Shown here in pieces: positions 1-64,000 of a stretch of 64,000 bases of DNA. This DNA comes from Arabidopsis thaliana. Lineage: Eukaryota; Streptophyta; Magnoliopsida; Brassicales; Brassicaceae. The stretch is from NCBI RefSeq assembly GCF_000001735.4, contig NC_003074.8:7812101-7876100 (forward strand). Reading direction: 5' to 3'. The translations under genes were made by a program, and so were the position numbers. Numbering within the stretch: position 1 is the first letter of the stretch; every line of letters starts with the position of its first letter. The notes beneath the pieces are model-generated. The model saw only the letters and a list, made by a program, of their open reading frames with translations, searched no databases and was not told the DNA's origin.

Positions 1-621
1 AATGTTGTAAAATTCCAGTGGCTGTTGGCTGAATTATCTTATAGCTATCCCGTGAATAGATTTCCATCACAAAAGTAACATATACACGTTATTGAACTTA
101 TAGTTTTGTCACAATCCATGTGTTTCATCTCATATATATGAAAACAATACATATATACACTGTTTGATGACAAAAACAAAGAAAATACAATATTGTAGTT
201 CATGTTGAACAAGTGAATGTAGTTCACACTTGCAAAAAAGAAACGCATGCGTATAAATAATACATGTATGTGGAGCCTATAATCACTATGCATGCACGAT
301 AACATATAGTACACATTCTGTCATTGTATATACATACGAATACGATCATTCATCTCACTATAAATAATAATTGACAAATCACGTACGATTCACTCTGACA
401 AAATCAAACGCATAATACACAAGAGTCTTTTTTTTTGCTAAATATCTTTCTCTTCCTAGCTAAGGATATTTTTCCCAATACTTAGACTATATATGTAAAG
501 TCAATAGAACCTGAACTAAATTGCACTATTACATTACCGGTTCTTTGTGTTATATATATATTAAAAAAAGAAAAAAAAAAAAAAACATTACCGGTTCTAT
601 TTACTATACATAGGATGAGTT
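1..621. other. Intergenic, no gene seen
   Basis: AT-rich sequence with short A- and T-runs (one near 567-585). The open frame on the minus strand at 45-314 has no recognisable domain and composition typical of non-coding DNA, so I do not call it. Confidence 0.6.
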
Positions 622-695
622 TGGGCTTCTTAAAGCCCATTAATAGGGCAATTTATGGGCATCCTAGAGGCCCATAATAGACGGATAGAGGCCCA
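622..695 (+). promoter_or_regulatory. Cluster of five site II (GCCCA) elements
   Basis: TGGGCT at 622-627, AGCCCA at 634-639, ATGGGC at 655-660, GGCCCA at 669-674 and GGCCCA at 690-695 lie 230-300 bases upstream of the PPR start codon. Site II elements bind TCP factors and are common upstream of genes for organelle and ribosome biogenesis, which fits an organellar editing factor. A CT-rich leader (about 890-926) follows just before the ATG. Confidence 0.7.
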
Positions 696-927
696 AACAA
701 AATCTTTGAATACATATATAAAAAACAAATTATGTGTTCTCGGCAAAAATTGGAATTTTGCGGATAATGTAGGATAAATTTTCGTAAAGATGAATGGAAA
801 AAACTAACAAAACGAACTCTTTATCACTGAACCTTAAAAAGATGATAACATAGAGAGATAGAGAGAAGAAAACAGAGCCAATAAAGGCTCTTCCTTTTTC
901 TTCTTCTTCTTCTTCTTCATCTTCTCA

Positions 928-3390
928 ATGGCTGGATCAGCTCTACCTCTACCACCTCCTCCACCACTATCATTACAATCTCCGTCACAAAATCAAACCC
1001 GTCATTCTTCTACCTTTTCTCCACCAACCCTTACTCCTCAAACACCTTCTATCCGTTCCCGTCTTAGCAAAATCTGTCAAGATGGAAACCCACAACTTGC
1101 ACGCCAATTGTTCGACGCAATTCCTAAACCAACTACTGTTCTTTGGAACACTATCATCATCGGGTTTATTTGTAATAATCTACCACACGAAGCTCTTCTT
1201 TTCTATTCCCGGATGAAAAAGACGGCACCTTTTACTAATTGTGATGCTTATACTTACTCTTCTACACTCAAGGCGTGTGCTGAGACTAAGAATTTGAAAG
1301 CTGGTAAAGCTGTGCATTGTCATTTGATCCGTTGTTTACAGAATTCAAGCAGAGTTGTGCATAATTCTTTGATGAATATGTATGTTTCTTGTTTGAATGC
1401 TCCTGATTGTTTTGAGTATGATGTTGTGCGTAAAGTTTTCGATAATATGCGTAGGAAGAATGTTGTCGCTTGGAATACTTTGATTTCTTGGTATGTGAAA
1501 ACAGGGAGAAATGCTGAAGCTTGTAGGCAATTTGGGATAATGATGAGAATGGAGGTAAAACCGAGCCCGGTTAGCTTTGTTAATGTTTTTCCTGCGGTGT
1601 CGATTTCGAGAAGCATTAAGAAAGCTAACGTTTTTTATGGTTTGATGCTTAAATTGGGAGATGAATATGTGAAGGACTTGTTTGTGGTTAGTTCGGCTAT
1701 TTCTATGTATGCTGAGCTTGGTGATATTGAGTCATCAAGGAGAGTGTTTGATTCTTGTGTTGAGAGAAACATCGAGGTTTGGAATACAATGATAGGTGTT
1801 TATGTTCAGAATGATTGTCTGGTTGAAAGTATTGAGCTTTTTCTTGAAGCGATAGGATCGAAAGAGATTGTGTCTGATGAAGTAACGTACCTCTTGGCAG
1901 CGAGTGCTGTTTCAGCGTTGCAGCAAGTAGAACTAGGCAGGCAGTTTCATGGTTTTGTGAGCAAGAACTTTCGAGAGCTACCGATTGTGATTGTTAACTC
2001 GTTGATGGTGATGTACTCAAGGTGTGGTTCTGTGCACAAGTCATTTGGAGTCTTTCTTTCCATGCGAGAGAGAGATGTTGTATCGTGGAACACTATGATC
2101 TCTGCATTTGTCCAAAATGGCTTAGATGATGAAGGATTGATGCTGGTTTACGAGATGCAGAAGCAAGGGTTTAAGATTGATTACATAACTGTGACAGCTT
2201 TGCTTTCGGCTGCATCAAATCTTAGAAACAAGGAGATCGGGAAGCAGACTCACGCTTTCCTTATCAGGCAAGGGATTCAGTTCGAGGGAATGAACAGTTA
2301 CCTTATCGACATGTATTCTAAGTCAGGTCTAATTAGGATATCACAGAAGCTTTTTGAAGGAAGTGGTTATGCTGAAAGAGATCAGGCTACTTGGAATTCT
2401 ATGATTTCCGGGTACACGCAGAATGGACACACAGAGAAAACGTTTCTAGTGTTCAGGAAGATGTTAGAACAGAATATACGACCCAATGCGGTAACTGTGG
2501 CATCAATTCTCCCTGCTTGTAGCCAAATAGGTAGTGTTGACTTGGGTAAACAGCTCCATGGTTTCTCTATCAGGCAATACTTGGATCAGAACGTATTTGT
2601 GGCTTCTGCGTTAGTAGATATGTATTCAAAGGCAGGAGCAATAAAGTATGCAGAAGACATGTTTTCTCAAACGAAAGAGAGAAATTCTGTGACATACACC
2701 ACGATGATACTGGGGTATGGCCAACATGGAATGGGCGAGAGAGCTATCTCGCTGTTTCTCTCAATGCAAGAGTCGGGAATCAAACCCGATGCTATAACCT
2801 TTGTTGCAGTGTTATCAGCTTGCAGCTATTCAGGTCTAATAGATGAAGGTCTCAAAATATTCGAGGAAATGAGAGAAGTTTATAACATTCAGCCTTCAAG
2901 TGAGCACTATTGCTGCATTACAGATATGTTGGGGAGAGTTGGGCGGGTGAATGAAGCCTACGAGTTTGTTAAAGGACTTGGTGAAGAAGGGAACATAGCT
3001 GAGCTATGGGGTTCACTACTCGGGTCTTGTAAACTACACGGTGAGCTTGAGCTTGCTGAAACTGTTTCGGAGAGGTTGGCTAAATTTGATAAAGGGAAGA
3101 ACTTTTCCGGGTATGAGGTTTTGCTCTCGAATATGTATGCTGAGGAACAAAAATGGAAGAGCGTTGATAAGGTGAGGAGAGGAATGAGAGAAAAAGGTTT
3201 AAAGAAAGAAGTTGGTCGTAGTGGGATTGAAATTGCAGGTTACGTCAACTGTTTTGTGTCTAGAGATCAAGAGCATCCTCATTCTAGTGAGATTTATGAT
3301 GTAATCGACGGTTTGGCTAAAGATATGAGAGGCGATTCGTTTCTGACAACATTGCCAACTGTTACTCCAAGTTTGGAATTGGATGAGTGA
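928..3390 (+). CDS. AEF1: PLS-class pentatricopeptide repeat protein, organellar RNA editing factor
   Basis: Intronless 820-codon gene. The first 40 or so residues are rich in Ser, Pro and Thr and lack acidic residues, as in a plastid/mitochondrial targeting peptide. PPR units follow from about residue 60 to 690, with repeated signatures such as VVAWNTLISWYVKTGR, VVSWNTMISAFVQNG and VTYTTMILGYGQHG, alternating P, L and S types. The C-terminal 100 residues look like the E domain (AELWGSLLGSCKLHG, then YVLLSNMYAEEQKW-like text), with no DYW deaminase domain, so it would recruit a deaminase in trans. Length and sequence match At3g22150 (AEF1/MPR25), reported to act on plastid atpF and mitochondrial nad5 editing. 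The assignment is from memory. The CT-rich leader and site II promoter fit a housekeeping organelle gene. Confidence 0.93.
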   Translation: MAGSALPLPPPPPLSLQSPSQNQTRHSSTFSPPTLTPQTPSIRSRLSKICQDGNPQLARQLFDAIPKPTTVLWNTIIIGFICNNLPHEALLFYSRMKKTAPFTNCDAYTYSSTLKACAETKNLKAGKAVHCHLIRCLQNSSRVVHNSLMNMYVSCLNAPDCFEYDVVRKVFDNMRRKNVVAWNTLISWYVKTGRNAEACRQFGIMMRMEVKPSPVSFVNVFPAVSISRSIKKANVFYGLMLKLGDEYVKDLFVVSSAISMYAELGDIESSRRVFDSCVERNIEVWNTMIGVYVQNDCLVESIELFLEAIGSKEIVSDEVTYLLAASAVSALQQVELGRQFHGFVSKNFRELPIVIVNSLMVMYSRCGSVHKSFGVFLSMRERDVVSWNTMISAFVQNGLDDEGLMLVYEMQKQGFKIDYITVTALLSAASNLRNKEIGKQTHAFLIRQGIQFEGMNSYLIDMYSKSGLIRISQKLFEGSGYAERDQATWNSMISGYTQNGHTEKTFLVFRKMLEQNIRPNAVTVASILPACSQIGSVDLGKQLHGFSIRQYLDQNVFVASALVDMYSKAGAIKYAEDMFSQTKERNSVTYTTMILGYGQHGMGERAISLFLSMQESGIKPDAITFVAVLSACSYSGLIDEGLKIFEEMREVYNIQPSSEHYCCITDMLGRVGRVNEAYEFVKGLGEEGNIAELWGSLLGSCKLHGELELAETVSERLAKFDKGKNFSGYEVLLSNMYAEEQKWKSVDKVRRGMREKGLKKEVGRSGIEIAGYVNCFVSRDQEHPHSSEIYDVIDGLAKDMRGDSFLTTLPTVTPSLELDE

Positions 3391-6047
3391 AGAGTGCCAG
3401 TAACTCTTTAGCTCTCACAGAACATGGAGATAAAAGCAAGAGGTGATTCAAGGCCTTAAAAAGTGAGTAAGCCTTCAAAAACTCTCATTTCTTTGCTTTC
3501 TGAAGCTTTTTTGTTGGTGACATAGAAGCAACTCTTTATGGTGATAAACACTCTTGTTCATCATTGTCTTCAGTAATTGTTCTAACACCATTAGTCATGA
3601 CTGGAATCGAAACTCGACCCGACAGGAGATGGAGATTTAAACCCATTGTGCAGTTTGGTCTTTGTATACACTATTACAAGCTAATCATAAAGAAGGCAGA
3701 GGAGAAACTGGAAACAAAGAAATGTAGATAAACCAACATCATTGTAGTTTCCTTGCTCTCATCTTCACTCTAGGCATCTTCTCGTGTATACTTAAAGTTT
3801 TAAATATTATAATTATTTTCATTTTTTCATAATTTAAAATCTTTAAACAAATGATGAATGGAATTGGATTTTTATTTTTTGTACAAAACAAAAATAAATT
3901 TATATAACAAAATCATTGCCTAATTATATAAAAAGTGATTATAAACAGCAAAATTATTGCCTAATTAAATAAAGAAAATTAAAAATAATGGCCTAATTTA
4001 AACATAGAGTTTTTACAATTTTATTTTATTTATATACACATTTTAATGTGGTGGAAGAGCCTATATTTTGATTTACACATGTGATTTATAGTCAAATACC
4101 AAATGAGGAGTTTGAAAATTACATGACCATCTAAAAACTAGAGTACAACCACTAGTCCACCACTACATAAACTTATAAGAAATATCTATATACAAAAGTA
4201 CATGCATTTTTGATACAACTACTCTAAAAACTGGTAGTTGAAAGAATTTTAGAAAGTTCAATTCAAACCAACAATGTGTTTCCAATCACTTGCTAGTCTA
4301 ATTGTTAAACAGGTATTTTAAAGCTTTTCAATATAATTTTCATAAGTTAATTTTACATGATACATAAACATTATAATTTATCAAAATATTAGTATTACTG
4401 AACTTGAATGAACTTTATATTTCTGTACATATTGTTTTTTACTAATTTATTAAATTTAATTTTTTTTTTTGCTAATAATGTAAATATTCATTGATGATGA
4501 AATTAGAAAATTAATTCATTTTGTAGAATACATGAACTCATTTGAAACATGAACATTACTGATGTGGAGTAGTGATATATAATTTAGTTACAACATACGA
4601 ATCTTTAAAGATAAAGATTCTTAGTCTTTAAAAATGTTTTGTAAGTGGTTATTGAACTCAAAATGTAAACTTAAGAAATGCAAAATAAAGTGAAATTTCA
4701 CTGTAAGGGGGTATATATATAGGACCCACAATGTGTTGAGATTCATCCCCTCTTCCCAATCCATTTCTTACTCATTTTTTGTCATATTGTCAATTTATTA
4801 TTCCTTTATATTATTTATATCTTTATCATCTACAAGAAACACGACTACGGCATGCTAAATTATTCTCTTTCGTTTAATTTGTGGACTTATCGTAAGAATC
4901 TAAAATCTAAAGACAAATGCCAAAGAAAAAAAAAAAAAAATCTAAAGACATATACTCATAAGTTATCCATTGTGAATGCGAGGCTTTGGTTTATTTGCCA
5001 AACTCTATATTACATCGATCGATTTTACGTCAAAGACCCGTCTCAGTCTAAATCATAAATACAAATTACAATCATAATCAATATTAGGTCGAGGGATTTA
5101 AAGGAAAAGAAAAAAAACGATAACGTAAGAATCTAGACATGTTGGTAGCCTAACTTCACCAAAACACTATATATCTCCTTGTTTCCGAACGAAAGGCAAG
5201 TTTGGTTTTCTATATGATCCAATAGACTAATTTTCTCCATATTTTACTGTTAAAGATTATTCTGGTCCCTCAATATATTTTAGTAAGTTTCAGAATTTAA
5301 AGCCGAATAATTTGTGAAAAGGAAATGGCTAATCACTGTTTTTCTTTCGACAAGTCATATGAAAATATATTGTGCGGTGCCATGAGAAAAAGTTACATTA
5401 TAAAGCTCGATATTCTCAATTATTGCACTAATTTGGTAAAGTTACATTCACATTAATTTCATGTATCTGAAACTATTCTATCCAATAAGAATACAAAACT
5501 TTGAGATAAGCTAATTGCCAATTTCCTCCATTTTATGCACGTTTTATATGCATTCTTTGACTAATGTATGAGAATTATATCTTTGCACATGCACTTGAGA
5601 ACTTCACGTGAAAATGTTTGATTTCTTGTATATGTGATTGTGTTCTAGTTTTAATTGAACTTTAAGTCTAATAAATTATTAGAAGTATAAATTCCATCTA
5701 ATCTATGAATAATAATTTATTTTCTTGAGATTAAAAAAATATAAGGATTTGTTTGGAAAACATTTTTATTTATTTTTCTAATCGACAATTTGCAGTTTGA
5801 AAATGCAAGCATGCAACTTCAGCATTGAATTATATGCCTATTTAGGTCCATGATAACGCCATAATTAAATAAAAAACTTATGCTAAAAACCTAAAACAAA
5901 GATAAAATCTCCAAATATGAAAGAAAAAAACTTAAATATACAAAAAGTCAAAGTTTTCATTCTATGACAAAGAAAGTCAGTACCTAACATTTCTGCCTTT
6001 ATGCGAAAACCAAAAAAAAAAAATTCAAAAAGAATCCAATCGTTTTC
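3391..6047. other. 3' UTR of the PPR gene, then AT-rich intergenic DNA
   Basis: About the first 350 bases are probably PPR 3' UTR. The rest is strongly AT-rich. A TATA-like run with GGACCCAC at about 4711-4730 is followed by a CT-rich stretch and could start a non-coding transcript, but no convincing ORF or hairpin follows; the 68-codon frame at 4852-5058 contains a poly-Lys run made by an A-tract. The end nearest 6047 is JAV1 3' UTR. Confidence 0.5.
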
Positions 6048-6626
6048 TCATTGCAACCTCGAAGAAGAAGAATTACTATTCGTAGCCTCCTTTGACGACG
6101 GAGCAGAACCTCCTCCACCAGAACCATCCACCGTCCCAAACACACCGGAAACCATCGTATTAGGGTTGTTCATGTTACTATATCCAACCACGGGATTCAC
6201 GTTGTTCAAAGAAAACATGTAAGGCCGTTGCGGTGGCTGAAGCGGCGCGTGAGGCTGGAAATTATATTGCCAAGGAGCTTGTTGAGAAGATCCAGCTGAT
6301 GGATCCGACGATGAAGTGAGGCTAAAAGCAGAAGTAGTATTACCGGACCCGAAAGCCATAGCGGATGGACCGCCAGTGTATTGCTGAACCATGGCACGGA
6401 AGTTGGAAGTGTCGGTGTTGAGAAGCGTTGTTGGTGTTCTACGTGAGGCTCTGGACCTTCTACGTGTTGGCTTGGTTACACGGCCAGTTTCTGGACTCAG
6501 ACGAGAGTCTATGGAGGTGGTATCACCGGCAGTGGTGGTTGTAACAGCGGTTGAAGCGGTGGTAGAAGTTGTGAAGAAGGTTTGGTTATTGTTGTAGAAC
6601 TGAGACCACTCGTTGGGGTTAGCCAT
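6048..6626 (-). CDS. JAV1: VQ-motif transcriptional regulator JAV1
   Basis: Single-exon gene of 192 codons. The VQ core FRAMVQQYTG is at residues 76-85 and fits FxxxVQxxTG. It is preceded by a basic stretch RRRSRASRRTP (55-65) that could be a nuclear signal. The rest is low-complexity Ser, Thr, Asn, Gln and Gly. Known family role: VQ proteins bind WRKY factors. This one matches At3g22160 (JAV1/VQ22), a repressor of jasmonate defence that works with JAZ8 and WRKY51 and is removed after wounding. Ser/Thr-Pro sites (for example SPE and TPTT) could be kinase targets, which is inference. The paralogue recalled on chromosome 4 supports a whole-genome-duplicate origin. Confidence 0.93.
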   Translation of the reverse strand: MANPNEWSQFYNNNQTFFTTSTTASTAVTTTTAGDTTSIDSRLSPETGRVTKPTRRRSRASRRTPTTLLNTDTSNFRAMVQQYTGGPSAMAFGSGNTTSAFSLTSSSDPSAGSSQQAPWQYNFQPHAPLQPPQRPYMFSLNNVNPVVGYSNMNNPNTMVSGVFGTVDGSGGGGSAPSSKEATNSNSSSSRLQ

Positions 6627-6698
6627 TTTTGTGTGTGTCTAAAGACAAGACTCCGTGAGATTGTAAGAAAGAAAAAAGCATTTGCCTTCGTTAGTTCT

Positions 6699-6740
6699 TT
6701 ATATATTTATTTGATTGTGTTTTGATTAAGACTTAGTCAA
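6699..6740 (-). promoter_or_regulatory. JAV1 core promoter: TATA box and W-box core
   Basis: Read on the minus strand, TATATAA at 6705-6699 lies about 75 bases before the ATG, suggesting a start site near 6670. TTGACT (6740-6735) is a W-box core just upstream. WRKY control would fit a VQ gene, but one six-base match is weak evidence. Confidence 0.45.
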
Positions 6741-8110
6741 AGGAAAGACTATTCTATATCAATCCTGACCGTTGATATTTAATTACACGTTGATTTTTTG
6801 GCTTTACATTTCATTCTTAATTGCCAAAAAAAAAAGGTTGTAACTATTTTACGTACTTTATTAATACAATGTTTAATTTGATTCGATAATATCATGATTT
6901 GGAAAATAATAAAATAATAGACCTCACGAAGTTACAATTAGTTGAGTCTTACCAATAAACTAGAGTTTAGTTTGGTATTGGCTACTTTCCCAACAAGTTG
7001 ACGAAATTGGCCCATTTCACTGTATTTGTATGCTTTTGTTGAAATACTTAACAAGTCCCTCACTTTACATAATCGTCACAAAGCTGACGGCATATACATT
7101 TCTTAACGAAACGTTAAGATATTCATAATAACGTTGCTTCTTGCCTGCTTAGTGCTTAGTGTAGTAGCCGTTCTATATAGCACACTAGGTACTTAATATG
7201 CTTAGTGTAGTAGCCATATTATATGGCACGAATTAAATAACGACGGTCGTACGATAATAACGACATGACATTTGCTATATATTATACATGGGTATCATAT
7301 TTAAATATCGACGTAAATAAAATATGATACACTCTCGGCTGTGATTGTATATATTGCGAACCAATATATCCGTTTCTTTGAAGATCGTTGCGACATGAAC
7401 CAAAAGAAGATTGTGAAGGCAAATCTTTCTCTGCTTCCAAATATTGTTGATTACAACTTGTGGAACCACTTTCTTAAAAGAAGCAATTGGGAGATCTCTT
7501 TGTATTTGTCATTGTTCAAGCCGATTATTAAGGAATATTATCTATGTATGATCATAGATAGTCAAGACATTAGAAGGTCATTAACAAAAAGATTCAAGAG
7601 CTTGGTAGCTAGCTAAGAATAGTTGTAACCATATGATGTTAAGAAAAGTGTTTGTATTATCAAATTTCGTAGGAAATTCAAGATATGTCATGTGAAGTTT
7701 CTTATACCCTTGAGGGCTATTAATTAGTTAAGATAATGATTCTTTAAATCTAGTGTGGTTAATAAACTAAAGAAAGATTAGTTACTACTAGTATTTTCAT
7801 AATGTGTATGTATCATTTACGTAATTTATTAAGAATGAGTGGACACAAATTAATTGACTGGTTAGGTGACTTTGGAATGAAAAGACGACCGAAAAGGAAA
7901 CTAGTGAGAAATTTCAAAGAAAACCATAATCTGATTCTGACGTTGCGATGCGTAATAGGAACTACATCATCCTTCTCTTTCTTCTGTTTGTTACAAATTC
8001 TGCATCCATCAAATATATAATAGACATGTAAAGAGGGAGAGTACTTTCCATGGAAATTTTGTTATGAACTAAAACTTTGTAAAGTTTAGGGTGTATTGAA
8101 AAAATCGATA
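6741..8110. other. JAV1 upstream region, no gene supported
   Basis: AT-rich. It contains an imperfect direct repeat of about 30 bases (7153-7183 and 7199-7228), sharing TGCTTAGTGTAGTAGCC. Open frames at 7341-7616 (begins with GTG) and 7802-8020 have no recognisable domain. Confidence 0.5.
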
Positions 8111-8112
8111 CT

Positions 8113-8377
8113 TTTATAAACGAAATATAGGATAAGGATTAGTTTACGTTTATAAATTCGAGATAAGGGATTTAATTTTATTCTTACACTAATAAAAGCG
8201 GTTTTGTGGTAGAGAAAAAAATCTAAAAAAAAGGTTGTGTAGTATAGAAAAAGAACATTAATTTTGTTTTTTTTTCTCTACCACACAACCCCTTTTATTA
8301 GTGTAAGAATAAGATTAAATTTTTTATTTTAGAATTTATAAACATAAACTATTCCTTATTTTATATTTCGTTTTTAA
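8113..8377. repeat. Long imperfect inverted repeat (foldback, MITE-like)
   Basis: The left arm at about 8113-8222 pairs with the right arm at about 8268-8377 over roughly 105 bases, leaving a loop of about 45 bases. Landmarks: CGAAATATA at 8121 pairs with TATATTTCG ending at 8370; TTATTCTTACACTAATAAAAG at 8179-8199 pairs with CTTTTATTAGTGTAAGAATAA at 8292-8312; GGTAGAGAAAAAA pairs with TTTTTTCTCTACC. By eye the arms are about 85-90% complementary. There is no coding capacity and I could not define target-site duplications. It could be a foldback transposon or a young small-RNA hairpin locus. Confidence 0.8.
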
Positions 8378-10258
8378 ACGAAATCTCTTTATTCACATTA
8401 AATATAAGAGTTGTGTGCATTGTTTTCCTAGGGATTCATAAAACAACAACCTAAGAAAGGGATTTCGTTTGACAGACATTTGATAATGTCTATGTATGAA
8501 TAAAATATGAGGTGTTTTGTTGGATCAATTATGGGATTGACACAAAAAACTTTATCCTATTGTTGGATGCGGCATTTTTTAAAGTGATTACAAGATTGAG
8601 TACTTTATTTCCTTTTGATTATCTATTTTACCTTTTTCAATTTAGCAAGTAGCAATATGCACTTTTAATTTGCAAACTGAATCTAGATCGCAAATTTGTC
8701 ATCCGAGAGGAATGCATATTTGATTTTCGATCTGAAGATTGCCCACCAAAAACACCAATTAGATGATATTTACAGAAGAATCGAGATTCTTTTAGTTAAT
8801 TTAGGATTGTTTAAAAAAAAATATGCATGTATGCACAATACCAAAACCGAAAATTCCCTTATAAATCCGTGAAATTTGTTGTTTGGGTTCTCTATATACT
8901 ATCACCTTAGGGTTTAATTTTCGTGATTAAAAACGATTGAAATTTTCTGGAAAAATAAAGGAAGAAAATCAACAAAGAGAAGAAGAAACGAAGATGAACA
9001 ACGAAGAAGAAGAACAGACAGAGGCAAAATAGTCCATTTATATATCAGCAAGTACCCATTTTCGTAAGCCAATTAAAAATGTTCCTTTTTTCTAATTTTT
9101 GGGCTAAAAAGTACCCAAATTAACAAAAGCCCCGTGTTTTGTTATTTACCAAAACATCTCAGATTTTAAGTACATTTTAATTAAGGGTTTATGAGTACAA
9201 TTGTACGATCTTTAAGGATTTAGAGTATAGACTTTCTTTTTTTAACTTAAGGCAGCAAAACGTGTCATATCGGACCTAATGTATCGAATGTTTGTGAAGT
9301 GTTTAAAAAAAAAAAAAACACTATGTTTGAATGTAGGGAATGACCTAGAAATTAGAATAAGTTTTTACATGTGACCAGAATTTTTTTGGAACAATAAACG
9401 AAAAATGAGTCTCAATTGCAAGAGAGTCTTGCTTGATATGTAAGAAAAAAAGCATTTTCCTTAGGCCACTAAAAAATAATCAAATAAAACGCCACATTTT
9501 TTTTCTACATATATCACATTTTTAATGTGTTTTAGGACTTTATTTTGAAAACAAAATTCATCTCTTTAACATTTATAGAAATTTTTGTTTGTTTTTTTAC
9601 ATTAAATTACTAAATCGTATTTATTCATTAATGTTTTTTTTAATAACAGTATTTAAATAATTTCTTCTATACAAAATAGAATGTTAGGCCACATTTTAAT
9701 AATTTGCCTAAAAGCTCTATTTGCCAAAAGAAGAGAAAAATTGTTTATGATTACTCAAAAATAATAATAATAAATTTATGATCCTTCTCTGATTTTAAAG
9801 AATTTTATATTTATACTATGTAACCCTCTCTCCTCTCTTCAACAAGATTCAAACCGCCAATAGCATACCACAATTTTGTTTGTAATTTGGGCAAGATTAA
9901 TCACAAGATACAAATTTGAGAAACCTAATCAAGAGAATTAACAAGAGTTTACAAATAGAGAATATTCTTGTAACACTGTTTCTTCACCTCTTAAATCGAA
10001 CAGTCAAATGATCAAACATATGATCATCAGAACTAATACAAACAATATTAACAGAATCGAATCTCTGAGAATAAAGGCGAAACAATACAACATCCTATTT
10101 TTAACACTTGAGAAGATAAAACAGAGCTTTGGCTCATGTTCTGTTCCAAACCTAACCGCGTCCTAGTGCTCGTTGGCTTTTGTTCTCCGAGATTTGAATC
10201 TTTCATCCACAGACTGACGACTCTTAAGATTTGATTCGTGGTTAACTTATAGTTTTGT
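8378..10258. other. Intergenic, AT-rich; possible orphan leader
   Basis: Mostly AT-rich. At 8890-9032 a TATATA sequence, a purine-rich leader and a 12-codon frame (ATG at 8994, stop at 9030) rich in Glu codons look like the 5' end of a gene cut off from the rest. After this only short repeats such as AAGTACCCA (two copies, about 9050 and 9110) are seen. The part closest to 10258 is FHY3 3' UTR. Confidence 0.45.
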
Positions 10259-13200
10259 TTACGAGTGTCTAGACGCGTCCTCATGCAACTGCGTAGTCCT
10301 CACATTAGGATCATCCTGCACAGAAATCACCATGAACTAAGATGACCAATTGATACAAACAGGAAAAAGAAAGATCTTTTATTACAACTGCAATAGTTAC
10401 CCGGATGTCGTAAGAAAAATTGGCAGGCCTGAAGAAATCTACTCCCTAGAAAGAACAAAGTAAGATTTTACTTTTTTGGCAGTCTTGTTACAAGATTGAC
10501 AAAACTTATGAAAGCATTGAGAATAGGTATGTAGGTACCTGTCCATGGATGCCTTGCTGAGGACCGTAGTAACTGTCGTAGCTTGGTGCTATCGAGTTCA
10601 ACTGTCGCTACAGAAAACCAGCCGGAATTGTTTTTTTATCCAAAGTTAATGAAATAGAAAACAGCAGAAGCTACTTATACACATGTCATGGTCGATTTCA
10701 TACCAATCCTTGCATTGTTTGTTGATTCCCATAGAAATTATCGCGAGTTGGCCCCATTAAGTTCAGCTGGACCTGTAAAAACACATATCAAAACAGATTA
10801 CATACGTATCTAGATAATAATATGAACGTATGTTGTGCTTAATTACCATTCCTTGTACGCTCTGCTGTGTTCCATAATAGCTTTCAATGCCAACCGTCCT
10901 TGGGCTCAGCTTATCCTGCAATTACAAAATTCAGATATGACATACTTAGGCGACTTGTGTTTAAAAGAGGCTTGCCACGACATGTCAACAAAGACAGACC
11001 ATCTGTTGCAAGCTTTCTGGCGCTGCAACTGGCATAACATCCTGCTCTGGGTTCACCTGAAATTAGTATTTGGTATCATCAAATTTGCAAAGCATAAAAG
11101 CGCAAAGCGAACAAAATCCATAAGCTGTCTGCACAGAGAGATCGTAAACAAGTAAGTTACTTTTCTTTTCTTAGTTGGATTCTTTTTCTTGCTGGTTTTG
11201 CCTGCACTTCTGCTATGGTTGTCCTCCTCCACAGAAATCAGACCTTGAGTTGGTGACGTTACAACATCTGGAAGACTTCTGCCGGAAGTATTAATACCAG
11301 CACAGTTTCCTATAGCTCCTTCAATAGCAAGGAATGCAATATTGTAACTCTCTTGAGAGAGGGATGCCTCTTCATTCAGCTTTAATGCTCGTTCGCACAA
11401 ATCGTTATACCGCAGCAGCCTAGTCTGCAACTGCTGAGGTTCTCCTGAAAAATGCCGGCTTTTTGCATCTTTTGTCCACCGCTTCAATATGTACTGCGAG
11501 GGGATGGAAGAAAGATGACAACACTGAAGAACATTAAGAGTGTGTCTGCAGAGATACCCTTTATACTCAAATAACCGACAGATGCAAGAGACTTCAGCCT
11601 TTGTTTGGTTCCATGTTACCATGAAGTCTTGGTTGTTTTCAAAATCCTGCACTCTAAAAGTAGAACATGTGGCATCTCGGTTCTCCTCCCTAGGACTACA
11701 CGCAATCGCACCCAAAACTTCAATCTGGAACTTTTTGAAAACTGCAGGAGTATAGACTTCAGAAACACTCTTCTCAAATGGCGATGGAGACTTCATTGCT
11801 GGCTGCTTGTTCCACATTTCAGAATCAGCTTTGGCTTCTTCTTCACATCTATCTTGCAAAACTGTATCATATACCTTTACAAATTCTTGTACACTAGTCT
11901 TCTTATGCATATACTTGTCGAAGAAAGCATTAATACTATCAGCTCGTTGAGATGTAGACATCCCAGCCAAAAGAACATCAGTCATGTAGGTTGGTGCCCA
12001 TTTCTTGCGGTCTTCATATAAAGAAATCATCCATTGATCATCTTTGAGGCCGAATCTAGCAAGATTCTTATACCATTTTCTCGCAAAGTCTTCATCTTTC
12101 CCTGATTTATAGATGCACTTCTCAAACTTAGGCATAAAATTATCATGTTGCTTAACAACTTGACCAAGATTCTCAGAAACCTTCATCAATACATGCCAAA
12201 GAAAAAGGCAATGCCGTGTATTGGGGAAGATTTCGGGAACAATGGAGTTCATTACAACGTCTAGCTCAGTGATCAAAACCTTTGGAGCTTGTCCACCGAT
12301 TGCTCTCAGCCAGGTCTCCATTAACCAAGAATATGTTGCTGCACTCTCATCGGATATTAAGGCGCACCCAAGGACCATATACTGGTAGTGCTGGTTCACT
12401 CCAACAAAAATAGCAAGTGGCATCTTGTACTTGTTTCTTACGTAGGTGGTGTCTAGAGAAACAACATCACAAAAACTGCCATAGTTATGCCTGCTCTTTG
12501 CATCTACCCAAAATACATTCTTCACTCGCTGATCATCGCCCAGATCTACTGCATAAAAGAAGTTGGAATTCAAGGATTGCATCCGTGACAAGAAGTCAAG
12601 CAGGATTTTGAAATCCCCTGTTTCCACTGATAAAGTCCGACCTTTTTCAAAAGAACTTTTCGAATCGCTTTTTAGACTTATAACAGTTTTGTACTCAGCA
12701 AACTGCTTAGCCATTGCAGCATATATCTTTCTGGTCTGTTCACTCACAGCTTGTGCAGGTAAAAGCTCATGATTATGCTCCCTCACAAAGCTGTGAATTA
12801 CCCATTTCCCATCCGGCCTTCTCTTAACATGCATACTAGCTTTGCAATCGGTTTTCGCACATGTTCTCCTACCAGCCATATTCTCTGGATCTTGCTTACT
12901 TTGTCTAGCTCGTGGCCGATTAAAAGATTTGTCATATTCTCTTTTAGTACCATACCTAGAGCAAGCAAACTTCGCATCAATAAACTCTCTTGTAGTTTTC
13001 GATCTACGACTGTTCTGTATCGCAGTGTTAAACCCCATAGCTCGAGAATACTCCTGGTAAAACGAATACGCTTCACCGTGTGACTCAAACTCCATACCAT
13101 TAAGAGGTTCAAGATTCATACCCTCAGTGTACTCAACCAACTCCCCAGTTGGAACACCCATGCCTACACTGTCATCAGTATTAACCTCAACAGAAACATC

Positions 13201-13314
13201 CTCAATTTTGCCAATATCCATATCTTCTTCATTGTGTAACACATTATCAAGTCCTCTATCCTCATCATCTCCTTTGCAAAGGTCACCTGAATGTAGTCGA
13301 AGATCTATATCCAT
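10259..13314 (-). CDS. FHY3: FHY3, transcription factor derived from a Mutator-like transposase
   Basis: Seven coding exons on the minus strand: 13314-11161, 11056-11000, 10915-10847, 10772-10704, 10607-10539, 10445-10401, 10315-10259; all junctions are GT-AG and phase 0, giving 839 aa. The N-terminal FAR1 zinc-chelating DNA-binding domain (about 74-185) has C118, C152, C157, H180 and H182. A MULE transposase domain (about 275-375) and a SWIM zinc finger (C577, C579, C589, H591) follow. Known role: nuclear activator of FHY1/FHL in phytochrome A signalling, also in circadian and chlorophyll genes, with paralogue FAR1. Exons 3, 4 and 5 are each 69 bases and encode related 23-residue units. An intron in the 5' UTR is likely (donor at 13679, acceptor near 13362), with the leader exon reaching about 13930. 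Confidence 0.97.
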
Positions 13315-13361
13315 GACAAACCTATAGTCTCAGGCAAAACAAACGTCTTACAACACTGCAA

Positions 13362-13930
13362 GACAAAATCTAGGTCTCAGTACATATATCTAGGTCAAAA
13401 TGTATACTAAAGTCACACACAAAAGATGTAACAAACCAGAGAAACCCATCAAAATTCAATCTTTCTATGATGATAAATCGAGAAAGTATACACATTTTGC
13501 CCTTACAATTGCAGAAAAAAGCAACTTGCAGCTAAATTCTTAGTGGGTATTTCATCACATAAACGAAATCCTCAAATCCAATTCCTAAAACGAAGCTGAT
13601 CAAAACTACTGTATAACCCAATCATTTGTGTTGGTTATCACTATAAAACAAAAACAAAAAATAAAAATGAAAACTTTACCTCGTACGAAACAGAAGATAT
13701 ACGAATCGGAGCAGAAACTGAGAAAAGGCCGTCTCTTTTTAATCTCTTCGTCGTCGAGAGGAGGAAGAAGAAGAAGACAACACGCGCCAATCGGGTGCGA
13801 GTTGGGGTATCGATCTGCGAAAAGGAGATAGAGAAGAAGAAGAGAGAAAGAGAAGAAAAATTGGTGAGTGGTGTTCACGCGATCTGAGGAAGCGAGTGGG
13901 CGGAAGATCCACGATTCGTTCTTTTGGTGT
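13362..13930 (-). other. FHY3 5' UTR exon and leader intron
   Basis: On the minus strand a splice donor (exon ending at 13680, then GTAAAG) and an acceptor (TTGCAG just before 13355) bracket a leader intron of about 320 bases. The upstream exon is purine/pyrimidine-biased (GAAGAA and CTTCTT runs), typical of plant leaders. The small frames on both strands here are shadows. Confidence 0.6.
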
Positions 13931-15089
13931 CTAGGGTTTCTTCTTCTTCTTCTCTCTGTCTAAACGCATCACCATGTTTTTTGATAATAATAATATCTCT
14001 ATCCATTTATTTATGTTATTAATAAAATAAAATTAGAAAGAAAAAAAAAAACTGTTTTTGTTTGAAATTTTGTGCAACGCGCATGCCAAAACAAAAATTG
14101 GAGGGAAGCGTGAATAATGGGAATGATGAGATTTACTTACATCTATAAGAGTAGACTTGTTTAGGCTTTTAAAATTTGTTTGGTCCACTCTAAGACTAAG
14201 ACTTGTTTGAATTATTTTATTTTGTATTTCTAAGTATTTACTATGGTGAAAACTGAAACATTACGGTGAATTACAAAAAAAAATCATAGTAAACTATTCA
14301 AAATATTTTTTTGTTATTTACAAACTATCAGTTTTGAATTTGGACTATATATATATATATATATTAGTAAATGCTTTTACCAACTTTCAATAGCCAAGAG
14401 CCAATTGGTATGACTATTTCAGAATTGGATTAATTTATTATATTTGATCCAAAATAAAAAGATCAATAGCCGTCCAAAAAAATAAATAAATCAATAGCCA
14501 CTCATTAGCATGAGTCACTGTTCTTTTTAATTTTGTACATATAGATTAGCTCAGTCTTAAAAACCATAGTTATAATTAGTCCCACTAATGTTAAAAAGTT
14601 TGGTAAAAAAAAAATTATTTCCTAACTTTTTTTTACATATTAGCTACAATAAAATAAATACCATTTTTGGAAATATTTTATGAATTCAAAATAAATTTCA
14701 TAAAATATCATAATCAATAGCCAATAGCCAGTTGGTAATTTACTATTTCCGACATGATTTAATTTAATACAGCATATATTTTTTGACAAAAAGCCAGCCA
14801 ATATCCTGAAATTTAATTATAATTATGCCAAAATTATTTATAATACCAAAATTATTTATAATTAATTATCCACTAATGTAAAAGTTGGGTCAACCATTTG
14901 GACTTAATTAAGACTAAACCTGCCACAGTAACAGAGAGAGACGATATTTTCTCAGTCCCTTTCCCTTTTCAACGAGCAACAACACTCTTCACTTAATCGC
15001 TCCGGCGGTGGCGAACGGCAACGTGACGGTGACGTTGTCGGAAAATTAGAGTTTGTTTATCTTTGCTTATTGTTGTTGGAGAAGAAGGT
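13931..15089. promoter_or_regulatory. Shared upstream region of FHY3 (-) and the DHHC gene (+)
   Basis: About 1 kb of AT-rich DNA between head-to-head genes. It holds a TA microsatellite at about 14347-14364 and repeated TCAATAGCCA motifs (about 14388, 14462, 14491, 14713). The DHHC leader begins near 14930 (AGAGAGAGACG) and is GC-richer. I see no other gene. Confidence 0.5.
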
Positions 15090-18000
15090 ATGGTGAGGAA
15101 ACACGGTTGGCAACTTCCCGCTCACACTCTTCAGGTAAAATCGAATGTAACCTTTCTCTATAGCCAAAGCTTCAATTTTTCATGAATCTGCTCAATCTAA
15201 AGTCACCAATGGCTGTGATTTCAATTGGGTTCTGTGTATTTTTCTTCTCAGGTGATTGCAATTACGGTGTTTTGCTTGTTGGTGGTCGCTTTCTATGCTT
15301 TCTTCGCTCCTTTTGTTGGAGGTCGTATTTGGGAATACGTTTTGATCGGTGTTTACTCTCCCGTGGTATGTTTAATGCTTCTCAAGCTAGTAGTGTTTAT
15401 GATCAGAATCAATTTTGCAAATTCATAACGAGTTTTGGATTCCACAGCTGTGTAGTTTATGGCATTGATCTTATCTGATAGGTTCCTTTATGTATCGTGT
15501 GTGTTTTTGCAGGCTATTCTTGTGTTTGTTTTGTATGTTCGGTGTACTGCAATCAATCCTGCGGATCCGAGAATCATGTCGATATTTGATACAGGCGTGA
15601 ATGGAGATGGCATGGTTCGTGGCTTATCAAGGAATTATGATGAAACTGGTAGTCAGTTGCAGGCTTCTCCTTCGGTTGTCAGTAGGAGTTCTACCGTGGC
15701 TGGAAACTCTAGTGTGAAAGGTTCTGTAGAAGATGCTCAAAGAGTGGAATCTGTAAGTAGAAGATCTTGCTATAATCCTCTGGCAGTTTTCTGTTATGTG
15801 TTTGTTGTGGAAGACTGCCGGAAAAAGGAAGGGCCGGCGGAAGAACAAGGAAACAGCGAAGAGGCTCTGTTTTGCACATTGTGCAATTGTGAGGTACTAA
15901 GCTTCAGAATTCTACATCAAGTCTCCATGGTTATATTTGTCATGTGTATGGTCTTTAATATGAAAAGTAAATGATGTATGAGCAGTTAATAATAACTAAA
16001 ATTTCTTGGTCTTTATCTTCTAGAATCTGCTTTAAGAAGTCTTTAGGGAAAGCAATTTGGTTCAGATTTTAGATGTGTACTCAATTATGTATGTTTCACA
16101 GGTACGCAAGTTCAGCAAGCATTGTCGAAGTTGTGATAAATGTGTTGATTGTTTTGATCACCATTGCAAGGTAAGCTTTCTGATGTTTCAAATGTTTGAC
16201 TGGATTTTCATGGGTTTAGTTGATGACATAGTTCTAATCATTGCTACAGTGGCTTAACAATTGTGTCGGTCGTAAAAACTATGTGACTTTTGTCTCTCTG
16301 ATGAGTGCCAGTCTTCTCTGGGTATGTATTTCACCTCGTATGTGCTATTTCTTGTACTTATTTTCTCACTGAACCACTAACAGGTTATGCTTTCTCCCTC
16401 CTCAGCTCATTATTGAAGCAGCAGTTGGAATTGCAGTTATAGTGCGTGTATTTGTTAATAAGCAGACCATGGAAACTGAAATTGTCAATAGACTTGGAAA
16501 TAGTTTCTCTCGTGCACCTTTGGCGGCAGTTGTTGTAAGTATTCTTGGTGTTATGCCATTAGTTTGAGTTTAGCTCCTGTCATCAAGGTTCCTAATGCCA
16601 TACCTACAAATTGCGTAGGGTCTTTGCACTGCTGTTGCCATTTTCGCATGTTTTCCACTGGGTGAACTTCTCTTTTTCCACATGCTTCTCATTAAAAAGG
16701 TCAGTGGGAAAGAAACTAGTTCTGATATTAGTTACTCTACTCATAACACGGATAATTTTCTTACTGTAAGATATCATGGTAAGACTTTTAAAAGATAGAA
16801 GTGACAATGCTCATCATAGTAGTGAGGTTGAACTTCGGATTATTTTTGTTTAACTACCTATTATCTATCAATTGTGAACTTTTCTTAACACTGGCAGGGA
16901 ATTACAACATATGAGTATGTTGTGGCAATGAGAGCCATGAGCGAGGCGCCAGATGGAGCATCTGTTGACGAGGAAATTCAGAATGTGCTCTATTCTCCCA
17001 CTGGGTCTGCTACAACCGGCTTTAGTGGTGGAAGCTCTCTCGGTTTACCATACAGGGGGGTCTGGTGCACTCCACCTAGAGTGTTTGATAATCAGGTATT
17101 TTTACCTTTTCCGAAGCATCCAACCATTCTTGTATCGCATGCCTAACTCTTGTGAAACACTGAAACTCACTAGTGTTTTGGTTGCAACAGATAGGTTATA
17201 TACCTCATATACATCATTTGAAAGTCTAGTTATCCATAGGATCAATCTCTAAATATAAACTTGAAAGACAAGGGTTTCCACGAAATGCAGTTAATTTTTG
17301 GCATACATGTATTGCTTAATCTGAGATTATGCTCAGGTATCAACATGCCATTTTTACACTCATTATCTCTATGTAGGATGAAGTCATTCCTCATTTAGAC
17401 CCTTGCATGGTCCCGTCAACCGTAGACCCAGATGCACCTGGATCAGAGAAAGGCACTAAGGCTCTGAAAAGACCTGTAAAACGTAATGCATGGAAGCTTG
17501 CAAAGTTGGATCCAAATGAAGCTGCAAGGGCAGCTGCCAGAGCCAGAGCGTCATCATCTGTCCTAAGACCGATAGATAATCGCCATTTACCTGATAATGA
17601 TCTTAGTTCCATTGGCACAGTTAGTATCATCAGTAGTGTAAGCACAGATGCAAATGTGGCTGCAAGTAAAGAGATAAGGAACAATGATCTAAGGTCATCT
17701 CTTTCTAGAAACTCGTTTGCTCCAAGCCAAGGTAGCCGGGATGAGTATGACACAGGGAGCCATGGTATGAGCAATCTTAGCAGTCCAAGCCATGTTCACG
17801 AGTCTGTCACACTTGCTCCACTCCCTCAAAATCCTACAATAGTTGGCAATCGCTTCACTGCAACAAGCCATCACATGCACTCGACCTTTGATGATAAGGT
17901 TCTGCACAGAGGAAACGACGCGGATCCGCTATTTCTCTTTGCTCCTGCAACTTCTCATCTGAGGGATGTGAGAAAGACATCAGTTGTTTGGGATCCAGAA

Positions 18001-18408
18001 GCTGGGAGATATGTATCAGCTCCTGTAACAACAACATCTGAAGTCCGCAACAGATTGCTAAATCCTAGCTCACAAACAGCCAGCACTCAGAATCCAAGAC
18101 CCATTCTTCCAGCTCATGATTCTTCTTCTGGATCATCAGCACTAAGGGATCCTCTTCCTCTGCACCAAGCCGAGAGAAGACTGACATATACAGGTGACTC
18201 TATCTTTTATGGAGGCCCTTTGATTAATATTCCGACTAGAGATACCCCGAGAAGCGGAAGGGGCTTGGTAAGAGATGTACAAGACAGATTGGCATCAACA
18301 GTTCATCGAGATGCAAGAATTAGAAGGGATTCAACCTCAAACCAGCTTCCGGTGTTTGCCCCTGGAGGTCTTGGGGCAAACTCCCAAACCGGTTCTAACA
18401 TCAAGTAG
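15090..18408 (+). CDS. PAT20: DHHC-type protein S-acyltransferase (PAT20-like)
   Basis: Nine coding exons: 15090-15134, 15252-15365, 15513-15893, 16102-16170, 16250-16321, 16406-16534, 16619-16699, 16898-17095, 17377-18408, giving 706 aa. Two membrane segments lie near the N-terminus (about 16-40 and 46-66), then a Ser-rich cytosolic loop. The catalytic Cys-rich domain has [15 protein letters not shown] with DHHC at 199-202; C202 is the expected acyl carrier. Two more membrane segments follow (exons 5-7). The 343-residue last exon is a polar, disordered tail, including a [12 protein letters not shown] motif shared by this subfamily. It would palmitoylate membrane-associated proteins. It matches At3g22180; the number PAT20 is recalled and less certain than the function. 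Confidence 0.93.
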
Positions 18409-19179
18409 ATACACTGATTGTATTTCTTGAAAGGCTCTGATCTTCTACAAAACGTCTTCCCAATTCCTGGAGAGGCTCATTATCCATGGGTTCTTTGCTG
18501 TGTTGCCGGAACTCTATGAGGATTAAAGTTTGAGTTTCTGAGTCACTGGAATTTGTGCGAAGTTCCCAGTCATTTTTCAGTGTTAGAGTAGGACTAATTT
18601 TCTTACAATGGATTTGAGCTTCTTGTAAACCTGAAATGTCATCAATATTGATTCTTCCAGAAAACCATTCATGTAAATTCTTCTTTCACTTATCTCTGCA
18701 TTTTCATTTCTAGAAAATCGATCACTCAAAGTATTACATTATGGAGAAAATATTATCACTCTTTTGAAATTAAAAACGTATACAAGACAACGTACTAAAT
18801 AATCACATTGAGAACATGGTCCATTTTCCCAGCAAAAACTGAAAAGGTTTGACAAATGTACACCTCGAGAGAGTTCATATAACTTAAATAATAACACTAC
18901 TTACCGATACATATAAGAATCCAACTCCAGAGAGTCATGGACAAAAAAAGGATGGCTAACATAAATAACAACAACAATGAAGGCAGAGAGAGACGCCAAT
19001 ATGGCTTCATTCTCTTCTTGATTGATCGATGAACCAAGCAACTCTTTTATCTGAAAACCACTTTGTGTTCTGTTTCTCCCATGATCTTATCTCTTTCCTC
19101 TCATCAAAAGCTGTGTATGTACAGAACGATGGGAGAGTGACTTGGGCTGACAATTCTCAAGTTACACACTTAAACAGGG
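18409..19179. other. Convergent 3' regions of the DHHC gene and IQD5
   Basis: DHHC 3' UTR to about 18690, then AT-rich sequence and the IQD5 3' UTR. The frame at 19029-19271 on the plus strand is the antisense shadow of the last IQD5 exon. Confidence 0.55.
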
Positions 19180-21412
19180 CTATGCAAGCCTCTGTTTTAT
19201 TGGGTCGGAGTTGCGCCTTCTCTGGTTTTGGGCAGATTTTTCCTCCACTACTTTTTGAGATGCTGGCGTGAGTTTTCCTGCTCGGTTGGCTTTAGTTGAC
19301 TGAGATCCTAAGGATTTTCCTGCTCAAGAATATTCACGAAATAGACTTAAAGGACAATAGGGAAGAACAGATTGATTTGAGGCTTGGTCAAACTCTACAC
19401 TGGAACTTGGAAGATTAGATAAGATTTGGGTCTTGTGGGTTATACATACTTATACTAAAACTTAGCCATCCAAGTATCTACATTGTGGTTTGTATCTATA
19501 TGACTACTGCAAACTGATTCTCTTATCGCTACCAGCATGTTGATAAGACTATCGTCTCAATTATAAAACTGGAAATGGAAACATATTTCCTAGGCATAGA
19601 GAAAGAGAGAAAGAAAGAGAGAAAGAAATTATACCGCTGTTTGGCAGAGATAATCGTTCTTTTGAAGATCGATTTGGTTCTCTTGATCTTTCTTTCGGAT
19701 TGCTGTGTGATCTTGGACCAGCACCAGGTCTTGAGTTAACTTCTACAGCAAGATCGTCTTTAGCTGGCTTTGACTTAGCCTTGGATACCACTGGAATGCT
19801 TGAAGATATTCCAGGAGAAGACGAATCACCATCCGACTGACACGGGCCAGTCATCTGACTTGAAACACCGGATACAAGATTTGAAGTGTTTGGCATCTTA
19901 CTCACACTTTTGATCTGCGTTTTAGGTACATTCTCAGACTGCTCCATGCCGTTTTCACCTAATTTTGCATCATCCCTGAGGTTACTGTCAAGAAACCGGT
20001 TCTCCCATGGACGCACTGCCATCCATCTTTCCAACCAGTTCCATCCCCAATTGTTTTTGTCAGGTTGAAAGCCACTGTGAGCAGATAACAGCCGAGTTCC
20101 TGCCTGCCACTACAAGAGAGCAATTCTCTATGTGAGAGAAAGTAACATTATAGCCACATATAAAACAAGAGAACCAGACACTATTAATGGGGCTAGGATT
20201 AGGCTAGGTGGCCATCGTAAAAAGATACACTTAAAGAGAAATAAAATAGACTGCTGCAGAAGAGAGTTAAGAAAAGGAACCAGACAAAAACAACACTTTA
20301 AGTAGAGAGCTTCAGTTTTGCAAGTCATAGTGCGTTAGTTAAAAATTGGTCCTAATAAAGAGAACTCATGATTTATCAGATTCACTATTCAGGGATGTTA
20401 TTTTTCGAACAAATTGAACAAATACAAGCAATTACTTCTTAGGCAGAGTAGTAACCTGGTGAGTCAAAGCATATGCCATCGCTCTCTCACGCTTAGCTGC
20501 AGCTTCCTGCCTCTTTAGCAGCTTGGCTTGAATTTGTTCAACAGATCCAATGCTATCGCACCAACCTTCCTGAAAGATGATAACACATAGTCAACATGAC
20601 TGTTATTAAAGGCCAACCAGAAGATAAACAAATACAAAGTTTGTAAACAACTTAGACAAGTGACAGGCACCTCTATTTCTCGAACTCGGGCTTCATCTGC
20701 TAACTGTTGTTGAAGTGTCTGCTGACTCGTCTCACTTTCCAATTCCAAGGCGAGACGAACACGTCTTGCGCGTACACGAGCCTGAACTCTTACCAACGCT
20801 TGCATGCATCGAAGCGTTACAGCAGCTTGTTTTCTCACAGCATGTCCTCTAACAAGGGCTTGAAGTCTAACCAATCCCTTCAACGCTCGTAAAGCCCTCC
20901 TAGCCTAATAAATATATCATCTTCCTTATCAATCCACTCTTCTTTTTAAAACCAATGAACTAGCATCACTAAACCATAAGTAAAGCAACTTAATAAGGCA
21001 AATTGATACCAGAAATCCCCGATAAGCCGTTTGGATACGCGTTGCAGCCCGATTTTCCCTACTTTGTTCGTCATAAGCAACACCCCCATATGATTGTAGT
21101 GAAGTTGAAGTAGAGACCCCAGTATCAACCATACTACGCGTATTGGAATCTTCAAATCCATCTTGAAACTTTTCAAAGTCAAAATCAACTGAATTCTTTC
21201 TCCCAAACCTACTCTTGGTAGCAACCTTCACCTTCATCAGTTAAACAAACACAGAAATGAACCAACATTGGCATAATTAAGACAAAAAGAAAGAAACTCT
21301 TGTAATAATCTTCCTTTGAAGTACTCACATTTTCATCTTTCTTGGAAGACCTAGACTTATCAGATTTAGTAAAACCAACCAATGCTTTAATCCATCTCCC
21401 TGAAGCTCCCAT
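19180..21412 (-). CDS. IQD5: IQD5, IQ67-domain calmodulin-binding microtubule protein
   Basis: Six coding exons on the minus strand: 21412-21329, 21231-21010, 20904-20671, 20569-20456, 20109-19635, 19319-19180, giving 422 aa, the length I recall for At3g22190. The IQ67 domain spans the exon 2/3 junction (about 62-130): [20 protein letters not shown], then [16 protein letters not shown] and [15 protein letters not shown], that is, IQ motifs plus 1-5-10 type hydrophobic spacing. The intron inside the first IQ motif is a family hallmark. The C-terminal 200 residues are basic and Ser-rich and end in KQRLA. Known role: cortical microtubule association in pavement cells, linking Ca2+/calmodulin to the cytoskeleton. 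A leader intron is likely upstream of 21412. Confidence 0.96.
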
Positions 21413-23185
21413 TCTATCTCAATTCCAACGATCAGCAACATAAAACAACACAAAACCTGCAAAATTGCCAATTTAGCAACTAAATTATTCAAAACAGTAA
21501 AGCTTTCTCCTTTTTGATAACAAAATAGACAAAAATGGAAACTTTAATTGAGTTCACTAAATTCTCCTGACAATGTTGGATCCTTAATATTAAAACCAAG
21601 AAATTTAGTAATGAACACTAACAAAAAATCCAAACTTTGCAAAATTGAGACACATCGAGGAGAAGCAAAATTCAAAAACTTTACACCGGCGGCGAAGGAA
21701 AGATCGCCGATGAGATCTTTAAAGAGAGTGAGTGGCGACTTCGTGATCTTTTCTTCTTCAGTCAGTGAGCGTCTTTCTCGGCTACTTTACTTTTTCCTCT
21801 CTCTCTCTACTCTACAAAAAGAAAAAGGTCCATACTTTATTCTCTCTCTAGGGGATATGTGTGTGAACGAACATATACAGATAGATAGGAATTGACTTGA
21901 TTGATCGTTTCGTTTTCCCTCTCCTCTCTCAGATACGATTGATTGAATGATAGATTAGATTGCACGCCGTACGCGTGCTCTATTCTTCAATTTGGCGGCG
22001 TTTTTTGACCTCGAAACGGCACGCAGTTTTAGTTTGAAATATGTTTGATTCTCTTTTTTAATTAATGCATGCATTTATGTGTGTAAGTCTTGTTTGCAGT
22101 CTGATATTTTGAATGGAGAAGACAAAATAAGTTGACGTGTCACCTAATTATATGATGTCACTAGTTTTTGTAATGTTGGATCATTATTAGTATCTTTTTT
22201 AATCTAAATTAAAGATAATTATTATTTTTTCGTTTACTTTTGTTAGACGTAACAACTATCACATGGTTATGTAATAATCTTATGGAAACTCGTATATTAA
22301 AATAATTTTTACTCCAGTTTTTCCTACTATCCCTCCTTAGAAATTGAAATATGCCATCAAATTTGGCTACTTTTTCTGTTAGTTGGGTTGGCCTAGTTGG
22401 TGTTTTTATTTAGTAAATGAAAAATAAAAAGATAAAAACAAACACACAAAGAAAAGTTATTAGAATATGTCCTACATAAAATTTTATTTATGTATAGAAT
22501 AATATATAAATATATGGTAAAATTTCCACTTGAAGTAATTTTTAAGTATGAGTTAGGCTCATACTAATATGCTATAAACCTAAAGTTTTAATGTGTCTCG
22601 ATTGTGAACCATATATAGATGTCCAGTCCCATAACCTTAACGTTTCAGATGTCCATTTCTAAACGCGAGGGAAGAAGTGTATTAAAATGTGTTCCACATC
22701 GAGACATAATTTTTTTTTCTTCAAATTGGAGTGATTTTTTTTACTATATTTCTCCATTTTATTTATTTCAGCAGAAAATATAATAAAATTTTAATTGATA
22801 TTTTTATGGTATGGCTGCTATATACAACTAGCCTCTTATTTGTTTTTTCTTTCCCTTGCTACTACTGCACCAGTTACAACCTATTATTATTATCTCTGTG
22901 AGAGAGCAGCAAAATGATTTGTTTCCCTTTAAAATAAAATAAATCAAAAATAATATTAAGAAAATGACTCAATGACACGTCACTGGAAAAAATCAAATGG
23001 AACTCGAAAAGATTAAATAAATAAAAAGATATAAGGCATCATCATCATCAATTCATCATCCTCTGTTTTGTAACCAATCTCAGCTCTCCCTCTCAAACAA
23101 TCCAGGATTCTTCAGATTCCTCTCCTTTGATCCTCTCTTTAACAATCTCTCTCTCTCTGTTTTCTTCGATCCGTTGTAGGAGAAA
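21413..23185. promoter_or_regulatory. Head-to-head promoter region of IQD5 (-) and POP2 (+)
   Basis: The IQD5 leader, probably with an intron, occupies about 21413-21850 and contains CT-rich runs. The centre (22000-23000) is AT-rich with no ORF. The POP2 leader (about 23060-23185) is CT-rich with a CTCTCTCT run. Confidence 0.55.
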
Positions 23186-26100
23186 ATGGTCGTTATCAAC
23201 AGTCTCCGACGCTTGGCGCGTACCACTCAGGTTCTTCCACTTCTTCTTACTCGCTTGATGATCTCATTATTCTCACATACATGATCCTCGATTGCATCAT
23301 CATAATTTTCCCCGAATGTTTTGCTTAATAGATCAGGAGTCAGAATAACATTGAATATGCCAACAATTGTAAATAAAAATCTAATCTTTTTTCAAAACGC
23401 CAAATTGACGTGGATCAGGATGAAAAAGGTCATGTCTTTTCGAGAGTATATACTTTTCTGAGATTCTCCAGTAATCAAGGAACAAACTTTTTCTCATAAA
23501 GTGGAACAAATCTCTTGTTGTGAATGATAATCTTCTTATAACAAAGAGATAAATTTGAAGAAAATTCTGTGGAGATCATTATATCCTAACCCAAAAACAG
23601 TGATGTGATTTATAGTGCTAATATTTTTACTCTAATGGCAGGTTCATTTGCACAGTAAGTATGCCACTTGCATGTCTGGGAACTCCACTTCCAGGAGGAT
23701 TTTCACTACTGAGGCAGCACCTGAGAAGAAAAACACTGTTGGGTGAGTTATTTTTTAATGCTTCTAAGCGTTGTATTCTGAAGGCTTTATAGCGTCGTCA
23801 ACGAGACATGAATAGTGGTGATGTTTTTATTCTGAGCAGGTCTAAAGGGCATGATATGCTTGCACCTTTTACTGCTGGATGGCAGAGTGCTGATTTAGAT
23901 CCCTTGGTCATTGCAAAGTCTGAGGTACATGTCAAAATCTCATTTTCATAGTGTAAATGTTGAGTCAAACAGTTGTGTAAGTGTGACGTTTTTCTTACAG
24001 GGAAGTTATGTGTATGATGATACTGGGAAAAAATATCTTGACTCTCTCGCTGGTTTATGGTGTACTGCCTTAGGTATTCTTCCTTCTAATACTACTAAAC
24101 ATGAATTGATGTTTCTTTTTCTGCAGTTTGGTATTCCTTGATTCTGACCCTCATTGTTAACCCAAAACCTTGCAGGAGGAAATGAGCCAAGGCTTGTTTC
24201 TGCCGCTGTTGAACAGTTGAACACCTTGCCGTTTTATCACTCCTTTTGGAACCGTACTACTAAACCTTCTCTGGTACTCCAGACTTTCCCTTTTGGTGTC
24301 ATTTTTATAATGTTTTCCTACAATTTCCTGCTACTCTCTGTGTCCTGTTAAGACTCAGAGCAGTATACTTTATGAGATATCAAAGAGAATTTGAGCAATG
24401 TGATGTTTTCATACTAAACAGGATCTTGCTAAGGTTCTTTTAGAGATGTTCACGGCCAACAAAATGGCCAAAGCATTTTTTACAAGCGGTGGATCAGATG
24501 CCAACGATACCCAGGTTTCCATAACTATACTTCAAACCTTGATCTCGTATTTTCTAAGTTTTCGACCTATAAGAGTTGTTTATGAATTTCCTGTATATAT
24601 AATGCAGGTCAAGCTGGTTTGGTATTACAATAACGCACTTGGAAGGCCCGAGAAGAAAAAGTTTATCGCGAGAAAGAAATCGTGAGTAATGATTTTTGCT
24701 TGTCCTTTTCCATTTGTCTGTTTTTATAAGATCTCAGAGTGTTTACAAATGCAATGTTATCATTTCAGGTACCATGGCTCCACTCTAATATCAGCAAGTT
24801 TGTCCGGGTAGGATAAATATTGTTCCTCATATGTTCTTTCTAGAAGTGCTAAAGATTCCTTCTTTTCCCTAACAAAGTTAGTTTGTTGTTCCAGCCTTCC
24901 CCCGCTACACCAAAATTTTGATTTACCTGCACCATTTGTGTTGCACACAGATTGCCCTCATTATTGGCGTTTTCATCTTCCAGGTATGAATGATCCTCAC
25001 TGCCATTTCAAACAGTAAAAGTATCTGTTATTATAACCTTTGAATTGCTTGTTCAGGCGAAACGGAAGAGGAGTTCTCAACCAGATTAGCCAAGAATTTA
25101 GAGGATCTAATCATCAAAGAAGGACCAGAAACTGTAAACTTCTATAGTTACTTACGAAAATTCTTGTCTTTATGCTACTAGCAGAACCAGATTAGTCTAA
25201 CAGAAAGCGTCTTCTTAATAGATTGGTGCTTTTATAGCTGAACCAGTCATGGGTGCTGGGGGTGTGATACCTCCACCTGCTACCTACTTTGAAAAGGTCA
25301 TTTTCGGAAACTTTGTTGGTACTGATAGCATGATATTGGGCTCTTTTTGCCGTTTCATTTTGTTTATCCGAGTGTGTTTTCTCTTTCTGTACTGCAGGTT
25401 CAAGCTGTTGTTAAGAAATATGATATCTTGTTCATTGCTGATGAGGTATGTGCATGTCTTATTGAACCATGTTTACCATCAGTCCACACAGGATCATGAC
25501 CCCAAGTATCCATCAAGAAGAAGATTTATCATTATCTGTTTTTATTTTGTTTGGTCTTTAAGGTGATATGTGCATTTGGAAGGCTCGGGACAATGTTTGG
25601 CTGTGACAAATACAACATTAAGCCAGATCTTGTGACCTTAGCTAAGGTGAGATTTTGCAAGATGATTAGTAGTTTTTTTCTGTTGGCAAATTTCCCCTGA
25701 CAAGTTGTAAATGTTTCCAATATACAGGCACTGTCTTCAGCATATATGCCGATTGGAGCCATTCTTATGAGCCAAGAAGTGGCAGATGTCATAAATTCTC
25801 ATAGCAGCAAGCTAGGTACAGTATTTTGGTAATGTTCACACTGGTTATATTCCAATGTTCTGATCTTAATATGCTGGTGAAAACGTTTCTATTTCAGGCG
25901 TTTTCTCCCATGGATTTACTTATTCTGGTCATCCAGTTTCGTGTGCTGTAGCAATTGAAGCGTTAAAGATATACAAGTAAGTTTGTCACTTTGCATACAA
26001 GTGAGCCAGTTTTTAGATTGTAATTTGCCAAAAACATCAAAACCTGTCACACAGTTGACTAAGTTTCTCGCTTCTCTATTCTTACTGCACTTTTTTGTGA

Positions 26101-26763
26101 CGATCATATTCATATTACAGGGAGAGGAACATACCAGAGTATGTCGCCAAAGTTGCCCCAAGGTTTCAAGATGGAGTTAAAGCGTTTGCCTCTGGTAGTC
26201 CTATTATTGGAGAGGTTACCATTTCTCTTGGTCCTTTACTTACCAGTTTTATTCAATAAGAATTATTTGACTGAGGACATTTTGTGATGGTTATCAGACA
26301 AGAGGAACAGGTTTGATTCTTGGGACTGAGTTTGTAGACAATAAATCTCCGAACGAACCATTTCCACCAGAATGGGGTAAAAGAAATCACTCTCATGACC
26401 AAACATTAAAAAGTCTCTCTTCTCCAAAACTCATTTACCATACTAATCTCTACACCATTGTTTCAATTGATGTTTACAGGTGTTGGCGCATTCTTTGGAG
26501 CCGAGTGCCAGAAGCACGGGATGTTAGTCCGTGTTGCAGGTGATGGCATTTTGATGTCTCCACCGCTCATTATCTCACCTGAAGAGATTGATGAGGTAAA
26601 TGTCCCAATCTTGAGACATAAATATTGCTGTTGTCTGCTAAATCTTGTGACCAATTCACTGAAACTCTCTCTCTCTCTTTTATAGTTGATTTCTATCTAT
26701 GGGAAAGCATTGAAGGCAACGGAAGAGAAGGTAAAAGAACTCAAGGCTCAGCACAAGAAGTGA
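23186..26763 (+). CDS. POP2: GABA transaminase, mitochondrial (pyruvate/glyoxylate-dependent)
   Basis: Nineteen exons: 23186-23230, 23642-23742, 23840-23924, 24001-24073, 24176-24273, 24422-24514, 24608-24681, 24769-24807, 24895-24983, 25057-25133, 25222-25296, 25398-25445, 25563-25646, 25728-25815, 25898-25976, 26121-26214, 26298-26376, 26480-26595, 26686-26763. They sum to 1515 bases, 504 aa plus stop. A basic, Arg-rich N-terminus ([15 protein letters not shown]) is a mitochondrial presequence. Class III aminotransferase features: [14 protein letters not shown] for phosphate binding, ADEVICAFGR with the PLP-ring Asp, and K327 at the end of exon 13 (DLVTLAK), the Schiff-base lysine. It converts GABA to succinic semialdehyde in the GABA shunt. 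It matches At3g22200, needed for the GABA gradient that guides pollen tubes. All key residues are intact. Confidence 0.97.
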
Positions 26764-27034
26764 AAAGCAGAGTCAAAATGATGTTGATGAAAAATGTTTT
26801 TTAGATTCTCAAAGTTTGGATCCTTTGTTTTTTTTTTTAACACACAACAAGTCTTTAAATAAGTACATTTTAATGAGGAATAAACAATAATGGGACAACA
26901 TCTGACGATGTGATCAAGATCATCTACTAAACCAAAAATGCAGCCATAGTTAACAATAACCAAACTCTTTTGAATTGTTTATTTGTACGAACATTGAAAA
27001 GCAAAACGATCATGGATCATGGTGATTTTTGGAA

Positions 27035-27331
27035 TCAAGATTTAGGACGTTTTTTGTTTGCTTCTCTCTTTGATCTTCTCTCCCTTGAACTTAGAGAAGT
27101 CTTGAACCCAACTTCGTTCTCCGAGTCGTACACATCTTTAAACGATTTCTGCACACACACACTTGATTTTTTCTTAAAATTATATGTAAAAGATCAAAAA
27201 TGTTGAGAATAAGGAGTAGTTTCATAACAGTGAACCTCTCTGATCTCGGCAAAGCTAACGGCATAGAATGTTACGACCGAGACTGCGACGATTCCAAGAA
27301 CAGGGAGTGCGATATGGCTTATCCCTTCCAT
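27035..27331 (-). CDS. Small single-pass membrane protein, unknown function
   Basis: Two exons on the minus strand, 27331-27236 and 27148-27035, encode 69 aa. Exon 1 gives 32 residues that are mostly one hydrophobic segment (HIALPVLGIVAVSVVTFYAV, about 6-25) followed by an acidic turn. Exon 2 gives a charged tail rich in Lys, Arg and Ser (SSRERRSKREANKKRPKS at the end). So it is probably a tail-exposed membrane protein with a basic cytosolic C-terminus. It sits where At3g22210 is expected (annotated there as a transmembrane protein). No enzymatic motif is visible. POP2 converges on it from the left. Confidence 0.75.
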
Positions 27332-27777
27332 TTTCTTCTCTTCTTCTCAGAACCAAACTTTCAGGATAAGGCTCTTGAGGATAATAATATCTCTTTATAT
27401 AGATAGCATCTGAATTCAACTCTTTTTTTTCACTTATCCTTTTAAAGAATCAAGATTAGCTTATGTCCAAACAATATTATATGGACAAGAGAGAAAGCTT
27501 TAGTAAATATCAATCAACATCTCTAAAATGGTTTTTGTTCTCATTACTGAGTAAAGAAGAAGAAGAGGAAGAAGAAGAAGAAGAGTAACTATTAGTTTCT
27601 GGGATACAACTTAAAGCTGGTAAAGACTTCTATTAATAATACAAATCAAACCCTAAGAAAGAATCACAAAATCAAACCCTATGATGATTACAGGAAAAGG
27701 TGCAAGTTCAAGTGAACAGATTCTCCGAATAACCGCCTTCGTAACTCGCTTCCTTTTCCCCTTTGAATATCTCAGCA
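27332..27777. other. Leader of the small membrane gene and 3' UTR of the hAT-like gene
   Basis: A TATATAAAG-like sequence on the minus strand (about 27396-27404) fits a promoter about 70 bases before the ATG at 27331. A GAAGAA run (about 27557-27585) and the 3' UTR of the next gene fill the rest. Confidence 0.5.
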
Positions 27778-30258
27778 TCATCGAAACCTGTTACGCATTT
27801 CATTCAAAACACCTTTTAAACAACTTCTCTCATGTTTGTCAAGATATTCACAAAAACTAGGTTCTGCAAAGCTTTTACCTGACCCCAAGTCTTCTGTTTC
27901 GTCGATAACAACAGCTACTTCTTCTGACCTCTTAATGAACTCGAGTGACTTCCAGTCTGAGCTTCCATTTCCTTCTATACAAACTTGGTTTCTCGAAACC
28001 CAGTCTTCAAGAACTTCCATGTTGCTGTGTGATAACGGGTCTACCGTGTCATCTCCGCTGCTTTCGCTGCCACTAGAGGAAACAGACAGAGAATCCTTTT
28101 AAGTTCTGTTTTGAACAAAAGACAGTATAGTAATCAAGAAGATCAAAAGATTCCAACTTACATTCGTCTGAGGCGCATGTTGTACTGAACAAATACAAGA
28201 TCGTTGAGCCGTTGTCGCTCAATAGAGTTCTTTGATTCATATATTTGCGAGATTGATGTCAGGTTTCTCACTGAGCCAATAGATGAGCTGCATGTCTGAC
28301 TCAGAATACGTATCGCAAAACGTGACAGGTTCAAGCAGCTTTCTCCATATGTAGACCACCATTCAGCTACAGGAATCAAACATGTTTTAACTACTTACAA
28401 AACACTTGAACATATGAAATCTTTTTGAGATTCAATTAATAAATGGCGTACCTGGAAGCATTGTGTCACGAGCTCTGATAGCTAAGTTCCTTCCGAAAAT
28501 CCCAACAGCATTCTTGTATGAGTTTATGTCCTTAATGACAATATCTTGAATGTTGACATCAGGGACTAATTTCTCTATGCAATCAACAACCGCTAAATGG
28601 ATCTCACTACGCATTTCTTCGTCGATGCTATAGAAGAACTTTGGGTTCAAATAGAAACCAGCAGCATACAAAGGTTGCTGCAACCACCACCTATCTATAA
28701 TTTTCCAGTACACTATGTACTCCTCCCTGTGAGCCAGATTTGTCTTAATTGCTTCTTTTGCTCGATACATTGCTGCATAGACATACCCCATTGCAGGCTT
28801 CCTTTCAGAACAAACTATCCTCAAAACACGCAAAATCGGAGCAGTTATATGGTTCGCCAATGTTAATGCCTTCCAGAAGTCCTCATCATTGATAGTCTCA
28901 GTCATTGCTAATCCACCTGCTTCCTTCGAATACGAACAATCATTCCACTCGGATGATGTAACCATTGCTTGCAAATAAGGTTTTAGATCAGCAATTCTTC
29001 CCATTGTTGTAAAATTTGTAGCGGAACTGGTACAGACTGGTTGCACAATATCATTGCCAAAAGTGAATTTCCTCATCAGATTCAAAACACCACTGTGATT
29101 GTAAATAATTCTTGTAACAGTTCGAGCTTGTTCGATAATCTCTCTTATCCAATCCATCTTCCCAAACTCTTCAAGCATCTTGTCTATGCAATGTGCAGCA
29201 CAAGGAACCCAGTATAGAGAAGGATACACATCCATCAACTTTTTCCCAGCAGCTGCGTAATGATCTTCACATTTGGTAATAACTTGAACAACATTAGTAT
29301 CACCTATCTCTTCAACTACCTCCTTAAGTAACTCATACAACTTATCCTCAGAATCTAATATCTCTGATGCATCAACTGATTTCAGAAACACTACTTTCTC
29401 AGGACAGTAAACCAAAAACTTAAGGATCAAAGGTCCTTCGTTGGAGTTCAGTTCCTGAACTAAAACAGAACATCCTGTTCTCTTCCATAGAGTTTTGCAC
29501 TCATCAATCTCTTTCTTCACTTCCTCTACACAACTCTTCAAAATCCAACCTCTGAGGTCTTCATGTGTAGGAATAGAAACACCAAATCCTCCAGAAACAA
29601 TCGCATCGATAAACGGTTGAACATTGACAGAATTCGCCGCATCGAAATCAGCTCCAATATCAAACAGAAACCGTCCCATAGCCATATGAACTGTTTTCTC
29701 CCGCTCTTTCGAAGTAGGATGCACAATGTTCTTCACGCTACTAATAGCCACAGGAATCAAATTGTCCATATCTCGATCAACCTCAACATTAGCCAAATCA
29801 TTCCTCTCAAAAGCATTATTCTTTCTACTCCTATAAGTCCTCTGCTTCGTCCTCCCAGTACTTTGACCCACTACGACATCCGAACTCGGCGATTTAAACC
29901 CGTTATTCACATCAGAAGAAGCAGCAACCTGAGTCTCAACTTCACAAGGAGGGAAATAAGCTATAGGCAATGGTTCAGGACTTGATTTACGTCTCTTCCT
30001 CTGACGTCTCACCGTACCATCAATACACTGCTGCAAGAAAAGACGAACCTCATCAGGAACTTGATCACAGATAGTGCCTTGTCCTTTCTTGCCAGCAAGA
30101 TGTTCCTTAACCCTTGTAATACCACCTCCTTTAAACATCTTTCGACAGTAAAGACATCTCATCTGAACTCGATCTCCATATTTGTAAACTTCACAGTGTT
30201 TCCACGCACTGTCTTGTTTCTGTGGTGTTAGAGCTACAGGTTCCAAATCTGAATCCAT
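27778..30258 (-). CDS. Domesticated hAT transposase-like protein
   Basis: Three coding exons on the minus strand: 30258-28452, 28366-28162, 28072-27778, giving 768 aa. I start at the ATG at 30258; the open frame extends upstream only to a TTG. A BED-type zinc finger is at the N-terminus (about 20-65: W, then CLYC and a downstream HLAGKKG). A DUF659-like transposase core follows (FIDAIVSGGFGVSIPTHEDL, then the region with CEDHYAAAGKKLMD and WVPCAAHCIDKML). Exon 2 encodes the hAT C-terminal dimerisation region (WWSTYGESCLNLSRFAIRIL). Introns, a 5' UTR and no terminal repeats argue for a host gene, not a mobile element. It matches At3g22220, which I recall has a chromosome 4 paralogue. DNA binding is likely; targets are unknown. 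Confidence 0.88.
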
Positions 30259-32035
30259 CCTACAAAACCCTAGATCCTTCAATTAAACATTTACGAGATC
30301 AAACTTAGAAGAAGAATTCATCAGCTTTCATAAAAAAGCTCACAACTTTCGTAACAAAGATGTTAACTTTTCGTTGATTAGATAAAAATCGGATCATATT
30401 GAATCAAACCCGTCAAAGAAAAGCGAAATTCTAAAACCCAGTGCAGCAAAATCGTAAATTTCAGAGTTTTTGAATTATCGAAAGAACAGAGAACGAACCT
30501 TTTTTGGTTTGCAGGTTTGTGACCGGGTTGGTTACGGCAAGAAATCGGTTCGGTAAAAAACTTGATAAAATTACGGTATAAGGACTTCGGTTTTGGGGAT
30601 GAAGAAGGTGGAATCGACCGGAGAAGAAGAGATTAAGGAACGCTGGAGAAGAATCTGAAGGCGACGGAGGAATGCAATGTCGGAGAAATTTTTGAGATGA
30701 CCCGGCTCGTTAGGGTTCGAGAGGAGAAGAAGTTGGGCAGCTTTTCTGGTTTATAAAAACGACAAATTTTGTTTATTTTTTATTTTTTTTGTCTTGTTTT
30801 GGCTTAAACTTGTTTTTGTGGTTAAATCGGTTTTTAATTTAAGGACTAAAGTGATTATTTGTATAAAGTATAAGGTCTGATATGATGATAAGTGACTTCA
30901 TGTGGGGTATCTTTTAATTTGTCTTTTCAAAGATAGAAATGATTTTGGGTCAAAAATATTGGATGAGATTGTAGAATCTAGAGATAATTATTGTTTTTCA
31001 AAGTCTTATCATAAATTAATTAAGGTAAAGTTGAATGATAAATTAAAAAGCAAAATGTGTTAATACTTCAAGAACATTTGTTATACTTCAAGACCAATCA
31101 CAAGTGCTGACTCACATTACAATGATTGTTATGTTTTACTAGATTTGCTTCGGTATTAGTGTGAGGATGTGTTTTGTCAAAAAAAGCTTAGAACATGAAC
31201 GGAGTTTAAAGAATACGGTTGAAGCAAGGGCTTGCATTGTTGCGTTCTATATCTCTGAAATTCGTTTATGTTTGCTAAACAGAAACCACAATGTGCATGT
31301 ATAATAGATTATCAAAATGTTGAGAGACCTTGTTCTGTGATTCTTTCATTGTGATATTTTGTACAATGTTAGTTTCATTTTAAGAGTCACAAGTATTTGT
31401 ACACAAATCAAAAATTTCACATAATAGTTTTCAATCTCGTATATTGCAACAGGTCTCTATGACTGAACAAGGAAAAAATCAACTAACACAAAGGCTATAC
31501 AATACATGGCCACTCACACAATCGTAACAATCTCCTAACTTTTCAATCTAAACAGCAAGGTTAAAGAAAGATTCGACACCTATCTCGTTAAAAGTTAAAA
31601 CACTCTATTTATAACACCATAACATCAACACGAAATCAAGTAATCAACAGTGACAACTCAAACATGCATCTAAGACTCTCTATATGCTCCTACAAGTAAA
31701 GAAAAGAGACTACAATGGCTCTAGGACTGACTACAATGGCTACAGGGAAAATGATTTGACAGAGAAACCCATTTCAATACTACTCCAACATCTCGAAATT
31801 GGAAACCAGAAGTGACCATCTTCAATAACCTTAAACAACATTTCCACAATGTAATCAATTCAGCTATTAAACCAGTGACAATATATAAAATGAGGCATCA
31901 ATATAGCAAAAGATTATAAGTAAGAGACAAAATCCAGAATCAATTCCAAACCAAAAGGTCTTAAACAATGATCCAAATTCATTCTAGAACTAAACAAAAA
32001 GTAGATAGATAGATAAAAATCTCAAAGGTTCTTCT
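30259..32035. other. 5' UTR of the hAT-like gene, intergenic DNA, 3' UTR of RPL27
   Basis: The leader of the hAT-like gene probably contains an intron (splice-like sequence near 30500) and an outer exon reaching about 30740, ending in AGGGTT-type sequence. From 30760 to about 31700 I see only AT-rich DNA without a gene. The RPL27 3' UTR is next to 32035. Confidence 0.5.
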
Positions 32036-32449
<414 letters not shown>

Positions 32450-32466
32450 TCACCACCGCAAAGAAG

Positions 32467-32609
32467 AAACCCTAATTGAAGAGATGATTGTCTTTATATA
32501 GTGTGCTGAGTAAAACCCTAATTTGTTTTATTTCAATATCGAATTCGGCCCATTAAAATGAGATGATCCTAAAAGGCCCATGTAAGTTTCTTATATCGTT
32601 TTAGGCCCT
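32467..32609 (-). promoter_or_regulatory. RPL27 promoter: two telo-boxes and GGCCCA elements
   Basis: AAACCCTAA at 32467-32475 and again at 32513-32521; GGCCCA at 32547-32552 and 32575-32580, and GGCCC at about 32604. The minus-strand TATATAAAG at about 32493-32501 is a plausible TATA box. Telo-box plus site II is the standard signature for coordinated ribosomal protein expression. Confidence 0.8.
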
Positions 32610-32750
32610 GAAACCACCAAATTCGAAAATATTTTTTTGAACACCATTTTATATGTTTTGTTTGGACATCGTTTTATATGTTTTGTTTTACAAAACTAAA
32701 GTCGAGATTCGTAAGCTGGGGGAGCTCTGCGGGATGGAGAACGTAATTGC

Positions 32751-33293
32751 TGTGACGGTTTTACGGTTAACATTGGACGTTGTTCTGCACCTCTACCAGA
32801 ATTACGGAGAGTCTACTATGGGCTTTATATCGCTTGGGAGAAGCAAATCATAAGAGTGGAGCTGGAGATTGATTCGATATTTGTAGTTGGGTTTCTCAAG
32901 ACAAGGATTAATGATTCTCACCCAAAGTCTTTCCTTGTACAATTGTGCTATGGCCAGGGGCGGACCCATGTTGAAGCTGGGTGGGCATGTGCCCCATTTT
33001 AAATCTTATAAATAGTGTATTAGCTATGTATGTACAAGAAAATTTAGATAGCATTGATGGTTTTACAGTAAAGTGTGTTTCATATAAACCCAATTTCGAT
33101 TCCCAAAACTGTAATTTAGGTATAATGTTTTTTAAAATCATAATATAATTTAGCTAATTAAATTTTAACTAGTATTTTATAAATAAAGTGCCCCATATAG
33201 AATTTGGGTCTAGATCCGTCACTGGCTATGGCTTTCTCGCAAAGGACTGGATAGTCCGCATTGTTCACGTGTATAGGAAGGTCAATTGTTTTG
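32751..33293 (+). pseudogene. RNase H-like (LINE-type) fragment, interrupted by a transposon
   Basis: In the frame starting at 32751 the sequence reads NIGRCSAPLPELRRVYYGLY, then WEKQIIRVELEIDS and a stretch ending LVQLCYG at 32954. After a 270-bp insertion it resumes in frame as FLAKDWIVRIVHVYRKVN to about 33293. These match the plant RNase H-like domain (RVT_3) found at the end of LINE polyproteins and in derived host genes. There is no upstream reverse transcriptase or start codon, and flanks are degenerate, so it is a relic. Sequence to 33700 downstream shows no further homology that I recognise. Confidence 0.75.
32955..33224. mobile_element. Non-autonomous hAT element (270 bp) with 8-bp target duplication
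   Basis: It begins CAGGGGCGGACCC (32955) and ends GATCCGTCACTG (33224). The reverse of the end reads CAGTGACGGATC, so termini match at CAGxGxCGGA. It is flanked on both sides by the same 8 bases, GCTATGGC (32947-32954 and 33225-33232). Removing the element and one copy restores the RNase H frame. Size, termini and 8-bp duplication are diagnostic of hAT. There is no transposase ORF. Confidence 0.92.
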
Positions 33294-33979
33294 CCGGGAT
33301 TCAGATATTTTCTAATCCAATTAGCATCAGACTCAGATATTTTGCAAATTCTGGTTGATTAATGCATAAAAGATCGCATTCATAAAAATACCAAATCTAG
33401 CTCGTCTATTATTATCCCGCTGGATAATATTTTCATGTGTTTTCTATTGATTGGTGATTGAAAAAAAAAACATTTTTCACGTAATAATTATATTTGGATA
33501 AAGTCACAACCACTTAAAACTGTAAATCGAACTGTGCGCACATCCGTTTGGTTCACTTAAAACTTTAAAGCGAAACACAACCATCCTTAATTCCTCACTA
33601 TCGTCAAACATTTTTTTTATCTATTTCTTACAACAATAATTTGTATGAAATCGTTAATTTTGAAGTTAATGAGTCCCATGCAAGGATCATTCACTGTTGG
33701 TCAGAAACAAGATGTAATTAAGAACACTAAAACACAGTTTCCTTTGAGTAGTAAAGAGTTATGACTAGCTATTTGGTTTTTAATTTCTTTTATTTATATA
33801 GAAACAAAATACACGAAGCAAATGATTCATTTTAAACAGTGAAACAAATAAACTTTAAAATGCGTGGAAATCCATAGAAACGACTACTATAACATATATA
33901 TATATATATATATATATAGATTTTCTATCACGTGTTGTTTTTCAGGTTTGGGCAACGACTTCTGTCTCATCATGCTGAT
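33294..33979. other. Intergenic DNA and PCC1 3' UTR
   Basis: AT-rich. From about 33740 it becomes similar to the 3' flanks of the other CYSTM genes (shared phrases such as ATGACTAGCTATTT and TATAGAAACAAAATA), so the ancestral gene duplications carried 3' flanks with them. A TA microsatellite sits at about 33894-33919. Confidence 0.55.
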
Positions 33980-34463
33980 TTACTCTGATGTACAGAGGCT
34001 GGAGCATACGCCGCAGCAGAAGATACACTCCATACAAGTACTGCCAATAGTGTCAACAGACATATCAGTAAAAAAAAAAAGTAGAACGCCGGATATATAA
34101 AAAAATAACATCTTGGATAATTAGAGCCAAGTTATAAACATATATATATATATATATATACACGTACCTAAAACAACTCATTATGGCTTCGGGGTTGACG
34201 CCCTTGGAGTTTGTCTCCACTGCTGCTGCCGGAGGATCACCCACCACCGCATCTCTAGTCGGATAACCAATTGGTGGCGGACTTGTGTACGGCCCTGATG
34301 AAGTCTCTGAAGGTTTTTGCACTGTGCCAAAAAAAAAAAAAGTTATCTAGTTGGTGAGTAAAGAATTATTGTTCATCATGATTATACGTTAGACATTGAT
34401 CATGATTTTAGAAAACAATTGAAGATAATTACCGGAAAAGTAATTTTGCGCGGATTGATTCAT
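33980..34463 (-). CDS. PCC1: PCC1, CYSTM-family membrane protein (gene A)
   Basis: Three exons on the minus strand: 34463-34433, 34321-34168, 34040-33980, giving 81 aa. Exon 1 encodes MNQSAQNYFS, exon 2 a Pro-rich polar region with GYPTRDAVVGDPPAAAVE, exon 3 the Cys-rich tail STCMECIFCCGVCSSLCTSE (two splice bases shared). This is the Cys-rich transmembrane module (CYSTM), which lies at or in membranes and is associated with stress tolerance. Sequence and length match At3g22231, PATHOGEN AND CIRCADIAN CONTROLLED 1, induced by salicylate and pathogens under clock gating and linked to flowering and defence. It is the first of seven related genes on this strand. The second intron is only 127 bases, against about 590 in gene D. 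Confidence 0.93.
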
Positions 34464-34810
34464 TCTGATTTGAGGAGCTGAGGAGTGAGGATGTGAGATT
34501 TGTGAAGAGGAGAGAGTGTTGTGCTTCTAATTTATAAGGTAGACAAATATTAGGAAATTTTTTACATTATTCATTATATAAAAGAAAGAAGAGTCAATAT
34601 TGAACAATAAAAACATCTAATCACAGACAACTCACGGACAGACCTACCTTAGCGAAGTGGTAGGTCTAGGTTTTTTGGTTATATCCAACACATATATAAT
34701 TGCAGAGATAAAGCAAATGATATTGTTTGAAATGCACAAGGGCAGAGGAAAGCGATACCTATGGTTGAGATGAAAGTGAGAAATGGTTTGTTGCAGAAAT
34801 GGCTTTCGTC

Positions 34811-34840
34811 ACGTACATGACGTACACGTACATGACGTCG
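34811..34840 (-). promoter_or_regulatory. TGACG-motif tandem pair upstream of PCC1
   Basis: Two copies of a 15-base unit, ACGTACATGACGTAC then ACGTACATGACGTCG, about 350 bases upstream of the PCC1 ATG. TGACG repeated at 15-base spacing resembles the as-1 element bound by TGA bZIP factors in salicylate response. That PCC1 is SA-inducible is known for the gene; use of this site is inference. Unit 2 has three copies. Confidence 0.55.
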
Positions 34841-35342
34841 TAAAACATGAGGAATTTAACAAATTTGAATTATTTTGTTCCTGGAACTGTCTTTTAGAAC
34901 CTCTTTTTTTTTTTTTTGGGTATTGCTCTAAACTCTATGTAAATTAAATAACCTCTTTTGATGATTAATTAATTTAACATTTCATGAAAATGAAAAAGTG
35001 ATTAACCAACTGCCTTTGAACCATGATTAATAGTTTTGGCTTTGTTCCTTATGTTGGTGTGATCTGTTAAACTGCAAAGGAAAACAACTTTATAAACTTA
35101 GGTGTTGTTTATATTATTATATATTGTATTAAACTTAGGAATAAAAAATCATTACGTCATATTTTGTTGCTACGAATTATGACTAGCTATTTTTGTTTTT
35201 TACTTTGATTTATATAGAAACAAAATAGACGAAGCAAATGGGAATCATGGATCTCTTTCAACCAGTGAAGCAAATAACATACTGATGAATCCTCTATTAC
35301 GTATATGTTGTTTTTCTGGTTTGGGCAAAGTCTTGAGTCTCA
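34841..35342. other. PCC1 distal promoter and gene B 3' flank
   Basis: AT-rich, with a T-run at about 34904-34917. No ORF. The part from about 35170 resembles the 3' flank of PCC1. Confidence 0.5.
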
Positions 35343-35815
35343 TCATCCTGAAAATCCTGACGCGCAGCACATGACACATTCGCCGCAACCCTGGATACAA
35401 CTGCCAATAGTGTAGGCAGACAGATCATTAAAAGAGAGTTGCACGTCGGATGAACATCTTGCTAATAATTAGAGCCAAACTATCTATAAAGAAAGTAAGT
35501 TAAATTAGATATGTACTGTAATATTAACATTACGACTTCGCAGCAGCCCTTGGAATTTGTCTTCTCTGCTGCTGCCGGAGGATCACCCACCGCCTTATCT
35601 CTGGTTGGATAACCGATCGGCGGACTTGTGTCCGGTCCTGATGCATTCTGTGAACGTTTTTGCACTGTGGCCAAAAAGATTAGTTAATTATCTAGCGGTG
35701 TGTATAGAATAATTGTTCATGATTATATGTGGCCAAAAAGAATATACGTCGGACATTGATCATGATTTTAGATAATAAATGAAGAATTACCAGAAGTGTG
35801 CTCGAGCTGATTCAT
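35343..35815 (-). CDS. CYSTM-family protein (gene B, unit 1)
   Basis: Three exons on the minus strand: 35815-35791, 35664-35517, 35400-35343, giving 76 aa. Exon 1 MNQLEHTS; exon 2 VQKRSQNASGPDTSPP then GYPTRDKAVGDPPAAAEK; exon 3 the Cys-rich tail CIQGCGECVMCCASGFSG. Splice phases (1, then 2) equal those of PCC1, so they are true paralogues. The tail should insert in or associate with membranes through its Cys residues, by analogy with CYSTM proteins. It is probably the gene annotated near At3g22235 in the reference, but I am not sure which member that is. The coding sequence is identical in unit 2 as far as I compared. Confidence 0.85.
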
Positions 35816-36776
35816 TCTGATTTGAGGAGCTGAGGAATGATGGAAGGGAGAAATATGAAGTGGAGCGAGTGTTGTGGACTTAATTTAAGGAAGACGTACC
35901 ACCATTTTTTAATTTTTCTTACAAACATATACAGAACAGACTCATCTTAGCCAAGTCGTATACCACCACTTTTTTTTTAATGTAACTAAGTCACAAGTGA
36001 TTGTCGAGTAACAAAGAATTGCGGTGAAAAAGTAAATGCTATTTTGTGAAATGCAAAAGGGAAGAGGAAAGCGACGAAAACGGCCTTTTTCAACCTCTAT
36101 TATTTGTTAAAAGCCTTTTTTCAAAAAAACTCCGATGTCCTGTCTTTCTTAATCAGAATCAAAACAAAATTCAAATTGCAAATCTGACATTTATGAAAAT
36201 TAGCTGATTTCAACATATCTCTAGCTCGAACCATGAATTAATTATGGAGTTAAACACAAGTTTTGATGATGAAGAATCATAAATATTCCACAAGTGTTTT
36301 TTAAAAGCGTATTGAAACCTCTGGATCCAAAGTAGTAGGACTCATCAAAGTAGGAGTAAAAGAAAAAGAGATTTTAGCCAATGTATCATTTTTGGGTCCA
36401 ATGGAATTTTTATTCTCATATTAAAAAAAAATATTACAATTCCAAACAGAAAAATGTTAACTTTTGTTGCGAATATTTTCAGATATAGAAAAAACTTTGA
36501 TTTCATCGGTTAATTCAAAAATATTTTACTTATTCAGTAAAGTACTATTCATTTTCAAGCTCAATTAACTGAGACATAGTAATAAAATAAAATATATTTG
36601 AATAAAATAAAATTGCAAAAAGTCTTTTACTATGAATCTATGATCATATTTATAGTAGAATATGCAATAGGAAATACTTTGTTTTATCTAATTAATTCGA
36701 AACAGAACTATAGTTATGATATATTATTTCGATCTCACTAGCCTTTTTGATTTTTTTTTTATCACCATATGCTGTC
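35816..36776. other. Gene B promoter region, no other gene
   Basis: The first 150 bases contain the purine-rich leader shared by all cluster members (TTTGAGGAGCTGAGGA just before the ATG). The rest is AT-rich without ORFs. Confidence 0.5.
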
Positions 36777-36994
36777 ATGGTCTAATAAAGAATCATTCTG
36801 ATTAGTTGTTAATTTTGTGAAAAGTTCTTGTGCAAAGGATAATTTATTAAATGATATGTTCTTAATTTATATCGAGTAGACATTGTTTTTTCTTTTAATT
36901 GAAAGAATTCTAAATTCATAACTTGTAAGGAGGGACTTATAGTCACCAAAAACAGAGACTAAGGCAATTATTGGATTCAAAGTTGATGTTAAAA
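36777..36994 (+). pseudogene. rbcL (pseudo): Nuclear plastid DNA: rbcL leader and first codons, fragment R1
   Basis: ATGGTCTAATAAAGAATCAT onwards matches the chloroplast atpB-rbcL spacer as I recall it, running through the ribosome-binding GGAGGGACTTAT into the rbcL start region (CACC-AAAAACAGAGACTAAGGC) and the next codons up to about 36994. The start codon is changed (TATAG where ATG is expected). It is a short, old insertion from the plastid genome, not a functional gene. Confidence 0.8.
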
Positions 36995-37588
36995 CCCTTT
37001 TTGGTATTGTCAAGTTGTTAACATCTTGATAAATAATATATCAAAACGAAACCTTGGAGACGAGGAGTTTAATTTTCTTTTTAGAATTTTAAAAAACAAA
37101 TATACGTGATCGTGAAAACGTTTACAATATATGTATAACGGCTATATTGCATATTATATTTAATAGGATTATTATGTAATTTTTAAGAGAGAGGTCAAAA
37201 TTGCAAAAAGACGATTTTGAAGTTTTTTTCACAAAACCCAAACTTCAAAACAAAATGGGATTTAGAATTTAATTTTGTTGGTATCACCCTGGCAAATGTG
37301 GAGTTATTTTTTTCTTATCCAATGATGGAATAGTCATTTGGAACTCAACTAGCTGAAAAATAATTTAAAACTGAAATGTATATGTATAAAAAACAATTTA
37401 CAAAAACTTTTGCTTTAGTTCTCATCGAGAATAGGCAATAGGTTTCTTAAACATATTTAGTGTCAAGAGTGATTTTATTAAGATTTTAATATTAAATATT
37501 TGGATATATAAAAAGTCAAAGATAACGTAACGTGAAAAGGAAGTATTAGATTGCGCTATACATATGAAAAATATATACTAAATGATGT

Positions 37589-38218
37589 ATTTGGCGAATC
37601 AAGCATCATGGTCTAATACAGAATCATTCCGATTGAATCATTCTGATTGAATCATTTTGAATAGTTGTTAATTTTGTGAAAATTCATGTGAAAAGGTTAA
37701 CTAAATGATATATCTTAATTTATGTCTAGTAGACCTTGTTGTTTCGTTTTGTTGCAAGAATTTTAAATATATGGCTTGTTGGGAGGGACTTATCTCACCA
37801 AAACAAAGACTAAAGCAAATGTTGGATACAAAGCTAGTGTCGATGAAGAAACGATATATGCGGTAGCTGCTGAATCTTCTACTGGAACATGGGAAACTAA
37901 AGCGATGGGGCATACCAGCCTGGATCGTTTCAAAGATGATGCTACCACATCAAACCCGTTTTGGGAGAAAAAACCTCAATTTATTGCGAATATAATAACT
38001 TACCCCTTAGATCTTTTTGATGAATGTTTGGTTACTACCATGTATACCTCGACTGTGGGTAATGTATTTGGGTTCAAAACCATGTTTGTTTTACGTCTAG
38101 AGGATATGTGAATCCCTTCTGCTTATACTAAAATGTTCCAAGGACCATCTCATGGCATCCAAGTTGAAAGAGACAAATTGAACAAGTACTATCTAGAGGA
38201 TATGTGAATCCCTTCTGC
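37589..38218 (+). pseudogene. rbcL (pseudo): Nuclear plastid DNA: rbcL leader and N-terminal half, fragment R2
   Basis: The rbcL spacer begins at TTTGGCGAATC (37591), and GGGAGGGACTTAT leads to a start region with ATC for ATG. In frame it reads VAAESSTGTWET, TSLDRFKDDA, TYPLDLFDE, TSTVGNVFGFK and LRLEDM, then stops where rbcL has CTGCGA (here ATGTGA); [20 protein letters not shown] follow. About 30 codons after ASV are deleted and there is a 1-base deletion near the start. The tail 38193-38218 repeats 38097-38122 exactly (26 bases). Many changes are C to T at former CG sites, as expected for methylated nuclear plastid DNA. Confidence 0.92.
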
Positions 38219-38403
38219 AGTTCATAAACGGCGGTTCAATCGTGTTTTACGATTTGAGATTAAGGTTCTCATAGGACCGGTTCGATTTTGTTTAAATTGG
38301 TTTTGTTTAGTTAGATACTAAGTAAAAATTGTATGAATCTAAATTCGGAAATATCCCAATAGACCTTATTTATAAAATTTGAATACCTTTTCAAAAAAAA
38401 AAA

Positions 38404-39737
38404 GGGCTTATTAGAATAATAGACACTTTTTAAAAAATAATTTGAGAAGTAGGTAGTTTTTTTAGAAATTGGTGAAATAGACATTTTTTTTACTTTTTAT
38501 GAAATAGAGGTTATGTGTAATAAGCTAAAAGACAAAAATATGTCAAATACCACTTTACCCTTTACTTCATATGAGAAAATATGAGTCTAAATTTTTATAT
38601 TATTTAACTATTTAGAACTATTTTTATTATATTATAGTTATTTTTTTTTCATATTCATCTTTTTGAATTTTATTAAAAAAAAATATTTTTTTTTAAATAA
38701 TTTCTTCTTCCAAAGACAAGATGATTTATATGTTTTTAATTATCATTCTCGTACACCAGCAATAAAACATAGTTTTATACACTAACACTTATACACCAAA
38801 TCATTTTATACATATCTTCTAAAATATTTCTATTTATCTCATATTATAAAATAAAATAATAATTGTTCATAAATTAATAAAAATATGATGGTGTACACCA
38901 TCATGCATACTATTAAATTAACCATAATGGTGTATACCATTAAATGAAAGTAATGTTTGTACATTTTTACTTATGTACACTAACATTTGTATACTTTTAT
39001 GTACACTAATCTCATATTATTATTATTTAAACTTTGTTTTGTATATTATCACTTGACAAAAATGGTTCTGTCTTTTGTATATGAGGTGTACACAATAGGT
39101 GAAGGTGTACGATATTATAGACGGTGTAGAAGTTGATTTATGGTTTGATTTATTATCTCATTATTGCATGTATACTATTAATATCATGTACACCATATGT
39201 TACATTTTCGTACACCATCTTATTATGTAGTTGCACATCGTTGTATATTATCGTTTGTACATCACTTTGTACACTGTCTATACCGTATACCACTTCTTAG
39301 ATCAATATTATACATTATCGTTGTACACTACTATTTGTACACCACATTTTTACCATATCGCATACACCGTCGGGTTAAGATCAAATAAAAGAAAAGTATT
39401 ATATATTTGTAAAATATAGCAAAATTAGACTTTTTAGATTCAGAAAAAAAATTAAAAGATTAATATATATTTTATGATAATTATTTAATGAAGAATTTAT
39501 AACAAAACAAACTAAATATATATAAATAAAGAGAAAAAGAAAAAAAAATTATTTTTGTCTTTATTTGACTATATGACAAAACAGCAGAAGGTTATAAAGG
39601 TCATTCACTAAAATCTCTATTAGATAGAAAGTTGTATTAGAGAGGAAAGAGAAAAGTGTCTATTCTCCCTATTTCTAAAAAAACTACCTATTTTGCAAAT
39701 TATTTGTGAAAAAAGTGTCTAGTTTCCAACTTATCTC
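38404..39737. mobile_element. Mutator-like non-autonomous element with long terminal inverted repeats
   Basis: The left end GGGCTTATTAGAATAATAGACAC (from 38404) and the reverse of the right end GAGATAAGTTGGAAACTAGACAC (to 39737) are related. The inverted repeats run about 90 bases, with the exact core TAGGTAGTTTTTTTAGAAAT (left about 38450) on both arms. Both ends abut A-runs (11 and 10 As), compatible with a 9-bp target duplication. Inside there is no transposase frame. Instead 38751-39342 holds ten GTACAC motifs (38751, 38893, 38975, 39001, 39088, 39188, 39210, 39269, 39323, 39337), most as TGTACACC/T. Family is uncertain; long TIRs suggest Mutator. Confidence 0.72.
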
Positions 39738-39932
39738 AAAAAAAAAATACACCAAACAAATGCGGATAATGGATCCCTTTTAAATAATGAAGCAAATAAA
39801 CTTAAAAATGGAACGTGAGAATCCATACAAGCGACTAATATATATATATATATATCTTGAGTCAAGATAACATATTGATGGATCTTCTATTACGTGTTGT
39901 TTTTCTGGTTTGGGCAAAGGACTTCAGTCTCA

Positions 39933-40410
39933 TCATCCTCCTCCGCAGAAGCAGAGCGCGATATGGCCACAACACAAAAGACCACTGCCAATAGTGTAGA
40001 CAGACAACAAATCATTAAAAAGAAAGTTGAACGCCGGTTGCGAATAATTAGAGCCAAACTATAAACATATAATAATAATAAAAAAGTAAACTAAATGAAA
40101 TATATATGTACTGTAATACGACGTCGCAGCAATTGGGCTTTTTCTCCACTGCTTTTGCCGGAGGATCACCCACCCCCTTATCTCTGGTCGGATAACCCAT
40201 CGTCGGCGGAGGACTTACGTACGTCCCTGATTGTTTTTCCACTGTGCCCAAAAAGATTATTTAATTGTCTAATTGCTTTGTGTAGAATAATAACTGTTCA
40301 TGGTTATGCATGCATGGCCAAAAAGATTAGACGTCGGACATTAATTGATCATGATTTTAGAAAATAGTTGAAGAATTACCTGGAATGTATTTGTTGTCGT
40401 GTTCATTCAT
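39933..40410 (-). CDS. CYSTM-family protein (gene C, unit 1)
   Basis: Three exons on the minus strand: 40410-40380, 40241-40112, 39984-39933, giving 70 aa. Exon 1 MNEHDNKYIP; exon 2 VEKQSGTYVSPPPTMGYPTR then DKGVGDPPAKAVEKKPNCC; exon 3 GLLCCGHIALCFCGGG. It is the most divergent member and has two Cys at the end of exon 2 and four in the tail. The exon structure and splice phases are those of PCC1. The start is the upstream of two close ATGs, the one equivalent to the other members. A TA repeat in its 3' flank (about 39839-39856) is two bases longer in unit 2. Function beyond CYSTM membership is unknown. Confidence 0.83.
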
Positions 40411-40650
40411 TCTGGTTTGAGGAGCTGAGGAATGAGGAAGGGAGAATTATGAAGAGGAGAGAGTGTTGTGGTGTTTTAATTTAACATAGACGAATATATA
40501 GGAAGCTTCTAAATAAAAGAATGAAAAGTCAATATTGAATAGACATACCTATTTTGCAACACTTGTGTTATATATAAATGCTAGTGTTCAAGAAAGTCAA
40601 TTTCATATAATTTTTATACAGTGTTTTTTTTTTGAAAGACACGTATATAA

Positions 40651-41368
40651 ATAATCATTATGATTATTTGTTAATTATGCGAAAGGTTCTTACGAAACAA
40701 GTTAATATGTTAAATGATCTATTCCTAATTTATGCCGAGTAGACCTTGTTGCTTTTTAATTTATTGCAAGAATTCTAAATTCATGACTTGTAGGGATAGA
40801 CTTAGCCACCACAAACAGAGACTAAAGCAATTTTTGGATTTCAAATTGGTGTTAAAGAGTATAAATTGACTTATTAAAATCAAGGATACTAATTTCTTGG
40901 AAGCATTCCAACTCTGGATCTTCTATTGGTACATGGAAAACTGTGTGGACCGATAGTCTTACCAGTTTTGATCGTTACAAAGGATGATGCTACCACATCG
41001 CGTTTGTTGCAAGAGAAAGAAACTTAATTATTGCGTATGCAACTTACCCATTATACCTTTTTGAAGAATGTTCAGTTACTAACATATTTACCTCCATTGT
41101 GCATGTATTTTGGGTACAAAGCCATGGATGTTGTACGTCTAGAGGAATTGCAAATCCATCGTTCTTATACTAAACACTTTTGAAACATCACCTCATGGAT
41201 CCAAATTAAAAGAGATAGATTGAACAAGTATGGACGTCCCTTAGTAGGTTATCCGAGAAAAACTATGGTAAAGCAAATTATGAATGTATATATGTGATTT
41301 TACCAAAGATGGTGAGAATGTGAACTTCCAACCATTTATGTGTTAGAGAGACCGTTTCTTATTTTAGG
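40651..41368 (+). pseudogene. rbcL (pseudo): Nuclear plastid DNA: rbcL leader and N-terminal region, fragment R3
   Basis: The leader (CCGAGTAGACCTTGTTGCTT, then GACTTGTAGGGATAGACTTA) leads to CACCACAAACAGAGACTAAAGC, the rbcL start, with the ATG lost. It then follows rbcL DNA: GAGTATAAATTGACTTATTA, ACTGTGTGGACCGATAG, TTTTGATCGTTACAAAGGA and so on, with several deletions and frameshifts, to GAGAGACCGTTTCTTATTTT (about 41365). It reaches further into rbcL than R2 and lacks R2's large deletion, so it may descend from the same insertion by ancestral gene duplication, or be a separate event. Confidence 0.88.
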
Positions 41369-41700
41369 CTAGGACTGTCCCATTGGTATTATAAATAGAA
41401 GTAGAGAAATGTCAGCAAAGGACATGTGATAACTGAGAGTGAGAGTCAGAGAATATTCTCGATTCCAGCTCAAAGTCTTAAGCTCGACATTCCAACTTGT
41501 TTAGTTAAACTTTCAGTAATTTGTAAGTTCGGCGGTTAACAGTTTCATGTAAACGGCCGTAACGTTCAGTTGTTGAAATAAAATCTTCTATTTTGTTGCT
41601 ATTGTCTTCTCATCTTGTTAGGTTGGGCTTCAATACCAACAGATTCGTTGTATTTTGTATTTTCTTTCGGCACCAACAGATTCGTTGTATTTTATATTTT
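41369..41700 (+). mobile_element. LTR-like fragment (R/U5 region)
   Basis: TATAAATAG (about 41390) lies upstream of a transcript-like stretch with AATAAA-type sequence (GAAATAAAATC, 41575) and the end CTTCAATACCAACA, all resembling the 3' half of a Copia-type LTR. ACCAACAGATTCGTTGTATTTT occurs twice (about 41636 and 41672). There is no internal polyprotein, so this would be a truncated solo LTR. Class is inferred from layout only. Confidence 0.35.
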
Positions 41701-42595
41701 CTTGTCTACTTCTTTTGGAAATTTGATGTCAGAAAAATACCATGTCGACGTTGTTTTCGATTTATTTGATTATAATAATATAACTTCGTAGTTAGAGAAA
41801 AACCACACACAAAATTTTTGTAGGATTTAAAACACTACACAATTTTATTTGTGTGTTTTTAACCTCCCAAATAGGGATTTTGACATTTAACTTGAATCAT
41901 AAGTATGTTCTAAATTCCGCCCCAAAAAAAGAGAGTATGTTCTAATTAATCATGATGTATATATAAATACGTATATATATCAAACGGGAAATGTAACTTT
42001 ATTACTTGTTACTTTTAACCTCCCAAATAAGGAGCTTAACTGGCACTTTCTTTGAAGTTTAACTGAATGTTTCTCTAACTTTCACAAACATAAAAACGTG
42101 AAGCAATTTAATTCCATCTCGTTTGAGATATATACATGCATGATTTAGAACATACTTAAGTTTTCTGCAGTATAACACGTAGTATACTAGTATATGTTGT
42201 TGTGATGTTTTCTAGAGAAATCGATTTTGTTATGTTCGCTTTTCTATTACTGTATCTTCTTTTTGATTGGTCATAAAAAACAAAACAAAAACATCATCCC
42301 ACCTAATTAATTCCCTTTGGGTAACCCGTAATCCATTCACAACTCTTCAATGATAATCAATGCGTGAGGAACTGAAACACATCCTTTCGTTACTGACTGA
42401 TGGTTCAATCATCGATGGATCTATTCGACAACCCAATTCAACGGAATATATATATATATATATATAATCACTTACATAAAACATAGTAACAACCATCCAC
42501 AGAGTATATTCCAAACAGAGAGTAGGTAACATAACTAGCATCAAATACTCTTTTATTACATCAATAATTTGCATGAAATCGTTAATTCCGAAGTC

Positions 42596-43514
42596 TCAGA
42601 AGCATGCATCCAGGACACAACAGCAGCATATGGCAGCACAACTGCCAATAGACAAAACCAAATTTATTAAGTGTTACGTACCATTCTTGTCTAAGGACTA
42701 GGGAAGATATTGGTTTATATTTGAAATAGTAACATTTTCTGAAAACTTTAAATAAAGAAAAAGTATTTTAGCAACGTACGTAATATCCCATGGTTTAATT
42801 TCTTTTTAGTTGTTCAGTTGGTAAAACAAACTTTTAGCTGACAACTCTGAAGTTGAATTTTTATATTATCTTTTGTCATTGAAGGGGAAATAAAATGTAA
42901 GTCAAGGGTGAATTTAAAACAAACAACAAAATTGCAAGAAATTAAACACTAGTTATCAACTAAAATGTTGGGAAAAAAAACAAATCTTGACTAGAAAATG
43001 TTGACCCAAATTTTACCAAAACATTTGCAGTTCAAAACCAATAGTTTGATTCGAATTAGATATACTCCATAATAATTCAGGAAAACAGAGAAACACACAA
43101 GAAATTGAAACCCTATACTGATAGATCATTAAAAATAAAATAAGAGCGTCGTATGAATATCTTGCAAAACGAATAATTAGAACCATCATGATCTATAATC
43201 ACATGAAGAGATTAAAATGAAAGAAAAACATACCATCCTTCGGGGTTGACGCCCTTGGAGTTTGTCTCCACTGCTGCTGCCGGAGGATCACCCACCACCG
43301 CATCTCTAGTCGGATAACCAATTGGTGGCGGACTTGTGTACGGCCCTGATGAAGTCTCTGAAGGTTTTTGCACTGTGCCAAAAAAAAAAAAAATTATCTA
43401 GTTGGTGAGTAAAGAATTATTGTTCATCATGATTATACGTTAGACATTGATCATGATTTTAGAAAACAATTGAAGATAATTACCGGAAAAGTAATTTTGC
43501 GCGGATTGATTCAT
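42596..43514 (-). CDS. Chimeric CYSTM gene: PCC1 exons 1-2 joined to gene D exon 3
   Basis: Three exons on the minus strand: 43514-43484, 43372-43234, 42641-42596, giving 71 aa in frame. Exon 1 and nearly all of exon 2 are PCC1 (MNQSAQNYFS, then GYPTRDAVVGDPPAAAVE, ending NSKGVNPEG). The last bases of exon 2, the 592-base intron, exon 3 (CCAAICCCCVLDACF) and the 3' flank are gene D. The switch is at 43238-43240, where only AAG (minus strand) is shared by both parents, one codon out of register. The donor GTATG and the phases are intact, so a functional mRNA is expected: PCC1 promoter and N-terminus with the D membrane tail. It sits at the junction of the tandem duplication and is its direct product. 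Confidence 0.85.
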
Positions 43515-43860
43515 TCTGATTTGAGGAGCTGAGGAGTGAGGATGTGAGATTTGTGAAGAGGAGAGAGTGTTGTGCTTCTAATTTATAAGGTAGACGAATA
43601 TTAGGAAATTTTTTACATTATTCATTATATAAAAGAAAGAAGAGTCAATATTGAACAATAAAAACATCTATCACAGACAACTCACGGACAGACCTACCTT
43701 AGCGAAGTGGTAGGTCTAGGTTTTTTGGTTATATCCAACACATATATAATTGCAGAGATAAAGCAAATGATATTGTTTGAAATGCACAAGGGCAGAGGAA
43801 AGCGATACCTATGGTTGAGATGAAAGTGAGAAATGGTTTGTTGCAGAAATGGCTTTCGTC

Positions 43861-43905
43861 ACGTACATGACGTACACGTACATGACGTACACGTACATGA
43901 CGTCG
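43861..43905 (-). promoter_or_regulatory. TGACG-motif triple repeat upstream of the chimeric gene
   Basis: Three tandem 15-base units (ACGTACATGACGTAC twice, then ACGTACATGACGTCG), about 350 bases before the chimera's ATG. PCC1 itself has two. If this is an as-1-type element, the chimera may respond more strongly or differently to salicylate; that is inference. Confidence 0.5.
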
Positions 43906-43951
43906 TAAAACATGAGGAATTTAACAAATTTGAATTATTTTGTTCCTGGAA

Positions 43952-44930
43952 TACTCTATGAATACCTCATAATATATGAGTACCTCATAATATATTATTA
44001 ATATTTTTATGTTTAATTTAAGTAGACAAACTTATACTAAAATTGTGCTTCCATTGGTGAGATACTCTTATGAGTATCTCATTACCATTAACATATTATT
44101 ATATGTTTTCTTATATTAAATTTAAAATCTCTACAATATTTTCAAACATATCAATTATTATTTTTACAAATTATATTATTAAATAGTTTTATTATTTTTA
44201 AAACCATAATTAAACATAATTAAACATTACTTTACATATAAAATCATAATAAAAATATATAAATTAAACATAAAATTCCATATAAAACCATGATAACATA
44301 AATTAAATAGAAAAAAATATATAAATTACACAGAAATTACATATAAAACCATGATAACATAAATCAAAGCTAACTATATTATCTATTATGGTTTTACTCT
44401 TCATTTGATGATGCACCAAACTTTGTCATATATGCTCAACTAGGTCATCTTTTAGTTGTTGGTGCATATCTCTATCACGAAGTCGAATTCGATTGCCGAG
44501 AATGTTGTAAAATAAAAATAGAAAATTTTAAATGTTTGTTTTCTAATTAAAAAAAACTATTGTATTTATAAGTTATTATTATGTTTAATGCTTAACTAAC
44601 ACCAATTAAATAATATTTGTATATAATTTAAAAATATACATAATAGAGCTTGTTATAGATAATTTAATTTTATGAATTTTAAAAGTAAAAAATAAAAAAA
44701 AATAAAAAACATATAAAGTATTTAATTGATGTTATAAAGTATAGATGATTTTATTTATAACAAAGAAAAGAAATTAATAGCAAGGTGACATGTGGAAGAG
44801 AGAGAAAGTTTCTCTAAGTTTCTCATTTCAGAAACGATTCTGAGAAAAACTGATTAAAAAATTATTATTTTAATATTTTTGATTTATTTTTGTTTGGAGT
44901 TTTTCAGTGAGAAACCACCAATGGAAATGG
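43952..44930 (-). mobile_element. PIF/Harbinger-like insertion remnant, only in unit 2
   Basis: It is absent at the matching place in unit 1 (about 34886-34895). On the minus strand the element begins GACCATTTCCATTGGTG next to TAA, the kind of terminus common in plant PIF/Harbinger MITEs. A related TTCCATTGGTGAGATACTC lies near the other end (about 44050). At 44429-44489 the minus strand encodes RDRDMHQQLKDDLVEH, resembling the C-terminus of the Harbinger nuclease, followed by a stop and a frameshifted KFGASSNE. The far end (43952-44045) holds extra copies of a CTCATAATATATTA-like sequence. It is decayed and non-autonomous. Confidence 0.55.
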
Positions 44931-45380
44931 TCTTAGAACCTCTTTTTTTTTTTTTTGGTATTGCTCTAAACTCTATATAAATTAAATAACCTCTTTTGAT
45001 GATTAATTAATTTAACATTTCATGAAAATGAAAAAGTGATTAACCAACTGCCTTTGAACCATGATTAATAGTTTTGGCTTTGTTCCTTATGTTGGTGTGA
45101 TCTGTTAAACTGCAAAGGAAAACAACTTTATAAACTTAGGTGTTGTTTATATTATTATATATTGTATTAAACTTAGGAATAAAAAATCATTACGTCATAT
45201 TTTGTTGCTACGAATTATGACTAGCTATTTTTGTTTTTTACTTTGATTTATATAGAAACAAAATAGACGAAGCAAATGGGAATCATGGATCTCTTTCAAC
45301 CAGTGAAGCAAATAACATACTGATGAATCCTCTATTACGTATATGTTGTTTTTCTGGTTTGGGCAAAGTCTTGAGTCTCA

Positions 45381-45853
45381 TCATCCTGAAAATCCTGACG
45401 CGCAGCACATGACACATTCGCCGCAACCCTGGATACAACTGCCAATAGTGTAGGCAGACAGATCATTAAAAGAGAGTTGCACGTCGGATGAACATCTTGC
45501 TAATAATTAGAGCCAAACTATCTATAAAGAAAGTAAGTTAAATTAGATATGTACTGTAATATTAACATTACGACTTCGCAGCAGCCCTTGGAATTTGTCT
45601 TCTCTGCTGCTGCCGGAGGATCACCCACCGCCTTATCTCTGGTTGGATAACCGATCGGCGGACTTGTGTCCGGTCCTGATGCATTCTGTGAACGTTTTTG
45701 CACTGTGGCCAAAAAGATTAGTTAATTATCTAGCGGTGTGTATAGAATAATTGTTCATGATTATATGTGGCCAAAAAGAATATACGTCGGACATTGATCA
45801 TGATTTTAGATAATAAATGAAGAATTACCAGAAGTGTGCTCGAGCTGATTCAT
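45381..45853 (-). CDS. CYSTM-family protein (gene B', unit 2)
   Basis: Exons on the minus strand 45853-45829, 45702-45555, 45438-45381; 76 aa. It is the offset copy (10038 bases) of gene B, and all three exons read the same sequence. Its promoter and leader (45854-46130) are also copied. The sequence gives no reason to think either copy is inactive, so the protein dose may be doubled. Confidence 0.85.
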
Positions 45854-46810
45854 TCTGATTTGAGGAGCTGAGGAATGATGGAAGGGAGAAATATGAAGTG
45901 GAGCGAGTGTTGTGGACTTAATTTAAGGAAGACGTACCACCATTTTTTAATTTTTCTTACAAACATATACAGAACAGACTCATCTTAGCCAAGTCGTATA
46001 CCACCACTTTTTTTTTAATGTAACTAAGTCACAAGTGATTGTCGAGTAACAAAGAATTGCGGTGAAAAAGTAAATGCTATTTTGTGAAATGCAAAAGGGA
46101 AGAGGAAAGCGACGAAAACGGCCTTTTTCAACCTCTATTATTTGTTAAAAGCCTTTTCAACAAAAACTCTGATGTCCTGCCTTTCTTAATCAGAATCAAA
46201 ACAAAATTCAAATTGCAAATCTAACCTTTATGAAAATTAGCTGATTTCAACATATCTCTAGCTCGAACCATGAGTTAATTATGGAGTTAAACACAAGTTT
46301 TGATGATGAAGAATCATAAATATTCCATAAGTTTTTTTAAAAGCGTATTGAAACCTCTGGATCCAAAGTAGTAGGACTCATCAAAGTAGGAGTAAAAGAA
46401 AAAGAGATTTTAGCCAATGTATCATTTTTGGGTCCAATGGAATTTTTATTCTCATATTAAAAAAAATATTACAATTCCAAACAGAAAAATGTTAACTTTT
46501 GGTGCGAATTTTTTCAGATATAAAAAAAACTTTGATTTCATCGGTTAATTCAAAAATATTTTACTTATTCAATAAAGTACTATTCATTTTCAAGCTCAAT
46601 TAACTGAGACATAGTAATAAAATAAAATATATTTGAATAAAATAAAATTGCAAAAAGTCTTTTACTATGAATCTATGATCATATTTATAGTAGAATATGC
46701 AATAGGAAATACTTTGTTTTATCTAATTAATTCGAAACAGAACTATAGTTATGATATATTATTTCGATCTCACTAGCCTTTTTGATTTTTTTTTATCACC
46801 ATATGCTGTC

Positions 46811-47029
46811 ATGGTCTAATAAAGAATCATTCTGATTAGTTGTTAATTTTGTGAAAAGTTCTTGTGCAAAGGATAATATATTAAATGATATGTTCTTAAT
46901 TTATATCGAGTAGACATTGTTTTTTCTTTTAATTGAAAGTATTCTAAATTCATAACTTGTAAGGAGGGACTTATAGTCACCAAAAACAGAGACTAAGGCA
47001 ATTATTGGATTCAAAGTTGATGTTAAAAC
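46811..47029 (+). pseudogene. rbcL (pseudo): rbcL-derived plastid fragment R1'
   Basis: Copy of R1 in unit 2, with the same altered start (TATAGTCACC) and the same end in the early rbcL codons. A few private base changes, such as AATATATTAAATG for AATTTATTAAATG, show that the copies are real and not identical. Confidence 0.8.
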
Positions 47030-47626
47030 CCTTTTTGGTATTGTCAAGTTTTTAAAATCTTGATAAATAATATATCAAAACGAAACCTTGGAGACGAGGA
47101 GTTTAATTTTCTTTTTAGAATTTTAAAAAACAAATATACGTGATCGTGAAAACGTTTACAATATATGTATAACGGCTATATTGCATATTATATTTAATAG
47201 GATTATTATGTAATTTTTAAGAGAGAGGTCAAAATTGCAAAAAATGACGATTTTGAAGTTTTTTTTCACAAAACCCAAACTTCAAAACAAAATGGGATTT
47301 AGAATTTAATTTTGTTGGTATCACCCTGGCAAATGTGGAGTTATTTTTTTCTTATTCAATGATGGAATAGTCATTTCGAACTCAACTAGCTGAAAAATAA
47401 TTTTAAACTGAAATGTATATGTATAAAAAACAATTTACAAAAACTTTTGCTTTAGTTCTCATCGAGAATAGGCAATAGGTTTCTTAAACATATTTAGTGT
47501 CAAGAGTGATTTTATTAAGATTTTAATATGAAATATTTGGATATATAAAAAGTCAAAGATAACGTAACGTGAATAGGAAGTATTAGATTGCGCTATACAT
47601 ATGAAAAATATATACTAAATGATGTA

Positions 47627-48256
47627 TTTGGCGAATCAAGCATCATGGTCTAATACAGAATCATTCCGATTGAATCATTCTGATTGAATCATTTTGAATA
47701 GTTGTTAATTTTGTGAAAATTCATGTGAAAAGGTTAACTAAATGATATATTCTTAATTTATGTCGAGTAGACCTTGTTGTTTCGTTTTACTGCAAGAATT
47801 TTAAATATATGGCTTGTTGGGAGGGACTTATCTCACCAAAACAAAGACTAAAGCAAATGTTGGATACAAAGCTAGTGTCGATGAAGAAACGATATATGCG
47901 GTAGCTGCTGAATCTTCTACTGGAACATGGGAAACTAAAGCGATGGGGCATACCAGCCTGGATCGTTTCAAAGATGATGCTACCACATCAAACCCGTTTT
48001 GGGAGAAAAAACCTCAATTTATTGCAAATATAATAACTTACCCCTTAGATCTTTTTGATGAATGTTTGGTTACTACCATGTATACCTCGACTGTGGGTAA
48101 TGTATTTGGGTTCAAAACCATGTTTGTTTTACGTCTAGAGGATATGTGAATCCCTTCTGCTTATACTAAAATGTTCCAAGGACCATCTCATGGTATCCAA
48201 GTTGAAAGAGACAAATTGAACAAGTACTATCTAGAGGATATGTGAATCCCTTCTGC
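47627..48256 (+). pseudogene. rbcL (pseudo): rbcL-derived plastid fragment R2'
   Basis: Copy of R2 at an offset of 10038. It has the same deletion after the first codons, the same ATC at the start, the same TGA at the CTGCGA site and the same 26-base internal repeat, so all this decay predates the tandem duplication. The open frame of 111 codons (47814-48149) is the undisturbed rbcL frame and lacks an ATG at its 5' end. Confidence 0.9.
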
Positions 48257-48416
48257 AGTTCATAAACGGCGGTTCAATCGTGTTTTACGATTTGAGATTA
48301 AGGTTCTCATAGGACCGGTTCGATTTTGTTTAAATTGGTTTTGTTTAGTTAGATGCTAAGTAAAAAATTGTATGAATCTAAATTCGGAAATATCCCAATA
48401 GACCTTATTTATAAAA

Positions 48417-48828
48417 TACTACTATTTGTACACCACATTTTTACCATATCGCATACACCGTCGGGTTAAGATCAAATAAAAGAAAAGTATTATATATTTG
48501 TAAAATATAGCAAAATTAGACTTTTTAGATTCAGAAAAAAAATTAAAAGATTAATATATATTTTATGATAATTATTTAATGAAGAATTTATAACAAAACA
48601 AACTAAATATATATAAATAAAGAGAAAAAGAAAAAAAAATTATTTTTGTCTTTATTTGACTATATGACAAAACAGCAGAAGGTTATAAAGGTCATTCACT
48701 AAAATCTCTATTAGATAGAAAGTTGTATTAGAGAGGAAAGAGAAAAGTGTCTATTCTCCCTATTTCTAAAAAAACTACCTATTTTGCAAATTATTTGTGA
48801 AAAAAGTGTCTAGTTTCCAACTTATCTC
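48417..48828. mobile_element. Truncated Mutator-like element (right part only)
   Basis: It matches 39323-39737 of the complete element. The left terminal repeat and most of the GTACAC array are missing; the junction reads TTATAAAATACTACTATTTG, fusing unit-1 positions about 38377 and 39323. Because the full element in unit 1 has both inverted repeats, this is a deletion of 945 bases in unit 2 and not an insertion in unit 1. Confidence 0.8.
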
Positions 48829-49025
48829 AAAAAAAAAATACACCAAACAAATGCGGATAATGGATCCCTTTTAAATAATGAAGCAAATAAACTTAAAAAT
48901 GGAACGTGAGAATCCATACAAGCGACTAATATATATATATATATATATCTTGAGTCAAGATAACATATTGATGGATCTTCTATTACGTGTTGTTTTTCTG
49001 GTTTGGGCAAAGGACTTCAGTCTCA

Positions 49026-49503
49026 TCATCCTCCTCCGCAGAAGCAGAGCGCGATATGGCCACAACACAAAAGACCACTGCCAATAGTGTAGACAGACAA
49101 CAAATCATTAAAAAGAAAGTTGAACGCCGGTTGCGAATAATTAGAGCCAAACTATAAACATATAATAATAATAAAAAAGTAAACTAAATGAAATATATAT
49201 GTACTGTAATACGACGTCGCAGCAATTGGGCTTTTTCTCCACTGCTTTTGCCGGAGGATCACCCACCCCCTTATCTCTGGTCGGATAACCCATCGTCGGC
49301 GGAGGACTTACGTACGTCCCTGATTGTTTTTCCACTGTGCCCAAAAAGATTATTTAATTGTCTAATTGCTTTGTGTAGAATAATAACTGTTCATGGTTAT
49401 GCATGCATGGCCAAAAAGATTAGACGTCGGACATTAATTGATCATGATTTTAGAAAATAGTTGAAGAATTACCTGGAATGTATTTGTTGTCGTGTTCATT
49501 CAT
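49026..49503 (-). CDS. CYSTM-family protein (gene C', unit 2)
   Basis: Exons on the minus strand 49503-49473, 49334-49205, 49077-49026; 70 aa. It is the copy of gene C at an offset of 9093, with the coding sequence identical by eye. The 5' leader and promoter are the same. Its 3' flank now borders the truncated Mutator-like element. Confidence 0.83.
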
Positions 49504-49742
49504 TCTGGTTTGAGGAGCTGAGGAATGAGGAAGGGAGAATTATGAAGAGGAGAGAGTGTTGTGGTGTTTTAATTTAACATAGACGAATATATAGGAAGCT
49601 TCTAAATAAAAGAATGAAAAGTCAATATTGAATAGACATACCTATTTTGCAACACTTGTGTTATATATAAATGCTAGTGTTCAAGAAAGTCAATTTCATA
49701 TAATTTTTATACAGTGTTTTTTTTTGAAAGACACGTATATAA

Positions 49743-50460
49743 ATAATCATTATGATTATTTGTTAATTATGCGAAAGGTTCTTACGAAACAAGTTAATAT
49801 GTTAAATGATCTATTCCTAATTTATGCCGAGTAGACCTTGTTGCTTTTTAATTTATTGCAAGAATTCTAAATTCATGACTTGTAGGGATAGACTTAGCCA
49901 CCACAAACAGAGACTAAAGCAATTTTTGGATTTCAAATTGGTGTTAAAGAGTATAAATTGACTTATTAAAATCAAGGATACTAATTTCTTGGAAGCATTC
50001 CAACTCTGGATCTTCTATTGGTACATGGAAAACTGTGTGGACCGATAGTCTTACCAGTTTTGATCGTTACAAAGGATGATGCTACCACATCGCGTTTGTT
50101 GCAAGAGAAAGAAACTTAATTATTGCGTATGCAACTTACCCATTATACCTTTTTGAAGAATGTTCAGTTACTAACATATTTACCTCCATTGTGCATGTAT
50201 TTTGGGTACAAAGCCATGGATGTTGTACGTCTAGAGGAATTGCAAATCCATCGTTCTTATACTAAACACTTTTGAAACATCACCTCATGGATCCAAATTA
50301 AAAGAGATAGATTGAACAAGTATGGACGTCCCTTAGTAGGTTATCCGAGAAAAACTATGGTAAAGCAAATTATGAATGTATATATGTGATTTTACCAAAG
50401 ATGGTGAGAATGTGAACTTCCAACCATTTATGTGTTAGAGAGACCGTTTCTTATTTTAGG
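49743..50460 (+). pseudogene. rbcL (pseudo): rbcL-derived plastid fragment R3'
   Basis: Copy of R3, offset about 9092, with the same lost start codon, deletions and end point (GAGACCGTTTCTTATTTT). The shared damage shows that it came with the tandem duplication. Confidence 0.86.
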
Positions 50461-50793
50461 CTAGGACTGTCCCATTGGTATTATAAATAGAAGTAGAGAA
50501 ATGTCAGCAAAGGACATGTGATAACTGAGAGTGAGAGTCAGAGAATATTCTCGATTCCAGCTCAAAGTCTTAAGCTCGACATTCCAACTTGTTTAGTTAA
50601 ACTTTCAGTAATTTGTAAGTTCGGCGGTTAACAGTTTCATGTAAACGGCCGTAACGTTCAGTTGTTGAAATAAAATCTTCTATTTTGTTGCTATTGTCTT
50701 CTCATCTTGTTAGGTTGGGCTTCAATACCAACAGATTCGTTGTATTTTGTATTTTCTTTCGGCACCAACAGATTCGTTGTATTTTATATTTTC
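50461..50793 (+). mobile_element. LTR-like fragment, unit 2 copy
   Basis: Same TATAAATAG, AATAAA-type signal and doubled ACCAACAGATTCGTTG sequence as at 41369-41700. Assignment as a solo LTR is tentative. Confidence 0.33.
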
Positions 50794-51687
50794 TTGTCTA
50801 CTTCTTTTGGAAATTTGATGTCAGAAAAATACCATGTCGACGTTGTTTTCGATTTATTTGATTATAATAATATAACTTCGTAGTTAGAGAAAAACCACAC
50901 ACAAAATTTTTGTAGGATTTAAAACACTACACAATTTTATTTGTGTGTTTTTAACCTCCCAAATAGGGATTTTGACATTTAACTTGAATCATAAGTATGT
51001 TCTAAATTCCGCCCCAAAAAAAGAGAGTATGTTCTAATTAATCATGATGTATATATAAATACGTATATATATCAAACGGGAAATGTAACTTTATTACTTG
51101 TTACTTTTAACCTCCCAAATAAGGAGCTTAACTGGCACTTTCTTTGAAGTTTAACTGAATGTTTCTCTAACTTTCACAAACATAAAAACGTGAAGCAATT
51201 TAATTCCATCTCGTTTGAGATATATACATGCATGATTTAGAACATACTTAAGTTTTCTGCAGTATAACACGTAGTATACTAGTATATGTTGTTGTGATGT
51301 TTTCTAGAGAAATCGATTTTGTTATGTTCGCTTTTCTATTACTGTATCTTCTTTTTGATTGGTCATAAAAAACAAAACAAAAACATCATCCCACCTAATT
51401 AATTCCCTTTGGGTAACCCGTAATCCATTCACAACTCTTCAATGATAATCAATGCGTGAGGAACTGAAACACATCCTTTCGTTACTGACTGATGGTTCAA
51501 TCATCGATGGATCTATTCGACAACCCAATTCAACGGAATATATATATATATATATATAATCACTTACATAAAACATAGTAACAACCATCCACAGAGTATA
51601 TTCCAAACAGAGAGTAGGTAACATAACTAGCATCAAATACTCTTTTATTACATCAATAATTTGCATGAAATCGTTAATTCCGAAGTC

Positions 51688-52575
51688 TCAGAAGCATGCA
51701 TCCAGGACACAACAGCAGCATATGGCAGCACAACTGCCAATAGACAAAACCAAATTTATTAAGTGTTACGTACCATTCTTGTCTAAGGACTAGGGAAGAT
51801 ATTGGTTTATATTTGAAATAGTAACATTTTCTGAAAACTTTAAATAAAGAAAAAGTATTTTAGCAACGTACGTAATATCCCATGGTTTAATTTCTTTTTA
51901 GTTGTTCAGTTGGTAAAACAAACTTTTAGCTGACAACTCTGAAGTTGAATTTTTATATTATCTTTTGTCATTGAAGGGGAAATAAAATGTAAGTCAAGGG
52001 TGAATTTAAAACAAACAACAAAATTGCAAGAAATTAAACACTAGTTATCAACTAAAATGTTGGGAAAAAAAACAAATCTTGACTAGAAAATGTTGACCCA
52101 AATTTTGCCAAAACATTTGCAGTTCAAAACCAATAGTTTGACTACTCGAATTAGAGATACTCCATAATAATTCAGGAAAACAGAGAAACACACAAGAAAT
52201 TGAAACCCTATACTGATAGATCATTAAAAATAAAATAAGAGCGTCGTATGAATGTCTTGCAAAACGGATAATTAGAACCATCATGATCTATAATCACATG
52301 AAGAGAGTGAATGAAAGAAAAACATACCATCCTTTCCAAAAACCATCGCCCTTGGACTTTGTCTCCACTGCGGCGGCTGGAGGATCACCAACCATCGCAT
52401 CTCTGGTCGGATAACCAATCGGTGGTGGACTTGTGTACGGCCCCGAAGAAGTCTGTGAAGGTTTTTCCACTGAGGCAAGAAAAGATTATTAACTTATCTA
52501 ATTGGATATCGATCTTGATTTAAACAGATAATTGAAGAATTTACCGGACAAGTGATTCTGCTCGGATGGATTCAT
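51688..52575 (-). CDS. CYSTM-family protein (gene D, probably At3g22240)
   Basis: Three exons on the minus strand: 52575-52545, 52469-52328, 51733-51688, giving 72 aa. Exon 1 MNPSEQNHLS; exon 2 VEKPSQTSSGPYTSPP then GYPTRDAMVGDPPAAAVETK and KGDGFWKG; exon 3 CCAAICCCCVLDACF, the strongest CYSTM tail in the cluster. The second intron is 594 bases and contains AT-rich sequence shared with the chimera's intron. This is the parent of the chimera's 3' half and closes the cluster. The upstream flank (52576-52700) has the common purine-rich leader and differs from that of PCC1. Confidence 0.88.
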
Positions 52576-55500
52576 TCTGATTTAGTGACAAAGTGATGAT
52601 GAGATGAGGATTATGAAGAGAAGAGAGTGTTTGTGTTTTAATTTAAAGAAGAGGAATATATGAAAGTTTTTATAGAGATAGTTAAATATAGGTTTGGTGA
52701 TGGCCACTGGTGGGTATATAAATAGAGATTATGAAGATGCGGACGAGAAAAGCAGGTTTGAACTTCTTAAGATTATTGGAGTGGTTGAATTCAATTAAGT
52801 ACGCTAGTCGCTAGATATGAAAGTTTTTGGTATTTAGAATCTTATAGTAATATTTTAGCAATAATGATCTATATTATTAATTTATTGTTCAAAGTTCTTA
52901 AGTATTATACATATACGGTTAGTAGTTTTGTTAGTGAACTGATCAAATTTATTTGATCCTGAATACTGAGTTTGATATACGGGTAAAGCTACTAAGAATT
53001 AACACCTGATTATTTGAAATGTTTGCATCAAAATGTTATTCTTTAAATAAAAGACAAAATTTAGCATTATTTGTATGACGTATTTGACAACTAAAATACA
53101 AACGATGTGTTTGAACAAGAAACATCTAACTCATTTACTAAATAGTTACCAAATACATCAGTTTTTGGTCCATAAAATTACGCGTCAACTGTATTTATAG
53201 CTTTTAACTATATTCACCAGAATATTATAATCTTTTATACTACTAGAACTTTTGGATTTCTTGACGTCAAAATATTGAGTATCATATAATGGTTGAGATC
53301 TCATTTTTTTTGTTTTTTTTTTTGGTATCAATGGTTGAGATATCATTGTAGGTACATAAGATAATTTTGCCTTAGTCTTGTAATTAATTGCTTAAAACTT
53401 TAGGTTGAGATGTCGTATATATGCTTGAAAGATAAGGACGCAAACCATATCTTTAAATAGTTTTTTTTGTTGGTTAAGTGGAAATCTTAGAATCGAACTC
53501 CCCTGCATCGAACTTCCCTGGTAGAATCGTAACCTGAGATAGCACAACAAACTTTGCCCCAATGGTATTCAGCAGTTTATTTTTAGTTTTAAAAAATAGT
53601 TATTACGTATTTATTTAATTTATCTACTTTCATATATTACTTGAATTTAAACCCAAAAAAAAATTATTTGAGGAAGCTTATATATATAGGATTGGATAAC
53701 TGAAGCTCTATATTCGCGTTTTCGTGACATTAATTTGTGGTGTCGTGATACTTGATTTATTTACGACGTGAACTGTTTTTAAAATTTCTTTGTGTTCTTT
53801 AAAGTAGTTGGAATCTAATCCAAATTTCATTACTAAAGAAAAAGAAAAAAAGTTTTTAGAGTTTTTGATATAAGAAACTTGTAGAGATAACAGACAAACA
53901 GACACGTGAAGAATTTATGGTTTGAAAGTTGAAACAATTATTCGATGACTTTCTTGCTTTTCACTAGCTATTTAAACCAATTGTATCCAAAATATCTTCC
54001 TTTTCTACATATGTTTCCTCATTTGATTTGCCTTCGAGTTGGATTTTCAAACAAAGTATTCCATTTCTTAAAAGTAAATACCTTTACTTTTTTCAAATGG
54101 AAACATCAATTAAAGAAAAACATCAATCCTCTATTCCTTTTTACAACAAATATATATGTATGTAGATATATATTAGTTATATATTATTTCGGATAATTTA
54201 TCAAAACAAAAATATTAGTCTATATGTATATGTTGCAAAAAAACTATTATATATCACAATATTTCACTGGTGTTGTGGTGCATAATGAGAAGACGGTCAA
54301 ATATCTTGTGACAGCGATTTGAGATGGCAAGTTTATAATTTCATAAACTAAAAATACGCACATTGATCAGAAAACAGAAAAATGGGAAAATAGTTTGCGA
54401 ATGTTAACTATGTTATTAACAAAAAAAAAGAAAAAAAAAAAGATAAGAGTACAAGGGTCTGAATGGACGAAATTTAGAGCTTTTTGATAAAGGAAATATA
54501 TAGTTTATATCAAGATATAATCGGAATTTCCTTCCAAATATAGTACATATATACGGACTAAAACCAAATAAATATAGATGCCGGTAGCTATAGTGTATTA
54601 GTGTTCCTATATCCGAATAGCATTCAGAACGTATTGGTTTGGCATGGCTTACCAAACACTTTTTTGATTCGCTCACATGAAAAAATTATTCACAGACAAG
54701 GCACTATACGATAATTTCAAAAGTTTAAGAGTTGAAAACCTTTTGAGTTATGCGGCCAAACAGTTTTTCACATATAGTAATATGGTTTTTCTATTTATAA
54801 TTTACGAAGCACATTAATATAAATCGAGATGGACCGGTCTTTAAAACCTATCAAACCACGTGGGATCTTTGAAGATTTCAGGAATAGTGGTAAGCCTTGT
54901 CTATTATGGATCTCCTTCGTCAACGGCTTTCGATCTCCTAATCCAGCTAATCAACTATTACACTTTGTACTTAAATTATTAGGTCTAGACCTAACATAAG
55001 CCTTTTTGAAAATTCATGGTATATTTATTCAGAAATCCAAGTTGGAATCTTTTATGGATCGCTGGTATCAACATGCCCTCTACTTCTCGAGGATTGTTGA
55101 CTACGATCGAGTCATTGACTTCATGCGACTATTGACATAACTTAAATGTTTTATATTCGATTTAGAGCATGATTTACATTTGATACAACTATACAAGCAT
55201 TTTCTAAAGCAGCCACCGTATCATGTTCCAGCAAATTACCAGTTCACATTATCTATGTGTGTGTGTGTATGCGTATATAAATAGTAGATATGTGGTCCAT
55301 ACTCGAAACTATTCGATAGGGTTTTATTTAATTAAAATGAAGAATGGCCACTGCAGAAGTAACGGCCCAACAATTGTAATAGAAAAATGAGGAAGTAGCA
55401 TCTTCCTTAATTACAATATTATGTTTGAGTCACCTTTTCTAAATATTTACATATATTTTATGATAAACTATGAAAACAAACATTCATTGGTGATCTGTGG

Positions 55501-55705
55501 ATAGTGGACGTGTATACATATATCCATGCATGTACGGATTGCTAGAGTCGATCAATATAGCACATGCATGGTATGTAGAAAACAATTAAATAAGAATCTG
55601 TAGTCTTTCATCTTCCTTGTTATATAATCACTCGATTTCACATAATTAACATAAGCAACTATCAATTACGAAAACTCAAAAATATAGGAAGAGAAAAAAA
55701 AAGAT
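52576..55705. other. Gene-poor stretch between the CYSTM cluster and UGT82A1
   Basis: About 3.1 kb of AT-rich DNA. At 53465-53575 the minus strand holds GTTCGATTCTAAG and GTTCGATGCAGG, resembling a tRNA-type B box, beside a run of A residues, so it is possibly an old SINE remnant. A poly-T stretch is at 53305-53323 and A-runs at 54421-54440. Frames at 53945-54196 and 54416-54676 are AT-driven and not called. The UGT82A1 leader is purine-rich just before 55706. Confidence 0.45.
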
Positions 55706-57953
55706 ATGAAAGTAACACAAAAGCCAAAGATAATATTCATCCCTTATCCGGCGCAAGGCCACGTCACTCCGATGCTTCACCTTGCATCGGCTTTCCTCAG
55801 CCGTGGATTCTCCCCTGTCGTTATGACTCCCGAGTCTATCCACCGTAGGATCTCGGCTACTAACGAGGATCTTGGGATCACGTTCTTGGCCTTATCTGAC
55901 GGTCAAGATCGTCCGGACGCACCTCCCTCGGACTTCTTCTCGATAGAGAACTCAATGGAGAACATCATGCCACCACAGCTCGAACGGCTCCTACTAGAAG
56001 AAGACTTGGATGTGGCTTGTGTTGTGGTTGATTTGCTGGCTTCGTGGGCTATAGGAGTGGCTGATCGGTGTGGAGTTCCGGTCGCCGGATTCTGGCCGGT
56101 GATGTTCGCTGCTTACCGTTTGATCCAAGCAATACCGGAGCTAGTCCGAACAGGCTTAGTTTCCCAAAAAGGTAGTTCGCATTATTTTGATACACCGGTT
56201 AATTCACATACTACGTAGTTGTTTTAATATGTTATTGTGATTATAACTTAGCGGAAGCTTTAAAGTAAATTATAATAGACGTAAAAATGGAGAGTTATGA
56301 AATTGCATGTGCGTATATATATAGTCATGGTAATCAGTAGATCCATTATATTATAAAAAAAATGAATATATATCATGGTAATTGGTTGTCCCCTCATGTT
56401 GCGGTTCAATATATATAGGTCTTTTAATTAGTCGGTCGACATAGGTTTTTAAACAGAACATTTGTAGTTGATAATTGCCGGATTATATGATTACCTAAAA
56501 AATATGCAATCATTGGATACGGTGATAAAGAATGAAAATGCAAGTCTTACGAAGTTTTAAGTCATGACTCAAATTAGAAAGGAGTTTTATTATTGGATCA
56601 CTCAATGATATCCACATATATATCATAGTTTTGGTCATATATACAACATGAAAACTGTTAAGTCAAACTTTTAGTTGGAAGTGGGAACCATGAATCTAAC
56701 CATATGAACAAGAAAAACCCACACTAATCTGATATTAATTTGATGAAGCAATTTTCCAAATCTAATTAAGTTTGAAAACATATTTTTTGCATGTCTTTCG
56801 TTATTTTATCCTCCCTTTGTTGTAATATTTTTTTTTTTGGTCATATTTTTATGGTTACTACATTATTTCATATTAATTACAGTTAGTTGTAACATTGATG
56901 TGCAGGTTGTCCTCGTCAACTAGAAAAAACAATAGTCCAGCCAGAGCAACCGCTCCTATCCGCAGAAGATCTACCGTGGCTGATCGGAACTCCCAAAGCT
57001 CAGAAAAAACGATTCAAGTTCTGGCAAAGAACTCTAGAACGAACAAAAAGTCTCCGTTGGATCTTGACAAGCTCCTTTAAAGATGAATATGAAGATGTCG
57101 ACAACCACAAAGCATCCTACAAAAAATCTAACGATTTAAACAAAGAAAACAATGGTCAAAACCCTCAAATCCTTCATTTAGGTCCATTGCATAACCAAGA
57201 AGCAACAAATAATATAACTATAACCAAGACTAGTTTTTGGGAAGAAGACATGTCTTGTCTAGGTTGGCTTCAAGAACAAAACCCGAACTCAGTCATTTAT
57301 ATCTCATTTGGAAGTTGGGTTTCTCCTATAGGAGAATCAAATATTCAAACGTTGGCATTGGCGTTGGAAGCGTCAGGGAGACCTTTCCTTTGGGCGTTAA
57401 ACCGAGTGTGGCAAGAGGGACTACCACCAGGTTTTGTGCATAGAGTCACAATTACCAAAAACCAAGGAAGGATCGTCTCATGGGCTCCGCAACTTGAAGT
57501 TCTTAGAAACGATTCTGTGGGATGTTACGTGACTCATTGTGGCTGGAACTCGACTATGGAGGTACATGTAACATATTGATATACACTAGTAAAATCTAGC
57601 ATGTATTATATGATTATGGTATCTACTATATAAATTAACTTTATACAATATGTGTATTAAATTTTGATTTATTGCTTGTACAATAATAGGCAGTGGCAAG
57701 TTCCCGGAGGCTACTATGTTATCCGGTGGCCGGAGACCAGTTTGTTAACTGTAAATACATCGTGGACGTTTGGAAGATTGGAGTGAGATTGAGCGGGTTT
57801 GGAGAGAAGGAGGTTGAAGATGGACTAAGGAAAGTAATGGAGGATCAAGATATGGGTGAGAGATTGAGGAAGTTAAGAGACAGAGCAATGGGGAATGAAG
57901 CTCGTTTGAGTTCGGAAATGAATTTTACATTTTTAAAAAACGAGCTTAATTAG
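55706..57953 (+). CDS. UGT82A1: UDP-glycosyltransferase UGT82A1
   Basis: Three exons: 55706-56171, 56906-57561, 57690-57953, giving 461 aa, the expected length of a plant family 1 glycosyltransferase. The catalytic His is H19 in PAQGHVTPM. The 44-residue PSPG box for the UDP-sugar runs 348-391, from WAPQLEVL through HCGWNSTMEA to AGDQ; the final Gln favours UDP-glucose. The second intron splits the box after E374. Within the box the usual Gly-Val-Pro is replaced by Ser-Arg-Arg (ASSRRLLCYP), unusual for an active-site loop. The acceptor substrate is unknown; small lipophilic molecules are typical. It is the only UGT here, unlike the usual UGT clusters. Position matches At3g22250. Confidence 0.94.
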
Positions 57954-59388
57954 ACGAGCGAAGAGTGTCGATGTCATAATATTTATATTTTCATTGTTTT
58001 AACTTCAAAATAAGCACTTGAAAATGTATAGTGTTTTCGAACAACTTGAATCAATGATGTTTTGATTCAACGATTGTAGTTTTTATTTGGTTAAACATTT
58101 GGTATGAAAGCATTTTAACCATATTAACGAATATATTTGACTCTAGTGACCAATTTATTTATTTTAAATGGAGACAAATTTCTTTGGAGAGCCATCAGTA
58201 TTCAGCCATCATATTCAATAAGATTAGTTAAGTTGATCTGGTCTTATATGGTGCACGCATGTCAATCATCTTAAAGTTGAAAGAATTAAAAGTAGTTGAC
58301 AAAATTAAGAGAAAAAATAGCGACATTATATTGGACAACGTTTTCCTCATACGCCTTTATATAATCATAAATAGATTGTAGTATATAGATTCTCTAGTTT
58401 ATTTAATGCATCATTGATTTTTTTTTACATCAAACAAGAAAATATCATATTAGTAACTAACTTTATTAGATAATTAACTATAGTTTTATAATTGTTTTCT
58501 TTCTATTTTATTTATGTATTATTTTTATTTTTTATTTTTTTCAGCATCCTTTATTATTTTAAAATTTTTGTTACTCACTTTATGCATTATTTTTAAGGTC
58601 GTTTCTTTTGCAGAAAAAAATAAAATACACTAATAATTAAAGCAATAATATTTTTCTGACAAACAAATAAAAAAGGATTACTGAAATTAATTAGAAAACG
58701 CGGAAAAAATAATTAAAACGACACGCAACGGTGACGTTTTCTTTGACCCGCCAAAGAAGAAGAAGAAAAAAAAGAAGTCTTGAGGAAATCTGACGAAGAA
58801 GAAAACATCTCTGAGACCGACGAAACGAAAGTATCCATTTTTATTTGTCTGCAGTAGTAAATCAATCGCATCGGAAAAAGGAAACCTTCTTTAGCTTCTT
58901 CCGTAGCTGACGTCTCTCTCTATCTGTCTCTTAGGTGCCTCTTTCTTTTCTTCAACGATTTCTCTCCCCCTCTTGCTTTAGCTGATCGATTTCGAAAAAT
59001 TGAGCTTGCCAAGTCAAGCAACCAGATTTTGTTGGTAATTATCTCAACTTTTTGTTTGCTCAACTTTAGGATTTTGAATCTCAGAGAATTACGTTTCCAG
59101 TAGTGGGTAACGTTTCAAGAATTTGAGATTGTTTTGGGTTTCTTTTGAATTTGGGTTTATTCAGTGTGATCTTTGATCTGGGTTTCTGTAGTTTTGTGTG
59201 ATTGAATCGAAAGTTGTCTTCTTTTGTTACAGATTACAACATTTTAGGTTGATATACCTTTTGGATTTGGTTGCTTAATGGTATTGGATTGATACTAGTT
59301 TCTCAAGATTATGGTTTTCGTTTTAAACTGATCAGAGGTAGTCTCTGTCTTGCTTCCTAGGTTGTATTTAGTATAGGATCCAAATACA
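57954..59388. other. UGT82A1 3' UTR, intergenic DNA and OTU gene leader
   Basis: 3' UTR to about 58100; AT-rich DNA to about 58700; then a leader with GAAGAAG runs and CT-rich exons (58740-59030), probably a 5' UTR exon ending near 59033 followed by a leader intron with its acceptor at TTCCTAG (59360). No other ORF is supported. Confidence 0.5.
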
Positions 59389-61293
59389 ATGGATGAAAAC
59401 CATAGGAATCCATTTGCAAATGCAAGTACAAGTGCTAGAGCAAGCGGCAGTACAAGTGCGAGCTCAAACTCGAGTTTTAGTAGCAGTGTGGCGGATACAG
59501 ATGATGATCAGACCATTGCACGTATATTAGCTGAAGATGAGAGCTTGAGAAGAGAAGGCAAGCTTGGGAAGAGATTATCTCATTTGGATTCTATCCCAGT
59601 ATGATAAGCTTCTTTTGCTTAATCTTCACATTTAGGCTTGGATCTGTGCTATTCATTGTTGTTGTTAGTGTCTATTGGTGACAAGTTCTTTGAATATCTT
59701 GTGGAATTTTTTATTGGCAGCACACTCCTCGGGTTAACAGGGAGATACCTGATATAAATGATGCAACATTAGACCATGAGCTGCTCTCTGGGAGGTTCTC
59801 ATCTTCTTATCAACGTTTCCTTTAGTGTCATCGTCTTTCATTTCCTTGACTGCATTCTTCATTTGATGCTGATTAGATTGTTCATTGTCGATAGAATAGC
59901 TAGTTGTTTTCAATCTAGAAACATCTTTAATGGTCTCTCTTTTTTGTTCAGGTTGGCCACATATGGTTTAGCGGAATTGCAAATGGAGGGAGATGGAAAT
60001 TGCCAGGTACGTTGAAAGGAACATCCATATAGACCTTGTGTGGACTCTTCAAAAGACTTTGTATTGATTTGCTTTGTCATATTGTTATACTTGTTTGCCA
60101 GTTTCGAGCTTTAGCAGACCAGCTTTTCCGCAATGCAGATTACCATAAACATGTAAGGAAGCATGTTGTAAAGCAGGTACTGCCTGAGAACCATAACGCA
60201 TCTCATTTTCTTGTTCACAAATGTCCGATTCTTTAGTCAGCGCCTTCAGGGATGAATGTGTTTAATCATATATACTGGCTCTCTTTCATAAACTCGTGCT
60301 TCTTCTGAAAATTCCTCAGCAACACCCTTCAAGCTGTCTTTCCTGTCTCTGTTGACTGGCTTTCAATCTCTGAAACTTTTTTTCTCGGCTTTAGCAGTTA
60401 GCTCACTTCCTGAAGTTCCCATCAAAACACCTATTTCCTTAGTTTTGGCCACATACTACTTTATAGTTTACTGCAATTATTCTGACTTAGCATTTGCATT
60501 TTTCAGTTAAAACAACAACGGAAGTTATACGAAGAATATGTGCCAATGAAATACAGACACTACACCAGGAAGATGAAAAAGTGAGACATTTTTATTTTTT
60601 TTGATAGTGTCAACGAGTGATAAATTATTCTCCGATTCATTCTTTTGCTGATACATTTTGGACGCGACTAGACATGGTGAATGGGGAGATCATGTTACTC
60701 TTCAAGCTGCAGCGGATAGAGTAAGTTTTCAAAGAGATACCATCCTTTGAGTTTACTATAATAGACTACAAAAGTTTTACAAACATACCTTAAAGATCAG
60801 ATCTTCTTTGAGCAACTGCATCTTGAAGACTCATCAACAAATTTTACCTTTATTCGCTCACATTTCGTTACTTTTTTTACTTGAATGACTGGCTGACTCA
60901 GCATTACTGCAGTTCGAAGCCAAGATCTGCTTAGTCACATCCTTTCGGGATCAATCCTACATCGAGATTCTTCCTCATAACAAGAACCCTCTTAGAGGTA
61001 CAAAGCCCTCTTTCTACCTTTATGCTCTAGGCCAAGTTTACTCGTTCCTAACCGTCTTGAATCCTTTTGTTGTACTGCAGAGGCTTGGCTCAGCTTCTGG
61101 AGCGAAGTGCATTACAATTCTTTATACGCTAATGGAGGTAAAAAACTCAGTTTCCTGCACTCAACTCTGCTTTTAAAGTAAATTATTATCATCACTAATT
61201 ATCTCCATGGCTTTCTGAATCTCAATCTGAGTAGTTCTTGCTCTTCCAGATGTTCCAACAAGAAAACCGAGAAGGAAGCATTGGCTCTTCTAG
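59389..61293 (+). CDS. OTU11: OTU-family cysteine protease (deubiquitinase)
   Basis: Nine coding exons: 59389-59598, 59721-59794, 59952-60006, 60102-60176, 60507-60580, 60672-60720, 60913-60997, 61081-61137, 61250-61293, giving 240 aa. The N-terminus is Ser-rich and low complexity (1-38). The OTU domain begins GLAELQMEGDGNCQFRALAD, with catalytic D109 and C112, continues through HGEWGDHVTLQAAAD, and holds the catalytic His H218 in WSEVHYNSLY. All triad elements are present, so activity is likely. It removes ubiquitin from proteins; substrates are not readable from sequence. The C-terminus is short and basic (TRKPRRKHWLF). Position matches At3g22260; the name OTU11 is from memory and less certain than the family. 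Confidence 0.93.
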
Positions 61294-62379
61294 TATTGGA
61301 TTTAAAGTTCATCTCCATTTGTATAATGTATACCACTTTCCTCAGATTTATTTGTGCAACTTTGAGATAACCTTACTTTGTTGTATGCTTTATCATTGTA
61401 AAAGAAAAGAGTAAACATAGATATATTATTTTAAATACATTTATAATCATGTATATTGACTTTTTATCCCTAAGTTTTTACATGGAAATGATGAATCATA
61501 ACGAAAATAAAACTATCATCATCAAAATATTGGTTGTGATACTTTCAAAAAATGGACCATAATGAGATCAATTTGAACCGACCGGGATGAAATGCAATCA
61601 CATGGACCAAGTAAACGTGTCGTTGAGTTATATATAAATAAAGTCTATGTCTTTTCAATATTTTTAAAATTGATTTTGGTTGAGTTTGGAACAAGTAAAG
61701 TAATGGGTCTTAAACCTCAAGATCATAAAAGAATCAGTGGGATGGGATCGGACATAAAGCATCACACTTTTTTCTTTGACTCATATAAGCATATGATGCA
61801 TATCATTTAGGCAGTGGATTTAGTATGAAAAAATCAAAAACTATATTTTCAGAACAAAATTTACATAAATTAATTTTAATTTGCTTATAATTAATTGTAG
61901 TAAATATGTTACACTTAAAGTTTTTTGAACCAATTAATGATTTAAGACTAATTTTATTATCATACTAACAAAATAGGAAAAAAAATCAAAAAAAAAAGTT
62001 TGGATTTTTATTTGGGTTTGGGCAAAAGGTCAGGTCATGTGTCGATGTTACACACGGCCAAGGAAACAGAACAAGAACAAATAAAGGCCATTGCTTTCTT
62101 CTTCCCTTCCCCTTCTCTTCATTGCCCTTCTCTCTCTCTTTTTTATCGCGGAGAGAGTTTTATAGATTTCTCCTTCTTCAACTTTACTTGCGTTTCTTTG
62201 TTTTATCAATTCGAAAACCCTAGCAGCAATCTCTGCTGATTTCACTTACCCACCTCGAATTTTGTTGTTCTATCTCCTTCACAAAGCACCACCTATCTGA
62301 AACCCTAGGGGAAGAGGATTCTCTCTTATGTCCTCTTCTGTTATCTTCTCTTACCTCTAAAGTTTCGTTTATTTCGATC
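61294..62379. other. Intergenic DNA and leader of the PAT1-family gene
   Basis: OTU 3' UTR to about 61400, AT-rich DNA to about 62060, then a CT-rich leader (62090-62379) with AACCCTAG-type motifs (62217 and 62302), typical of broadly expressed plant genes. The frames at 62000-62245 on both strands are shadows of this leader. Confidence 0.5.
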
Positions 62380-64000
62380 ATGGAGAGATCTGATTCAAGG
62401 GATTTGTATAACTTTGTTCGCGCTTCTTCCTTAGGTCAGTCTTCTTCTTAAAGGATGTTTCTTTCTTTCTCTTTTATGATTTTGCTGCTTATAGCTGATT
62501 TTGGATTCGGTTTTGTGTATTGCTTGGTTTGTTTAAGCACATAAATGTTGGAGATTTATGCTATGTATGATTTAGGTCACTGAGCTATATAGCATCTTTA
62601 ATGTTCTAATGGGATCTGATGGGTTTGCTTAGTTTTCGATGTTGTGTTCCAATGCACAAATGATAGACCAGTTTGGATACTAAAAAACTTGTCTTTAGAG
62701 ATGTTGTGTTAATCCCTTGAATTGTTAAAGTCTAGATTTTTATGGTCATGTGTTTGTAATGTTGGATTCTGAAACAGCTGTTTTTGTATCTGCAGATAAA
62801 AACAGTACACTCTTTGATGCATCACAATATGAGTTTTTTGGACAAAATCTGGATGATATGGAACTTGGGGGTCTTGATGATGATGGAGTAATCGCTCCTG
62901 TTCTTGGACATGCTGATGATGATGAGTATCACTTGTTTGATAAAGGAGAGGTAACATGCTTTCTCTGTTGAAAGCTAACATCTTGATAATGATGCATGTA
63001 GTAAGTAATGGTTGCAGATGTTTTACTAATAGATATGCATGTTGGTTCCAGGGTGCAGGTTTAGGATCACTATCTGACATGGATGATCTTGCGACAACTT
63101 TCGCAAAGGTTAGCATAATTTTTATTTACAAACACTATGATGACAATCTTAATATCTTACCTACCACCATGTCATGGTTGCATGTGATAAACTGATAATC
63201 AATCATCTTCTTTTTGTTTCATGCAAATGCTTGTTGCTTTTTTTTTCAGCTTCTTCGTTTTGCTTTGACTTGTTGTCAGTGATTTTAAATCTACCTATTC
63301 TCTTTTGTGTAGTTAAACAGAGTTGTTACCGGACCCAAACACCCTGGAGTTATTGGTGATAGAGGATCAGGATCCTTTTCAAGAGAGAGTGAGTTAAATT
63401 CCTATCTTGGTTACTACTTTATAACTTTAGGGTTATTTTTTAGCCTGGTGTAGTTCTTGTTCTTCAGTTTTCCTTTTCTGTTTCCGTTTTCGGCAAAGCC
63501 AGCAGCTGAGCGTGAGTACTCAGTAGCTTTTTTTACTCGGTGTAGCTACTAATAAATCCTTTCTGAGTCCACATATTGTGACCTGGTCCGTTTTATTGAG
63601 GTGAAGGGTTGGATTGTAGATATAAGTTGTGTTAGTTGAAGAAATCATGTGGTCATTCTAATTTGCAAATTCAGTACTTAAAATATGGAATTACCTGTTT
63701 TGAGCTATTATTTACACGATTACTTTTTTCTGACTGAACTCTATCTTATAGGTTCTTCTGCTACCGATTGGACACAAGATGCAGAGCTCACAAGCTGGTT
63801 GGACGAACAAGATCAAGAAGCTAAGAGATGGTCCTCACAGCCACAATCATTTGCTCATTCAAAACCTTTGTACAGGACATCCTCTTATCCTCAGCAGCAA
63901 CCGCAGCTGCAGCACTACAATAGTGAACCGATAATTTTACCAGAATCAAATTTTACCTCATTTCCCCCGCCTGGTAACAGATCTCCGCAGGCTTCACCCG
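62380..64000 (+). CDS. PAT1H1: PAT1-family mRNA decapping activator, 5' part
   Basis: Incomplete at the right edge. Exons: 62380-62434, 62796-62950, 63052-63108, 63313-63388, 63752 to beyond 64000. The protein begins [18 protein letters not shown], continues with an acidic segment ([19 protein letters not shown], then [18 protein letters not shown]), then [20 protein letters not shown] and a Gln/Pro/Ser-rich region. The N-terminal [10 protein letters not shown] block is the conserved PAT1 motif that binds the DDX6-type helicase. Known role: cytoplasmic P-body factor linking LSM1-7 and decapping, and in Arabidopsis a target of immune MAP kinase signalling for the family. Position matches At3g22270, a homologue of PAT1. 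Confidence 0.88.

Follow-up and report, generated by a model that had tools for sequence, protein, structure and literature searches.

We found that the cluster of small genes around PCC1 on Arabidopsis thaliana chromosome 3 consists of two head-to-tail copies of one unit and that the gene at their joint, At3g22235 (PCM5/CYSTM8), is a transcribed chimera. Very probably, the present cluster derives from four genes, A-B-C-D, through a single tandem duplication in which the second exons of A and D underwent unequal, homology-guided exchange, creating the fused At3g22235. In the window, that is, the whole 64,000-nucleotide stretch of DNA analyzed, seven genes are predicted on the minus strand in the order A (PCC1), B, C, D/A, B', C', and D, and all seven are intact three-exon open reading frames with GT-AG introns:

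33980 to 34463, minus strand: gene A, PCC1/PCM4 (At3g22231), 81 aa; exons 34433-34463, 34168-34321, and 33980-34040
35343 to 35815, minus strand: gene B, 76 aa, intact open reading frame outside the named PCM genes
39933 to 40410, minus strand: gene C, 70 aa, intact open reading frame outside the named PCM genes
42596 to 43514, minus strand: gene D/A, At3g22235 (PCM5/CYSTM8), 71 aa; exons 43484-43514, 43234-43372, and 42596-42641
45381 to 45853, minus strand: gene B', coding sequence same as that of B
49026 to 49503, minus strand: gene C', coding sequence same as that of C
51688 to 52575, minus strand: gene D, 72 aa; exons 52545-52575, 52328-52469, and 51688-51733

The predicted length of gene A agrees with the published PCC1 length of 81 aa. 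The proteins of A, D/A, and D scored 34.9, 41.5, and 58.5 bits, respectively, above the curated Pfam cutoff of 25.2 bits for CYSTM (PF12734), while B (10.6 bits) and C (11.5 bits) fell below it; by DNA similarity and gene structure, B and C are paralogues of the others, but we do not file them under CYSTM. The available part of the PCM/CYSTM family paper names three genes at this locus, which fit A, D/A, and D (PMC8049917), and gene order and common microarray probes suggest that D is At3g22240 (PCM6/CYSTM9). The available passages do not name genes B, C, B', or C', nor 6 of the 14 relatives in Fig. 1b (PMC8049917), and the neighboring locus names At3g22232, -33, -34, -36, -37, and -38 had no literature match. 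Scans of the window for tRNAs (ARAGORN, bacterial setting) and Rfam families each gave 0 matches. As a check for plant contamination, a 22-mer common to A and D/A was sought in a prokaryote genome collection, from which records of the window's own genome may have been omitted, with 0 matches.

A self-BLAST comparison of the window, with pieces shorter than 80 bp discarded, returned three colinear blocks: 34187-34886 against 43238-43951 (97.5% identity), 34894-38378 against 44933-48417 (98.9%), and 39327-43615 against 48418-52672 (97.2%, counting in the paralogous end of A and D). These define the following features:

34187 to 43237: copy 1 of the tandem unit, 5' part of A to 3' part of D, 9,051 bp
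43238 to 52333: copy 2 of the tandem unit, 9,096 bp, head to tail with copy 1
43234 to 43240, minus strand: novel joint, A-derived ...GTCAACCCCG, then AAG common to both, then D-derived GATGG...

The copies therefore form a colinear repeat with one joint, as a sequence-only reading had proposed for the PCC1/CYSTM cluster. That reading had also placed the breakpoints inside paralogous exons, and 34187 does lie in exon 2 of A (34168-34321) and 52333 in exon 2 of D (52328-52469). Both edges are projections of the only real joint, 43237/43238, which falls within exon 2 of D/A (43234-43372) at an equivalent position in exon 2 of A and of D, with a 3-nt offset. Head-to-tail copies with a single new joint between paralogous sequences are what unequal exchange produces in a tandem duplication. 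The junction 27-mer, with up to three mismatches allowed, occurred once in the window and matched in 0 of 100 shuffles. Identity at the joint is limited to 3 nt (AAG) and the longest exact match between A and D to 17 nt, which is short for a classical crossover.

Exon 2 of D/A has a PCC1-type 5' part and a D-type 3' part, with 3 nt common to both, and, except for a few later markers, A-type parental markers give way to D-type ones at a single point along the gene, within exon 2. The published quantitative PCR reverse primer for At3g22235, which was used on cDNA, crosses both this fusion point and the predicted splice. Among the five distinct predicted cDNAs, only the fused, spliced D/A matched this primer exactly, with 0 mismatches compared to 3 for D and 9 to 11 for A, B, and C. 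Microarray probes are common to PCM5 and PCM6 in the available part of the family paper (PMC8049917), as expected from the identical 3' ends of D/A and D. The passages available do not mention a PCM5 fusion, and the main text contains no instance of the string "duplicat" (PMC8049917). The chimeric origin of PCM5, the four unlisted open reading frames, and the faster divergence of B and C exons relative to introns and untranslated regions (UTRs) in some comparisons are new points.

The two copies also differ by mobile elements, and both carry plastid-derived DNA:

43952 to 44932: insert found in copy 2 only, 981 bp, member of a short repeat family with TTA at its right edge and a truncated left end
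38379 to 39326: block missing from copy 2, 948 bp, comprising the left ~925 bp of a DNA-transposon-like element and 23 bp of flank
36450 to 38188, plus strand: plastid-derived insertions (atpB-rbcL spacer and 5' part of rbcL), copy 2 counterpart 46485-48226
40647 to 41365, plus strand: third plastid-derived segment, 75% identical to the plastid, copy 2 counterpart 49739-50457

The 981-bp insert lies about 440 bp upstream of the D/A ATG. PIF/Harbinger-type elements have terminal inverted repeats and make a 3-bp TTA/TAA target duplication on both sides; this insert has TTA on the right side only, and its left end is truncated compared to its relatives. The DNA-transposon-like element of copy 1, whose start was judged from relatives, has inverted ends (38420-38488 and 39652-39721). 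Since its right end is retained in copy 2 at 48743-48812, the loss of about 945 bases noted earlier is a true loss in that copy. The insertions at 36450 to 38188 form two segments, 36450-36993 and 37244-38188, with overlapping plastid ranges, giving three plastid-derived segments per tandem unit. We had considered these spacer repeats as genes, but they matched plastid sequence C7:54165-55618 (rbcL start, 54958) instead. These repeated rbcL-region insertions record older duplications.

Outside the insert edge, where 10 mismatches (columns 34880-34940) were dropped before the mosaic test (47 to 37), the copies differ by 37 substitutions plus small indels, and these are unevenly spread:

38323 to 43014: homogenized tract, 0 mismatches to copy 2 in 3,743 aligned sites
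34941 to 36115: second identical tract, holding gene B, 0 of 1,175
36116 to 38322: diverged tract, 28 of 2,203 (1.28% corrected)

The longest identical run was 3,748, compared to a maximum of 2,719 among 20,000 shuffles. At a substitution rate of 7e-9 per site per year, the tract ages of 0.21, 0 (<0.18), 0.92, 0 (<0.06), and 2.3 My disagree, and we rejected a single date for the duplication. Divergence is also unequal on the two sides of the joint (7 of 222 sites on the D side, 2 of 692 on the A side), so conversion may have reshaped the present joint. The mosaic indicates that the copies were probably homogenized after they formed. An earlier description of the duplication as recent is only partly right and needs qualifying, since the divergence between the copies is strongly mosaic. 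At least two rounds of array expansion and contraction, rather than gene conversion, could instead lie behind both the 1.3% divergence at 36 to 38 kb and the identical tracts. Older rounds are indeed visible in the three plastid-derived segments per unit, but no third unit could be traced in the self-comparison, and two units with patchy exchange suffice; we consider this alternative possible but unlikely.

The course of events that we favor would begin with an ancestral array of four genes, A-B-C-D, in keeping with the earlier proposal that four genes became seven and with the seven intact open reading frames in the window. The tandem duplication would have come from unequal, homology-guided exchange involving the second exons of A and D, presumably by crossing over of sister or homologous chromosomes. 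Its sole new joint would be D/A, in which PCC1 supplied the proximal promoter, exon 1, and the larger part of exon 2, and D supplied the end of exon 2, intron 2, and exon 3, which codes for the cysteine-rich membrane tail. The joint is single, the reading frame across it is preserved, and the published transcript primer matches it. Afterwards, a transposon-like sequence would have inserted into copy 2, and a different element there would have been partly deleted; subsequent exchange or conversion between copies may have wiped substitutions from two stretches of about 3.7 kb and 1.2 kb. Replication-based, microhomology-mediated template switching, rather than reciprocal unequal crossover, would account for a joint with 3 common nucleotides and a 3-nt shift in register between A and D. 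However, the breakpoints match in exons that align over ~370 bp at 73%, as a homology-blind event would rarely achieve, and we regard template switching as unlikely. Equivalent breakpoints in paralogous exons make homology-guided exchange between A and D the likelier of the two routes, unequal exchange and template switching, put forward in the sequence-only reading, and the mechanism is probably the ordinary one of unequal exchange within a tandem array.

In some comparisons, the exons of B and C show roughly double the divergence rate of the introns and UTRs in the same genes, with frames kept open. Six gene pairs were compared; D/A, being part A and part D, was excluded. Codon estimates of dN/dS were 0.60 (0.28-1.23) for A-B, 0.71 (0.31-1.53) for A-C, 0.58 (0.31-1.14) for B-C, and 0.65 (0.32-1.38) for C-D, and they were clearly below 1 for B-D (0.25, 0.10-0.51) and A-D (0.41, 0.20-0.76). 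In a first codon alignment, whose reliability was lower near exon 3, the values for A-B, A-C, and B-C were 0.65, 0.67, and 0.67 when every codon was counted and 0.64, 1.01, and 1.16, respectively, for the first 58 columns. Between B and C, the linked plastid-derived spacers (Jukes-Cantor distance, 0.324) have diverged like the exons (0.333), so constrained or converted introns would account for the contrast equally well, and we do not regard positive selection on these two genes as established. An active peptide-diversifying array, in which At3g22235 is an exon 2 head/tail swap that puts the D membrane tail under the promoter and head of PCC1 and the B and C exons are under diversifying selection, is unlikely.

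An assembly artefact, with the second unit a duplicated contig, might be suspected from the 3.7 kb free of substitutions, but it is extremely improbable given the 37 substitutions, 981-bp insert, 948-bp loss, and small indels that separate the copies and the primer, built on the joint, that served for quantitative PCR on cDNA. Equally hard to credit is an accession-specific copy-number variant missing from the Col-0 reference, as had been suggested earlier and as the three genes named at the locus in the available literature might imply: the assembly itself is TAIR10 Col-0, which contains the arrangement, and the joint gene is At3g22235.

Across head and promoter, 2 of 692 sites distinguish A from D/A, and the promoters include one further feature:

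43857 to 43902, minus strand: promoter repeat with TGACG motifs, present in A and D/A, with an extra 15-bp unit in D/A

This repeat holds four TGACG motifs in D/A and three in A, and the counts within 500 bp are the same, with 0 for each of the remaining five genes. Gene D, if it is PCM6, is salicylate responsive yet has no TGACG motif within 500 bp. The functional outcome of the fusion is likely a gene with a D tail, a PCC1 head, and PCC1-type salicylate-responsive control. Against such promoter capture, the available part of the family paper reports that PCM6 is also salicylate responsive and affected in npr1 on microarrays and that PCM4, PCM5, and PCM6 share one coexpression neighborhood (PMC8049917).

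The duplication joint explains the origin of a studied defense gene, At3g22235. If PCM6 is D, it shares its tail with PCM5 but not its head, which means that the overexpression and localization lines already made amount to a domain-swap experiment. In the available passages, PCM5-YFP is reported at the plasma membrane, as is PCM4, and PCM6-YFP is not, and the published results of two groups on PCM5 localization disagree (PMC8049917). Probes, short reads, and guide RNAs placed on the common parts of PCM5/PCM6, B/B', and C/C' cannot distinguish the copies, and a knockout of a single unit may spare the other. The four open reading frames B, C, B', and C' extend beyond the family members named in the available text.

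Within the PCM/CYSTM family, A, D/A, and, presumably, D correspond to PCM4 to PCM6, in tandem on chromosome 3 (PMC8049917, in the part available). In the accessible portion of a report on A. thaliana, the AT3G18530/AT3G18535/MSH2 copy-number region undergoes recurrent exchange via 99%-identical flanks (PMC5101643); there, as in the PCC1 cluster, a small gene block is tandemly duplicated via similar sequences, whereas the PCC1 exchange was between 73%-similar exons and fused two genes. The RPP8 family, as described in the text available (PMC6771003), is likewise a defense locus with duplication and exchange between copies, but its members are receptor genes from an altogether different family, while the PCC1 cluster encodes tiny membrane peptides.

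Self-comparison of the window revealed one head-to-tail repeat, whose two copies are colinear over three blocks of 97-99% identity, so the tandem duplication proposed by the sequence-only reading is real. In the full alignment, the copies differ by 47 substitutions within the unit, 10 of them at the ragged margin of an insert found only in copy 2. The minus-strand genes, ordered in plus-strand coordinates, are A (PCC1/PCM4, At3g22231), B, C, a fused gene (D/A), second copies of B and C (B' and C'), and D. All seven are predicted three-exon ORFs with GT-AG introns and without internal stops (predicted proteins of 81, 76, 70, 71, 76, 70, and 72 aa, respectively), and the coding sequences of B and B', like those of C and C', are identical.

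Repeat units, single-copy blocks, and ORFs B and C (window positions)
34187-43237, copy 1 of the tandem repeat, 9,051 bp
43238-52333, copy 2 of the tandem repeat, 9,096 bp
35343-35815, minus strand, gene B
39933-40410, minus strand, gene C
43952-44932, insert present only in copy 2, 981 bp
38379-39326, block present only in copy 1, 948 bp

The proposal that this is an accession-specific variant falls as far as Col-0 is concerned, since the window is the Col-0 reference itself (Chr3:7,812,101-7,876,100). The earlier description of the duplication was good, its mechanism is ordinary, and the arrangement is present in the reference; the present analysis adds the identity of the fused gene as At3g22235, its published transcript evidence, mosaic homogenization, plastid-derived spacers, and four unlisted ORFs. 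Self-comparison also identified a 266-base near-palindrome at 8113-8378, 81% identical to its reverse complement, which is probably a fold-back mobile element.

The single new joint created by the duplication lies within exon 2 of the fourth gene, D/A, and the breakpoints previously placed in exon 2 of A (34187) and of D (52333) are the positions in the two intact genes that correspond to this joint. Around the joint, exon 2 reads ...GGCGTCAACCCCGAAGCCAT in A, ...GGCGATGGTTTTTGGAAAGGATGG in D, and ...GGCGTCAACCCCGAAGGATGG in D/A, with the switch from A to D falling inside an AAG common to both parents. Exon 2 of D/A has 3 nt fewer than exon 2 of D, so the reading frame is kept. Parental markers in D/A go from A to D within exon 2 (alignment columns 483 to 487), the exceptions being the first part of the alignment, where the aligned D/A sequence had been trimmed, and a few post-switch markers that match A or neither of the two genes. 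Sequence of the A type continues unbroken through the promoter, up to 43951.

The predicted product of A matches the published 81-aa size of PCC1 (PMC3903633). To identify D/A, we used the quantitative PCR primers printed for CYSTM8/At3g22235 (PMC12281597). The reverse primer matches the D/A cDNA with 0 mismatches, crossing both the A-D fusion and the predicted exon 2/exon 3 splice, while its best matches elsewhere have 3 mismatches in the D cDNA, 9 to 11 in the cDNAs of A, B, and C, and 6 in the D/A and D sequences before splicing. Because a published primer is exact across fusion and splice, D/A is At3g22235 (PCM5/CYSTM8) and is transcribed; CYSTM8 was 8.8-fold higher in an arabinose-fed overexpression line than in the wild type (PMC12281597). 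By gene order and its shared 3' end, D appears to be At3g22240 (PCM6/CYSTM9), which is listed in a plasma-membrane mass-spectrometry table (PMC10264680). Literature was searched by locus name and family terms; the available portions of PMC8049917 do not describe PCM5 as a fusion gene. The same portions did not name B, C, B', or C', and six candidate locus names lying between the known ones had no match in literature searched by locus name. The homology search in that paper returned 14 genes, eight of them named there as PCMs, and B or C may be among the other six.

Divergence between the copies is far from even: in five consecutive segments, the fraction of sites that differ is 2/692, 0/1,175, 28/2,203, 0/3,743, and 7/222 (chi-square P = 1.4e-18, with segment edges chosen after the data were seen). 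In an edge-free test, the longest identical run was 3,748, versus at most 2,719 in 20,000 shuffles. Among the small indels of the long identical tract are one within an AT repeat and one within a T run. The two identical tracts adjoin the two large heterologies, as if exchange between the copies had halted at the insert and the deletion. The block that copy 2 lacks forms the left part of a repeated element whose ends are inverted; since the right end of this element persists in copy 2, the 945-base loss reported earlier was indeed a loss from that copy. The insert is a member of a repeat family, and its relatives in the genome number at least four near-full ones and one that is split. Its right edge carries TTA, its left end is truncated, and it lies ~440 bp upstream of the D/A start codon.

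The spacer repeats are plastid DNA. Each unit carries three segments with pieces 75-85% identical to the rbcL 5' region and the adjoining plastid region, which we take to be the atpB-rbcL spacer; the plastid genome contig was recognized by its rbcL.

Plastid-derived segments (window positions)
36450-36993, 37244-38188, and 40647-41365, copy 1
46485-47027, 47281-48226, and 49739-50457, copy 2

Such segments lie upstream of B and of C alike, so these two units probably form an old tandem pair, and three insertions per unit point to older tandem rounds that took in plastid DNA. Today, 37650-38188 and 40653-41230 are 73.7% identical. Within the plastid-derived block, 36990-37242 and its unit 2 copy consist of a short dispersed repeat that matches dozens of places in the genome.

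Salicylate-responsive elements have TGACG as their core. We found three TGACG motifs within 500 bp of the ATG in A, four in D/A, and none in B, C, B', C', or D; relative to PCC1, the D/A promoter has one extra 15-bp TGACG-containing repeat unit (43857-43902 versus 34807-34837). The fused gene therefore links the tail of D with the proximal promoter of PCC1. Counting against simple promoter capture, PCM6 is itself salicylate responsive, PCM4, PCM5, and PCM6 have a common coexpression neighborhood, and both PCC1 and PCM6 are affected in npr1 microarrays (PMC8049917); PCM5 and PCM6 have common probes on the microarrays of Fig. 2a in that paper. At3g22231 and At3g22235 occupy one column of a 5-day downy-mildew induction table (PMC4498041), and PCM4 and PCM5 are named jointly as far-red repressed (PMC8049917). 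PCM5-YFP was found at the plasma membrane and PCM6-YFP was not, although the authors concede that PCM6-YFP may be degraded; another group placed PCM5 in the cytoplasm (cited in PMC8049917).

B and C score 10.6 and 11.5 bits against the Pfam CYSTM model, under its 25.2-bit cut-off, and so are not filed as members. Neutral single-lineage simulations seldom left an intact frame (2.5-6.4% of runs, by gene and indel rate), which argues for constraint on the reading frame. We also compared divergence in exons with that in introns taken together with the near UTRs (60 bp upstream and 90 bp downstream) for six pairs, with P values uncorrected. Exons were more diverged for B-C (0.333 versus 0.172; P = 0.0013) and A-C (0.493 versus 0.233; P = 3e-5), weakly so for A-B (0.367 versus 0.268; P = 0.08), and less diverged for A-D (0.320 versus 0.492; P = 0.018), with no difference for B-D or C-D (P = 0.64 and 0.78). 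Diversifying selection on B and C is only a lead, since every one of the six pairs has a dN/dS point estimate below 1, clearly so in the case of B-D and A-D, and divergence in the plastid spacer equals that in the exons. In the chromosome 2 sister cluster, PCM1 to PCM3, exons are far more conserved in all three pairs, the opposite of B-C and A-C, in which similarity is greater in introns and near UTRs.
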